Assembly (NCBI GenBank): GCA_021292105.1
Contig: CM037871.1
Coordinates: 17,677,960-17,741,959, forward strand
Direction: 5' to 3'
DNA from: Anadara kagoshimensis
Lineage: Eukaryota; Mollusca; Bivalvia; Arcoida; Arcidae
Length of the DNA stretch: 64,000 bases
In this document: positions 1 to 64,000 of the stretch, in pieces
Position numbering within the stretch: position 1 is the first letter of the stretch
Layout of the letters: each line of letters begins with the position of its first letter
Notes under the pieces: generated by a model
Told to the model about the DNA's origin: nothing
Databases searched by the model: none
The model's input: the letters and a program-made list of their open reading frames with translations, nothing else
Position numbers and translations under genes: made by a program

Positions 1-112
1 AGCTATATCCACCACTTGGGAAACTAAGAAAAAAATTTAATTTGATTTAATGTTAAAATGAAACCAAGTTTATCATTTAGTTAAAACGGTTTGATTGAAG
101 AGTTAATGTATT

Positions 113-146
<34 letters not shown>

Positions 147-422
147 CAAACAAAAACAACAAACAAAAATTTAAAAAACCAAAACATTACTTCAAAAAGG
201 ATTATATCAACCTTATATTATATTAAAGATTAAACATATTTTTCGAGTGTTGTTTAAATACATTTTAAGAGTTTTTATCAATGTTGTAAATGGATAAAAT
301 GTGTCGTTGTAAACATCAAAGTTATCATGTCTAAAGTCAACATTCTAAAAAAATGATTTGATAAAATAAAGCTAATTTTCATCTGCGTTTTAAACTCGAG
401 ACATACAACCGATGTACAAATA

Positions 423-650
423 CGGTACAGACCTGTCGAAAGTTTAACACTGAGCTAACGAATTATAATAGTGCAGAATCGGCTGCTAATTTGGTCCAAT
501 GTAAGCTATATCTTTTGGCCGCTTTTTAAATTTGAAGCAAAGTGTACTATCTAACCCTTGACAGCACTTCGGCCACTCGATAACTGTATCTCGGCCAATC
601 TTCGACTCCTTTTCGTTAGTTCAGTATTAAACTTTCGACAGGTCTGTAAT
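423..650 (+). mobile_element. MITE-A copy 1
   Basis: It is bounded by terminal inverted repeats: the left end reads GTACAGACCTGTCGAAAGTT and continues through a TTAACACTGAGCTAACGAA-like stretch. The right end is the complement (TTAGTTCAGTATTAAACTT, then TCGACAGGTCTGTA). The interior carries short echoes of a 'CGGCCACTCG' motif and has no reading frame. This is the reference copy of the most frequent interspersed element in the window. Confidence 0.85.
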
Positions 651-1572
651 GCATAATATTCAATATAGTACAAGGCTGAGATTTACCAAGATACATGTCA
701 TTTATCAGCTTACCATACGGACAGCAAGTTAAGAATACCAGATCAGACATTTAGTAAGTGTCTTTTCTATTTTTCTCATTTCAACATCTTAAAAAATGAT
801 TTTCAGAATTTTGATCGGAACGCTACTAATGAGGAATTTTATTTCGAACGGCTGTCTAGTGCTACAAAGTTGAAACGGGTTTCGTAATAATTAGCTTGCT
901 TTGTTGAATTGATAATTATTGATGTTTGGTTTTCTTTACTATGAAATTTAGGTGTGTGGTCAACGACAGTACATAGTGACCAACATAAATGATTGCTACA
1001 CGTAGGCTTTTTGGTTAATGATATTGACCCTTTTTTAACAACCATACCCTTACTTAGTATTCCGTAGCCTGAGTCTAGAAAATTTGAAATCTTAAAAAAT
1101 TCATTATTTGTTATGATATAAGGGAATTTAAAGTGTCATTTTAAAGATCATTTCAAGCTTTAATATATGTCATTTGTTTCTACTTTCTTCAAAAATGTTT
1201 ATTCGTAGATCCAAAGCATGTTGCCGTTGGTACATTTAATTATAAGTTGAGTAACATCAATGTTTAAAAATTATAGTGAAATTTGGGTCAGTTTCACGAA
1301 ACATATTTGAGAACCCGTCTATTTTAATGTATCATTTCTTGTTGAGCTTCTTTTTCTTTGTAATCTTTTTCACCTAAGCAAACACAAAAACATTTATGAT
1401 TTTAATTAAAAATACGTTTTATCTCGACAGCACAAACAGATATATAAAACATTTAAATGATATTACTTTCAGATTAAGACGTTCAATATTGTTGAATGCA
1501 TAAAGCCTTCAGATATCAGATCTAGCTAGTGCACTGAAAATGGCGATACATTAACCCTCATTTTTTTATATA

Positions 1573-1787
1573 TACAGGCCTGTCGAAAGTTTAACACTAT
1601 GCTAAAATGATTAAGTGCCGAATCGGAAGATAATCTCTTCCATTCGTTATCTAAAGCTGTACATTATTTCGGCAAAATATCTATCTCTCGGCAGCGTTTC
1701 GGCCACTAGCTTTCCATATCTTGACCCCTTACAGCCGAGCTGCGACTTCATTCTCGTTAGCTTATTCCTTCGACAGGTCTGTACTGT
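1573..1787 (+). mobile_element. MITE-A copy 2
   Basis: Left end CAGGCCTGTCGAAAGTTTAA and right end CGACAGGTCTGTACTGTA. The interior has the family motifs 'CTATCTCTCGGCAGC' and 'CGGCCACTAGC'. The right TIR has lost a few bases relative to copy 1. Confidence 0.82.
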
Positions 1788-2421
1788 AGAGATTGTGTTG
1801 TGAGTTTTATATAAATATTTTATTGTGCAGCATAAACTTTAATGCACTATCTTAGTATCAGGAACTCAGATAGATCATAAAACTTAATTGAATTTTTATT
1901 TCAGTCTTTAAAGTGGAAACTTAAGATAACCCCGATAAAAATTTTATTTACTCCGGTAGACTTCAAATTGATACTTCATAAATATTTATTTGCCGACAGA
2001 ATTTTTATTGATACTGAATTTATAATATGTTGTTTTGGAAATTTGCTCTTTTGTTATTGCAACAAAACAAGATAAAACAAACGACTCCACAAACAATTAT
2101 TTTACATTTTGTTTGTGAGAAAAATCCAGGTTTGTAGCTGAAGAACATGACCTGGGCCCAGTTTTCGAAGCTTGATTAATTTAATCAGTGATTAGCACCA
2201 ATTTAAAACACCAATTAAACTTAACATATCATTATTGAATCAACAGTTTTAAAAAATTGTTTCAATTTGATGAAATTCTATTCACTTTTTCGTGTTTTAA
2301 ACAGAAACTTCACAAACATTTGATATAATGCAAAAAAAAAACAAAAAAAAAAAACGAAAAACCCCAACAAACTTTAAGTAATCAAGCTTCTGGGCCCTGA
2401 CAATACGGTTGTAAAAAAAAA

Positions 2422-2483
2422 CCACACACACACACACACATACAGACACACACACAATCACACACACAACACACACACACACA

Positions 2484-2544
<61 letters not shown>
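2422..2544. repeat. Compound (CA)n-(CT)n microsatellite
   Basis: An interrupted CA tract (2422-2485) runs directly into a pure CT tract (2486-2544). The apparent minus-strand frame across it is only the repeat read as Val-Cys codons. Confidence 0.95.
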
Positions 2545-2551
<7 letters not shown>

Positions 2552-3230
2552 ATTTTTTCAATTATTTGAAAACCTAATAGAAGTCAAAATGGAATACCAA
2601 AAGCTCATTTATATGTTTTAGAAAAAATTAATATTTATTTTATAGATGAGCAAATGAACATTGCTTGACCACAAGCTAATATGTCGCCTTAATATTTGAG
2701 CTGTTGTCAAGTGTCCAGAATTTGTGCGGTAAATTAGCTTCCTTTGTATATGGCAAAAGTATGAGTTAGATTGATGCCAAAATCAAACAAAATAACTCTG
2801 TGTTTGTTAAATGATCAGATTAGAGGACTTAACAGGAATTTAACAAAATTTGGCTGTATTTACCCCTCCCCAATAAAAAAATAAATAAATAAAAATAAAA
2901 ATAAGAAGAATAATACATGCAAATACAAGGTTAAGATACAACAATAAAATTGATTTAAAGCCAGTTTTAAAGAACCCATCAAACTTTCATGTATTTTAAA
3001 CCCTAGTTAAACCTTTGCAGTCCCTTATTTGGTATTGATTCAATACACAAATCGGATTTTAAAATTTATTTATGTTCTGTGCGGGATTTAGATTTTCACA
3101 TCAGTGTTTCCATATCTTATTTAAATATGCTTATTTTACATATGTCTCCAGTTTCTTGGGATAAATGAGATAAGTAAGTTTAATTTATCATAGATATGCC
3201 TTAGTGATTCTTATTACTGTTTCTTAAATA

Positions 3231-3366
3231 CAGTACAGACTTTTTGAAAATTTAAAAAAAAACTATCGAAAAATGATTCGAAGCTTGGCTGACGAATGGA
3301 TGAAGTGTGAATAGCTAGTGATCTAAAAGTTACGTTATTGATAAATTTTCGACAGAACTGTACTGT
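3231..3366 (+). mobile_element. MITE-A copy 3, internally deleted
   Basis: Both ends are recognisable (CAGTACAGAC at the left, TTTTCGACAGAACTGTACTG at the right) but the element is only about 136 bp. The left TIR is diverged and most of the interior is gone. Confidence 0.65.
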
Positions 3367-3702
3367 AGTTATGAGATTTTTAATTTTTAAAAGCGAGGTT
3401 TTAAAATAAATCCAATTTTATAATTAACAAATAAATTTCATTAAGGATTTGGATAATAACATAAAATATGTCTTTTCTATTTGTTCACTTTTCATTTTAA
3501 AATTATATAAAAAATCAAATAACCTCGACAAAAACAAACTTTTTAAGAAGTTTGACTCGAACATTCTCATTTTACAGAAGAAGAATTTCATTAAAATTTG
3601 TCACACTCTGTTTATTGCATTGCTAGTAAACATGTCATGATGTATTCGAATAATTGTACACATAAAATAACGATCAATAGAATATCTATTGGGTTCGATT
3701 TA

Positions 3703-3918
3703 TACAGTACAGACCTGTCAAAAGTTTAACACCAAGCTGACGAATTAATTACAGATCGTCAGCTCATTCCGGCTCTACGTTTGGTATATCTAAGCATCTG
3801 TTATCTATCCCTCAGCAGCCTTTCGACCACTAGCTATCTTCTATTTCTTGACTATGAGACAGTTAAGTTTCGATTCCTTTTCGTTAGCTTAGTGTTAAAC
3901 TTTCGACAGATCTGTTCT
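3703..3918 (+). mobile_element. MITE-A copy 4
   Basis: Left end ACAGTACAGACCTGTCAAAA, right end TTAAACTTTCGACAGATCTG. The interior has the family's 'CTATCCCTCAGCAGCCTTTC' and 'GACCACTAGCTATC' blocks. Near full length. Confidence 0.85.
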
Positions 3919-4360
3919 ATATATAATTAATTGTCTCTATATAAAAGCACTGGTATATAGTTCTGTTTACCACTAAAACATTGAGGTGTGATAGACACTT
4001 TTTAGTACATCACGGACTCAGTTATGGGATGGCTTCAAGCCGGTTCTCATTTAAAATAAACCAGATACGTACTTAGTTGTGACAAATTAGACATTCAGTG
4101 ATATAATTGGATTTCTTTACTCAAACGAAGGACTATTTGTAACTTTAAAAAGAAACTAGTTATTTCGGAGACCTTCTTTGGAGTTTGCGGTGGGTCGCTA
4201 TTTCGAAAACTGTATTTTGGATTTGCGGTAGGTCGTATTATATACGTTATTATTATCCAGGTTTAGTTTAATTATGGTATGTTTTATTCTGTTCTTGTTT
4301 GGTCAGTGTTACATTCACATAGATTTGTTTTAAACTTGTCATGGTAATTATCAGGCCATA

Positions 4361-4367
4361 CAGAGAG

Positions 4368-4398
<31 letters not shown>

Positions 4399-4429
4399 TA
4401 TTTTGAACTTGTCATGGTAATTGTCAAAT

Positions 4430-4470
<41 letters not shown>
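4361..4470. repeat. Duplicated (GA)n tracts
   Basis: GA tracts at 4361-4399 and 4431-4470. Each is preceded by a near-identical stretch containing 'ACTTGTCATGGTAATT', so this is a short tandem duplication of flank plus microsatellite. Confidence 0.85.
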
Positions 4471-4472
<2 letters not shown>

Positions 4473-5393
4473 AAAATAGTTTGTCGTGTCTTTGTGATAA
4501 TTTAAATGAAATGATATGATATATGAGTACATGTAATAATATTATTATTATTCAAAATTTCAAGATGACATGTGAAGTTCCAACTAAATCACTAGTAAAA
4601 ATATCTTTTAGACTGACGATTTCACTGGCTGAACAATAATGCGTGTTTACATTTTCGTAAGTGTTAACTCATGAAAGTACAAAATAACTATTGCAAATTT
4701 ACGAAATACTATTTCGAAAATACGAAATGCTATATCGAAATTGCATATATGCGATATAACTTTTTAACTTTTTTTACACATGCCACATTACTGTTAGTGA
4801 CACTTAGTATAAGTATCATAATACTATTTTGTATACGGGATGCACAGGTTTGTTAACAACATTTTTGAATATTTCAAGGGAACTTTAATAGTGAGATAAT
4901 GTATTCTTGGTTCAAGTAATTGTCGAGTGCACGGTTTTCATTTGCAAATCTTCAAATGTTCATATTCCAATTGAAAATTAATGAATCTCAACATTATTAA
5001 ATACACGTATTCTTAAAATTAGACTTAAACTTAAAAACAGTCTTTCTTGTTCTAATTGTGAAATATTTATTTCTTCAAAGTTGCCCAATATCATATAATT
5101 TGTCAAAATTGAAGATATTTGTAAATACACTAAATTAGCTCACTGTAGGTGCGTGAAACATTATATTCTGCTGCAAATAATTTATTACGTATTACTAATT
5201 ATAATTGGATATATTAACATATAATTAACATAAATTATAAAACTTGTGGAAGCATGTTGAAATCGATATGAGTGTCCCAACTTATGTCTAGTGCATTTTA
5301 CCTGCTTGTGCATATGGTAAATTATTATATATAAATAGAAATATTTTATCACCGGTGATGTTATATGTGACTAATGTTCGTTACTCTTATGAA

Positions 5394-5550
5394 AAGTACA
5401 CGCTTGTCGAAAGGTTAGTACTAAGCTAACCAGTTAGAACTGAATCGTCAGATTTTAGCAGCTGCTATCTATCTGTCGCCAGCTTTTTGGCAACTGTCTA
5501 TCTATATCCTGGTCACTCGACAATCCATTATCGACTCCTTTTCGTTATAA
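5394..5550 (+). mobile_element. MITE-A copy 5, right end missing
   Basis: The left end (GTACACGCTTGTCGAAAGG) and interior blocks ('CTATCTATATCCTGGTCACT', 'CGACTCCTTTTCGTTATAAG') match the family, but the terminal GGTCTGTACTG is absent. It lies about 400 bp upstream of the proposed villin-like start codon. Confidence 0.6.
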
Positions 5551-5966
5551 GCTTACCAATCACCATTTGCAAACACATTACACACTGTTTTTCTTATAAT
5601 TATTCTTTTAATGATCATGTTAACCTTTTTTGTAATTTGTTAAAAAAGTTAATAAATTCTAGCTTTACTTATCAGAAGGATAAGTTCTATCTGTACAAGT
5701 TGGATGTTTTTGTCCCGAGGTCGTGACTAATATCTTGATATCATTATCAAGAAGATTGGTAAAATTGTGATAAACTGAAAATATTAAAAAAGAGAATACT
5801 CGTTTCTGTCCCATGGAAATACATTTGATCACATTTAATTCTTATTAAAAGACCATTGTTCGGAAGAGTTTTATAAATTCCGATAAAAATTTAACAAGGA
5901 AACAAATGTGCATTTTTAACGCATCCGTTGTTGCAATTTGTGTACTTGTGTGGGATCAGAGTTATT

Positions 5967-5985
5967 ATGTCGTATTTAGCCGTAG
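5967..5985 (+). CDS. Proposed first coding mini-exon of the villin-like gene
   Basis: Exon 2 has a clear acceptor at 6172-6174 and opens mid-codon (it needs one preceding base). The 19-base segment starting at ATG 5967 ends with a single leftover G before a GTAAAA donor at 5986. That exactly supplies the missing base and makes a Gly codon across a 189-base intron. The encoded start is MSYLAVG. The alternative, an ATG at 6057 read straight through the acceptor, would add an unlikely hydrophobic leader. An upstream exon outside this model is also possible. Confidence 0.55.
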
Positions 5986-8900
5986 GTAAAATGAAGTATT
6001 TTAAATAACTACTAATCAACTAATAAGCAACTCGTTTTACGAGTGTCACGTTATATATGGATATTTTGGTCTTATTGCACAAACTGAACAAGCAATTAAG
6101 GATGGTACTGATAAATCCAACATTGTTTTACTACTGTTGCTATGGACTAGTAAAGGTATTATGTTTATTTTCAGGCTCTAAGCCAAGCACAACCAAAGTC
6201 ACAACATACACAGATAGACCTTCAAGCCGTGGACAAAGTGGGCGTTTGTCATCTTTAAGATTCCAAGAGACAGAAAATGACCCATATTTCTACCCCAAAA
6301 GCCCGACCCTAGTCAGTGAGAAAACCTACACAGCATACACCAGAAGTTCAAGAAGTTCCCGCCCATCAACTTCAAAGACTTTCATTAGTAACCAATCAGT
6401 GACGGTTACCAAAAATATGTCAACGTCCAATAGCCAACAACAGAGGAAAACTGACAAAGATTCAGTAGCAAGCTTAAGAAAGATGGAACCAGCTTTTCTG
6501 GCAGTTACAAGAGACATCCCGGGTCTACAAATTTGGAGGTTGGAAGTAAGTATTAACTTTAATAATACAATAAAGAATTATATTTTATACGCCGATTTCT
6601 AGAACTTTCTAAGTGTTGTCCGCGTGTCATTCTGTCTGCCCTTCCGTCCGTCCACAAAAATGTTTCCGGCCTACTCCTCCAACACAATTAACGATAGTGT
6701 TACTTAACTCGGAATACAATGGTTTCCAGGATATGACACACACTGTGTGCAAAGGTTTTCTTCCCAATTTTTCAAAGTTGTACCCCTTTTTAATTTTAAT
6801 GATCCTTAAGTCAAATCTTTGCTTTGCAAACATATTTTAAGCAAAACGTATATGAACGAATCTTGCTATGCCTAGCAGCATACTTTTTTAATCTTTCAAC
6901 CAACTCTCTCTCTCTCTCTATCTCTCTCTCTTTTGTGACCAGACCATTTCATTCTATTTTAATTATTTTACAGGAGAAAACAAGAGCTTTGGAGCTAGAT
7001 GAAAAAGATCATGGATTTTTTCACGAAGGAGCAGCATATATTGTCCTTAAGGTATTTGCTAAACAGTTAACTAAATTTAATAAAAGCGACTAAGATATGA
7101 TAATATAAAGAATTTTTCATTCGTCTTATGTCTAACTATAAGTTTAGAACCATTAAGTGCAAGGGTTTTGGATGAAAAAATGAATGTCAAGAACAATATT
7201 TGTGTATTTTGTTTTACGCTTACTCACAACACCGTCACTTGTAAATATAGGAGTGTGTAAATGCTGCTAAAGAGCACACTACAGTTGTATTGAGCTTCTA
7301 TAGAGACATTGTCCATCAACCGATCCAGTATTCCTGCGGGTTCCATGGTGTTGCTCATCATACATTGTGAATTATTCAGGATCACAATTGTCTCGTTTTG
7401 TGACATTAAGAATGCGTTGAACTGATAAAGAATTTCTATATCCGCTTGTTAAAAAGTTCAACGTATGTTGATATTATTATGTCATAATTAAAATACATGT
7501 AATCAAAAGTACAAAAACTTATTATTTTTATGATTAATTCTTTCGAACATAAGCTATTAAATTGTATCGCTAGTCGACACCTCTTATACGCTTGTATTTG
7601 TATCGTAGGTTGATGAAGAGGAGAATACGTCATTACACTATTGGACAGGTCAGCAGTGTCCGGAGGTAAGGAATGCTATTTTTATAGTGCTTAAATGACC
7701 AGGATGTTTTATTTTATTGTTGCATTTTATTTATTGCATTAAATCAGAATTTAAAAATATTGAAATATATCAAAGCAGTTAATTTGTTGAAACTTGCTAT
7801 AAACATATTTACATGAAATTATTGTATATTTTCTCGATTTTGAAATTTTTGAATTTATTTCATTTTCTAATAAAATAAACATAGTAGCCATAAACATATT
7901 TTATATAGAAAAAAATAAACATACTAATCCATGTCCAATTCACAATCTCGAAGCAAAGTTAAAACTTTTAAACTGACAAATTTAGGTAAACAGTGCATTT
8001 CTACCGGGAAAGTGAGGCCGGGTGCTTCGAAAGGATAAGTACCTCCTGTTTAGCTAGCTATACCTGCCGCATGTGTATAATCAAAATTGAGATTGATAGG
8101 AACATGAAATTATGAAAGGTCAAATATATTATATTGTGTTATTATATAATTAGCACAATGTATCATATACCATGTTGTATTACAACGATAATAATTATGA
8201 TAATGTTTTATATCATATTGTAGGATGAGGCCGCCACAGTGGAACGTAAAGCACATGAATTGGATAGAATTCTAAATAATGCCAGCGTGTTTTCCAAGGA
8301 GGTGGTTATTATTTTTTTTTCCATGAGCCGATCCTCTTTAATGTTACACTATTCCACTAAGATCACGTACTCTAGTACTTACTAAAATATGTTTTCTCCA
8401 AGCAAAACACTATTACACTATTAATATGAGGACGTATAAACGTCTGTACGTATTACGAGACACTTGATATGCTTTAGTGATAGACTAATATGATCTTCTT
8501 AATCACCAGTAACTGAACACCTACAGTGTATAATTGTCATCGTGTGTAGTGTCTGACCAAAGTTGGGAGTTTCATGAACAATGGTTTTACAATGTACATT
8601 ATTTTTTATTTCCAATCATATGAGGTTAAATGTCATGATTTGCATGCTATTTGCCTACAAGTTACTGTACATAACTGAACAAACTTGTAATATGTCCTGA
8701 TAAAGCGTTTTGGAATGGTGTGCAAAAAGTGCTATAAAAGTTTTTTTATAGAAGACTATTGAAAATGTATGATAATTTTTGAAGTTATATTTTTATTGTA
8801 TTGTAGACACAAAGTCATGAATCTTCCTGTTTTCTACGTCTCTTCCCTGATGGAATAATGTAAGTACACGTGTAGCGTTGGTACAAAGAAAGTTAATAAA

Positions 8901-11900
8901 TTAATTTAGATGAGCAATGTATTCATATTTGATTCTCTTATATCCCACGAATACAATGTTTCTCAGTGTACCATACCCTTAGTTAACGGAGAACATTTGA
9001 CATCGTATATGGATTAAAATAAGAAATTTCAGAATCCACATTAGATATTAACCACAGAGAAACAAATTGTCATTTCCTAACACAATAAACATTCCATTAT
9101 TTTATCTAATTTGATTACCTGCGTGGGAATGAACCTATAAAACAATGCGGAAATAAAGGTCAATTGATTTTCAATATCAATACAATCTCCCAGACCAGGT
9201 AGATAATTTATATGATGTTGTCACGCAACATGTTATTGTTGAAATAATGTAGAAGTAATCCATTGATTTTGTTTCTGTTTTTCAGATATATAGAAAGTAA
9301 ACCAAAGACCACCATTAAGAGAGCTACGTCATACAGTAAGCGGATGTACAATATAACCGGAAGGAAGTACATCAGAGCCATCTGTGTAATTATGTTTTCA
9401 CGCATTGTTTAACTATATGGATTTTAATTGGACAAAATAATCACTGGATTTTATATTGATTATTCTTCAGTAGGAGATAGCAACATCCGGGAGAAATTAA
9501 TTATTTGATAAAATTTAATTTTACGTACTTGCCATGAATATTTTACTTATATCGAAACGTTCCTAGCTATAAGTAGTGGCAGAAATTTGGACCTTTACAG
9601 TGCAATGTCCAGGAAAAAAATTAGCATGTCATGGGGCAGCGTTTTTCAAATATTGATTCAAGGAAACTGTAGTGGTGCCCATTAAATTTTCTTTTTGAAG
9701 TTTTTATGAATACTAGTAATTTAATTCAAATTAAAAATTTTGTTTAAATGAATCTAGGTCTTTTTAACTGATACATAATTATGATTTTTGGCTTCTGTTA
9801 GAGATAGGGTGGTCTGCCTTGGTAACCGCAGTACCAATTACTTCCTTTAAAGAATCATTTTATCAATAGTAAACGGTTAGATTCATAGTCTTTTAAACCT
9901 GAAGTGGTTAGCTTTTTAATTATATAATATTATAAATCGATGACTAGCAGATATGACCTTATTAAACCTGAAACATAAAGCACGCTAATGCACACATATC
10001 TTGTTTGTTGCAGGTTGAACCATGTCTCGAAATGTTGGAATCCACTTTTGCTTGTATCCTAGATGGATTTCCTAGGATTTATGTCTGGATAGGAAGTTCT
10101 TGTAGTTATGTGAAACGTGTAAAGGTAAGGTTAATTGAAATAGTCTTGCATACATTTGAAGTTCCATAATTCTTTCTCAAGTTTGATTTTTCACGTGGCG
10201 AGTGTAAATAGCTAGACATGAGGTACTTACCCTTCTGGAGACCTTGACCTCACATCTTATGTGGAATATTTCAAGCGTCTGTATGACATTATTTTTAAGC
10301 GTCTACTTCAAGATTTACTTAGCAATGCATTAAACATGCTTTTTGCTTAATAATTTACATACTTCAACTCTGCTGATGAAATTACTGATCTGCTCTTGAA
10401 AGTATTGATTTATCGTTTAGAAATGACATGAGATCTGAATGTAGTTATTTATAATCTATTTTTACAAGAAGACAACTTATTGAATGATTTAAATGTGACA
10501 TTTTGTATACCAAATTGAAGTCACTATTATTTTTATGTAATTAGGCTATCCAGATGGCAAAGAAAATCCGTAACATGCAAAGAAGTGGAACAGCTCACAT
10601 AGTTGTAATAGGTAAATAGATACAAAGTCATTGTACAAATTGAATATTTAATATTGACAAATAAACATAAATAAATAAAAAAAACTAAATGGCAACTTTT
10701 AAATAAAAAAAGGCGTGAACGACATTTCTTAAATTTAAGAAAACTAAATTTATTTGTACCTGTTCACTAATACTGTAGAATTACTTGTTGTGAACATTGG
10801 CTTATTTACAAGTTTTATCACTGTTTGTCTAACGGGGCTTCGGTGTTTTGAAGCGCCGGTTTAAAGTTTACAACTCCCCTCAACGTCTAGGTTAAAAAAC
10901 CACTATAGTAGATCATGGAGTAAAAAAGGTTTGCAAGTTTCTTTGAAGACAGACGATAAGTTGTTTTCTCTGAATATTCCGGTTTCATCTTTATTCCAGA
11001 ATAGATCGGTAGAGCACATCGGTATAAGTCAAAACCTTGCATGGGACTTTAAACTTTACAATAGTACATAGCACTACTTGTATTTGGTCTGTAATAAATA
11101 AACGCTTTGATATTTTTCAGACGAAAAAGACGAATCTATGAACAATGCTTTTCTAAAGAAACTTCATAATGGTCAGCACATAAAGAAGGAAGATGAAAGC
11201 AGAGAAGAGTGTAATAAAATAGTGAAAACAGAATTAGTCTTACATAGGTAGGTGGTATGCTATTAGGTATTATCTATAGTAAGCACATATTTAGTCTGTG
11301 TATATATTGTTCCTGTTTAAATACGTTTCAAGTAGTACCTTACAGAAGGAACGGAATAAACGGGTTGGAAATTTTCTTGGCACTGTGTTATGTATTTTCA
11401 TACATCAATTAACTAAGGTTTACTCCCTTATGCAAAATATTTCTTTAGCTTAATTTGTAAAGGACCATTTTGGTTCTTTGATTTCACAATTTTGGTTCAA
11501 ACACAACTGATGAGTTATTGTATTCAGAAACGACCGTCTATTAACGATGTAACATTAAAACTGGTGTTATATGTAATCAATGATAAATTAACATTTTTCA
11601 GAGTTGGTGGTGACAAGGTTATGTATGATATGCCAGAAGCAGCAAAGATTCCATTAAAGCAGTGTTACCTAGTCAGAAGGGTATGTGAATTTTTCCCAAT
11701 GATAATTTTACAATAATTCAGCATAAATTGGAAGCTCTTATAGACACACAGTTGTTTTGTTCAGGATTATCTCAATGGTTTTAGCATTTTCACACAGTAC
11801 AGATCTACTGAAAATTTAACTATGCGCTAGCAATAAGGACTTGAATTTCCGCAAAGATACAGAGGTCTAAACTAGCAGTCTGAAAGCTGCTGAGAGATAA

Positions 11901-13921
11901 TTAGAAGCTGCCGAAAAGCTGCTAAGAATTAACTTACAAGGGATCGAGATGGTATGACTATTTCACCTCGACCGCTTTGACCTGTAAAATATTGAACTAG
12001 TTGAATAAATGCAACTTGTACATGACATTTCAATTCAAATCAATTCAACGTTTCAGAGGGTTTCTCTATTTAATAAAGTTATGTTTTATATTATGGATTA
12101 TAGTTGAATTATATTGACCATGTTTATTTTTTGTAATTTCTAGGACAGTTATTTGTTAGATGCAGGACCCAATAACACACTTTATGTATGGGTTGGAAAC
12201 CAGGCAAATGAAAGTGCAATAAGTAATGGTCTAATGAGAGGCATGGTAAGTGGTTGTTATGGTGACTTTATAAAAAAGTAATGATCAGAGAGGAGTAGCA
12301 AGTGATTGTTATGGTAACTACATACAAAAATAAATCAGTAATGCACTAATGAGTGGCTCTTATGGTTTCTTTTGAGAAGAATAAAACGTGATAAATGTTA
12401 ACAATACTAAGTCTTATTTTGTATTATTTTATTTTACAAAACACTAAACGAATAAGCTAGAATGCATATGCTGTATATGGTATCCGTAAAGTATAAAAAC
12501 ACAAAATATAACTAGCGAAGTCGGTGTGTTTGTGACAGTGAATTGCGCTTTTCTTCCACAGAAAATAAAATAAACTTGAATATAAGTTGATGTTTTTCAC
12601 TTACTTGTACCTAGTCGTAACAGGATATCTATATGCGCATCCGCGATTAGCGTAAAATATGTCTTTACCGACTCTCACAGAAGACAGATGATTTGGATAA
12701 CTATTTCATTTCCAAGTGTTCCTTGATTTTGACACTTTGCAATTTGAATTTTATTATTTATTTCCAAATCCAGAGTTTTTGTGAGCACAGAGGATATCCA
12801 TCTCATTTATCTGTGTGCCGAATTTCGGAGGATCGTGAACCAGTAGACTTTAAGAAGAATTTTTGTGACTGGAAAGAAAAAGAAACAAAGAATCGACAAC
12901 TTACAAAAAGATACAATATAGGAAATATTGGTTAGATATTGTATATATTAAATGATTTTTTAAAAGACAATTATTGATGGACACTGTACCATCAATCAGG
13001 AGGTACTGGATATATTTCAATTTAATGTTTTATGTATTGACGCTGTTGGTCTGTCCATCCATACGTCAAAAATGTTTCCATACTATAACTTTTGGTACAA
13101 CAGGAAATGTCCGTGTATTAATATCAATTTTGGAAGAAGTAAAGAACGCGATACATGGAGGCTCAAGGGTTATGGATTTATTTTAATTCTGTATTTGGTA
13201 CTAGGCTTATTAAGGTGTATCAACGGCTGGAATAATATGTTTAATTAATTTTAATTTGAAATAACTGTCGTGTTTTAAACGTTAAATGAAGATTTCAAAA
13301 CTCGATATTTCTAGGAATTTGAAAACGGCAAAATCACAAGGAAGTTCATTAATCTTTTGACTCATTTTATTTTTCAGAACGAGCGTTATTTTGCACAAAA
13401 GACCAAAGGACAATTTGTAAAATGGATGAACTTTGGTCAGATGATATATTAAATGATAACGACCAAGTAACAGAGGTAGATATGAATATTTACGTTTTTA
13501 TTCATTATTTTTACTTTTATTTCTAAAGTTACCCTTTATATATTTATTCTATTTTCTAAATAAGAATCCTATTTACATTTTCCATCCTTGATATTTTGTA
13601 TCTCTTTTTCTATTATTAATCCTTATTTACATTTTCTCTTTTGAAACTTTAAGTTTCATTTATTTTTTATATATTTTTAATAAAGTATATTAAACACATT
13701 TTTATCAAATACGATTGACTTCATCATAAACATGTTTTTATTTATATTTTAGTCATGGAAAGTTGTTGACGACCAACTAGAATCAATTCCATGGGATCAA
13801 CAAGGAATATTTTCAAATGGACAGTGTTATGTTATTTTAAGTAGAGTTGATAATCAAAACCATAACAATAAAGTGCTATATTATTGGCTGGTAAGTAAAC
13901 ATGCATTCTCATTAATATATA

Positions 13922-13954
<33 letters not shown>

Positions 13955-16900
13955 AACAACTAATTAATTAAAAATTTATCCAAAACAAGATTTCCAATTA
14001 TCATTGATTATTTCGTAATTTTTTCTAATATTGTTTTAATCGCAACAACACGAAAAAGGGCCAAATTAGTAAGTAAAATATTTTCGAATGTTCTTTCCAG
14101 ACTCTTTTTTATATGTTTGTTTAATACAATAAAAAATTGTTCCAAAGATATTGTAAGATTTTATACATAAAATATAATCAACTACATTCAAGATGAAAAT
14201 TATACCTACTAATAGCCTATGCAACAATACTGATAAAATAATTATAAAGAAGATCAAATAAATACATGTTGTAAACACCTACTGTCACAAGAACTTGACA
14301 ACAATTATAACAATATCATGTCCATTTATTTAAAACCAACTGCAGATTATTGTTTTATCCAAATATTTATAATATAATCGAAATTTCGATGTATTTCGAA
14401 TCCATATAGAATATTTTAAGATAGTTAACAATGATATAAGTTAAGTTTCAATACTTTCAATAGACTAACAAATTATTCAAAATACTGTAAACGTATTTAT
14501 GTGTACTAATTTTCGCTTATTTCGCAGTCGTATGTTTTGCGCGAAAATTAAATACTTTTTATGGTTTAGCCATATTTAAAACATTAAACTACGCGGATAT
14601 GTCTAAATTTCTTATACCGCGAAATGAAATATGTTTACAGTGCCTTTAGTTTTTATGGTTTCGTTAGTGTAACTATGTGGTTTTTATTTGTTATCAGGGA
14701 TCCAAAAGTAATAGCAACTTACAAAATAAAGCTGTAGAATTAGCATTAACGATGAACGAAGCATTGGATTATCATTGTACACTGGTAAGATAATCATAAT
14801 TAAAATCTCCTCAATGACTTACAGTTTAAATTGAAATCCAAACAGAAAAATCTTTGTAAATAGAAGGGCCACTGGTGCAACAAGTTTAATCATAAAGGAT
14901 ACAAAATTTTAAATACAAAATATAGCGGGATTCTAAGACTGTTCAACAATAAGTTTGTAAAACAAACAAAACTGAGCATATAACTTAGCAGAACGTCAGA
15001 AAATGTGGAGTGAAATAGTTACAGTTGCATTTTAATAAGATATGTCATCTATGATAATGTCAGTTATGATGAGTTTTCAATGATGAACAAACAAGACAAT
15101 CACTACTTTTCCAAATTGAAATTGAAATTTGAAAAGATCACATACCTTGAACAAGTGATTTAAAATCAAACAACCATGACTATATCATATTGTAACAGTC
15201 ATTGTTATTTTCACAGGGCAAGATGACCATTTCGGAATAAATTCCGCATTAGTAGTTATTGGACCAAAATTGTGAAACCATTTTTTTTAAGTTGAGAAAA
15301 AAACCAAAGGAATGAATAAAATATACTTTAACCAAATTTAGATAACAAAATACTTCACATCTTTATATCGTACATTGTCCTTAAATGATTTGTTTTATTC
15401 TTACAGGTACAAGTACTAGACGGAAAGGAACCTCAACATTTTATGTCTGTCTTACAAAATAGTATAGTAGTGGTTAGTATTTCTTTATGTAAGACTCTTA
15501 CATTCGAAATATAAAAATAACTAATAGCAACATAATTTGCCACAGTTCATTGGGTTTGAACTAATTGAATGCTATTTGTCTCGTGTAATATTTACCAGCT
15601 TTATTTTGATGGCGATACAATACTTATTTATTTGTTTTCATAATCTCGGTAACCGAAAAATTAAAAACAAACATAATAATCAATATCCGAATCACAATCT
15701 AGAATCTAAGTTAAACCTTTGCAACCGACAAGTCAGGTTAGACAAGTGAAATATGAACTATGATTATTTCAATTTTTACACCATGTTTATAATTTTGTTA
15801 GCTGATAAACTGCTCTTTACATTTAGAATTTCCATTTCAATTAACTAAATAAGTACACGACACCAAATGCGTATCATTGACCACAAATATGTGATACATG
15901 GTTTTATTTGTTTTTTAGTATGACGATGACTTGGAACAGAATAATTCTCAAACTACACAAATGTACTGTATAAGGGAACTGGGCGACAGTTGTATGCGTG
16001 TTCAACAGGTAAGTCAACAAAACATTACCTTGTCTTGATGAATACGTACAAATATGTTGTTTTATTTCAATTTGTTCCCCATACGGAAATGCTTAAAACC
16101 CTTAAAAACTATTGAACTTCTGAGGATAGGAAAAAGACAAGACATATGTCTATGGTTTCAATATTTTTTCAGAACATTTGTCTTTAACTAATTGATTATT
16201 TTTGGTTGCTATAGCTATCCCCAATTAAATATTTTCAGCTTCCTTTTGGAATATGATTTAATTTTCTATATTTTCAGGTTAATCCAAGTTCTTCATCACT
16301 TAATTCCTCAGCATCATTTGTATTGATAACACCAAATGTGTCCTACTTGTGGTATGGAAAGGTAAATGTTATTGATATTGTCATTATATTAATCTGTCAT
16401 CAGTTTATTATATTTTTACGAACTTATTTTTGAAATGTTTCTAACCTTTAAGTAATAGTATTACTATATCAAAACTTATGTTTGATATATTTGACATTCC
16501 TTAGTTCCGTTATCCTTTCATTTTCGATTCAATTATTTTTTATAACAAGGTATGAATTCTTTTGACGTTTTCTATAAGCTTAAATATGTTTATCTTCATA
16601 ATATTTCTTATTTTGCTAAAGTTATTTGTTTTGATAAATTTAATAACATTGTTATATTAAAATGTCAAATATGCCTTTTTAGAAATCGGGAAGTCCAGAA
16701 CGAGAATACGCTAAGAATATGCTTGGTTTTCTAAATCCTGCAAGGTATGTGGTCTAAATAAAACAAGTTACTATTGTAAAAAAAACAGGTTAATAGAAAT
16801 AAGAAAAACAGTTCGGGCATGATTCGTAATATTCCATTCGATAATATTATAAAAACTAGTTCGTACTCTGTTCGAGTGATCTGTTCGCTCCAGTAAAACA

Positions 16901-19900
16901 AAGTCTGCAAAAATCGTGTTCTAGATAACTGTTTGCAAAACTATATACATTAGACAGTACAACTGACACTGCAGAATCATATCTTGCATTAAAGTCAAAA
17001 GTGCTGCATTGTCTTGCTATCCTCTTTTGCCTACATATAATAGTTGTTAACACAGATACATGGAATTTTCATTCACTGTTTAATATAATAATTTGATTTG
17101 TTTGATATCCTGTTGTTATTGTACACTTTAAACAATTTACTAGCAATTAAAACACCAGTAAGCAGTTCTCCATTTCTTTGCAATGCATATAAAATTGTAA
17201 AAGAATTAATACTTGTATTGCTTGCATAAATATTATATGATGCATTTTATCTTTGGTCTTTCCAGCATGTATAACTTTGAAGTTGCTACAGAAAATAAAG
17301 AAGGGACAGCTTTCTGGAATATCATTGGTAAAAAAGAACCATATCCTTGTGATTTTTGTATCAAGGTATGTAAATAAAAATAACTGATGTTTTCCGAATA
17401 TATTTATCTTAAAATATGTAAAGACAAACCAGCTGGAAAAACTGATGATTTGCTTTAGAAATATGGTGTCAAGCTTTGGAGATAACCTACAACTTCAGAT
17501 CTTTAGCATTAATATTTAAAAGAGGACATGAAGGATTATTAAAATTATTAAAATAATAGACAGGAAATGATTTTTTCGTTTATTTAATAAATGACTGAAA
17601 CTTTACTCCCATTTATTTCCATTTATGAAAATATCTATATTAATTTTTCAGAAGTTAGAAAGACGTCCCCCACGCCTCGTGTACTGTGGTATATTAGAGA
17701 GTCACATGTTTTCCTTCACAAACATTGACGAGTTTACCCAAGAGGTATTTTATATAACAAAACATTTACTTTTCAAAAAAAAAAAAACTTTCATCAGTTC
17801 ATATGAAAATCGTTTGTTAATTTACAATTAATCGTAAACATCCCGTGCAGTTTCAATCCAAAACACCAAAGCCAAAGTTAAAGCTTTGAATGCTGGCAAA
17901 TTTAGTAACACGTAGTAGATTCCATCAGGGTTATGAGGTCGGGTGCTCCGGAAGAGTAAGCACCTCCTGTGTAGCTAGCTAAATCTATCGTGTGTAAAAT
18001 AAATTTAGAATGAAATGATAATGGTACCATGCGAGGTTAATCATATCCAGGTTGATTTTGCAGACATGATCTTTTAAACGATATTGTGATGATTGCAATA
18101 CAAATTATATTACAGAAACCAGAAAAATATAAGGAATATAAATCACACTTTTATAACAAGTAAAAATCTTTTGTTTATTTAAAAAGAAGTTATAATATCA
18201 TTACCATCTTGTTTTTTATATTGTTCCATATGTCTTGTTCTTGGTTACTATGGCTATAATCAGCCACAAAAATACTGACTCATGTTAAAATCACTATTCA
18301 AACAGGTATAGCTAAAAGCATGATTTAGCTTTTTCAACTTCTTCAAGATATTTTTAAAAAAATCTGCTACATTTTAACCTGTGAACAAGCAGAATATAAC
18401 TTGGTAACTAGAAAGTAGTGCAAGTTATAGTTATTCTATACACTGTACATATTTCTTTTGTAGGATTTGTCAGAAGAGGACATCTTTATTTTAGACACAT
18501 TTGATCAGGTAGAGAACAACTTTACTTCGGCAAATTAATACAAATCACCTTAAATTATATAATACATGTAATAAGCACGTCACTAATTAAAACTGTCGAC
18601 GTCATTGACGGATTACCAAAATGTGGTTACCATTTAGTAAAGTATGTTGTAAAAATACTAGAAAATAATTGAATATGAATTATAAATACTTATATTAAAT
18701 TGGAACGAAATTATTTTGTAACTCATCTAGTCTCGTATGCACTGTTGATTATTTTTCTAATTTTACATGAAATATGGAAATAAAGCTAATTTGGATTTAA
18801 GTTAGCATTCATAATTACATGTATTTGGAAAATATTAAAGTTATATTTCTTGATTATAGATCTATGTTTGGGTTGGTAAAAGCGTTGACCAGTCTTCAAG
18901 AAAACTGCTTCCATTAATATCAAAGGTAAAACTTGTCAATTACACTTCAGTTAAGCAAACATTCAAAAATAACATATATTTAGAATTTTTAAGGCTTAGC
19001 GTTCCAAATTACTGCTATGTTGATCAAGTAGATTTGTTACATTAAGTTATAAAATCGATACTTTAATTCTTGCAATATAAATGTGCAATAAGATTAACTG
19101 AAAGAAGACTGTTCTGAAACAAAATGTTTATGAGAAGTGTATTCAGACATCTGTTTATACATACAATTCAATTAGTCGTTCATATTAATCAGTTTCAACC
19201 ATTTTATTCAAGATATATCCTTCTTGTTTCATGTTGTTGTCAATGAAACATTTTGTTTTCTATTTTAGGATTATATTGACCTTGATCCAGCCGGACGAAT
19301 ATCCGAGAATGTTCATATATGGTTTACTGCCCAAAACTATGAACCATATACGTTTACAAAATATTTTCAAGACTGGGACCAGAACAGCTACGGGGTAATT
19401 AACATCCACCTTGGGTTATCTTAAATAAAAAACGAATATATTGTCCTAATTACCATCCCAAGGCAACGTGAAAAGTGTGAAATTTGCAAATTAAGTTAAA
19501 CATCCACCAGTTAGGTTGGTCAGTGTTCTGGAAGGGTATGTACCTCCTGTTTAGCTAGCTACAGTCTACAGTAATCAAAATTGAAAATGAAAGGAACATG
19601 CCACTATAGGACGTCAAATATATCCAGGGTAAATTTGGATTCAGAGACATCATACTTTTGAACAATATTGTGATGACGGTCATATAACTTCTTTTTGAGG
19701 GCCCTTATAAGCCTATGCTTGCAATTTTCCTGGGTCAACATTATATTCATTTGTAATCAGCTTGTTTCGTTGTATAAGTTCTCGTAGTTGGAATAAGTTT
19801 ATATACATGTAGTAACAAAATTCAAATATTTATCTTAGTTCCCACGCGACAGACGAAAGTCATGCAACTTTTTTCAAGGTTGTGGAATTTAAAAAGAAAA

Positions 19901-21460
19901 ATTAAGAGAATTTGAAAATTAGGGAAATGTTGGAAAATTGTCAATGAAGTCATGTTTAGGAACCGTGTTTTATTTTAAAACTACTTAACAACAAATGTGT
20001 AGAACGCTACAAAAAAATGTAGGGGAATTTGAAAAAATAAGGCATTGTCAGGGGATTTTCAATGTGGCCAAGTATAGGAACTAAAGTATGTTTATAGAAA
20101 ACAAAATTTAAAATTAATTATTAACAAATATGTTGAATGCTACAAAATTTCTTCAACAATTTCAGCAAACTACACCGACTATCTAAATTTGGTATTTAGT
20201 CTCAATGTCTCATTATGTGTTTTGATTTGTTTTGTATGTTTCTTACTTCTTAAATGGTTGTTTTTATTGTGCCATTTGTTGTGACTTATTTCCATCGGTT
20301 GTTGTTTACAGGGTAACAACTCATATTTGGAAACAAGGAAGATTATCAGGCAGGAAAATGCCAAGATCAACATAGAAAGGGAGGTAAGCAAGTCAAACCT
20401 TTTCTAACATAGTACATGTAGTAACTAAATTTCGTCCCGTGTTCAGCGTAAAATAAGTGATTTGTGGGAACAAGAAAAAAAGGCATGATAAGAACCTTGT
20501 CAAATGTCGTAAAGAAAAAAATGATCATTTGGCTTAACCAATGTCAACGTCTTTCTCTAACGTCAAATTAAGGGAAACACTTTTATTGCATATTGCATGC
20601 AAGACTAGTAACTTTAAGCATACGATCATATTTCGCTCAATAATTGAAAAAGGTAACTTCATATAAAATAACAAGGTTATGGTAAGAGATTCAAACCATA
20701 TTGAAATAATGCGATTTTGCACGGTAACAAATTCGCCATATACTATATGTTTAGTTTTTTTGCATATTATCATTTACATAATTTTTGTTTTCCTTTATTT
20801 TCAGATGGTAGACCGATCTTATATCAAATGTCCTAAATACCCATATAAGGAACTTCTGAAAAAGGAATTACCAGAAGATGTCAACGAATTACGTAAAGAG
20901 GTAACCATTGATCATACACTTTAACAAGAAATAAATATGTTATTCAAAGACATAAACTTGGCAGCATACAATACAATACAACCAAAAAATGCAAAACATT
21001 AAACAGTCTGTTTAAAAGTTGGTAATGAAAATTGTAACAGGTAAATGTGTTGTATAGTTCCACAATCTACAATCCTGGTAGACGAAATAACAATTCAACG
21101 AATTAATATACAAGTATCCTATAAGATCACTTTTAACGGAGAACATGAATATACTACCCCACAAAATGGTAAGAACCATAAAAAATGAATTCACAGTATT
21201 TCGTTACTCTAGGTAAAATGGTCTTAATGTTGTAATAAAAATGTTAATGATTTACACACTTGGAATGTCTTAACCAATGCTATCATCTTATATTTCAGAA
21301 TCATTTGTCAGAAAAACAGTTCCAGGCCACTTTAAAACTATCACGTAGTGAATTTTACAGACTCCCATTATGGAAGCAAGAACAAATTCTCAAGTCTGCT
21401 CGATTACGTCATGTGCCTATGCCAACTGTGTCATTGCAGCTACCTTGTCCAACAACCTAA
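5967..21460 (+). CDS. Villin/gelsolin-superfamily actin-binding protein, 28-exon gene
   Basis: The gene encodes a predicted protein of about 927 residues, with six gelsolin domains then a headpiece. Villins are about 830 residues, so it carries about 110 extra residues at the N-terminus. Family role: binding, capping, severing or bundling actin filaments in the cytoplasm. Exons, all joined in frame by GT-AG introns: 5967-5985, 6175-6545, 6974-7051, 7609-7665, 8224-8301, 8807-8859, 9286-9385, 10014-10124, 10545-10611, 11121-11247, 11602-11680, 12144-12245, 12774-12930, 13378-13475, 13753-13890, 14698-14784, 15407-15472, 15919-16008, 16278-16361, 16683-16744, 17266-17365, 17652-17744, 18464-18508, 18860-18925, 19269-19394, 20312-20383, 20805-20900, 21299-21460 (TAA). 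Diagnostic motifs are PGLQIWRLE (G1), IYVWIG (G2), LYVWVG (G3), IYVWVG (G6) and LPLWKQ (headpiece). AATAAA sites at 21720 and 21848 are candidate polyadenylation signals. Internal exons are secure from phase and domain order; the first exon is less sure. Confidence 0.9.
6175..6545 (+). CDS. Villin-like gene exon 2: Ser/Thr-rich N-terminal extension and start of G1
   Basis: Residues 7-130 of the model. About the first 100 are low-complexity and rich in Ser, Thr, Arg and Lys (for example RSSRSSRPSTSKTF). They contain many possible basophilic kinase sites and no recognised domain. The exon ends with MEPAFLAVTRDIPGLQIWRLE-type sequence, the start of gelsolin domain 1. It is by far the largest exon. 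Its donor GTAAGT at 6546 is strong. Such an extension is not part of vertebrate villin. Confidence 0.85.
6904..6932. repeat. (TC)n microsatellite in intron 2
   Basis: An interrupted TC tract about 40 bases before the exon 3 acceptor. It may extend the polypyrimidine tract. Confidence 0.85.
6974..9385 (+). CDS. Villin-like gene exons 3-7: gelsolin domain 1 into domain 2
   Basis: Exons 6974-7051, 7609-7665, 8224-8301, 8807-8859 and 9286-9385 encode residues 131-252. The G1 strand-helix pattern is FFHEGAAYIVLK, LHYWTGQQCPEDEAA, ERKAHELD, ESSCFLRLFPDGI. In the position where the family has Gly-Asp (a calcium ligand of the type-2 site), this protein reads Gly-Ala. The last exon begins G2 (GRKYIRAIC). 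The codon split between exons 6 and 7 is an Ile codon (AT|A). Confidence 0.88.
7925..8135 (+). repeat. Repeat-B copy 1 (intronic)
   Basis: Interspersed repeat sharing 'AGTACCTCCTGTTTAGCTAG', a preceding GAGGCCGGGTGCTTCG block and a following 'AACATGAAATTATG' block with five other sites in the window. No TIR or poly(A) tail is obvious; it is a fragment of an unidentified element. Confidence 0.75.
10014..11247 (+). CDS. Villin-like gene exons 8-10: gelsolin domain 2 and linker
   Basis: Exons 10014-10124, 10545-10611 and 11121-11247. The core of G2 is FACILDGFPRIYVWIGSS followed by an amphipathic helix (VKAIQMAKKIRNMQRSG) and strand AHIVVIDEKDES. The family's Gly-Asp before the FLLD strand is replaced by Thr-Phe. 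The linker to G3 is charged (KKEDESREECNK). Confidence 0.88.
10150..10260 (-). repeat. Repeat-B copy 2 (inverse orientation, partial)
   Basis: It contains CACGTGGCGAGTGTAAATAG, then AGGTACTTACCCTTCTGGAG, the complement of the Repeat-B core. Only the central part is preserved. Confidence 0.65.
11602..13475 (+). CDS. Villin-like gene exons 11-14: gelsolin domain 3 and mid-protein linker
   Basis: Exons 11602-11680, 12144-12245, 12774-12930 and 13378-13475 encode about residues 354-499. G3 reads RRDSYLLDAGPN then TLYVWVGNQANESA, and ends at FKKNFCDWKEKE, matching the villin end-of-domain 'F..F..W' pattern. The Asp of the type-2 calcium site is retained here. Exon 13 ends at 12930 on a weaker GTTAGA donor, but this is the only join that keeps exon 14 open. 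The linker is acidic (DELWSDDILNDNDQ). Confidence 0.82.
11793..11990 (+). mobile_element. MITE-A copy 6, degenerate (intronic)
   Basis: Left end CAGTACAGATCTACTGAAAA; the interior has 'GCTGCCGAAAAGCTGC' blocks typical of the reverse-oriented interior. The right end is eroded to about GACCTGTAAAAT. It lies in intron 11. Confidence 0.55.
13753..15472 (+). CDS. Villin-like gene exons 15-17: gelsolin domain 4
   Basis: Exons 13753-13890, 14698-14784 and 15407-15472. G4 motifs are SWKVVDDQLESIP, IFSNGQCYVILSR, LYYWLG and VQVLDGKEPQHFMSVL. The family's Gly-Gly-Asp is Asn-Gly-Gln, so the aspartate calcium ligand is missing. A Gln/Asn-rich loop separates the strands. Confidence 0.87.
13915..13955. 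repeat. (TA)n microsatellite in intron 15
   Basis: An interrupted TA tract close downstream of the exon 15 donor. Confidence 0.9.
14484..14641. mobile_element. Small palindromic-ended MITE (MITE-C), intronic
   Basis: Ends ACTGTAAAC and GTTTACAGT are perfect inverted repeats around a 140-base interior with CGCGAAAATTA and TACCGCGAAAT motifs. Similar one-sided matches occur near 48832 (CTGTAAACGTATTAATTTT) and near 29220-29300 (CGCGAAAATTAGTACACCGC). Confidence 0.6.
15919..17365 (+). CDS. Villin-like gene exons 18-21: gelsolin domain 5
   Basis: Exons 15919-16008, 16278-16361, 16683-16744 and 17266-17365. G5 runs from TTQMYCIRELGDSCMRVQQV through SSASFVLITPNVSYLWYGKKS to TAFWNIIGKKEPYP. The Asn-Asp calcium-site pair is Ser-Ala here. 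The Ser-rich insert PSSSSLNSSAS precedes the core strand. Confidence 0.87.
17652..19394 (+). CDS. Villin-like gene exons 22-25: gelsolin domain 6
   Basis: Exons 17652-17744, 18464-18508, 18860-18925 and 19269-19394. G6 reads PPRLVYCGILESHMFSFTN, DLSEEDIFILDTFDQIYVWVG and YEPYTFTKYFQDWD. The Glu-Glu-Asp and Leu-Asp-Thr residues typical of domain 6 are intact, making this the best-conserved domain. Confidence 0.9.
17850..18095 (+). repeat. Repeat-B copy 3 (intronic)
   Basis: It has the core GGTCGGGTGCTCCGGAAGAG, AAGCACCTCCTGTGTAGCTA and the distal ATATCCAGGTTGATTTTGCA, then a 'GATATTGTGATGATTGCAAT' block shared with copy 4. Confidence 0.75.
19445..19690 (+). repeat. Repeat-B copy 4 (intronic)
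   Basis: The core GTACCTCCTGTTTAGCTAGC is followed by the distal 'ATATCCAGGGTAAATTTGGA' and 'AATATTGTGATGACGGTCAT' blocks. It defines an element of at least about 250 bp. Confidence 0.75.
20312..21460 (+). CDS. Villin-like gene exons 26-28: linker and C-terminal headpiece
   Basis: Exons 20312-20383, 20805-20900 and 21299-21460. The headpiece has its N-terminal half (YPYKELLKKELPEDVNELRKE) and core (LSEKQFQATLKLSRSEFYRLPLWKQ), including the tryptophan cap. After WKQ, however, the family's KKxxGLF ending is replaced by LKSARLRH followed by about 15 extra residues rich in Pro and Thr. F-actin binding by the headpiece may therefore be weakened. Confidence 0.88.
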
Positions 21461-21680
21461 TTTATTGACCTTCTATATCATTTGTTATATGCGGGAATGA
21501 AAACGAGAGCAAATTCTGAAGTCGGCTCGATAACGCCATGTGACTATGCCAACTGTGTCACTACAACTACCTTGTCCAACGACCTAATGTATTGACTTTC
21601 TATAGAAATTGTTCTATGTGGGAATGAAAAAGAGAACAAATTCTTAAGTCGTTTCGAATACGCCATGTTACTTATTGCTC
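21381..21680 (+). repeat. 127-bp tandem triplication of the villin-like gene tail
   Basis: The CAAATTCT-AAGTC anchor recurs at 21383, 21510 and 21637, exactly 127 bases apart. Copy 1 is the end of the last exon plus the start of the 3' UTR. Copy 2 would read KREQILKSAR then a TAA; copy 3 is more diverged and loses similarity after about 21670. The duplicated segment includes the last 26 codons of the gene. Confidence 0.85.
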
Positions 21681-21699
21681 TGCCATCAGATCGTGAACG

Positions 21700-22500
21700 T
21701 CCTATACATGGATACATGGAATAAACTAGAGAATTTAAATGGTATGTGATAGATGTGCTGTTAATTTATCGTATTTGTTATGCAGTGATCAACGTACCAA
21801 AAAGACAAACTGAAAATATTACGCAGTTGATTTCCTCAAATTATTCCAATAAATGTTTTATGGACTTTTAGTAATGGAATTTGCCAGTGTGCCATGCGAC
21901 CAAAATCACTTTTGACCAATATTTGAGTAGAGTGTTTTTGGATAAAGTTTTTGTCGCTTATTCTCAGAGTAACATCATTTTACGGGACAACGCCAATTTA
22001 TGCAATTCCATCGTCAATGGAAATAATGCTTTCATACAAACGTTATCGGGTATTACATGGTACGCTGGCGAATCCCATTGAATAACCCAGTGTTTACGTT
22101 TTGAGGATCGTAAAGTGAATAATTGAATGAATTATTGTTTTTACATGTGCGAGAGTATATGACTAAACATATTTTGAAAGCATGTTTTAAATTGCCAGAA
22201 CTAAATTTCTTGTATTTAGTCCTTGATTTAGTTTTATATGACTCACTCATCTTAGAAAAAGTCATAGAAATTGAAAAGAAGCTTAAAATAGGATCTGTAC
22301 GTCTCTTGTAAAATTCTTTTACCTTGATATGTTAGTGTTTCCCGAAAATCTGAGGTCAGAAAAACACCTATTATGGGTTCCATCGAAAGATAATTTATTG
22401 ATGAAGACACAGTTTTATCACGCCTACTATTCTTGTATCCGGAAATCCTAAATTCGTGCTGGCCTCATGACGTGATTGATTATTTGAAGGCGGTTTTGCG
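21700..22500. other. Intergenic, probable 3' UTR then unique sequence
   Basis: AATAAA signals at 21720 and 21848 are the likely end of the villin-like transcript. Short frames at 21881-22311 have no recognisable domain or splice context. Confidence 0.4.
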
Positions 22501-22504
22501 GCCC

Positions 22505-22560
22505 AATCAAGAAAATTTCACTTATATCGAGACGTCACATGACCCGACTTACAGATCCTA
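22505..22560 (-). repeat. SINE-1 tail fragment
   Basis: It carries the SINE-1 3'-end signature TTCACTTATATCGAGACGTC in the orientation of a minus-strand SINE. The rest is absent. Confidence 0.5.
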
Positions 22561-23064
22561 TTTTATCAAAATTAAAGTTAAAAAAACATTTCATTTGTTA
22601 CTGGTTTTATATTACTACGCATGATTATGAAGACTTTGTGTATTTATATTTAATTCATTATTGTATTTTGAAGGATTCTGTGATATATATTTTTATATTG
22701 TTTTGTTATAAAATCTTTGTTTATTGATGACTATTTACTATTAAACATTTTCAGTTAATTATTATCAGTGTTTGTATTTCATTTTACTATCTCACTTCCC
22801 ACTTCTCACTTGAAAGTCCACATTAACTAGAATAGATTTCTGGTTTTACTCAATTTTCCAGTTTTACTTTGCTTTATTTTGAGGTTGTGATTGCGACATG
22901 GATAAGTATATTTGTCACTGACTGATTATTACAGGCTATATTTAGTCATGCATGTATATATTTGGCAGCAAAATTCAGTTTGTTACTACGCTGTCATATC
23001 ACGGCACTTTTGGAATTTTATGAAATAATGCATTCAAAAGCAGCACAATACAATTGTTTTTTCT

Positions 23065-23345
23065 TTTGAGTGCTCTTGCCGGGTCTAATCAAAACATTTC
23101 ACCCAGCACTCGGAATTTAGAAATGAGATATGAAAGTCACAGGGTCCTTAGAATTTAAAAAGACCTTCAAAAACTGATACCCCATGTCACGGCAGGCGTG
23201 GCACGTTAAAGAACTCTCCCTGCACATTGCCCTGAGAGCACTGCAAAGGTAAAAAATTCTGATACTTCGCCTATGGCTGCTGACGTCTTGATATAAGTGA
23301 AATATTCTTGACTAGGGCGTAAACCACTATTCAATTAATCAATCA
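23065..23345 (+). mobile_element. SINE-1, 5'-truncated
   Basis: It begins around GCCGGGTCTAATC and continues through AGCACTCGGAATT, GAAAGTCACAGGGTCCTTAG, CCCATGTCACGGCAGGCGTG, AAGAACTCTCCCTGCAC and the tail TTGATATAAGTGAAATATTC. It is collinear with the copies at 50590 and 37893 but lacks most of the tRNA-like head. Confidence 0.75.
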
Positions 23346-23529
23346 ACCTTTCATAAAATTTAAAAGTAATACACGATAATGCTGTCCCAGTGACAATTAA
23401 ATTAAATCGATGCGGACAGAGCTGAGAACTACCGAACCTTCTTTAATCCGACAGTTTAGATCATTGGGCATGCACAATGGATGCCTTCCGGAGAACAATG
23501 CGGGATTGAGAATATACAATATACATGTA

Positions 23530-23755
23530 GTAATATTAGTTGTCATCACAGCATTGTTGGTAGGTATATTTGACGTCCCATAGTTCCATATTCTTTTCAC
23601 TCGATCGATTTTGCCGGATTACACACGTGGCGGGTGTAGCTAGCTAAACAGGAGGTGCTTACCCTTCCGGAGCACACAACCTCACTTCCCTGGTAGAAGT
23701 TTACGTGTTTAACCTAACTTGTCAGTTTTTACTTTTCTTCTGGATTGTGATTCGT
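23530..23755 (-). repeat. Repeat-B copy 5
   Basis: The reverse complement of the intronic copies: CACGTGGCGGGTGTAGCTAG, AACAGGAGGTGCTTACCCTT, then CTCACTTCCCTGGTAGAAGT. It extends the family outside the villin-like gene. Confidence 0.75.
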
Positions 23756-23874
23756 ACAGCCGACTATAATTCTTAACATTCGCTTCATTAAAACAGCTGA
23801 GAATGCATCAACCACAACAATACACGTTCAAGTTTGAGTGATCGATGCATTGGTTGAATGAGGTTATACATTCT

Positions 23875-23942
23875 AACCAAGAACATTTCACTTATATCGG
23901 GACGTCGCCAACCATAGGTGAATTGGTCACCTCGGCATAGAC
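23875..23942 (-). repeat. SINE-1 tail fragment
   Basis: It contains TTCACTTATATCGGGACGTC followed by a CATAGGTGAA-like block, the 3' end of a minus-oriented SINE-1. Confidence 0.5.
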
Positions 23943-24284
23943 TCCTTATTAAAAATTTATTCTGACTCTGGGCTTTTGCTCTATATAACTGTATTTATTT
24001 GAGTCTTGACTTTTATAGAGAAGACTCTCATGATAATTTAATAAAAACTTTACCCCCTGAATGTCATGAGTCAAATAAAATCCCTGTAAGTGTAATGTAG
24101 CATGTTTCATAAAAAAGGCAGAAAAAACATCAATATAATTGTAAAACAATATATCATACAAAATGCGATAGTTTTATGCGAGGTTTGACGGCAACATGTG
24201 TTAACAATGAAAGTTGATCGATGTGTATATCTACGATGTTTGATAGCGGCCAGACGATAAAATCTTAGTTAGAAAAATTACTTG

Positions 24285-24620
24285 TCCTACTAGTGGACAC
24301 TTTTTTTCTATAAAATTATTTGTCTTTCTAATGGACAAAAATGTCTTTCTACAAATTTGTCTGTTCTTAGTGGACACAAAATCTTTCTACAAAATTTATA
24401 TCTTTTGCTAAAGGACCAAAATCTTAGTACAAAATTATTTGCCCCCCCCCCCCCCCTCCACTGTCTGCTAATGGACAAAAATCTTTATACAAAAAGTATT
24501 TATGCCGTTAAAGGACCAAAATCATAAAGTATTTGTTCTGCTAAAGGACCAAAAGTCTTAGAACAAAATTTATTTGTCCCCTTCCGCTAAGAGGCAAAAA
24601 CAAAGAAAAATTTTACCGAG
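24285..24620. repeat. Degenerate repeat of 'GGACAAAAATCTTTCTACAA' type
   Basis: About seven loose copies of a 50-60 base motif containing GGACMAAAATCTT-ACAAAATT-ATTTGTC. A 14-base C run lies at about 24443-24456. Related single motifs continue to about 24880. Confidence 0.6.
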
Positions 24621-25249
24621 TCAAAACGAGAGAAATAGTCCCTATTATAATTGTTACTGAATCAAGAATTTCTCATTCGAGAAGTCATCCATTTAAAATA
24701 TTGATATGATCTTCACAAATATTTTTCTGTTCTTTAGCGAGGCAAATAATTTTTGTACTAAGAATTTTTGTCCTCAAACATAACAATAGATCTTTGTACT
24801 ATTAGATTTGTGTAATCAAGCAAGGCAAATAAAATTTGTAATAAGATTCTATTTATCCTTTAATAGGACAAACATTTTTTTTACCTAAGACTTTTTACGT
24901 CCAGTCGCTATTGGGCTTCGTTATTATGAAATAGTTGTTAAACTTGGTTTTCCGGACATTATACATGTGACATATGTTACAACTGACAAGTAGAGTATCA
25001 ACTTATACAATGTAAAGGTTAAAGACAGCATGTTGTTTTGTGACAAAATATCAATCATATTTATGTAAAATTGAAATGAATCATGATTTTGCAATAGGGA
25101 AAATTCAAATTTGCGCATTTTAAATAATGATTTTGATGTAATAAAGAATGCTGTATTTAACGTATAAAAAAAGAACGCCAATTTTCTTAAATCGTTTTCT
25201 TGGGTTCGAGTCATCGCGGGTTTAGCACGAATTGTTGCTATGTAAAAGC

Positions 25250-25920
25250 CAAGAGTACCAGTTGTCTTGGTATGGGTACGACTTGTCTTGGGTACAAGTT
25301 ATCTTGGTATAGGCACAAGTTGTCTAGGATACGAGTTGTCTTGATATAGGAACGAGATGTCTTGGTACAATGTATGGGTACGACTTGTCTATGGTACACG
25401 TTGTCTTGGTATGGGCACGAGTTGTCTAGGGTACGAGTTGTCTTGGTATGGGCACCAGTTATCTTGGGTACAAATTATCTAGTTGTCTAGGGTAAGAGTT
25501 GCCTTGGTATATGTACGAGATATCTTTGTATGGGTACGATTTGTCTTAGGTAAAAGTTATCTTGGTAAGGGCACAAGTTGTCTAGGGTAGGAGGGTAGGA
25601 TACGAGATGTTTTAGTATGAGTACAACTTGTCTTGGGTACAAGTTGTCTTGGTATGGGCATAAGTTGTCTTGGGTACGAGTTGTCTTGGTATAGGTATGA
25701 GTTGTATTGATATGGGCACAACTTGTCTTGGGTACAAGTTCTCTTGGTATAGGCACAAGTTGCCTAGGGTACGAATTGTCTTGGTATGGGTACGACTTGC
25801 CTTGGGTACAAGTTGTCTTGGTATGGGCACAAGTTGTCTAGGGTACGAGTTGTCTTGGTAGAGATACGAGATGTCTTGGATACGAGTTGTCTTGGTATGA
25901 GTACGAGTTGTCCAGCAATC
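25250..25920. repeat. Minisatellite of 'GGTACGAGTTGTCTTGGTAT' type
   Basis: Alternating blocks of about 16-21 bases (GGTACGAGTTGTCTTG and GGTATGGGCACAAGTTGTCT) make units of about 37 bases repeated over 670 bp. Because the unit lacks stop codons, several overlapping frames on both strands stay open; these are not genes. Confidence 0.9.
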
Positions 25921-26369
25921 TACTACGTGTATTTCTTTATTAAAAGTACATTAAAAAGGTCACTCATAACTAATAGATATTGGTCATCTGAGGTCAGCCG
26001 GGTAGATTAAGGGTCCGATATGTCAGATAAATGTTTATTAGATGATCGCCATTACACGATTCGCTTGTCTTGTAGATGTAGATTCAGATAAAATTAAATT
26101 TTGACATTTTTATTGATTAAAACTAAATCATGAGGAAAGCAAATTAACCCAATTTGTCGTCAATAAAACTCAGACATCGGAGATACAAGTAAAGATAAGC
26201 TTTCGTATATTATATATATATCGAACCCCGGGGCTAGAATTGTGTGATGAAGAGCAAGATCTTTTAAATCGTATATAAATCTAATTTCACAATAAACAAA
26301 ATAATCAAATCAATTTCAAATGAAAATATTAAGAGCAGGTTCATTTGGCTTAATGTTTTATAGATCACG

Positions 26370-26560
26370 TGCCTCCGTGGCAGAGTGGTCTTTAGAAAGC
26401 GTGGGCGTCCTCTATCCGCCTAACTTTGGATCTCAATTGACAGACTATCGTGTTTGGCAGTTTGTATGTCGCTTCAGTGACGAATGTCGGAAATTTTTCT
26501 CTCGGCACTCCGGTTTCCTTCACTATTCCTGAACTGACCGCCTCGACATATATACATGTA
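26370..26560 (+). mobile_element. tRNA-derived SINE fragment
   Basis: The head GCCTCCGTGGCAGAGTGGTC resembles a tRNA A box of the Leu/Ser type. It is followed by a body ending CTCGGCACTCCGGTTTCCTT, a motif common in invertebrate SINE bodies. The B box is eroded, so this is not a functional tRNA. Confidence 0.5.
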
Positions 26561-26799
26561 TAGGTGCTAGAATCATAACTGCAGCGTTTTTAAAACATCA
26601 TTGCGTCATTAATAAGTTTAATAGATCAAACAAACTCTATTATGTATGTCGGAACTAGCCGGATTGAACTTTACACTTTATTATCAGACATCAACAGCTT
26701 TCGTAGAGTACCTTTCAATGCACTTGTAACTATATAGATGCGAAGTATATCTTAATTAAGCGGGGTATTTTAACCTTTACTACAATAATAATAATAATA

Positions 26800-28695
26800 A
26801 CAAGAGGCCCATGGGCCTGATACGCTCACCTGATAACTAATGGCTAGCTGATAGATTTAAAGAACACATAAAAACTAAACCCCAATGACTTTTTTCTTTA
26901 CATCATGATAACCATTGTATCAATACCTACAACATTCTAATATACATGCCTATACAAAAAGTTTATAGTTTTCGAGATAATTAACCCTTTTGGTATTGTT
27001 TTGCATCTGTGACCTTGACCTTTGAACCCATGACCTTTTTCTTTACATCAAAATGATCGTTGTATCAATACCTACAACATTCTAATATACAAGCCTATAC
27101 CAAAAGTTTATAGTTTTCGAAATAATTAACCATTTCAGTATTGTTTCACATCTGTGACCTTGACCTTTGAACCCATGTCCTTTTTCTATACATCAAAATG
27201 ATCGTTGTATCAATACCTACAACATTCTAATATACATGCCTATACAAAAGTTTATAGTTTTCGAGATAATTAAACATTTCCGTATTGTTTCGCATATGTG
27301 ACCTTGACCTTTGAACCCATAACCTGTTTCTATATATCAAAATGATTGTTGTATCAATACCTACAACATTCTAAAATACATGCCTATACAAAAAGTTTAT
27401 AGTTTTCGAGATAATTAAACATTTTGGTATTGTTTTGCATCTGTGACCTTGACCTTTGAACCCTGACCTTTTTCTATACACCAAAATGATCGTTGTATCA
27501 GTACCTACAACATTCTAATATATATGCCTATACAAAAAGTTTATAGTTTTTTAGATAATTAACCATTTTGGTATTGTTTCGCATCTGTGACCTTGACCTT
27601 TGAACCCATGACCTTTTTCTATACATCAAAATGATCGTTGTATCAATACCTACAACATTCTAATATACATGCCTGTACAAAAAGTTTATAGTTTTCGAGA
27701 TAATTAACCATTTCAGTATTGTTTCTCATCTGTGACCTTGACCTTTGAACCCATGACCTTTTTCTATACATCAAAATGATCGTTGTATCGATACCTACAA
27801 CATTCTAATATACATGCCTATACAAAATGTTTATAGTTTTCGAGATAATTAACCATTTTCGTATTGTTTCGCATCTGTGACCTTGACCTTTGAACCCAAG
27901 ACCTTTTTCTATACATCAAAATGATCGTTGTATCGATACCTACAACATTCTAATATATATGCCTATACAAAATATTTATAGTTTTCGAGATAATTAACCA
28001 TTTTGGTATTGTTTCACATCTGTGACCTTGACCTTTGAACCCATGACCTTTTTCTATACATCAAAATGATCGTTGTATCGATACCTACAACATTCTAATA
28101 TACATGCCTATACAAAAGGTTTATAGTTTTCGAGATAATAATTATAATCAGAGGTACAAAAATTAGGTCACGACCTTCACAATCGACCTTGACCTCATTT
28201 TGAAGATACTAACAAGAAGATGTCAAAACTGAAAACCCCATGTCATTATCTGGTCAAATAGTCAAGTTATAACAATTTGAAGCTATTTTACGATTTTTTA
28301 AAAATTAAACGCAAAAACGCGTAACCTATTTTTTATCCGAATTTCACAAAATGAACAAACTATAGGCTTAAGACCCTAGAGAAGCCAAATATCACATCAG
28401 ATTTTTTCTCCAATCAGTACTTTCGGAGAAGAAGATTTTTTAAGATTTTTGCACCCCTAGGTCACCTTGACCTAGTTATGGTAGCCATAGCAACGCCACG
28501 AACAAATCTGAATTGCACCAGCCCATATATACTTCTGACAAAGTTTCATTAAAAACTGTCCAGTAGTTTCAGAGGAGAAGTCGAAAATAGGTGTTAACGA
28601 CGCACACACGCACGCACGCACACACGCACACACGCACGCACATACACACGCTGCGCTATGCCATAAGCTCACATGACCTTCGGTCAGGTGAGCTA
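26800..28695. mobile_element. TIR-bounded element with internal tandem array
   Basis: The left end contains the palindrome AAGAGGCCCATGGGC and GCTCACCTGA; the right end closes with TCAGGTGAGC, its complement. Both sides are flanked by (AAT)n, consistent with insertion into such a tract or a TAA-type duplication. The interior is a 145-bp array, then unique sequence (28135-28570) and a CA/CG-rich ACGCACGC tract (28602-28650). No transposase frame is present, so it is non-autonomous. Confidence 0.75.
26884..28133 (+). repeat. 145-bp tandem repeat, nine copies
   Basis: The landmark CCTACAACATTCTAATATA recurs at about 26926, 27071, 27216, 27360, 27504, 27649, 27794, 27939 and 28084, giving a 144-145 base period. 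Copies are very similar. Eight of the junctions carry GTGACCTTGACCTTTGAACC. Confidence 0.93.
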
Positions 28696-28709
28696 ATAAT
28701 AATAATAGA

Positions 28710-29400
28710 TAAAAACAAATAAATTAATTAATCCATTAATTAATTAATATGAATTAATACAGGGGAATAATCAAGAACTCTAAATTGAGAGCTGGTATAG
28801 ATTGTACGCAAACACTGTGACACTAACAAAAAATGTCACTGCAGGAGGTCTTGTTTTTTTTTTTCGAAAAAAACCCAGACGGTTCATGGTCTTCGTTCTG
28901 ACCTACATGTACATGTTTGCACTATGTATACATTGTAGGTGGTTACGTTTTAGATTAAATTTTCCTCCCACCATAAAACAAACGAATCTTAGATTAAACT
29001 TGGATTAAGTTGTTAAAGATAAAACCGAAATTAACATTCTGATAACGACATAAAACATAAAATAATGTCTTGTTTAAGGCTGTCTTGGGGTACTTTAAAT
29101 GTACTTAAATTCTCAGGTTCAAATTTTCGCGTTTTTAAAACTCCCTATCTTTTTGTGGGTGTAATATTCGTGGATTTATACAGCTAACTAAGATTAAAGA
29201 ATATTATTTTACGCGCGGAACAGATTTTCGTCGAAAATTTTCAACCGCGACATACGCGAAAATTAGTACACCGCAAATAAAACTACATGTACACTATTTC
29301 TATTTATTTTTATTATATATACTTTTTCGTGCTCTTTTAACCCTTCATTAAATATTAGTTATGGTTCCTTATGGCTACCGCTCCTAGAGTCCATGTTTAT
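28710..29400. other. Intergenic, mostly unique
   Basis: No gene seen. 29100-29300 resembles the CGCGAAAATT-containing MITE-C interior. An (ATTA)n-like stretch lies at 28725-28750. Confidence 0.4.
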
Positions 29401-29408
29401 TGTAGTCA

Positions 29409-29593
29409 CAGTACAGATCTAAGCGTGTCGAAAGTTTAACACTAAGCTAATGAATTAGTGCTGAACCACCAGCTAATTTCAGACCATCGCTATTAGCAAT
29501 ACACAGGCAAATTTGCTGTCATCTGTCTCTCGATATTAGCTACTCACAGCTCGTCTAAATATTTTCGTTAAACGTTCGGCATTCTGTACTGTA
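29409..29593 (+). mobile_element. MITE-A copy 7
   Basis: Left end CAGTACAGATCTAAGCGTGT and GTCGAAAGTTTAACACTAAG; right end GGCATTCTGTACTGTACTGT. The right TIR has lost the TTCGACAGG block. Confidence 0.7.
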
Positions 29594-29880
29594 CTGTACG
29601 CTAACGATTCGGAAAAAAGAGAAAAATTGAAAATACAAGTTTATTTGGCTTCCTAACAGGAACTATAATATCCATGTTCTGTAAATAGAAAAATAAGCTT
29701 CTTCATCTAATATAACACATAATGTTATCTTATACAATGTACTAATTTATTTTACAAATTTATTTTCCAAAATATTAGAAATATGTTATTTTTTTCTAAA
29801 GTCCCGACAAGTAGTTAAAAATACCCACGGATACTATAAAAGCGTTGAAAAATATAAAGTGAATTTGCATTTGAAATCAT

Positions 29881-30125
29881 GAGTACAGAACCCGTCAAAA
29901 GTTTAACGCTAAACAAAAAACTTAGTACGGAATCGGCACCTCCTCAAGGTCTTTCGTTAACTTGATCTCGATAGCTTTTTCAGCAACTGAGCGCTATCTA
30001 CAGTTATATCTCGACCACTCGGAAGATTTTCAGTCACTAGCTATCTCTATTTCGGCCATTCGGAAGTCGAGTTTTGACTCCTTTTCGTTGGCTCAGTGTT
30101 AAATTTTCGACCGGTATGTACTGTA
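29881..30125 (+). mobile_element. MITE-A copy 8
   Basis: Left end GAGTACAGAACCCGTCAAAA, right end AAATTTTCGACCGGTATGTA. Interior blocks 'CTCGACCACTCGG' and 'CTATCTCTATTTCGGCCA' are well preserved. Confidence 0.8.
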
Positions 30126-30439
30126 AATATAAGTCCAATACTTATCACTACAATGTAATCATTATATCTAAACCATGGCTTAAAACTCATACCTCACAAA
30201 AATGTCACTTTCATTGCATTTATTCAGCGTAATATAAATAATTACAATACATACATGTATACAATGTATATTTTCACCATAGGCATTATTCATGCAGAGA
30301 TTTATAATACTAAACCCACAATAAAAATAATTTAAATCGACATAATCTCGTATAAACGAGATTTTATACATTTTTACCTGCATGACAATTATATTAAGGT
30401 AATTTAATATGATCGTTATAGATACATGTATATCATAGG

Positions 30440-30600
30440 TAGTACCCTACTCTGAAATTTTTATTTCGACTGAAAAGCCCCAAAATGACGGAATCAAGCC
30501 ATTTTGAAAATTTCCTAGGTAAGACTTCCATTTCAACCCAACACTAAAATTTTATTTCGACTGAAAAAATACAAATAATAAGGTAATCAAGTCATTTGCA
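30440..30600. repeat. Short direct duplication
   Basis: TTTTTATTTCGACTGAAAAG and TTTTATTTCGACTGAAAAAA head two similar segments about 90-100 bases apart. No coding signal. Confidence 0.5.
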
Positions 30601-31329
30601 AAACAAAATTTAAAAAAAAAAGTTTACATGGTATTCAATGAGCTAGGGACACAAAAGGAAGTTCTATCCTTTTATATGCTGGTTACTAACCAGTTACGCA
30701 TTCGGAAACCACATAAATCTAACACCGGTACCGGTGTCAAAACTGAAGGCACTGGATGTGAATACCAGTATTTACTAATTATGGCACAATTTTTTTTTAA
30801 ATAGAAATTTCGATGTAACAGCTGAATCTTACCAAAAAGTGTTTTCGCTTCTTGAAATGAATTGACTTGGTAATTATATTCCAACGGAATAAAAAATTAA
30901 GTGTAAGTCGGAAAAGCTGTAGCTCCATGTATGCTTTCGCTTACTGAACATTCTATGCCAGGAAAAAATTACGCTGACATGAATCCTTCTAACAGGTTCG
31001 AACACACAAAACGTAATACAACTACCGCAGCAACAAAAGAAAAACATAACATATTTTGAATAAAGACTCTATCCTTCCATGTCAAAAAATTGGAAGTGTT
31101 ACAAATAAACTCATGTCCGCAGGATGTACAAGCATAGCTCTTAACCTTTAATAATCCCAAGTTAAAGCGCATTTGTAACAGCATGGAAAACATTCCGATT
31201 GAACAATTTCACTCGTTGGTTTGTTTATTACGAGATAAAACCACCAGTGATTTCTAATCTATTTACAATCTTTGTTCATAATTACTGGGGAGTTTCCTGC
31301 TGTTTTAGACTTTGTCACACCGGGACAAA

Positions 31330-31990
31330 ATTGCGCTTACACACTTAATTTAATTTAATTTTCGCTTACACACTGTGTCTCTGTTCAACATGGATTAAAC
31401 AGTCTTTCATTAGGATTAAAACGTTTACCCCTAATCAAAGCACACACTGTCTATGTTGACCTTCCAATAGAATATAAAAAGCCCTTCAATTAGGTTAAAA
31501 TGTTTAACCCTAATTTAAAGCGCCCCGTGTCTATGTTGACCATTGATTTGAATATAAATATCCCTGCACCAAGGTTAAAATTTTAAGCCCCTAATAAAAA
31601 CGCATTGTCTCTATAAAAATATAAACTGCCTTCACTTTTAAAACTTTTAACCACCAATAAAAACGCACTTGTGGTAAAATGTAAACCCCTAATCAGAGCA
31701 CGTTGTGGCGATTTTTACCATTGTTAAACAGCCTTTCACTTTGGATAAAAATTTTAACTCCCAATAAGTATTTTGTCTATAAAAATATAAGCAGCACTTC
31801 ATTTTGAATAAAATTTTAATATCCAATAAAACGCACTTGGGCTAAAATTTAAACTCCTAATGAAAGCACATTGTGGCCATGTTTACAATTTGATAAAACA
31901 GCCTTTCTCTTTGGTTAAACATTTAACCCCCAATAAAACGTATTTTGTCTATAAAAATATAAACAGCACTTCCCTTCGAATAAAATTTTA
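31330..31990. repeat. Diverged tandem repeat of 'AAACAGCCTTTCACTTTGG' type
   Basis: Blocks recurring about every 60-130 bases combine AACAGCCTTTC, TTTAACCCC-AATAAAACG and ATAAAAATATAAACAGC. Copies are only moderately similar. Confidence 0.65.
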
Positions 31991-32005
31991 ATATCCAATA
32001 AAACC

Positions 32006-32222
32006 TACAGAAAGGTCTGTCGAAAGTTTAAAACTAAGGTAAGGAATTATTGCCGAATCGGCAGCTAGTCTCGGGCCCTCTCGTTAGCTATATCTCGACA
32101 GCCTTTTGGCAGATACTATTTATCTCTTGGCAGCTTTTTGGTGACTAACTATCCAGATATCTGCCACTCAGCACCCGTGCTTCGTTAGTTGACTGTTAGT
32201 CTTTCGACAGGTCTATACTGTA
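32006..32222 (+). mobile_element. MITE-A copy 9
   Basis: Left end AAGGTCTGTCGAAAGTTTAA, right end CTTTCGACAGGTCTATACTG. It ends about 55 bases downstream of the stop codon of the minus-strand gene at 32279, so it could lie in that gene's 3' UTR. Confidence 0.85.
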
Positions 32223-32278
32223 GTGCGTCAATGTTGACCACATAGATTATAAAACCGTTTATGTCTTTAACACACGCC

Positions 32279-32809
32279 TTACTGTATTTGATGTAATTGT
32301 TTAAGTATCATTTTATAACACGAATAAACAACAGCAAATAAAATAATAAATCCCATCAAGAAAATAATAACCACAAACCGCCTTAAACTGTCGTCTGCAA
32401 CCATTGTCTCCAACTGTTTTGACATCCGTCTGCAGCTGTATTTTAGCACATTGTTCAAAACTTTCGGATTTTTCTTGCTTTTTTCTCTTTCTTTATCAAT
32501 AATTTTGTTATTGTTATTATTAGTGTTATTATTACTTTCCGGATTTTCCAATACTGTTCCATTATTAAGAAAATTGTATTGTGTCTTGCAATAACTATTC
32601 CGTTCCGATATGTCCACTGTCGATTTTGGCGGGAATTGCGGCAGTGATGGTGTTGCTACTGTCGACGATGATGATGTTGGCGTTGGAGGTGATGGCGGTG
32701 CACGTGTTTCCTCAAGTAGAGACGATCGTCGTCTGCTCAAGTTAACGTTATTTAAACTTTCCGTAGCAAGAACGCTGGATCTGCGGCGTTGAAGAAGTAA
32801 ACTTCTCAT
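32279..32809 (-). CDS. Small tail-anchored-like membrane protein, paralogue 1
   Basis: 176 residues from the ATG at 32807-32809. I chose this internal Met over one 11 codons upstream because the paralogue at 41057 aligns exactly from it (MRxxLLQRRRS). Order: a basic N-terminus with two RRRSS sites, a Pro/Ser/Thr-rich stretch (about residues 40-60), an Asn-rich run, a Lys-rich charged region, then a single hydrophobic segment at about 145-163 (FVVIIFLMGFIILFAVVYS) and a 13-residue tail (CYKMILK...). It has no signal peptide, so a cytosolic N-terminus with C-terminal anchor is inferred. No known domain is recognised. RRRSS could be basophilic-kinase sites. It is intronless as far as visible; untranslated exons cannot be excluded. 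Confidence 0.7.
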   Translation of the reverse strand: MRSLLLQRRRSSVLATESLNNVNLSRRRSSLLEETRAPPSPPTPTSSSSTVATPSLPQFPPKSTVDISERNSYCKTQYNFLNNGTVLENPESNNNTNNNNNKIIDKEREKSKKNPKVLNNVLKYSCRRMSKQLETMVADDSLRRFVVIIFLMGFIILFAVVYSCYKMILKQLHQIQ

Positions 32810-32849
32810 GGTTTTATTGTCCCAATATTTATGAATTTGCACAAACTTT

Positions 32850-33960
32850 TTTTGTCAAAAAAACTAACAGTTCATTTAAAACCAAAGCCCATTTGAAGGT
32901 AATTAATATCCCACAAAAAACAGATAGTAAAATCCCATCCTGTTCTCCTGGCATGCATTTTTAAAATTGACCGGTGCGGTTAAATCAATTAAAATTGTCC
33001 AGTTTGACCATCACTACTGAAGCATTAACTTTGACCGTGGCGGTCAGCTGGCAGTCTATTGGTGACCTATACAACACCTTTCTACTCTTATTTGTAATAG
33101 AGCTTAAACATTCTGAAAAGAAAATTCGGTTAAAAATCCATTGAACAATCTTATACAAGATATTATGTATATATATACAAAATCCGTGTATGTATACTCA
33201 ATATATATGAGTGTTATAAATACTGAATAGCGAGCATATCATTTCTGTCACATCTGGAATAAACTGTTGACAGTTGGCTAGTCCGTAAATAAACAATATC
33301 GACGTTTATCGACCTAGCGTTTTTAACCTATCACGGTCAATATAAGAATCAAAATTCATGATACTAAAAATTAAGATAGTTTCCCTTATATTCGCCAATG
33401 ACGAATGAAACATAAGGAAACCGTCATGTCATTTTCCTAAACCTAGGTTGTTTTTTTAATTATTAATACGGGTCAATTCAAGAAATTTTTCATCTTCGCC
33501 GGTGATGATTAATAAAATGAAACCGTTTGGTCACTTTTCCTCTGTAATAAGATCACGAATCTTTTCTTATTTTTTTATCATTGGTTATTTTAATAAAGCC
33601 GTTGCTAGGTCGTTAAAAAGGTGATTTATATTGTGTATTTATTGATTGTCCACCATATATACTGGACATTAATTAGGTACTTTATTTACAATTCTTCCGT
33701 CACCAGTCGTAAACGTCTCCCTTTTGGCAAGGACTCTTCTACCGGTTAATTAATACCTTTCAGACTGATTGGTCATTATCTGGTGGTCAATAATTCTAAT
33801 TAAGAGGTCAGTGCACGGATTGACAAGATTTTTCTTTCCTTTTTCGAAAAATCATGACTGTTAGCGAACTGTCTGCAATTGGCGTTATTATATATAATGA
33901 TAATAATTAAAGTGTATTTATTTTATTTATAGTCTGAATGAATGGACCTCAACGATTACT
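32850..33960. other. Intergenic, upstream side of paralogue 1
   Basis: AT-rich unique sequence with no supported exon; the promoter of the minus-strand gene should be at its left end. Two TGACCGGTGCGG/TGACCGTGGCGG-like motifs at about 32970 and 33030 are a weak local duplication. Confidence 0.4.
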
Positions 33961-33964
33961 AAGC

Positions 33965-34345
33965 TGTTGTTGTTGTTGTTGTTGAATGTTGCTTAACGAC
34001 ACATCAGCATTTTTTTGCAATTGGCGACGAGAACTAATTTATTAATCTCTATGGATTAATCTATGAACAATTTCGTGTATACATGTGAAGTGCGAGCGCG
34101 TTTTATGGTCTGCCTTGTACCAGCGCGCACTCAAAGAGCGACTTCAACCTGCTCGCTCACCTAATCAGTATGCCGCAGACAAGCGTACAACTCCCAAGGC
34201 CTATCATACTAACACCTGGTGAACCAGTAAAGACCAACGGCAAGAAATACTCACTTTCCCACATGTGGTCTGAGCGCGACTCGAACTCACAGCAGTGAGA
34301 GACCCCGGATTTGTAGACTCACGTCTTGTCCATTAGGCTATATAT
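33965..34345 (-). mobile_element. SINE-2, minus strand
   Basis: Read on the minus strand, the head is tRNA-like (TAGCCTAATGGACAAGACGT, then a B-box-like TGAGTTCGAGTCGCG). The body includes CACATGTGGGAAAGTGAG, TTGTCTGCGGCATACTG and the tail TAAGCAACATTC ending in (AAC)n at 33968-33985. It is collinear with the copy at 52118. Confidence 0.85.
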
Positions 34346-34539
34346 AGCTACATGTACTGCGGATTTCGACAGTCAAATTTAAAGCCTTCTTTACGCTTTT
34401 TAACGCTTAAACCTGACTTATGCAACTGCTGAAATTTTGATGGAAACAATTACTTTCACTAACACAATCGCCACTGTTGACTCGATCCCGAGAAAGGTTT
34501 CGGCACAATTTAATAGACCAAGTGACCGAGATATTTACC

Positions 34540-36680
34540 TGCGACATTGATCTGCAATATTTACATGCGACATTGATCTGCGGTATTTACCTGCGGTTTT
34601 GATCTGCAATATTTACCTGTGGTATTGATCTGAGATATTTACATGCGACATTGATCTGCGATATTAACATGCGGCATTGATCTGCAATATTTACCTGCGG
34701 TATTGAGCTGAGATATTTACATGCGACATTAATCTGCGATATTTACATGCGACATTGATCTGCGATATTTAAATGCGACATTGATCTGCGATATTTACAT
34801 GCGACATTGATCTGAGATATTTACATGCGACATTGATCTGAGATATTAACATGCGGCATTGATCTGCAATATTTACCTGCGGCATTGATCTGCGATATTT
34901 ACATGCGATATTGATCTGCGATATTAACATGTGGCATTGATCTGCAATATTTACATGCAACATTGATCTGCGGTATTTAAATGCGACATTGATCTGCGAT
35001 ATTTACATGCGACATTTATCTGCGATATTTACATGCGATATTGATCTGCGATATAAACATGAGGCATTGATCTGCAATAATTACATGCGACATTGATCTG
35101 CGATATTTAAATGCGACATTGATCTGCGATATTTAAATGCGACATTGATCTGCGATATTTACATGCGACATTGATCTGAGATATTTACATGCGACATTGA
35201 TCTGCAATATTTACCTGCGGTATTGATCTGAGATATTTACATGCGACATTGATCTGCGATATTAACATGCGGCATTGATCTGCGATATTAGCATGCGGCA
35301 TTGATCTGCAGTACTTACCTGCGGTATTGATCTGAGATATTTACATGCGACATTGATCTGAGATATTAACATGCGGCATTGATCTGCAATATTTACCTGC
35401 GGTATTGATCTGCGATATTTACATGCGATATTGATCTGCGATATTAACATGTGGCATTGATCTGCAATATTTACATGCAACATTGATCTGCGGTATTTAA
35501 ATGCGACATTGATCTGCGATATTTACATGCGACATTGATCTGCAATATTTACATGCGATATTGATCTGCGATATTAACATGAGGCATTGATCTGCAATAT
35601 TTCCATGCGACATTGATCTGCGATATTTAAATGCGACATTGATCTGCGATATTTAAATGCGACATTGATCTGCGATATTTACATGCGACATTGATCTGAG
35701 ATATTTACATGCGACATTGATCTGCAATATTTACCTGCGGTATTGATCTGAGATATTTACATGCGACATTGATCTGAGATATTTACATGCGACATTGATC
35801 TGCGATATTAACATGCGGCATTGATCTGCAATATTTACCTGCGGTATTGATCTGAGATATTTACATGCGACATTGATCTGCGATATTAACATGCGGCATT
35901 GATCTGCAATATTAACATGCGGCATTGATCTGCAATATTAACATGCGGCATTGATCTGCAATATTTACCTGCGGTATTGATCTGAGATATTTATATGCGA
36001 CATTGATCTGCGATATTAACATGCGACATTGATTAGCGACATTTACCTGCGACATTGATCTGCGATATTTACCTGCGACATTGATCCGAGTATTTACAAG
36101 CGACATTGATCTGCGATATTTACCTGCGACATCGATCTGTCATATTTACCTGCGACATTAATCAGAATATTTACCTGCGACATTGATCTGCGATATTTAC
36201 CTGCAACATTGATCTGCGATATTTACATGCGACGTTGTTCTGCAATATTTACCCGCGACATTAATCTGCGATATTTACATGCGACATTGCTCTTCAATAT
36301 TTACCCGCGACATTGATCTGCGATATCTACATGCGACATTGATCTGCAATATTTACCTGCGGTATTGATCTGCGATATTTACCTGTGATATTGATATGTG
36401 ATATTTACCTGCGGTATTGATCTGCGATATTTACCTGCGGTATTGATCTGCGATATTTACATGCGACATTGAACTGCAATATTTACCTGCGACATTGATC
36501 TGCGATATTTACCTGCGGTATTGATCTGCGATCTTTACATGCGACATCGATCTGCAATATTTACCCGCGACATTGATCAGCGATATTTACCTGCGACATC
36601 GATCTGCGTTTACCTGCTACATTGATCTGTGGTATTTACCTGCGACATTGATCTGCGATATTTACCTGCGACATTGCTAG
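34540..36680. repeat. 26-bp satellite array with 520-bp higher-order period
   Basis: About 80 copies of a 26-base unit (TTTACATGCGACATTGATCT plus GCGATA), with variants ATTAACATGCGGCATT and ATTTACCTGCGGTATT. Variant order repeats after 520 bases: the ATTAACATGTGGCATTGATC variant occurs at 34921 and 35441. Since 26 is not a multiple of three, each short open frame cycles through three phases; they are not genes. Confidence 0.95.
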
Positions 36681-36837
36681 CTATTTTGCTATTGTCATGT
36701 TGTATTTTAATTAGTTTTCAGAAAAGGATTTTTTTAATGATATTACTATAGCATATATATTCCAGTTCGTGTGCACTAATACAAAGCTGTAATTACACAA
36801 AGACTAGAGTAGGGTTAGGGTAGGGTAATTACACAAA

Positions 36838-36935
36838 AATCGCGCAACACACGATCTCGCTTCATAGGAACACAATTGTCACGTCGCAAATTGCTGAAAA
36901 TTGCTGATGCAACATAAACAAATAAATAAAGCCAG
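36838..36935 (+). repeat. SINE-2 3'-end fragment
   Basis: GTCGCAAATTGCTGAAAATT followed by GCTGATGCAACATAAACAAA matches the 3' end of SINE-2 (see 52440-52490). Confidence 0.6.
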
Positions 36936-37064
36936 GGGACTTCATTGACTGTTTAACATTTAAAGGTCAGTCGGTGATAACTATCTTACTAACAGTGATC
37001 AATATACCAGTACTTGATCTAAAGATATCAGTAATTGTCCTACAGGTAATTACTGATTAACCGA

Positions 37065-37335
37065 TAATGCTTCAGAACATCAAGAATAAAAATAACAATA
37101 CGAGGGCGTATGAAGTGACCAATGTCGCTCCCCAGACTCCTTTCTGGTGGTCTGCGCCCTCTGTTGTATAGTTGGCATCCCAGTGGCTAATGCTTCAGAA
37201 TATCAAGAATAAAAATCAAAATACTAGGGCGTATAAATGAATTGTGACCCATTTATACTCCCCAGGCTTCCTTCTGGTGGTCGGCAACTGCCGTTTAGTT
37301 GTTGTTCCACGCGCTTCAGAATATCAATTGTCTTC
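37065..37335. repeat. About 122-bp tandem duplication
   Basis: GCTTCAGAACATCAAGAATA at 37070, then GCTTCAGAATATCAAGAATA at about 37190 and a partial third start at about 37312. Each is followed by a GGGCGTAT...CCTTTCTGGTGGTC block. Confidence 0.7.
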
Positions 37336-37493
37336 TGTCGTAAAGAAATAAAAAATGAAATGTATTTGATCGTGAATAGCCTGTGAATAATTGTTGTTGT
37401 AATATTGTTTAACATTTTCACTTATATCGATACTTCGCCAGCAATTTTCATCTATTCACGACGACATTTTGAATCACTAAACAAGTACATTGT

Positions 37494-37795
37494 ATGTGTA
37501 TGCAAGAGATGTACGAGGGTTTGCCTTCTACAAGCAGTCTAGCACGCACTCGGAAAGATTTTTTAGATGCTAACTCTCACAGAGTGAATACGCCACAGAC
37601 AAGCATACCACTCACCCAGTCAAATATCCTTCAACGGGTGAACTTGTTGATATCTGCCCTCTTAATCATGCCGAACGCCAGGTGAGGAAACAGTTTGTTA
37701 AATTCAAGTCTTATGCTAACCCATCAGGGTTAGAACCCAGAACCTCCCACTCTCAAGGCGGACGCTCTTCCACTGAGTCACATTGGGGGTCAGTA
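37494..37795 (-). mobile_element. SINE-3: a different tRNA-like head on the SINE-2 core
   Basis: On the minus strand the head reads TGACTCAGTGGAAGAGCGTC with B box GGGTTCTAACCC. The core GGTATGCTTGTCTGTGGCGT and ACTCTGTGAG matches SINE-2's GGTACGTTTGTCTGCGGCGT and ACTCTGTGAG. Head and core are therefore combined differently from SINE-2. Confidence 0.75.
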
Positions 37796-37892
37796 TGAGG
37801 GACTTCGATCGCAGTTGTTTTCATCTTTTGACAGGTCTATTTGAAATAACTCGAATATATATTCAAACAAGATACATGTAGTTTAGTTAAGT

Positions 37893-38228
37893 AATGGGAT
37901 TTTACGTCATAGTCAAGAACATTGAAATTCACTTATATCGAGACGTCGCCAGCTATAGACGAAGGTGCAGAAATTTTGCCTGTGCGTTGCAATGATTGCA
38001 TTACACAGCAGTGTTCTTTATCGTGCCAGGCCTACCGTGACACGGGGTCTCGTTTATTTTAGGTTCTCGTCCGAATGAACCATGTATTTCATTTCATAAT
38101 GCCGAGTGCTTGGCGAAAGGAAGAACACTTCCAACTTTCAAGTCTTGGGTCAGACCCGGCCGGGGTTCGAACCCACAACGTTCCACTTACGGATGGAGAA
38201 CTCTACCAACTGAGCTACTGCAGTGGCA
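37893..38228 (-). mobile_element. SINE-1, apparently full length
   Basis: On the minus strand: A box TAGCTCAGTTGGTAGAGTTC and B box GGGTTCGAACCCC (a tRNA-like head of about 75 bases), the body AAGCACTCGGCATTATGAAA, GTGTCACGGTAGGCCTGGCA and CTGCACCTTCGTCTATAGCT, and the tail GACGTCTCGATATAAGTGAA. Best copy of the family in the window. The head folds like a tRNA but is part of the SINE, not a separate gene. Confidence 0.9.
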
Positions 38229-38633
38229 TCGAAGATATTTATAGAAAATATAGAATAAAACATGGTAAAATCCATATCGTATGCCATATCGAACCGAGAC
38301 TCTGATATCAGTAAAATGGATAAGATCGATGTCTGATATTAATCATAGGACTGATATGACATTGTATCATGGTTTTCACCACGCTTTATTATTTTTATCA
38401 TAAAGTTGATTTTTCCATTTATGGTATCAATTACAAAATTTGTGATCACAGATATTCATTATAGGTAGCCAACAACTTTTAAAAAGGTTAATGGAAGTGT
38501 AAATATAAATTCGAGAAGGGATGTGGCATTTGGGGTGTGATATTGGGATCGATATTGATTTGTACTTTGCATCAGTATAATTTTTGTTAAAAAACTAAAC
38601 ATTTTAGTACAAATACATGTATATAATAAAATT

Positions 38634-38842
38634 ACAGTACAGTCCTGTCGAAAGTTTAATAACGAATTTGTGTCTAATCGACAGCTCGTCTCGAACCTTG
38701 CGTTGGCTATACTTCAGCAGTTTTCTTCTTTTCGGCAGCTGCTATCTATCTCTCAGCAGCTATCCATACCTTGGCCACTCGACGACCGAACTTGGACTCC
38801 TTTTCGTTAGGTCAGTGTTAAACTTTCGACGAGTCTGTACTG
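38634..38842 (+). mobile_element. MITE-A copy 10
   Basis: Left end ACAGTACAGTCCTGTCGAAA, right end AACTTTCGACGAGTCTGTAC. First of five copies spaced about 390 bp apart. Confidence 0.85.
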
Positions 38843-39017
38843 GAGTTTACCATGAAATGTACATGTACTTCCGCGTTCAAGTAGAAATTGATATACAAAA
38901 TACAAAACAGTTCAACACCAGGTCAAAACTCCGAGATCAGGAAAAGGAAGAAAATGTTTGATTAATTAAAAAAGTTTTATTAAAAAAATGAAGCATATTT
39001 TTTTCAATAACTACATA

Positions 39018-39212
39018 CAATACAGAACCTGTCGAAAGTTTAACACTGACTAAATGAATAATGACCGATTCGGATGCCCAACTTGATCTATCGTTGGCAG
39101 CTGGTATGCCAGTAGCTTATTAACCACTAAGTGTCTATATATATTTCTGCCATTCTCTGCAGCTGATCTTGAGCCGAGTGTTGAACTTTTGACGGGTCTG
39201 TACAATATATGT
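39018..39212 (+). mobile_element. MITE-A copy 11
   Basis: Left end ATACAGAACCTGTCGAAAGT, right end AACTTTTGACGGGTCTGTAC. The interior is shortened. Confidence 0.8.
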
Positions 39213-39318
39213 AAGGAAAATATATAAATTAAAAGAATAATGGATTTTATAATAAAACTAATTATTTTGTTTATTTGATTCCGGTTTGGTGCCATTTATT
39301 GTTTTTCACAATTAAAAG

Positions 39319-39341
39319 ACAAAAAAAAAAAAAAAAAAAAA

Positions 39342-39386
<45 letters not shown>
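39319..39386. repeat. Poly(A) tract
   Basis: About 66 A residues with a single C interruption, between MITE-A copies 11 and 12. It may be a relic of a retrocopy tail or a simple expansion. Confidence 0.9.
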
Positions 39387-39387
<1 letters not shown>

Positions 39388-39423
39388 GAGGCCAATTTTA
39401 ACATAGGATAAACATGTAGCTAA

Positions 39424-39687
39424 AGTACAGATCTGTCGAAAGTTTAACACTTAGCTAACCAAAAAAACATCGAAGCTCGAAGGCCAAGTGACAGAGATAA
39501 ATAATAGCTAATTGACGACTGTCAGGTGGCAGAGTTGATAGCTAATCATGGATGAACAGATAGATAGCAGTTGTCGAATAACTGTTGAAATATACATTAA
39601 TTAAAGAAACGAGGGGTCGAGAAGTGCTATCAATTCGGCGCTTATCCGTTAGCATAGTGTTAAACTTTAGACAGGTCTGTACTGTAT
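39424..39687 (-). mobile_element. MITE-A copy 12 (interior inverted)
   Basis: Left end GTACAGATCTGTCGAAAGTT, right end TAGACAGGTCTGTACTGTA. The interior blocks (GATAGCTAATTGACG, AGATAGCAGTTGTCGA) are the complement of the copy 1 interior. Confidence 0.85.
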
Positions 39688-39817
39688 TTCAAGTTTGTAA
39701 AATTAACTTGATAGAGAACGTCTTAAGAGACAATTAAATATCCAATAGAACAGTCATCAATTTGAACTTTTGACCGAGTTCGTGTTCTCAGAACCAGGAA
39801 CAGAAACAAACTGCATA

Positions 39818-40035
39818 TACAGTACAGACCTGTCGAAAGTTTAACACTATTCTGGAGAACAGGGATCGACGCTCTACTGTCGGGATTTTGATACCTTGTA
39901 CCAACGGATCTGTAGAGGTAAAGATAGCACCAACTGAAAAGCTTAAAATATTAGCTAGCGATGGACCTAGATGGACTACGAATTCGGTGCTAATTTGTAA
40001 GCTTGATGTTAAACTTTCGACAGGTCTGTACTGTA
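39818..40035 (-). mobile_element. MITE-A copy 13
   Basis: Left end ACAGTACAGACCTGTCGAAA, right end CTTTCGACAGGTCTGTACTG. The termini are near perfect; the interior is diverged from the other copies. Confidence 0.85.
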
Positions 40036-40198
40036 TGTCACTTATGTATACTAGTTTGTTTTTTTTTCGAGCTCGTGTGTCCGGAATCCGGAACAAAAAC
40101 GAAATACACCTGTTACTCAGTGGTCAAAACTAAGAATATATTTTCCTTATACGTCAAGTGCTAAATTATTAATTTTTATCCGCTAATTTCTAAATATA

Positions 40199-40420
40199 TA
40201 CAGTACAGTCCTGTCGGAAGTTTAACACTGTGCTAACAAACAAACAAGAAGAAGAAAAATGAGCTCAGCTGCATAGTACATGTACTAGTAGCCGATATTT
40301 GGGTGACTAGTGGCCGAAAATCTGACGATAAATAGCTAACGAGGGACGAGACTAAGAAGAATTGACCAGTCGACGCTAATTTGTTAGTTTAGTGTTATAC
40401 TTTCGATTTGTCTGACTTGT
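40199..40420 (-). mobile_element. MITE-A copy 14
   Basis: Left end ACAGTACAGTCCTGTCGGAA, right end TTATACTTTCGATTTGTCTG. Last of the phased cluster. Confidence 0.8.
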
Positions 40421-41056
40421 ACATACTTTTTTCATTATTTTAAAAAATCCCACATATCAAATGCGTAAATGTATAAATGTTATTGTATGTCAACATCGAT
40501 ATAGACCGGTACGATAGAACTTAACATGTATTAATATCGTATTCAACAGCTAAATTCGATCAACGAACAGAATGTGTACTTAAGCATTTTGGTGCTTTCA
40601 ACATTTTTTTTTATTTTATGGCCCATTTTCTGCCACATGGGAAGTCGCGCACAAGAGCCCGGAACTAAATCCCGCAAGACTTTGTAAATTCGCGCAAGAC
40701 TTAGTCAAGACGGGTTTTTGTCGTCAGTAGTAGACACATGCATGCGTAATGGAATGTGAAAATAGTCCGTTCCTTGATTTTTTTAACACATGCCGCTTTC
40801 GTGCACGAAATGCATTGCCAATCGTTTGAACAACCAATCAATGACGTCATGTATAGGCAAAATGACATCACATAAACAATGGCAATTATACACCTATACA
40901 ACCATTTGGTCTCAAACAGAATTTAATACCTTGAAACGTGATAAATGTCATGAAACATTCCTCGCTGTCACGTTGTAGCAAATTAATTCATATAACAAAT
41001 TATCCCTCGCTGCGTTGTCCATATACAGCCAAGACAACCGCACGTGCAATGAATAA
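40421..41056. other. Intergenic, downstream of paralogue 2
   Basis: Unique sequence without supported exons. It contains AAGCCCGG/CGCGCAAGACTT-like short repeats at about 40640-40710. Confidence 0.4.
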
Positions 41057-41488
41057 TCAAAATGTGAATTTTAACAACATTTTATATAAAGAATAAGACA
41101 CGGCCGTAACAGTGACAAAACCGACAATAAAAACCATGATGAAAAACCTCCGAAAACTTTCTTGTTCAAACGTTTCATCAAATTTTCGGCTGGCATTTGA
41201 ACTTTCATATCTTGAAATTTTCCCTTCAATCACAGTTGGCATGTACCTACCCATCGGTGTAAACGGAAGTGACGCACGTCGGTAATTTCCGGTTGCCGAA
41301 GCAGACGGCAGTTGAGATTTGTTTTGATCTGGAATGGAAGACATAGACAAACGTCTTTTGAACAAATTATAATGCTGATGGTAGGGGTCTTGATTTGTTA
41401 ATGCTCCTGTAGTTCTGTATTGGGTAGGTGTATCTTGGTTAGACTGAGTTCCGTTCGATCGTCGTCTCTGTAGCAGATAAACACGCAT
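41057..41488 (-). CDS. Small tail-anchored-like membrane protein, paralogue 2
   Basis: 143 residues from the ATG at 41486-41488. The frame is open 8 codons further upstream, but the alignment with the gene at 32279 begins here (MRVYLLQRRRS versus MRSLLLQRRRS). A second basic-Ser motif (FKRRLSMSS) and a basic RRASLPF lie in the middle. The C-terminus is RRFFIMVFIVGFVTVTAVSY then SLYKMLLKFTF. Conserved between the two proteins are the LLQRRRS start, the RRF before the membrane segment, the GF inside it and YKM-LK after it. The function is unknown; no catalytic motif is visible. Both genes lie on the same strand about 8.2 kb apart, consistent with tandem duplication. Confidence 0.7.
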   Translation of the reverse strand: MRVYLLQRRRSNGTQSNQDTPTQYRTTGALTNQDPYHQHYNLFKRRLSMSSIPDQNKSQLPSASATGNYRRASLPFTPMGRYMPTVIEGKISRYESSNASRKFDETFEQESFRRFFIMVFIVGFVTVTAVSYSLYKMLLKFTF

Positions 41489-41512
41489 GGTACCCCGTCT
41501 AATTACAACCAA

Positions 41513-42130
41513 AACAACATCCGAGTATTATTTCCATGATTGCATCAAATGACGTGTTATGAAATTTAAGTAGATTTTGTGGAATTTTGTTATTTCATGC
41601 TCCGGTATAAACAAATTGTAAAATCAAATACAAAATTGAAATTAAGATAACTGGCTTTTCAGTGATATTCTATATTAAAAAATGGAATTGTTCTTGTCCT
41701 TAAATTGAAATTAGTCAGATAATGCGATCCGAGAAAAATAATTATTGCGTGCTTGTTACTGCATATCGCATATGTAGTTTTCCACGATTGTTCACTGAAG
41801 TCCTTTCCTACACTTTCCTTTCATAGTGTTTCCGTTATTATCAACTGTTGTTTTTTCACAAAACTATTTAATTATCAGATTAAGTTTTAATATGAGTGGT
41901 AATTTTTGCAAGGAAGTATTTAAACTAGCACCAATCCCTAACACGACCCATGAATCCAATACAGAGACTCATACATATGGTAATATGTTTCTAAAGTATC
42001 GTTCCCCGTTGTGTTAAAGTTTTGTAATATTGCACGTCTTTTTTAAAACACAGTTTAACTTTGCAACGAATATTAAAAAAGAATAAACCACATGGGCACA
42101 ACACTAACAAATAAATTTATTATAAAAACT
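41513..42130. other. Intergenic, upstream side of paralogue 2
   Basis: No supported exon. The promoter of the minus-strand gene should lie at the left end; no decisive core element is seen. Confidence 0.4.
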
Positions 42131-43330
42131 AAATCAGTCCAAACCCAGGATATTTAGAGCTTTGGAAGCTAACGATCCAAATATCCAATATAAGCCATCG
42201 AATTGTGGACAAATATACAAGTCCGAACCCACTCACTTTGTTCCGAAACCAGAATGGTGGGAGTTTTTGGAGGCTACCAATCCATTACTCCAAAATAAGC
42301 CATCGGAATGTGGGCAAATGTAAAAGATCAAACCCACTTATTATGTTCCAAACTCAAAATGGTGGGCGGTTTTGGCGCTAACAATCCAAATAGTCACAAT
42401 GAGTCATCGGAACTTGGACAAATATACAAGTTCGAACCCACTCACAATGTTCCAAATCCAAGATGGTGGGAGTTTTTGGCGGACTGTGGACAGATTAACA
42501 AGTCCGAAACCACTCACTATGTTCCAAATCCAAGATGGTGGGAGTTTTTGGCGGACTGTGGACAGATTAACAAGTCCGAAACCACTCACTATGTTCCAAA
42601 TTCAAGATGGTGGGCGTTTTTGCGGAATGTGGACAGATTAACAAGTCCGAAACCACTCACTATGTTCCAAATTCAAGATGGTGGGCGTTTTTGCGGAATG
42701 TGGACAGATAAACAAATCCGAAACCACTCACTATGTTCCAAATTCAAGATGGTGGGCGTTTTTGCGGAATGTGGACAGATAAACAAATCCGAAACCACTC
42801 ACTATGTTCCAAATCCAAGATGATGGGCGTTTTTGCGGAATGTGGACAGATAAACAAATCCGAAACCACTCACTATGTTCCAAATCCAAGATGATATGAG
42901 TTTTTGGAAGCTAAAAATCCATTATTCCAAAACAAGTCATCGGAATGTGGGCAAATATAAAAGTTCGAACCCACTCATTATGTTCTAAAACCAGGATGGT
43001 GGTAGAATTGTAGATTTTACGAGAGCTAACAATCCGAATATCGCAATGTGGAAAAATATACAAGTCCAAGACCACTATGTTCCAAACCCAGGATGGTGGG
43101 CGGATTTGGCGCTAACAATCCAAACATTCAAAATATGCCATCGGACTTTAGACAAATATACAAGTCCGAACTTACATGTAGTTACAAATAATGACTCACT
43201 ATGTTTGAAACCCAGTCTGCTTAGAGTTTTGAACGCTAGATTATCCAAAATAAACAATATCACAAGTACGAAGCCACTCACTTTTTGTGAAAATGTAAGT
43301 CTGTCCACGTCTAATTGGCCGTTATATATC
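42130..43330. repeat. 71/72-bp minisatellite with diverged flanks
   Basis: Landmark AGATGGTGGG (or AGATGATGGG) at 42461, 42533, 42605, 42676, 42747, 42818 and 42889: two 72-base steps then four 71-base steps. Flanking units before 42430 and after 42900 are longer and degenerate. The 72-base units are in register with codons and give long open frames; the change to 71 breaks them, so I treat this as non-coding. Confidence 0.9.
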
Positions 43331-43334
43331 TAGA

Positions 43335-44340
43335 TTACAGTAATGATGGAATACAGGCGTCACCACGCCAATAAATAAACTATTGAATCCAAATAAATCG
43401 GTATAAGTTATGACCTCGTTAACTGATCAGTTAATAGTTTCTTCCTGTTGTAATTATCACCATTAAGTATTATTTAATATCATCGAATCTGTGCAGGAGG
43501 GCATGGGGGTTAAAAATATATTTTGCTGTGACATGCGTTATTCTTATATAAGTCTATATATGCAACGTCTTTTTTCCAAGTATTTCCATTTCCCAATTTC
43601 AAAGTAAATTGAAAACTTCCGTATAATTTAAATAAAAAATATGCCATGTACATGTATGTAGGTCAGACAAGCTACATTATCGATACTATATCTTGATGAC
43701 GCCACTAGAATTTATTCACGGTTGTAAACAAAGTTGGTAGTTAGGCCGAATTAAACATGAATTCATATCACTATTCACTCTAAAATACAATTATTGAAAA
43801 TAAATTCCAAAGCATTCAAGTTTTTTTTATTTCTTCGATTGGAATTACATGTACATACAAATTCAGAGCATATACACAAAAATATAACAAACAATACCTT
43901 ATTTAAAACCAAATGAATAGTTACTTTGGCCTAATCATTAAAGGTGTTAGACCTATGCAATAAACGGTGCAAAAATAACTATAATGGATAATATTATTTA
44001 TATATAAAATATGATGGATTTTATCAATAAATTATTTTATTATAAATTATAAAACTACAGGTGCGCAAAAATAAAACCCTGTTTGTCGGCACTTCTTCTT
44101 TATTTACGCCGCCCGCCAGACTGATAATACTATCTTGTAAAGAATACGGATTTCTTGGTTAACCTCAAGTTTGCCAATCTGAACGCCTTCTGTGTTTGCA
44201 ACGATAGTGATAGTAGCAGAAGGTCACAAATGGGTATGGAATGAAGAAACAGCGTGTCACGCCAAAAACAAGTTTTTCCCCACTTAAATCGAAAACCGGA
44301 AATATACCAACCGTCTGCAAGCGAATTCAAAAACTTTTTC
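43335..44340. other. Intergenic, no feature recognised
   Basis: AT-rich sequence with no supported exon, tRNA or repeat that recurs elsewhere in the window. Confidence 0.45.
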
Positions 44341-44344
44341 ACAC

Positions 44345-44431
44345 TAGGATCTGTCCCGAGTGGGCTTCAAACCTAGGGGGTGTGAGACGCTATGGTCCGT
44401 AAGTGCGCATGAGACCACTCGGCCATCGATC
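44345..44431 (-). repeat. tRNA-like (Leu/Ser-type) SINE head or tRNA pseudogene
   Basis: On the minus strand it reads GATGGCCGAGTGGTCTCATG (A box) ... TAGGTTTGAAGCCCACTCGG (B box). The anticodon arm is not convincing. It lies immediately next to the left target-site duplication of the non-LTR element. Confidence 0.55.
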
Positions 44432-44443
44432 AACGCTCCCATA
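44432..44443. repeat. Left target-site duplication of the non-LTR element
   Basis: AACGCTCCCATA here is repeated exactly at 48245-48256. Confidence 0.75.
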
Positions 44444-44498
44444 CTCTGAATGTACTCGTAAAAAACTCCATTTACATAACACACTGTAGTGTAATTTC

Positions 44499-47400
44499 AT
44501 GCCATTCTATTTTTACAAATTTATTGCGTAAAAAACTCATTTTTTATCATGTAATCTATTTATTAGAGTATGTATCATTATGTTATTTTGCATATATATG
44601 CATATTATTGTTATATGAATCTGGTGATGTAGAGAAAAACCCTGGCCCTCTTCCTATCAACACGTCTAACGATTCCTCATTTTTTAGCCAATTCAGTGCA
44701 AGCAAGTTCTTATCTTTTCTCCATTTAAACATACAAAGCATTTTGCCTAAAATTGACATAATAGGATCCGAACTTAATGATATTGATATTTTAGCATTCA
44801 CAGAAAGCTGGCTTCATCCCCTTATTCCGGACGAAGACATTCAACTTGACGGCTATTACAAACCTTTTCGACGTGACAGGATTGATCAAAACGGGGGAGG
44901 GGTCCTTATATACGTCAGGGACACGATTTGTTAAGGAACGGACTGATCTTTATATCGACGGACTTGATGTATATGGCTTGAATTCTTGATTAAGGGCAAA
45001 ACAATTTTATTTGGCACATTTTATAGACCACCAAATACTGGACAGGACACATGGGATAAAATTGAATCATCAATAGACCTTGCAACAGACAGTTCTTTTG
45101 ATTACTTTATCGTGACAGGAGACTTCAATGACGACCAATTAAAATCTTCCAAGACAAAAATCAAACATATACTTGATTGTCTTAGTTTAAAACAATTAAT
45201 AAAAGAACCTACACACTTTGACAAAAACACGTGCTCATTAATCGACCTCTTCATTATTGACAATGACGATATAGTAGAATCTTGTGGTGTCGGAGAAACT
45301 TTTTACGACGTAAATATTCGATACCACTGTCCTATATACCTGACTTTACGACTAGAAAAACCAAAACATACTTGTATTACAAGGAAGATATGGGACTATA
45401 AAAACGGCAACTTCCAATTATTCAGGAAAAGCTAAGCAACATCGACTTTAAGACCATAATAGACAGCAATGACATTGACGTTGCAGCGGCCGATATTGCA
45501 ACTTGCATTTTGACAGTGGCCGACAAAACTATTCCTAACAAAGTAGTGACCATACGACAAAACGACAAACCATGGATGAGAAACGACATCAGACGACTTA
45601 TTCGACAAAGAAAACGAGTCCATAATATAGCCAAAAGGTCTAACTCTCAAGGTCACTGGGCTAAATTCAGACTATTAAGAAATCGTTGTGTCACTGCAAT
45701 TAGGAACGCTAAGACTGACTATTACAAAAAACTTGCAGATAAACTAACTTCAAGCTCTATGACAAGTAAAAGTTGGTGGCATATTGCCAAAACATTTTTG
45801 GGTAACCAAAATAAAAACGACACACTTCCTCCTTTGACACATAATGGGAAAATATATACGGACGACACGGGCAAAGTTAACATTTTAAACGAATACTTCA
45901 CTCAACAATCTACTGTAAACGACAGAAATATCGACACACCAGTCTTAACACCACTACCTCACACTATGGAAGACTTCGTCATTACTTCTTCTGACGTCAA
46001 AGACGTTCTGTCATTACTCGATGTCTCCAAAGCTTCTGGTCCGGATTCATTGAGTCCTAGACTCTTAAAAAATGCCGCTTCTGAACTATGTGAGCCACTA
46101 TCTTATTTCTTTAACAAACTCTTAAATTTCCATACTTTTCCAACCCCTTGGAAATTGGCCAACATTGTACCAGTTTTTAAAAAAGGCGACCATTCTGCCG
46201 TATCTAATTACAGGCCTATCTCTCTTCTTAATGTACTTGGTAAAATAATGGAAAGGTGCGTACTTAAATATTTGCTTAATTATATCTACCAAAACAAGAT
46301 TATCACAAGTTTTCAGTCGGGTTTTACTCAGGGAGATTCCACTGTTAATCAACTTCTTGCTATTTGTAATGAAATAGGCTTAGCACTTGACCACGGTAAG
46401 GAAGTTAGACTAGTTTTCTGTGACATTAGCAAGGCATTTGATCGAGTGTGGCATAGAGGATTGCTTCTTAAAATGGAGTCGATTGGGATTAAGGGTAAAT
46501 TGTTGCATTGGTTTCATAGTTATTTAAGTAATCGTCACCAGCGGGTTGTTTCAGGTAATGTTTCCTCTTCCTGTTTACCTGTCACTGCTGGTGTTCCCCA
46601 GGGTTCCATCCTAGGGCCCATTCTTTTCTCATTTACATTAATGATATAGTTGCTGACATTGGAAGCAGTATTAGACTATTTGCTGATGACACTTCACTTT
46701 ATGTCAATGTTGAAAATCCACATGAATCGGCTGAGTACTTAAATTCTGATCTTTCCAAAATACATCTTTGGTCTCAAAGGTGGCTTGTTTCTTTCAATCC
46801 CAAAAAAACTGAATCTATGATTATTTCCAAAAAAGCTGTTAAACCTTTTCACCCTGCCTTATATATGAATGAAACTCTAGTTCAAGAAGTTGATTCACAC
46901 AAACACCTTGGAGTGATATTTTCATCCGACGGTACCTGGAAATTGCATGCTGACGAATTATTATCTAAAGTTAACTCTAGACTTTCAGTACTGAAAAAAT
47001 TGAAATTCAAACTCGACCGTCTTTCTCTTGAAACTCTTTATCTTAGCTTCATAAGACCTCTAATGGAATACGGAGACGTCATCTGGGACAACCTGACAGA
47101 CGAATATACAAAAAAATTAGAACGAGCAAATATTGAAGCAGCTAGAATAGTAACTGGGGCAACCAAATTAACTAGTTTAAATTTATTATATTAAGATGTG
47201 GGGTGGGAAACACTAGAAACGAGAAGGAAAAACATAGATTAATTCAATTTTTTAAGATGTATCACAGGCAATCCCCTACTTATCTATCGCAAATGATTCC
47301 ACCTACAAGTTCAGAATTTCACCAATATAACACCCGTTCATCTGAAAACTTAGAAACTATATTATGCAGAACAGACTATTATTATAAATCATTTCTTCCC

Positions 47401-47824
47401 TTCAACAATTAGAGATTGGAATAACATCCCAGTCTCAGTCAGAAACAGTTCGCTTAACATTTTTAAATCTTTCTTAAACCAGAAAATACATATTCCAAAA
47501 TTTTATTACACAGGTAGTCGCATAGGACAAATACATCACACCAGACTTAGGTTAAACTGTAGTTCACTAAATCACCATTTATATAGTAAAAACCTCGTTG
47601 ATAGTCCCAATTGCGCATGCGGTCAAGTTGAAACTACAAAACATTTTCTTTTACATTGTAACTTGTACACTCATATAAGAAATACTACTATTCATACCAT
47701 AAACGTCTCTTATGATCTTGACATATTGTTATTTGGAAATCACAATCTGACCCCTGCCGAAAACAATGATATTTTCATCAAAGTTCAGAAGTACATTCTT
47801 TTATCAAAGAGATTTTCCGTTTAA
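44499..47824 (+). pseudogene. Frameshifted endonuclease-reverse transcriptase ORF of the non-LTR element
   Basis: Family role: nicking target DNA and copying the element RNA at the nick. Open pieces: 44524-44934 and 44986-45435 (endonuclease: HLNIQSILPK, AFTESWLHP, GGGVLIYVRD, GTFYRPPN, TGDFNDD), 45436-46628 in another phase (RT: SGPDSLSPRLLKN, NYRPISLLNVLGKIMER, FCDISKAFDRVW, VPQGSILGP), 46631-47194 (FADDTSLY catalytic box at 46676-46699), 47203-47412, and a last piece to 47824 with CxC...HFLLHC. Phase changes fall near 44930, 44985, 45421, 46628, 47225 and 47400, and a TAA lies at 47192-47194. A likely start is ATG 44499, out of phase with the next piece by an indel near 44530. Confidence 0.85.
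44617..44649 (+). other. 2A-like ribosome-skipping motif in the non-LTR ORF
   Basis: Codons spell ESGDVEKNPGP, matching the D-V/I-E-x-N-P-G-P consensus exactly (Asp at 44626, final Pro at 44647-44649). The motif follows a hydrophobic stretch of about 20 residues. In viruses and in some animal non-LTR elements, this motif makes the ribosome skip the Gly-Pro bond, releasing the upstream peptide. Function here is inferred. Confidence 0.9.
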
Positions 47825-47924
47825 AACAATGATTATTTTACATTATGAAACTTTACATACTAGTATATGTCATAAATTATTGTATTCTGAAATTTTCATT
47901 TTTCTTCTATAACCTACACACTTT

Positions 47925-47929
<5 letters not shown>

Positions 47930-47960
<31 letters not shown>

Positions 47961-47965
47961 TATTT

Positions 47966-47996
<31 letters not shown>

Positions 47997-48012
47997 TTTA
48001 TTTATTTATTTA
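47930..48012. repeat. (TTTA)n tract in the retrotransposon 3' UTR
   Basis: About 20 TTTA units with minor interruptions, between the end of the RT frame and the element's 3' end. Confidence 0.92.
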
Positions 48013-48244
48013 TAAACCACTCATTATTTATTTATTAAAGTAATTAAGTTATCCAATTGTTCACTAATTCATCTATTTAGTTATAAAATATATATGTTTT
48101 TTTTCTGTGACATGCAAAATATTGTAATGTTATAATTGTCTAGGAAACCGGTTTATATAAGAAGTTTACTCTTGTTCCGGGATCCTCTTTAAATTATTTA
48201 TTTGTAAATTGTACTGGAAACACAAATAAAATATTGTTTAAACT

Positions 48245-48256
48245 AACGCTCCCATA
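48245..48256. repeat. Right target-site duplication of the non-LTR element
   Basis: AACGCTCCCATA, identical to 44432-44443. Confidence 0.75.
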
Positions 48257-49018
48257 GACACAGGAAAACATAAAATGTATTTAGTTCATCCAACTAAAAA
48301 GAATGTAATACACTATTTTGTTGCGGTCTATGGTTTTTAAATCTTGATTTAAAATAAACGTGTCCAGGTCTTCATCGCTGAAACTTTAAGTCATGATTTT
48401 TATAAATTACAGAGGAATGTAAATTCGTGCATCTTTATTGGCGTTTCCAAGACGGAAACGTGTCCAGAATACAATATCCGTCTTGAAAATGCAATGGGGT
48501 TCGCCACTGTACCACGTGATCAATACCTCTTAACGTTTGCACGGAATTTTGGAAAATGTTCACGTCACAAATTCTCCGGAATAACGTCATTTTTACTGGA
48601 AATGTCATCTTTCGCGATTCAATTTTCATTTGATATAAGTTTTGCACAAACGTCAGAGGGTATTATCGTACAGCGGGGAACCCCATTCACGTCACATTGC
48701 CGTCAAGGATACTACGCTTGTTGCTAACGCATCCCGATTTTATAGCTATGTGGAAAAGTTAAGTGCACACAAATTTCGTTCCTTTTACAACAACATCTAT
48801 TTGCGAAGAAATTTTTATGCCCTATTTATACTGTAAACGTATTAATTTTTGTGGTGTACTAGTTTTTGCTTTTTCTACGGTCATAAATGGAAATGCTATC
48901 GTTTTAGTGTTATTATAAGAGTGTTAAAATATGTTGCTGTCTGTTTACTCTGTTGCAGAGAAAGGAACAACGCAAATATTACAAAGATTTGAATGGCAAA
49001 GTTAAAAAAAAACAATCA
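48257..49018. other. Intergenic
   Basis: No supported gene. A one-sided MITE-C-like end (CTGTAAACGTATTAATTTT) begins at 48832. The overlapping frames at 48435-48836 on both strands have no domain signal. Confidence 0.4.
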
Positions 49019-49545
49019 TTTACTTACATGAGCCGAATCGTTATTAATAATCATTATTTTATTCTAATCTATGCATAATAACTCCTTTAATACACCATAA
49101 CGTATTTTAGATTGGTGTTTACAATGGTAAATTTTTGACAAAATGGCGGTGGCTTTCATGTAATGTCATGATGACGGAAGAATTTATTATTTACCTGGGT
49201 TTGCAAGAGGAACAATGGAGGGTAGCTCAAAGGTCGGATTGAGTTTAAAAGTTTGAATTTACGAAGTTTGAAAACACAGAAAGATAGTTCACTTTATTGC
49301 TTTATTAAATCGATTTTGGTCATCCCGGTTACGCAAAAATCAATCCGTTCTTGAGCTACACTAACCTACGTAAATAGTCAACTCTTTCGTCATGACTACG
49401 TGACATAAAGAACCCCGCCTTTTCGTAAATTTTTATCATTGTAAACACCCACCCAGGTTATATTTTGTCGCATAAAATGATATATGAAGCAAGGATGGAG
49501 CCGAAACAGGATTTTTTTAGTAACGACTTGGCTCATGTAAGTAAA
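49019..49545. mobile_element. Foldback element with long inverted arms
   Basis: Outer ends TTTACTTACATGAGCC (49019-49034) and GGCTCATGTAAGTAAA (49530-49545) are perfect complements. A second inner inverted pair matches GTGTTTACAATGGTAAATTT (about 49118) with the complement of AAATTTTTATCATTGTAAAC (about 49427-49446). Similarity continues inward through GGCGG-CTTT-ATGT-GTCA. The centre is about 49290. No protein frame; non-autonomous. Confidence 0.75.
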
Positions 49546-49559
49546 AGACTCATTGATTT

Positions 49560-50585
49560 GTACCCGTCATATTCAAATATATATAATATTTTGCGATCTT
49601 GCTTTCTCCGAAATAGGCTAAATAAACAGTAGTAATGGATTTGGATAAGTTACTTTTAAAACATCGCTACGACAATGATTAGATAAGCGTCTTCAGTAAC
49701 GTCAAACTTTCAACACAATTTCACGGCAAATGTTTAGATCTACACTCATACCAGCTGTAAAAAAACTGCCGGGAGTGTTTGAGCAAACTACTGGGTAAAA
49801 AGATGACATTGTAATACCAGTAAAACTTCGGTGCGCAACTGGAATAATAAGGGGTTTCGCCGTCATTTTTTGTGTTCCCCGGTATGTGACGTGACTTCTC
49901 CACTGTAAGTAATGACAATGTTAGATAAACATAAGTAAATTCAGTGAATTAGGATCCCCCGCAAGCTGGTTCCTTTTTGCCATTTGCGCTTTATGTTTAA
50001 AATAAGGAAAATGAGCAATTCAACTCTGAATATGCGCATCTCGTATCTATGATGATGCTTTGCACCAAGTTTCTTTAAAAAAGTGCTTCATAGTTTTGAA
50101 GAATTAGCGCAGACAAGAATATCGGACGGACGGAAACTCGAAGTTAATACCCCCCACCCCCACCCCCCTCTTTCTTCGAAAGGCGGGGATAAAAATGTTT
50201 TGCCATATGACACAATAGTCTAGGATATAGACAATATAAGGTAGACAACTCTTGTCCCGCAAGTACGATTTAATCTTTCTAATATACAGTAAGTTATCTC
50301 TCTTTTCACAGGAATATTAGCTTAACACCCAAAATACATTATGTCATCTGACACTCATTGTGTAAATTATTAATAGTATGGTTATCGTTTTTTCTGAATA
50401 GTGATACGAAATGGTTTATGTATAGGTAAACGACATTGACCTGGTCGCTTGACCTTAAATTTAAGTATTGATCACGGACCAGTACATTTATGTATAGGTA
50501 ACACAGGTGTTTATATCGTCTACACCATTGATATATGTATATGGATACTTTATGTATAATTAACTGCGAACTCTTACACTACTTA
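49560..50585. other. Intergenic
   Basis: No supported gene. A C-rich stretch (ACCCCCCACCCCCACCCCCC) at 50151-50168 is a possible minus-strand G-quadruplex. Confidence 0.4.
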
Positions 50586-50589
50586 ACCA

Positions 50590-50905
50590 CTGCTCGCTCC
50601 GTAAGTGGGAGTTCGTGGGTTCGATCCCCGGCAGGGTCTGACCCCAGACTCGAAAGTAGGTAGTGACTGTTTTTTCGCCAAGCACTATGCATTACGAAAT
50701 GAAAGTCACGGTTCTTTCGGATGGGAACTTAAAATGAACGAGGTCCCGTATCACGGTAGGTTTGGCACGATAAAGAACCCTGTTGTATAATGCCATCAGC
50801 GCAACGCACAAGCAAAATTCCTGCACCTTCGCCTATAGCTAGCGACGTCTCGATATAAGTGAAATATTATTGACTGTGACGTCAAACGTCATTACTCAAC
50901 TCAGC
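50590..50905 (+). mobile_element. SINE-1, slightly 5'-truncated
   Basis: It retains the B-box half of the tRNA-like head (GGGTTCGATCCCCGGCAGGG), the body AAGCACTATGCATTACGAAA, GTATCACGGTAGGTTTGGCA and CCTGCACCTTCGCCTATAGC, and the tail GACGTCTCGATATAAGTGAA. The A-box part is degraded. Confidence 0.85.
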
Positions 50906-51223
50906 TCTTACAGTGTCTATGTATATAGTGGATCGTCGTACATGAATATTACTAATAAAAGGTCAAACGGAAAGGTCAGTGGTGTATGTCTATACAGTTT
51001 CCGTCATTGCTTTGACACATTGATTTGCAGGCCTTACGATTGACTCTACGTGTTCTCAAAAAGCAAACACACCTTTCCAAGTTTAAATCACAACAACACT
51101 GGAAAAACCCCACACACATAAAAAGCAAACATTTTGAAAACTCAAATTTTGTTTAATACATGAACCATTAGATCCGCAATGATGATTATTATTTTCTTTA
51201 AAGGTGCGTTTTCCTTTCAGAAA

Positions 51224-51497
51224 TACAGTACAGATTTGTCAAAAGTTTAACACTGAGCTAAGGATCTGAACGAAAAGAAGACGAAGCTTGAAAGCCACGT
51301 GGCTTTAATATGGGTAGCTAGTGACCGAAAGGCAGCCGAAAGATAGATGCCAGGTGCCAAAAAGCTACCGATATATAGCTAATTAGGGGCCAAGATGAGC
51401 TACCGAGATATAGCTAATTAGGGGCCATAATGAGCTGACGATTCAACCGGCACTAATACGTTAGCTTAGTGTTACACTTTTGACAGGTCTGTACTGC
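51224..51497 (-). mobile_element. MITE-A copy 15
   Basis: Left end TACAGTACAGATTTGTCAAA, right end ACACTTTTGACAGGTCTGTA. It is longer than average because a 'GAGATATAGCTAATTAGGGG' segment in the interior is duplicated in tandem (51370-51430). Confidence 0.85.
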
Positions 51498-51504
51498 AAG
51501 TTCA

Positions 51505-51545
51505 TAATGATGATGATGATGATGATGACGATGATGATCATCATC

Positions 51546-51622
<77 letters not shown>

Positions 51623-51720
51623 AGCAGCATCAGCAGCAGCAGCAACAGCAGCAGCAACAGCAGGAGAAACGTCACCATCTTCATCATCACCATCATCTCT
51701 CTCTCTGTCTCTCTCTCATG
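51505..51720. repeat. Compound trinucleotide microsatellite
   Basis: (ATG)n turns into its complement-phase (ATC)n at about 51537 and then into (AGC)n, (CATC)n and (TC)n. The poly-Ser/poly-Ala and poly-Met frames are artefacts. Confidence 0.95.
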
Positions 51721-51879
51721 TTGCTGGTTGAACTCGTGTGTATACGTTATCATGGTTATGAAGTATGAGCCCCTACTTTCGATTTTTCATTAAGCATTTG
51801 TTATATAAATTAACAAACTATTTTTATATAGAATTTAATTAAAATTTTATTTTCTTTGAAGATATATGTTACTGTAAGG

Positions 51880-52117
51880 TTGGTTGATTAAATGTGGGTT
51901 TTACAGCCCAGTCAAGAATTTTTCACTTATATCGAGACGTTATCAGCTATAGGTGAAGTGACAGAGATTTTGACCTAGGGACAAGGAGGGTTCTTTAACG
52001 TGCCGCGCCTGTCGTGACTCGAAGTGCCCATCGGTTTATTAAGGTCTCTTCAAATGGACCCCTTGACTTTCATTTCTAAATTCTGAATGCTTGGAAGAAC
52101 AGCCACTAACTATTTTC
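51880..52117 (-). mobile_element. SINE-1, 3' part, split by SINE-2
   Basis: Minus-strand SINE-1 tail and body (TTCACTTATATCGAGACGTT, GTGCCGCGCCTGTCGTGAC). It is interrupted at 52117 and resumes at 52510. Confidence 0.85.
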
Positions 52118-52496
52118 TGAGGGCGCGGTGGCCTAATGGATAAGACGTCAGTCTTCAAATCCAAGGTCTCTCACCGCTGTGAGTTCGAGTCCCGCTCGGA
52201 CCACATGTGGGAAAGTGAATTTTCCTTGCCGTTGGCCTTTACTGATTCACCTGGTATCAGTATAATGGACTGGGGGAGTGGTACGTTTGTCTGCGGCGTA
52301 CTGACTCTGTGAGCTAGCACGGTAAAGTCGCCCTGAGTGCGCGCTAGTACAAGGCAGACCATACAACACACTCGCACTTCACATGCATACACAAAATTGT
52401 TATAGATTAATCCATATAGATTAATTAAATAGTTCTCGTCGCGAATAGCTGAAAAATTGCTGATGCGACGTTAAGCAACATTCAACCAACCAACCA
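52118..52496 (+). mobile_element. SINE-2, inserted inside SINE-1
   Basis: The tRNA-like head is GGTGGCCTAATGGATAAGAC (A box) and TGTGAGTTCGAGTCCCGC (B box). The body includes CACATGTGGGAAAGTGAATT and TTTGTCTGCGGCGTACTGAC; the tail is GCTGATGCGACGTTAAGCAA followed by (CAAC)n. It is flanked by a 13-bp duplication ACTAACTATTTTC at 52105-52117 and 52497-52509. Confidence 0.9.
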
Positions 52497-52509
52497 ACTA
52501 ACTATTTTC

Positions 52510-52592
52510 AAGTCTTGTTCAGAACCAGGTCGTGGTTCGAACCCACGACCTTCCATACAACACGAGCACTCTACCAGCTGAGCTATATGTAT
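52510..52592 (-). mobile_element. SINE-1, tRNA-like head, second half of the split copy
   Basis: On the minus strand: TAGCTCAGCTGGTAGAGTGC (A box) and GGTCGTGGGTTCGAACCACG (B box), continuing the SINE-1 interrupted at 52117. Confidence 0.85.
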
Positions 52593-52949
52593 ATTATAGA
52601 GAGAGACCATCAGTGTAAATTATATACAATATCACAAAATACTTCTACAAGCCTAGCTTAAATTTACCGCCTCATGAAACAAAACTTCAACCAATCAAAA
52701 ATGTTCAATATTGAAAACGAGAACGTGTCCTATCTAAATATAGCATTTAGGGAAACCCCAAAGATTACATTTCATTCTGAAGTAGAAAGAATATCTTCCT
52801 TGTGTAACTAACTATCAACAAGATACATGCTAACCAGATATAGGTAATAATTATTATGTTGTTTTTAAAGTCTAAATGTGAATTATACAGGTTATATGAT
52901 TACACATGTCTTGTATTACAGTATTGATTTTAACTTAAACTCGTTTGTG

Positions 52950-53465
52950 CTATGGTACAAAGATTAATGTCATGTAGTTCAGGTAAAGTCCCATATTTAG
53001 ATTTTCAGAAAATATCGGCATAAGCAAAATTTAATGACATTGATCTGTCCGCCTTAACTTTTAATTTAGATATTTTAACTTTCGACAGGTCTGTACTGCA
53101 GTATGTATGTATAATACAAAGATAATATTGTTCTCCGGTAAAGTCCCATATCTAGATTTTCAGAAAATATCAGTACATGTATGCAAATAACATTGACCTG
53201 TAAATTTAAACTTTAATTTAGATATAGATCTATATACATGTCTTTACATTATTTAGTACAAAGATTAATATTGTTCTTGGGTAAAGTCCTATAAATCTAT
53301 CTAGATTTTCAGAAAAAATGGGTATGACCTGTCCGCTAAAATTTTAATTTAAATATTTAAACTTTCGGCAGGTCTGTACTTATACTAATGCATGGTACAA
53401 AGATTATTGTGCTCGGTTATTTAAAAAGTCCTACATCTAGATTTTCTGAAAATATCAGTACGTAT
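52950..53465 (+). repeat. About 150-bp tandem repeat carrying MITE-A right ends
   Basis: GGTACAAAGATTA, AGGTAAAGTCCCATATYTAG and ATTTTCAGAAAATATC recur at about 52955, 53115, 53262 and 53396. Two units end in CTTTCGACAGGTCTGTACTG or CTTTCGGCAGGTCTGTACTT, the MITE-A right terminus, without a left terminus. The spacer motif ATTTTCAGAAAATACGGTAC recurs at 61938. Confidence 0.7.
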
Positions 53466-53627
53466 GCATATGGGTCATGTCGATAGCTCAGTGACCTAAA
53501 TGATACTGCTCTTGAGTAATAATTTTCAGAAACATATATCGGGGTATATAGGTTATTTCTATGCGAATGGGCAGTTGAAAAATTCTCTATGTGAATGGTC
53601 AGTCACAAGTTGAAAGTAAGTAAAACA

Positions 53628-53631
<4 letters not shown>

Positions 53632-53671
<40 letters not shown>
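53632..53671. repeat. (CT)n microsatellite
   Basis: A pure CT tract of about 40 bases. Confidence 0.95.
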
Positions 53672-53673
<2 letters not shown>

Positions 53674-53854
53674 TGAATGTTTAACAGTGTAAAGTGGGGA
53701 CGATGTGAAAGAAATAGCGGGGGTAATGTTACAGCTGCAATATAATTTGGGGTCAATTTTGTTGTAAGTCCCCACATAGCGCTAGGCAAACCTATGTGGT
53801 GTCCTAGTGTGTGTCAATAGTAGTATTAAACACATGTAAACAAATAAACAAATG

Positions 53855-53856
53855 TA

Positions 53857-53893
<37 letters not shown>

Positions 53894-53930
53894 AATTAAT
53901 TAATTAATTAATTATAAATAAATAAATTGT
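53855..53930. repeat. (AAAT)n / (AATT)n microsatellite
   Basis: AAAT repeats turn into AATT repeats and back. Confidence 0.9.
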
Positions 53931-54203
53931 CAAGTGCTACTTTCGTTTTTTTTTATATAAAATTATGCCTTCGATAGTATTCAAAAATAGTTTTTCGAAT
54001 TGATAAGATACTTAGACTTTTAGGGTGTCATTTCACTTCAAGCTTTTAACATCTGCAGTAGCTTCGTCACATTTGTACAGCCATAGTTAAAAAAATGACG
54101 AAATATAAGGAAAATCTTTTTTAAGATGCATGACCGGGCTATAAGTCGATTCCTTAACGTCTAATGTGGCAGTGCGAGGATTCATTGAAACCTTAATTCA
54201 TTA

Positions 54204-55740
54204 TTAAGGCGCCCAAACAAAGTTTGGCGACTTATTGTTTTTGCACCGTTTCTTCTTCTTCTTCTTCTTCTTCTTCTTCTTTTATTATTATTATTATTAT
54301 TAAGGCGCCCAAACAAAGTTTGGCGACTTATTGTTTTTGCACCGTTTCTTATTGTTATTATTATTATTATTATTATTATTGTTATTATTCTTCCTCTTCT
54401 TCTTCTTCCGGCCATGAACTTGTCCAACCAATTTCTCGAAGACCGTTGGTCCAATCTTAACCAAACTTCACATAAAGGTTGATCCCCATCTCCTTCCCCG
54501 GAGGCCGAGGTAAAATGCCCATGGGGTCATTAGGGGAGGGGCAGGAGGGCGGGGTCTTAAATACAACAATGATCAATTTTGCCATCTATACTTTATTTTG
54601 TACTATAAAACCATATATATTCATGATCAGTATCTCAAGATGCACAAGTCTATATCAGTAGATTTTCCCTGCAGTATCAGGGAGGGGTGGGGATGGGCGG
54701 GGCAGTGTGCTAACTTTTAAACGATTGAGATCCCCACCCATAAACTATATATTTTCTGGTTCTACATAAAAAGTTGAATAGAGTGATGCTAAAGAAAATC
54801 CCATGGGGTCATTCCTGATGGAGGGTGGGGACAGGCGGGGCTTGGTTCTAACTTTTAAATGGTTGATATCCCACCCTGAAACTATATATTTTCCGGTTCT
54901 GTTTTAAAAGTTGAATAGAGTGATACTGAAGAAACGCCCATGGCGTTTTCCAGAAGAGGGCTGGGTACTAACTTTTGATCAGTTAAGATCCCCACCCTTA
55001 ACATATATATTTTCTTATTCTTTATGAAAAGTTGAATAGATTGATACTAAAGTAAACCCATATTGACCTTCCAATAGGAGGTTGGGGACAGGTAGGTCTA
55101 GGTACTAACTTTAAGATCCCCACCCTCAAACTACAGTTTTCTTCATGGGCTGGTTGCTATCATTTTGTTTAAGAATTAAAACAATAAGCATGAATTTTCA
55201 TTGTCAAGGATACTTAAGTAATCACTGATCCATGTCTAAAAGCTTTTAAGCTAAATCTTTTTATAAGCAACACTTATGGTCATTTGTCCCTGGGGCATGA
55301 TTTATTATTCAATTCGATAGAGTAGCTGCATTTAGTTATCAGTATGACATTATATGGGTAAATGCTTGGATTAATTTAAAATCAACACATCATTAGCTCA
55401 TCAAAACAATGGTTTGTGATATTGGGTATAGGTGACGTCAATCAACTTTGCCTATTGTTTAATTTCAACCAATTGGATTCATGTACTACTTCTCTATATA
55501 AAATTAAATCTTAAAATGAAAAAAATATTACAAGTTTAAAATTTCTCAACAGTTTTTCTATTGTGTGTAGAACTTATTTAAAGGTTTAAAATTTTCAGCC
55601 GTTGCCATGGAAATGGAAAAAAGCAACAAAAGTACAAGTTCTAATATGTGTTTTGAATACAGGGTTTGATTTTTATTCGTTTGGGCGCCTTATTTGTAAT
55701 GATGCATCCATCATTACATTAGTACTCGTTATTATTATTA
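54204..55740. repeat. Large array, unit 1
   Basis: It starts with the hairpin CGCCCAAACAAAGTTTGGCG (this left end is duplicated at 54208 and 54303), then (TTC)n/(TTA)n and TTCCGGCCATGAACTTGTCC. It continues with four diverged sub-repeats (about 110-130 bases, each with GGGGACAGGCGGGGC- and AGATCCCCACCC-type blocks) and a conserved unique half. It closes with CGTTTGGGCGCCTT, the complement of the left end, and the hairpin GTAATGATGCATCCATCATT. Two G-rich blocks lie at 54533-54554 and 54680-54702. Confidence 0.9.
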
Positions 55741-57240
55741 TTATTAAGGCGCCCAAACAAAGTTTGGCGACTTATTGTTTTTGCACCGTTTCTTCTTCTT
55801 CTTCTTCTTCTTATTATTATTATTAAGGCGCCCAAACAAAGTTTGGCGACTTATTGTTTTTGCACCGTTTCTATTATTATTATTATTATTATTCTTCCTC
55901 TTCTTCTTCTTCTTCCGGCCATGAACTTGTCCAACCAATTTCTCAAGACCGTTGGTCCAATCTTAACCAAACTTCACAGGAAGGTTGATCCCCATCTCCT
56001 TCCCCAGGCCGAGGTAAAATGCCCATGGGGTCATTAGGGGAGGGGCAGGAGGGCGGGGTCTTAAAAACAATAATGATCAATTTGCCATTTATACTTTATT
56101 TTGTACTATAAAACCATATATATTCATGATCAGTATCTCAAGATGCACAAGTCTGTATCAGTAGATTTTCCCTGCGGTATCAGGGAGGGGTGGGGATGGG
56201 CGGGGCAGTGTGCTAACTTTTAAACCATTGAGATCCCCACCCATAAACTATATATTTTCTGGTTCTACATAAAAAGTTGAATAGAGTGATGCTAAAGAAA
56301 ATCCCATGGGGTCATTCCTGATGGAGGGTGGGGACGGGCGGGGCTTGGTTCTAACTTTTAAATGGTTGATATCCCACCCTGAAACTATATATTTTCCGGT
56401 TCTGTTTTAAAAGTGAATAGAGTGATACTGAAGAAATGCCCATGGCGTTTTCCAGAGGAGGGCAGACAGGCGGGGTGGGTACTAACTTTTGATCAGTTGA
56501 GATCCCCACCCCTAACATATATTTTTCTTATTCTTTATGAAAAGTTGAATAGATTGATAATAAAAACCCATATGGGCATTCCAATAGGAGGGTGGAGACA
56601 GGTAGGTCTAGGTACTAACTTTGAGATCCCCACCCTCAAACTACAGTTTTCTTCATGGGCTGGTTGCTATCATTTTGTTTAAGAATTAAAACAATAAGCA
56701 TGAATTTTCATTGTCAAGGATACTTAAGTAATCACTGATCCATGTCTAAAAGCTCTTAAGGTAAATCTTTTTATAAGCAACACTAATGGTCAGTTATCCC
56801 TGGGGCATGATTTATTATTCAATTCGATAGAGTAGCTGCATTTAGTTATCAGTATGACATTATATGGGTAAATGCTTGGATTAATTTAAAATCAACACAT
56901 CATTAGCTCATCAAAACAATGGTTTGTGATATTGGGTATAGGTGATGTCAATCAACTTTGCCTATTGTTTGAATTTCAACCAATTGGATTCATGTACTAC
57001 TTCTCTATATAAAATTAAATCTTAAAATGAAAAGAATATTACAAGTTTAAAATTTCTCAACAGTTTTTCTATTGTGTGTAGAACTTATTTAAAGGTTTTA
57101 AAATTTTCAGCCGTTGCCATGGAAATGGAAAAAAGCAACAAAAGTACAAGTCCTAATATGTGTTTTGAATACAGGGTTTGATTTTTATTCGTTTGGGCGC
57201 CTTATTTGTAATGATGCATCCATCATTACATTAGTACTCG
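55741..57240. repeat. Large array, unit 2
   Basis: Same order as unit 1; the left hairpin is again duplicated (55749 and 55827). The right end CGTTTGGGCGCC is at about 57189. G-rich blocks at 56037-56058 and 56183-56205. Confidence 0.9.
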
Positions 57241-57306
57241 TTATTATTATTATTATTATTAGGCGCCCAAACGAAGTTTGGCGACTTATTGTTTTTGCAC
57301 CGTTTC

Positions 57307-57338
<32 letters not shown>

Positions 57339-58925
57339 TTTATTATTCTTCCTCTTCTTCTTCTTCCGGCCATGAACTTGTCCAACCAATTTCTCGAAGA
57401 CCGTTGGTCCAATCTTAACCAAACTTCACAGGAAGGTTGATCCCCATCTCCTTCCCCAGAGGCCGAGGTAAAATGCCCATGGGGTCATTAGGGGAGGGGC
57501 AGGAGGGCGGGGTCTTAAAAACAATAATGCTCAATTTTGCTATTTATACTATATTTTGTACTATAAAACCATATATATTCATGATCAGTGTCTCAAGATG
57601 TACAAGTCTGTATCACAAGATTTTCCCGGGGGTATCAGGGAGGGTGGGGATGGGCGGGGCAGTGTGCTAACTTTTAAACGGTTAAGATCCCCACCCATAA
57701 ACTATATATTTCTGGTTCTGCATGAAAAGTTGAATTGAGTGATACTAAAGAAAGTCCTATGGGGTCATTCCTGATGGAGGGTGGGGATGGGCGGGGCTTG
57801 GTACTAACTTTTAAATGGTTGATATCCCCATCCTGAAACTATATATTTTCCAGTTCTGTTTTAAAAGTTGAATAGAGTGATACTGAAGAAATGCCCATGG
57901 CGTTTTCCAGAGGAGGACGGGGACAGGCGGGGCTGGGTACTAACTTTTGATCAGTTGAGATCCCCACCCCTAACATATATATTCTCTTATTCTTTATGAA
58001 AAGTTGAATAGATTGATACTTAAGTAAACCCATATGGTCATTCAATAGGAGGGTGGGGACAGGTAGGTCTAGGTACTAACTTTGAGATCCCCACCCTCAA
58101 ACTATAGTTTTCTTCGTGGGATGGTTGCTATCATTTTGTTTAAGAATTAAAACCATAAGCATGAATTTTCATTGTCAAGGATACTTAAGTAATCACTGAT
58201 CCATGTCTAAAAGCTCTCAAGCTAAATCTGTTTTTATAAGCAGCACCAATGGTCAGTTATCCCTTGGGGCATGATTTATGATTCAATTTGATAGAGTAGC
58301 TGCATTTAGTTATCAATATGACATTATATGGGTAAATGCTTGGATTAATTTAAAATCAACACATCATTAGCTCATCAAAACAACAGGTTGTGATATTGGG
58401 TATAGGCGATGTCAATCAACTTTGCCTATTGTTTGAATTTCAACCAATTGGATTCATGTACTACTTCTATATATAAAATCAAATCTTAAAATGAAAAGAA
58501 TAATACAAGTTTAAAATTTCTAATAATCCATGTTGGGATTAAAATAAGTGTTACTATTTGATTAGGGATTTTTAAGTTTGGAAACCTGGTATTTGATAAA
58601 AAAAAGTTCACTAAGTACATGTTTACAATAATGTAATACCATGTAAATGAAAAAATGATATATTTTGTAATTATGCAAAGTGATCATATTTTTGTTGTCC
58701 TTTTAAAAATGGCAAAAAGTAATTTGGTTTCCCTGCAGTTTTTTAGTGATGTAGATCGTAATTAAAGGTTTAAAATTTTCAAAATGGCAGCCGTTGCCAT
58801 GGACATGGAAAAAAGCGGCAAAAGTACAAGTCCTCCTAATATGAGTTCTAAGTAGAGGGTTTGATTTTTATTCGTTTGGGCGCCTTATTTGTAATGGTGC
58901 ATCCATCATTACATTAATACTCGTT
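57241..58925. repeat. Large array, unit 3, with insertion
   Basis: Same order with a single left hairpin (57263, AACGAAGTTTGGCG variant). Between about 58520 and 58770 it carries about 200 bases not present in the other units. Right end at about 58877. G-rich blocks at 57491-57512 and 57638-57659. Confidence 0.88.
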
Positions 58926-60290
58926 ATTATTATTATTATTATTCTCTTCTTCTTCTTCTTCCGGCCATGAACTTGTCCAACCAATTTCTCGAAGACCGTT
59001 GGTCCAATCTTAACCAAACTTCACATGAAGGTTGATCCCATCTCCTTCCCGAGGCCGAGGTAAAATGCCCATGGGGTCATTAGGGGAGGGGCAGGAGGGC
59101 GGGGTCTTAAAAACAATAATCTCAATTTTGCTATTATACTTTATTTTGTACTATAAAACCATATATATTCATGATCAGTGTCTCAAGATGCACAAGTCTA
59201 TCAGTAGATTTTCCCTGCGGTATCAGGGAGGGGTGGGGATGGGCGGGCAGTGTGCTAACTTTTAAACGGTTGAGATCCCCACCCATAAACTATATTTTTC
59301 TGGTTCTACATAAAAAGTTGAATAGAGTGATACTAAAGAAAATCCCATGGGGTCATTCCTGATGGAGGGTGGGGACGGGCGGGGCTTGGTACTAACTTTT
59401 AAATGGTTGATATCCCCACCCTGAAACTAATATTTTCCGGTTCTGTTTTAAAAGTTGAATAGAGTGATACTGAAGAAATGCCCATGGCGTTTTCCAGAGG
59501 AGGGCAGGGACAGGCGGGGCTGGGTACTAACTTTTGATCAGTTGAGATCCCCACCCTAACATATATATTTCTCTTCTTTATGAAAAGTTGAATAGATTGA
59601 TACTAAAGTAAACCCATATGGGCATTCAATAGGAGGGTGGAGACAGGTAGGTCTAGGTACTAACTTTGAGATCCCCACCCTCAAACTACAGTTTTCTTCA
59701 TGGGCTGGTTGCTATCATTTTGTTTAAGAATTAAAACAATAAGCATGAATTTTCATTGTCAAGGATACTTAAGTAATCACTGATCCATGTCTAAAAGCTC
59801 TCAAGCTAATCTTTTTATAAGCAACACTAATGGTCAGTTATCCCTGGGGCATGATTTATTATTCAATTCGATAGAGTAGCTGCATTTAGTTATCAGTATG
59901 ACATTATATGGGTAAATGCTTGGATTAATTTAAAATCAACACATCATTAGCTCATCAAAACAATGGTTTGTGATATTGGGTATAGGTGATGTCAATCAAC
60001 TTTGCCTATTGTTTGAATTTCAACCAATTGGATTCATGTACTACTTCTCTATATAAAATTAAATCTTAAAATGAAAAGAATATTACAAGTTTAAAATTTC
60101 TCAACAGTTTTTCTATTGTGTGTAGAACTTATTTAAAGGTTTAAAATTTTCAGCCGTTGCCATGGAAATGGAAAAAAGCAACAAAAGTACAAGTTCCTAA
60201 TATGTGTTTTGAATACAGGGTTTGATTTTTATTCGTTTGGGCGCCTTATTTGTAATGATGCATCCATCATTACATTAGTACTCGTTATTA
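58926..60290. repeat. Large array, unit 4, left hairpin lost
   Basis: It begins directly at (TTA)n-CTTCTTCTTCCGGCCATGA without the CGCCCAAAC hairpin; otherwise complete to the right end at about 60236. G-rich blocks at 59083-59104 and 59226-59247. Confidence 0.88.
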
Positions 60291-61437
60291 TTATTCTATT
60301 CCTCTTCTTCTTCTTCTTCCGGCCATGAACTTGTCCAACCAATTTCTCAAAGACCGTTGGTCCAATCTAACCAAACTTCACATGAAGGTTGATCCCATCT
60401 CCTTTCCTGGAGGCCGAGGTAAAATGCCCATGGGGTCATTAGGGGGGGCAGGAACGGGGTCTTAAAAACAATAATGATCAATTTTGCCATTATACTATTT
60501 TGTACTATAAAACCATATATATTCATGATCAGTGTCTCAGATGTACAAGTCTGTATCAGATTTTCCCTGGGTATCAGGGAGGGGTGGGGATGGGCGGGGC
60601 AGTGTGCTAACTTTTAAACGGTTGAGATCCCCACCCATAAACTATATATTTTCTGGTTCTACATGAAAAGTTGAATAGAGTGATGCTAAAGAAAATCCCA
60701 TGGGGTCATTCCTGATGGAGGGTGGGGACGGGCGGGGCTTGGTACTAACTTTTAAATGGTTGATATCCCACCCTGAAACTATATATTTTCCGGTTCTGTT
60801 TTAAAAGTTGAATAGAGTGATACTGAGAAATACATGGCGTTTTCCAGAGAGGGCAGGGACAGGCGGGCTGGGTACTAACTTTTGATCAGTTGAGATCCCC
60901 ACCCTAACATATATATTTTCTTATTCTTTATGAAAAGTTGAATAGATTGATACTAAAGTAAACCCATATGGCATTCCAATAGGAGGTGGGGACAGGTAGG
61001 TCTAGGTACTAACTTTGAGATCCCCACCCTCAAACTATAGTTTTCTTCATGGGCTGGTTGCTATCATTTTGTTTAAGAATTAAAACAATAAGCATGAATT
61101 TTCATTGTCAAGGATACTTAAGTAATCACTGATCCATGTCTAAAAGCTTTTAAGCTAAATCTTTTTATAAGCAACACTAATGGTCATTTGTCCCTGGGGC
61201 ATGATTTTTATTCAATTCGATAGAGTAGCTGCATTTAGTTATCAGTATGACATTACATGGTAATGCTTGGATTAATTTAAAATCAACACATCATTAGCTC
61301 ATCAAAACAACAGGTTGTGATATTGGGTATAGGTGATGTCAGTCGACTTTGTCTATTGTTTTAATTTCAACCTATTGAATTCATGTACTACTTCTACTTT
61401 CATTTGACACCAAGACAATAATTTTTTAGAATACAAT

Positions 61438-61489
<52 letters not shown>

Positions 61490-61690
61490 ATACATAGGCA
61501 CGCTTGCTCCAAGTATATATTCTAAATGACCAAAAAGGTTACATCTCTTGAATCTTTATATTATTTAAACCTTGAAGTAAAAAAAAACTGTTAATTTCTA
61601 ATAATATGTGTTTTGAATACAGGGTTTGACTTTTATTTGTTTGGGCGCCTTATTTGTAATGTTGCATCCATCATTACATTAATACTCGTT
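60291..61690. repeat. Large array, unit 5, diverged right end
   Basis: Starts like unit 4. After about 61375 it departs from the others, with a (GA)n tract (61441-61487) and unique sequence. It returns to the shared end at 61605-61690 (TTTGTTTGGGCGCCTT at about 61638). G-rich block at 60578-60599; the first block is degraded. Confidence 0.85.
61441..61487. repeat. (GA)n microsatellite
   Basis: A pure GA tract inside the diverged part of array unit 5. Confidence 0.95.
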
Positions 61691-62024
61691 TTATATATGT
61701 TTTTATTTCATAAATTTAGGAGATTAAATTCGTTGACATATGGTCTCTTTTAAGCTGTGCATATGGTAATTTGATGGTCCAAATGACGACCGAACGTTTT
61801 TTGTTCAATTGACTCTTAATTATTTCCGAAATGAATCTATAGACACTTTATAAAAATTAAGTTTGTTTAAATACACGTACGTACATGTACCTTTAAATAT
61901 AGCTTTATGATGATAATACGTATTTGATATTTAAATTTTCAGAAAATACGGTACATACAATGTATATATATATATATAATATATATATATATGTAAGGTC
62001 ATGTCTATATTGAAAGTAGATAAA

Positions 62025-62233
62025 ATACAGTACAGCATTGTCGAAAGTTTAACACTGAGCTACCAAAATGAGCCCGAACTGGCTGCTAAGTGGTCGATGT
62101 ATAGCCGAAAAGCTGCCGGGAGACAGATAGCAGCTGCCGAAAAGATATGGCGTACTTAAGGGGCCGAGATGAGCTTCCAATTCAGTTCCAATTCAAGATC
62201 TTAATGTTAATTTTTAGACAGGTCTGTACTGTA
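62025..62233 (-). mobile_element. MITE-A copy 16
   Basis: Left end TACAGTACAGCATTGTCGAA, right end TTTTTAGACAGGTCTGTACT. The interior (GCTGCCGGGAGACAGATAGC) is in the reverse orientation. Confidence 0.82.
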
Positions 62234-62405
62234 CTTTCGGGGTATTGACGTGAACTTTTTCAGAAAACGCAGTCGTGTAAATTTCATGACATTGACACTT
62301 AAGCATGCGCATTACAAACCTACATGTACACGATTGGTATTTTGGTGTAATCATGAACTAGTTTGCTTGTGTATGGTAAGTAAGAATAGATCTTGCGCAG
62401 AGCAA

Positions 62406-62407
<2 letters not shown>

Positions 62408-62450
<43 letters not shown>
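62408..62450. repeat. (CA)n microsatellite
   Basis: A pure CA tract; the short frame across it is an artefact. Confidence 0.95.
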
Positions 62451-62452
<2 letters not shown>

Positions 62453-62479
62453 TGAGCGCGCGAAACATAATTAGAAATA

Positions 62480-64000
62480 GGATTTTTCTAACCGATCCAA
62501 CAGATAAACAGCGAAATTGTTATCTTGCGTTGACAAACAGAAAGCTTTAAAATTTGGCCAGATCTATCTAAAAGCATAATTATTGAATATTGTTATGAAA
62601 CTTATGAGAATATATAGTTTTTATATCGCTCCATGTACATCACTGTGGGTAGATGATCCGATGTCAGTTAGCTACGGTTGCTGATACTGGGTCCGATATG
62701 ACTGAAACTAGTTAAAACTTTTTTTAATCATATACAACTTCTAAATAGTAAAATTAAACTTTCAGACTCAAGTTTCACAATCATTCTAACTAAGAATATC
62801 CTTAACATAAATCTGGAAAAATTTCAAATCTTTATAATTTTGTAAATTTTAAGATATTCGGAAATTTAAGTTGTCATTTTGAAGATCACCTCTAGCTTAA
62901 AACATTTGCATTGTATTGTGTTTTTTTTAAAAAATTTTATGAGAAGTCCCAAAGAACGATTACCAAAATTTGCTAAATGTAAGGAAAACATTAGTTAATT
63001 AAGAAACGATTGTGAAACTGAGACGATGTTTTGTTACGTATGTACACCCCGTAGTAATGTAAACACAATGTTACCGGCTGCTGTGACGTCATTGACATCC
63101 GACTGCAAAAATATTGTATAATGATTAGGCGGAATAACTCTTCCAGGTAAATCTCACAAACCTCGTTACCAAGAGCTATCGATAACTGACCACTGGGTAA
63201 CTGACAACGTGGCATGGTCATTATGAGATTAAAATGGACTGATGACGGTAAAAATGATTCTAAGAGATATTCCAAGCAAAACAGTATATTAATTTAAATG
63301 TTTACATAAAGAGGAAAATATACAAGTCGAGAGAAAGAAAGAGTAGATGGTTATTTAGAAGTAGAAGATATACTGTTTGTTAGGCAAAAAACAATGTGAT
63401 ATATATTAAACGTTTATCCTTTTAATTTACACAAAAACAGTAACTTGATCCAGTCATGAATCGCATAAAAATACTATATGTTTGCGCAATACAAATATAA
63501 GTAAAAATGCTAATACACATTTTAATAAGTGTGATTATTCATGATACACTGCACCCATCCATCCCAATGCTAATGTTTAACTATCTTATCAAATTCATTA
63601 AACAAATATTTAATTGGTAAATTCAATATAAATAGATAAATAAATAATAAATAAAAAAAAAAATAATAAATAAATAAATAAAATTTTGAATATTTTGGCC
63701 CATTATTAGAAAAAAAAGAATGTATTATTTATATCAATAGAATACATTTTTGCATCAGAAAATTTCTCATATTGCAATAAAAAACAAATAATATGTATAA
63801 AATCACTTTTACAAAGTTCACATAATCCAAGATGTCTTGGTTTTCTGGTATAATCTTCCCACGGCAAACTTCAATAGGTAGTTTCTGATTTATATAAATT
63901 CACAATAAATTAATATTGCTAAAAGTGGGATCTCACATACCAGTTATTAATAAGATTATCAATAAACATCCTGTTTATTAGTAGACCTTTATCACCTGTA
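62480..64000. other. Intergenic, no supported gene
   Basis: AT-rich sequence. A 94-codon minus-strand frame at 62991-63275 ends its conserved-looking part next to a possible donor (GAG|GTTTGTG at about 63162), but nothing else supports an exon. (AAAT)n-like stretch at 63630-63685. Confidence 0.4.

Follow-up and report, generated by a model that had tools for sequence, protein, structure and literature searches.

Phospholamban and sarcolamban combine a cytosolic RRxS head with a single C-terminal helix in about 50 amino acids or less, with one RRxS site and a head of about 30 residues, and the MHC class II invariant chain carries a large luminal domain. The invariant chain is a single-pass type II protein whose cytosolic head bears RRR/RXR and then a serine near the N-terminus, the RRR being an ER signal according to PMC2799409. 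In the TASK-1 and TASK-3 channels (KCNK3/KCNK9), a basic cluster and an overlapping PKA-type site serve COPI sorting and 14-3-3, and phosphorylation blocks COPI binding at this overlapping COPI/PKA/14-3-3 region (PMC4760375); PMC12459269 further reports that 14-3-3 masks ER signals and protects phosphorylated phospholamban.

Here we analyzed a stretch of 64,000 nucleotides (the window) from the bivalve Anadara kagoshimensis (GCA_021292105.1, contig CM037871.1, positions 17,677,960 to 17,741,959 of the forward strand), in which two predicted proteins, p1 and p2, would resemble these systems in logic and not by descent. They differ from the TASK proteins, to which no homology is claimed, in that the latter are multi-pass channels whose site lies at the very C-terminal end, and any COPI or 14-3-3 binding by p1 and p2 is putative. 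Unlike the invariant chain, proteins of the p1/p2 type have only about 8 to 13 residues after the hydrophobic core, and their RRR lies further in. Phospholamban differs in turn from the p1/p2 family, in which the heads comprise about 70 to 140 amino acids and mostly three sites, and no sequence or profile match to it was found in the PDB.

Two homologous frames on the minus strand

Both frames are intronless and lie on the minus strand. p1 spans positions 32279..32809 (ATG at 32809, stop at 32279, stop codon included) and encodes 176 amino acids with a predicted disordered head and a C-terminal anchor, and p2 spans 41057..41488 (ATG at 41488, stop at 41057, stop codon included) and encodes 143 amino acids of the same predicted architecture. 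Since they share a strand at a spacing of 8.2 kb, the two frames are in tandem, as a preliminary description of the locus had stated. Its claim that the common start fixes both start codons also stood, for in both open frames no in-frame ATG precedes that of the shared block, and the 13 to 15 codons separating it from the preceding stop are unrelated, so the assigned starts are sound. 5′-UTR splice sites and poly(A) signals of p1 and p2 were sought by motif only, and an Rfam search gave no match at gathering scores.

The likeness of the end blocks noted in that description proved to be homology at both ends. In phmmer searches of the 2085 six-frame segments of the window, p1 found p2 (E 1.1e-8) and p2 found p1 (E 5.9e-8), with no third copy in the window, and the SW score of the pair was 108, whereas 3000 segment-wise shuffles gave no more than 81. 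The N-terminal blocks, MRSLLLQRRRS in p1 (32777..32809, minus strand) and MRVYLLQRRRS in p2 (41456..41488, minus strand), are identical at 9 of 11 residues and include the first RRxS/RXR site; all eight conserved non-Met residues are encoded by different synonymous codons. At the C-terminus, where BLASTP aligned 20/57 identical residues, the proteins have in common the anchor block DSLRRF...YSCYKMILK of p1 (residues 140 to 170; 32300..32392, minus strand) and ESFRRF...YSLYKMLLK of p2 (residues 110 to 140; 41069..41161, minus strand). The middle is unrelated, as had been claimed, apart from the RRxS sites.

The window holds five ATG frames of at least 143 amino acids, against a mean of 0.175 per window in 40 simulated Markov-2 windows. 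The other three were assigned, by length and position, to a LINE reverse transcriptase, a gelsolin-like exon and a tandem repeat, and a regex search for further gelsolin exons found none. Satellites and transposable elements surround the p1/p2 region, and a short dispersed inverted repeat has copies close to both p1 and p2; some of these form pairs that span p1 at a distance of about 10 kb.

Genomic relatives and selection on the coding frame

A search of the window's own 1.1-Gb genome revealed a family whose seven loci all lie on contig C15 and are all intact, with no stop inside the frame (0/7); they encode six distinct proteins, which fall into four types. The p1/p2 pair recurs as p1′ and p2′ about 370 kb away, in a collinear copy of the region measuring tens of kb, and distant relatives lie at 16.74 Mb and 50.8/51.3 Mb. 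The 50.8 and 51.3 Mb copies, which are inverted, 440 kb apart and 99.15% identical over 3.3 kb, were counted as two loci encoding a single protein; directly downstream of the 50.8 Mb copy and of its twin lies a decayed second copy of the anchor end. These relatives bore out the idea of a real family, and on sequence grounds p1 and p2 are true genes that belong to a small set of paralogues. The local expansion proposed for it held in part, as all seven loci share a contig, on which they extend across about 34 Mb, the nearest extra pair lying within the collinear copy of the whole region.

With p1 as query, the genome search gave 17 matches, comprising the seven family loci and ten that were left out (on C3, C5 (three), C9, C10 (two), C13, C18 and C19; E 0.0027 to 1.84; 8/10 with stops). 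The two distant relatives scored E 0.13 and 0.3 with this query, below several background matches, and their membership rests on the p2 search, in which 7/7 matches were family loci, and on their reverse searches. In one reverse search, five of six matches belonged to the family; the remaining match, on C6 (E 0.36, one stop), was excluded, and the 50.8 Mb relative was missed.

Comparison of the two copies of the pair gave a dN/dS of about 0.19 for p1/p1′ (dN 0.030, dS 0.155) and 0.09 for p2/p2′ (dN 0.006, dS 0.065). For a dN/dS-type contrast of the terminal blocks with the rest, the end blocks were taken as the p1–p2 BLASTP alignment blocks plus residues 1 to 11; the p1 block of residues 113 to 176 was chosen after the protein alignment had been viewed, and the BLASTP block of residues 115 to 170 yields identical counts. 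When both pairs were pooled, the shared end blocks had 13 synonymous changes and a single replacement, and the remaining sequence had 9 and 13, respectively (Fisher P 0.0021; P 0.0033 when codons were counted). p1/p1′ alone displayed the contrast (7 synonymous and no replacement at the ends, 9 and 12 elsewhere; P 0.010), and p2/p2′ alone gave none (P 0.25), with one replacement, T106K of p2′, inside the C-terminal block. Instead of paralogues, both pairs could be alleles that the assembly retained next to each other, and the contrast holds in either case. The relatives and the replacement/synonymous contrast thus indicate that the two frames are genes in which the ends are constrained and the middle is freer, in line with the earlier suggestion, and the codon changes demonstrate that selection acts on the protein-coding frame and on its ends.

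Basic sites, predicted anchor and database comparison

The preliminary description had reported a second basic motif in both proteins. Such motifs are indeed present in both, but each protein contains three RRxS sites, not two, starting at residues 8/9, 26/27 and 127 in p1 and at residues 8, 45 and 70 in p2. In motif scans, the second and third sites of p1 are RRRSS (residues 26 to 30; 32720..32734, minus strand) and RRMS (residues 127 to 130; 32420..32431, minus strand), and those of p2 are RRLS (residues 45 to 48; 41345..41356, minus strand) and RRASLP (residues 70 to 75; 41264..41281, minus strand), the latter two motifs occurring also in the 50.8 Mb relative, which keeps the order RRKS, RRLS, RRASLP and SRRF-anchor. 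In heads that are basic and disordered, RRxS motifs can be products of chance. The five overlapping matches of p1 were reached in 0/10,000 composition shuffles, and the three of p2 and of the 50.8 Mb relative had shuffle P values of 0.0004 and 0.0007. Between these last two proteins, four of the six RRASLP codons are silently changed and three of the four RRLS codons are the same, so RRLS is weak evidence of selection. RRASLP fits the 14-3-3 site pattern R-x-x-pS-x-P.

Three ordered RRxS sites were found in three of the four types, as was an RXR/RRxS cluster in the presumed cytosolic region. The exception to the latter, the 16.74 Mb relative, keeps the anchor, has no RRxS but a single RKIS, and does not carry the MR..LLQRRRS start, so that either the head module is not universal or the 5′ part of this relative was not found.

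Hydropathy scans agreed with the single hydrophobic segment near the C-terminus described earlier. In each of the four types, the best hydrophobic 19-mer lies close to the C-terminus, with 8 to 13 residues after it (13, 9, 13 and 8), its mean hydropathy being 2.88 in p1 and 2.17 in p2, and upstream of the final 60 residues no other segment of p1 or p2 exceeded a mean of 0.14. AlphaFold2 models contained one confident helix only, with block means of 38 to 60 in the head and up to 96 in the C-terminal helix; the p1 helix covers residues 140 to 175 and includes the anchor block. In the predicted proteins the anchor is the best conserved part, and its position as the only hydrophobic segment close to the C-terminus points to the tail-anchored class.

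Within the scope of Pfam, NCBIfam and the PDB, the proteins match no known family, as had been stated, and no Pfam or NCBIfam score rose above a curated cut-off. In Pfam, the best score for p1, p2, p1′ and the distant relatives q and r was 13.5 bits against a cut-off of 27, and in NCBIfam the best for p1 and p2 was 17.6 bits (E 0.0016, spore YlbJ) against 304.65. The best animal-type scores came from two animal membrane-protein families that are not relatives on these scores and were not listed for p1 or p2, namely, RDD1 (PF15828) with p1′ (E 0.12; 13.1 against 27 bits) and stn_TNFRSF12A (PF12191) with the 50.8 Mb relative (E 0.2; 12.5 against 24.9 bits). PDB sequence searches gave no family match for p1 or p2, the best matches being centromere protein R for p1 (E 0.034) and a picornavirus VP1 chain for p2 (E 0.2), both judged to be chance, and no phospholamban chain appeared at E up to 10 with p1, p2 or a five-sequence profile. 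Scans of prokaryotic contigs (p2 and the p1/p2 alignment) and viral contigs (alignment, p1 and p2) yielded pattern matches, none confirmed by tblastn, and say little since the collections hold prokaryotes and viruses. In the present genome, the one eukaryotic genome covered, a search for the mollusc haemocyanin domain PF14830 gave no match, nor did its 14 control genomes yield one, so that this result carries no weight for or against a mollusc-specific lineage. The strings LLQRRRS, YSLYKML and YSCYKMI did not occur in a text search of 5.39 million papers, and a keyword search of titles and abstract openings gave no description of such a family. A BH3-only reading of the p1 juxtamembrane stretch was rejected by eye, as the GD core of this motif is missing and p2 does not fit.

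Proposed mechanism and its alternatives

By analogy with the systems above, we tentatively favor, at somewhat below an even chance, a tail-anchored protein with an arginine-rich head that acts as a module for sorting or docking and is switched by phosphorylation. The proteins, presumably transcribed, would be synthesized in the cytosol and inserted post-translationally by the C-terminal helix, probably into the ER, with about 8 to 13 residues on the far side of the membrane, and the disordered, very basic head of about 70 to 140 residues would stay cytosolic. In three of the four types, this head would be a kinase-switched linear-motif module with three RR-x-S sites of the kind used by basophilic kinases such as PKA, and at the first site, near the N-terminus, RRR would double as an arginine-based (RXR) ER-sorting signal. 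The RRR of p1 and p2 occupies residues 8 to 10, outside the first five positions that PMC2799409 gives for a strict N-terminal arginine signal, which counts against a signal of the strict kind. In the unphosphorylated state, the arginines may retain the protein in the early secretory pathway (COPI) or bind it to acidic lipids. Phosphorylation, alone or together with 14-3-3 binding, would set it free or create a docking point for a partner; the anchor, for its part, would pair with a specific membrane partner.

It is possible, though doubtful, that the arginine clusters of a tail-anchored family act constitutively, as static ER-retention or acidic-lipid patches with no phosphorylation switch. 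The net charge of +10 to +13 in all four types, which the 16.74 Mb relative keeps without RRxS, is consistent with this; yet in p1, p2 and the 50.8 Mb relative the arginines of all three sites are followed by a serine, RRxS exceeds composition-matched shuffles, and RRASLP is common to the latter two proteins despite its silent codon changes.

A phospholamban- or sarcolamban-like regulator, with an anchor that binds a pump or channel in the membrane and RRxS phosphorylation that relieves the effect, would have the same plan of cytosolic RRxS head and single C-terminal helix. The 14-3-3 protection of phosphorylated phospholamban reported in PMC12459269 fits as well. The PDB searches, however, brought up no phospholamban chain. 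Together with the longer heads (about 70 to 140 against about 30 amino acids) and their mostly three sites, this makes such a regulator unlikely. Basic residues on either side of the helix are typical of mitochondrial tail anchors, and those flanking the helix here (RRF before, YKM.LK after) would suit anchoring in the mitochondrial outer membrane, with the arginines used for targeting or contact-site tethering; a strongly hydrophobic tail helix favors ER insertion, however, and the hydropathy values of p1 and p2, while not decisive, render a mitochondrial location improbable. A mobile-element or endogenous-virus protein spread by transposition could be intronless and scattered along one contig, as two near-identical inverted copies 440 kb apart and the dispersed inverted repeats near p1 and p2 might suggest, but this is very unlikely, given only seven loci in 1.1 Gb with diverged proteins, a pair copied within a collinear segment of tens of kb, and viral contig scans with no confirmed relative. 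Chance frames or decaying pseudogenes, for which the surrounding satellites and transposable elements and the decayed anchor-end duplicates might speak, are scarcely credible against two homologous ends with synonymous codon turnover, frames intact at 7/7 loci and dN/dS well below 1.

The preferred reading, a phosphorylation-switched module on a tail anchor, may extend further, although we consider this doubtful, to a previously undescribed animal family in which cAMP-type signaling would bring about relocation to an intracellular membrane, or docking there, through a tail anchor and three stacked RRxS/RXR switches on a head otherwise free to diverge, and which would have diversified through duplications along one chromosome. 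With this analysis, the two frames become part of a defined gene family whose constraint has been measured: the ends are held, the middle is freer and the anchor is conserved, and most members have three ordered sites of the basophilic kinase type. Membrane proteins that are short, intronless and quick to diverge easily escape annotation, and this family bears on the question of whether tail-anchored phospho-switch proteins exist in animals outside the phospholamban group.

Homology and genomic distribution of the family

Both minus-strand intronless open frames lie where the preliminary description had placed them, p1 (176 aa) at window 32279–32809 (−) and p2 (143 aa) at window 41057–41488 (−), stop codons included, and the first in-frame ATG of each is that of the shared N-terminal block. 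In a six-frame search of the window (2085 segments), p1 retrieved p2 with an E of 1.1 × 10−8 and p2 retrieved p1 with 5.9 × 10−8, and no further segment passed the inclusion threshold. Their alignment scored 108, versus a maximum of 81 in 3000 shuffles that randomised p2 separately in head and in tail. The N-terminal blocks share 9 of 11 residues, with differing codons at all eight conserved non-Met residues; in this block it is the protein, not the DNA, that has been conserved. The 31-codon anchor block has 16 identical residues, 8 of these with a synonymous change.

The genome (1.115 Gb, 36 contigs; window at C15:17677960–17741959) was searched with p2, p1 and two relatives, q and r. This revealed at least seven intact loci, every one on contig C15, encoding six distinct proteins in four types: p1 and its counterpart p1′ (17710241 and 18080627), p2 and its counterpart p2′ (17719019 and 18091555), q (16738894; 102 aa counted from the first ATG), and r, whose two loci (50831862, + strand, and 51271002, − strand) encode identical 135-aa proteins. 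Reciprocal searches linked p2 with q (E 1.6 × 10−5; reverse, 8.8 × 10−6) and with r (0.009; reverse, 0.004). All 8 matches listed for r were on C15, namely r, its twin, two decayed anchor-end duplicates, and the four p loci. Used alone, p1 matched q and r with E values of 0.13 and 0.3, ranked under several background matches; its ten background matches were on contigs other than C15. The genome search with q did not recover r. Shuffle tests gave 0/3000 each for p2-q, p2-r, p1-q, and p1-r and 1/3000 for r-q. One decayed duplicate, about 28 codons of r's anchor end with 71% identity and two stops, lies just downstream of r (L007 1876–1971, with a matching stretch in L006).

The family had been described as unrecognised, and nothing above threshold emerged from Pfam (p1, p2, p1′, q, and r), NCBIfam, or PDB (p1 and p2 each), all matches being subthreshold; a PDB search with a profile built from p2, p1, p1′, r, and q gave 0 matches. 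As these comparisons cover Pfam, NCBIfam, and PDB, an orthologue may well be annotated, yet uncharacterised, elsewhere among eukaryotes.

The duplicated region and its neighbours

The stretch at about 11.3 to 63.1 kb of the window recurs in collinear form some 370 kb further downstream (18060001–18106691, within the 50 kb compared); this copy is mostly 78 to 99% identical by block, tandem arrays excluded. The collinear flanks indicate that the p1/p2 pair was copied together with its neighbours, either by duplication or as an uncollapsed haplotype. Identity is about 97% at 48 to 63 kb and between 80 and 99% by block at 28 to 44 kb, which may point to gene conversion or to parts of differing age. 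A LINE-like element (window about 44293–48245, +; reverse transcriptase frame, RVT_1 E 1.4 × 10−24) has no counterpart in the copy, which lacks about 3.8 kb near C15:18.0947 Mb, so its presence differs between the two copies. The 145-bp satellite array (window 26885–28139, 8.7 copies) likewise has no counterpart there (window 26784–28736 versus 18076991–18077018), and the 26-bp satellite between p1 and p2 (window 34530–36676, about 83 copies) is present in both (copy, about 18.0846–18.0865 Mb). A short dispersed repeat resembling CAGTACAGACCTGTCGAAAGTTTAACACT, which may be a small element of the inverted-repeat type, occurs in direct and inverted copies (window 38.6–40.3, 32.0–32.2, and 29.4–30.1 kb), one starting about 55 nt past the p1 stop. 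A repeat unit of about 120 to 137 bp forms five separate blocks about 1.4 to 1.6 kb apart (window 54.7–61 kb).

Exons of a gelsolin/villin-family gene lie at window 6027–7090 (+), perhaps extending to 20.9 kb; a peptide joined from two frames there matched PDB gelsolin chains (best E 2.4 × 10−5), with no Pfam match, and we take the frame at 20667–20921 to resemble a villin headpiece. The q locus (L030, C15:16.74 Mb) carries a presumably Ras-like minus-strand frame. A 73-codon open frame (L030 from 7840, +), starting about 640 nt downstream of q, includes MDFIRRRASLGVV, a textbook-like PKA site.

Selection on the ends and the middle

Between p1 and p1′, 16 changes are synonymous and 12 are replacements, all 12 of the latter falling within residues 12–112; an Asn run also differs by a gap of 3 codons. 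Between p2 and p2′ there are 6 synonymous differences and 2 replacements, one in the middle (S64L) and one within the C-terminal block (T106K). With the end blocks defined as residues 1–11 plus the p1-p2 BLASTP block, the pooled ends carry 13 synonymous changes and 1 replacement, versus 9 and 13 in the remainder (Fisher P = 0.0021; by codons, 0.0033; p1/p1′ alone, 0.010; p2/p2′ alone, 0.25). The proposed constraint on the ends was thus borne out. The middle is freer than the ends yet still under constraint (p1 middle, dN 0.055 and dS 0.146 for p1/p1′).

Protein anatomy and a candidate role

The best hydrophobic 19-mer stops 8 to 13 residues short of the C terminus in all four types. Three RRxS sites each occur in p1, p2, and r, the first within or adjoining the N-terminal block, while composition shuffles gave a mean of 0.11 to 0.18 matches per protein; RRLS and RRASLP are common to p2 and r. 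The q protein keeps the anchor (DDLRR...AVVYS) without RRxS sites, and no MR...RRxS block turned up when the surrounding 10 kb were scanned for the motif; q may lack, or have lost, a 5′ part. AlphaFold2 (input, two sequences for p1 and five for p2) gave low-confidence heads (block means, 38 to 60) and predicted a single confident helix at residues 140–175 in p1 and a single helix at 100–142 in p2, confident from about residue 110.

From general motif knowledge, PKA is presumably a candidate kinase for the RRxS sites, and we likewise assume a putative 14-3-3 fit of the head, a putative RXR function, and a putative GET-type insertion of the anchor. The plan would join a tail anchor to a basic disordered head with kinase-type sites and an RXR cluster near the N terminus. 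In its logic this plan resembles that of TASK channels, whose signals are gated by phosphorylation (PMC4760375), of invariant chain with its RRR head (PMC2799409), and of phospholamban, on which 14-3-3 acts (PMC12459269). Our preferred reading, with somewhat less than even confidence, is that the family protein serves in sorting or docking at a membrane of the ER type, as a module switched by phosphorylation.
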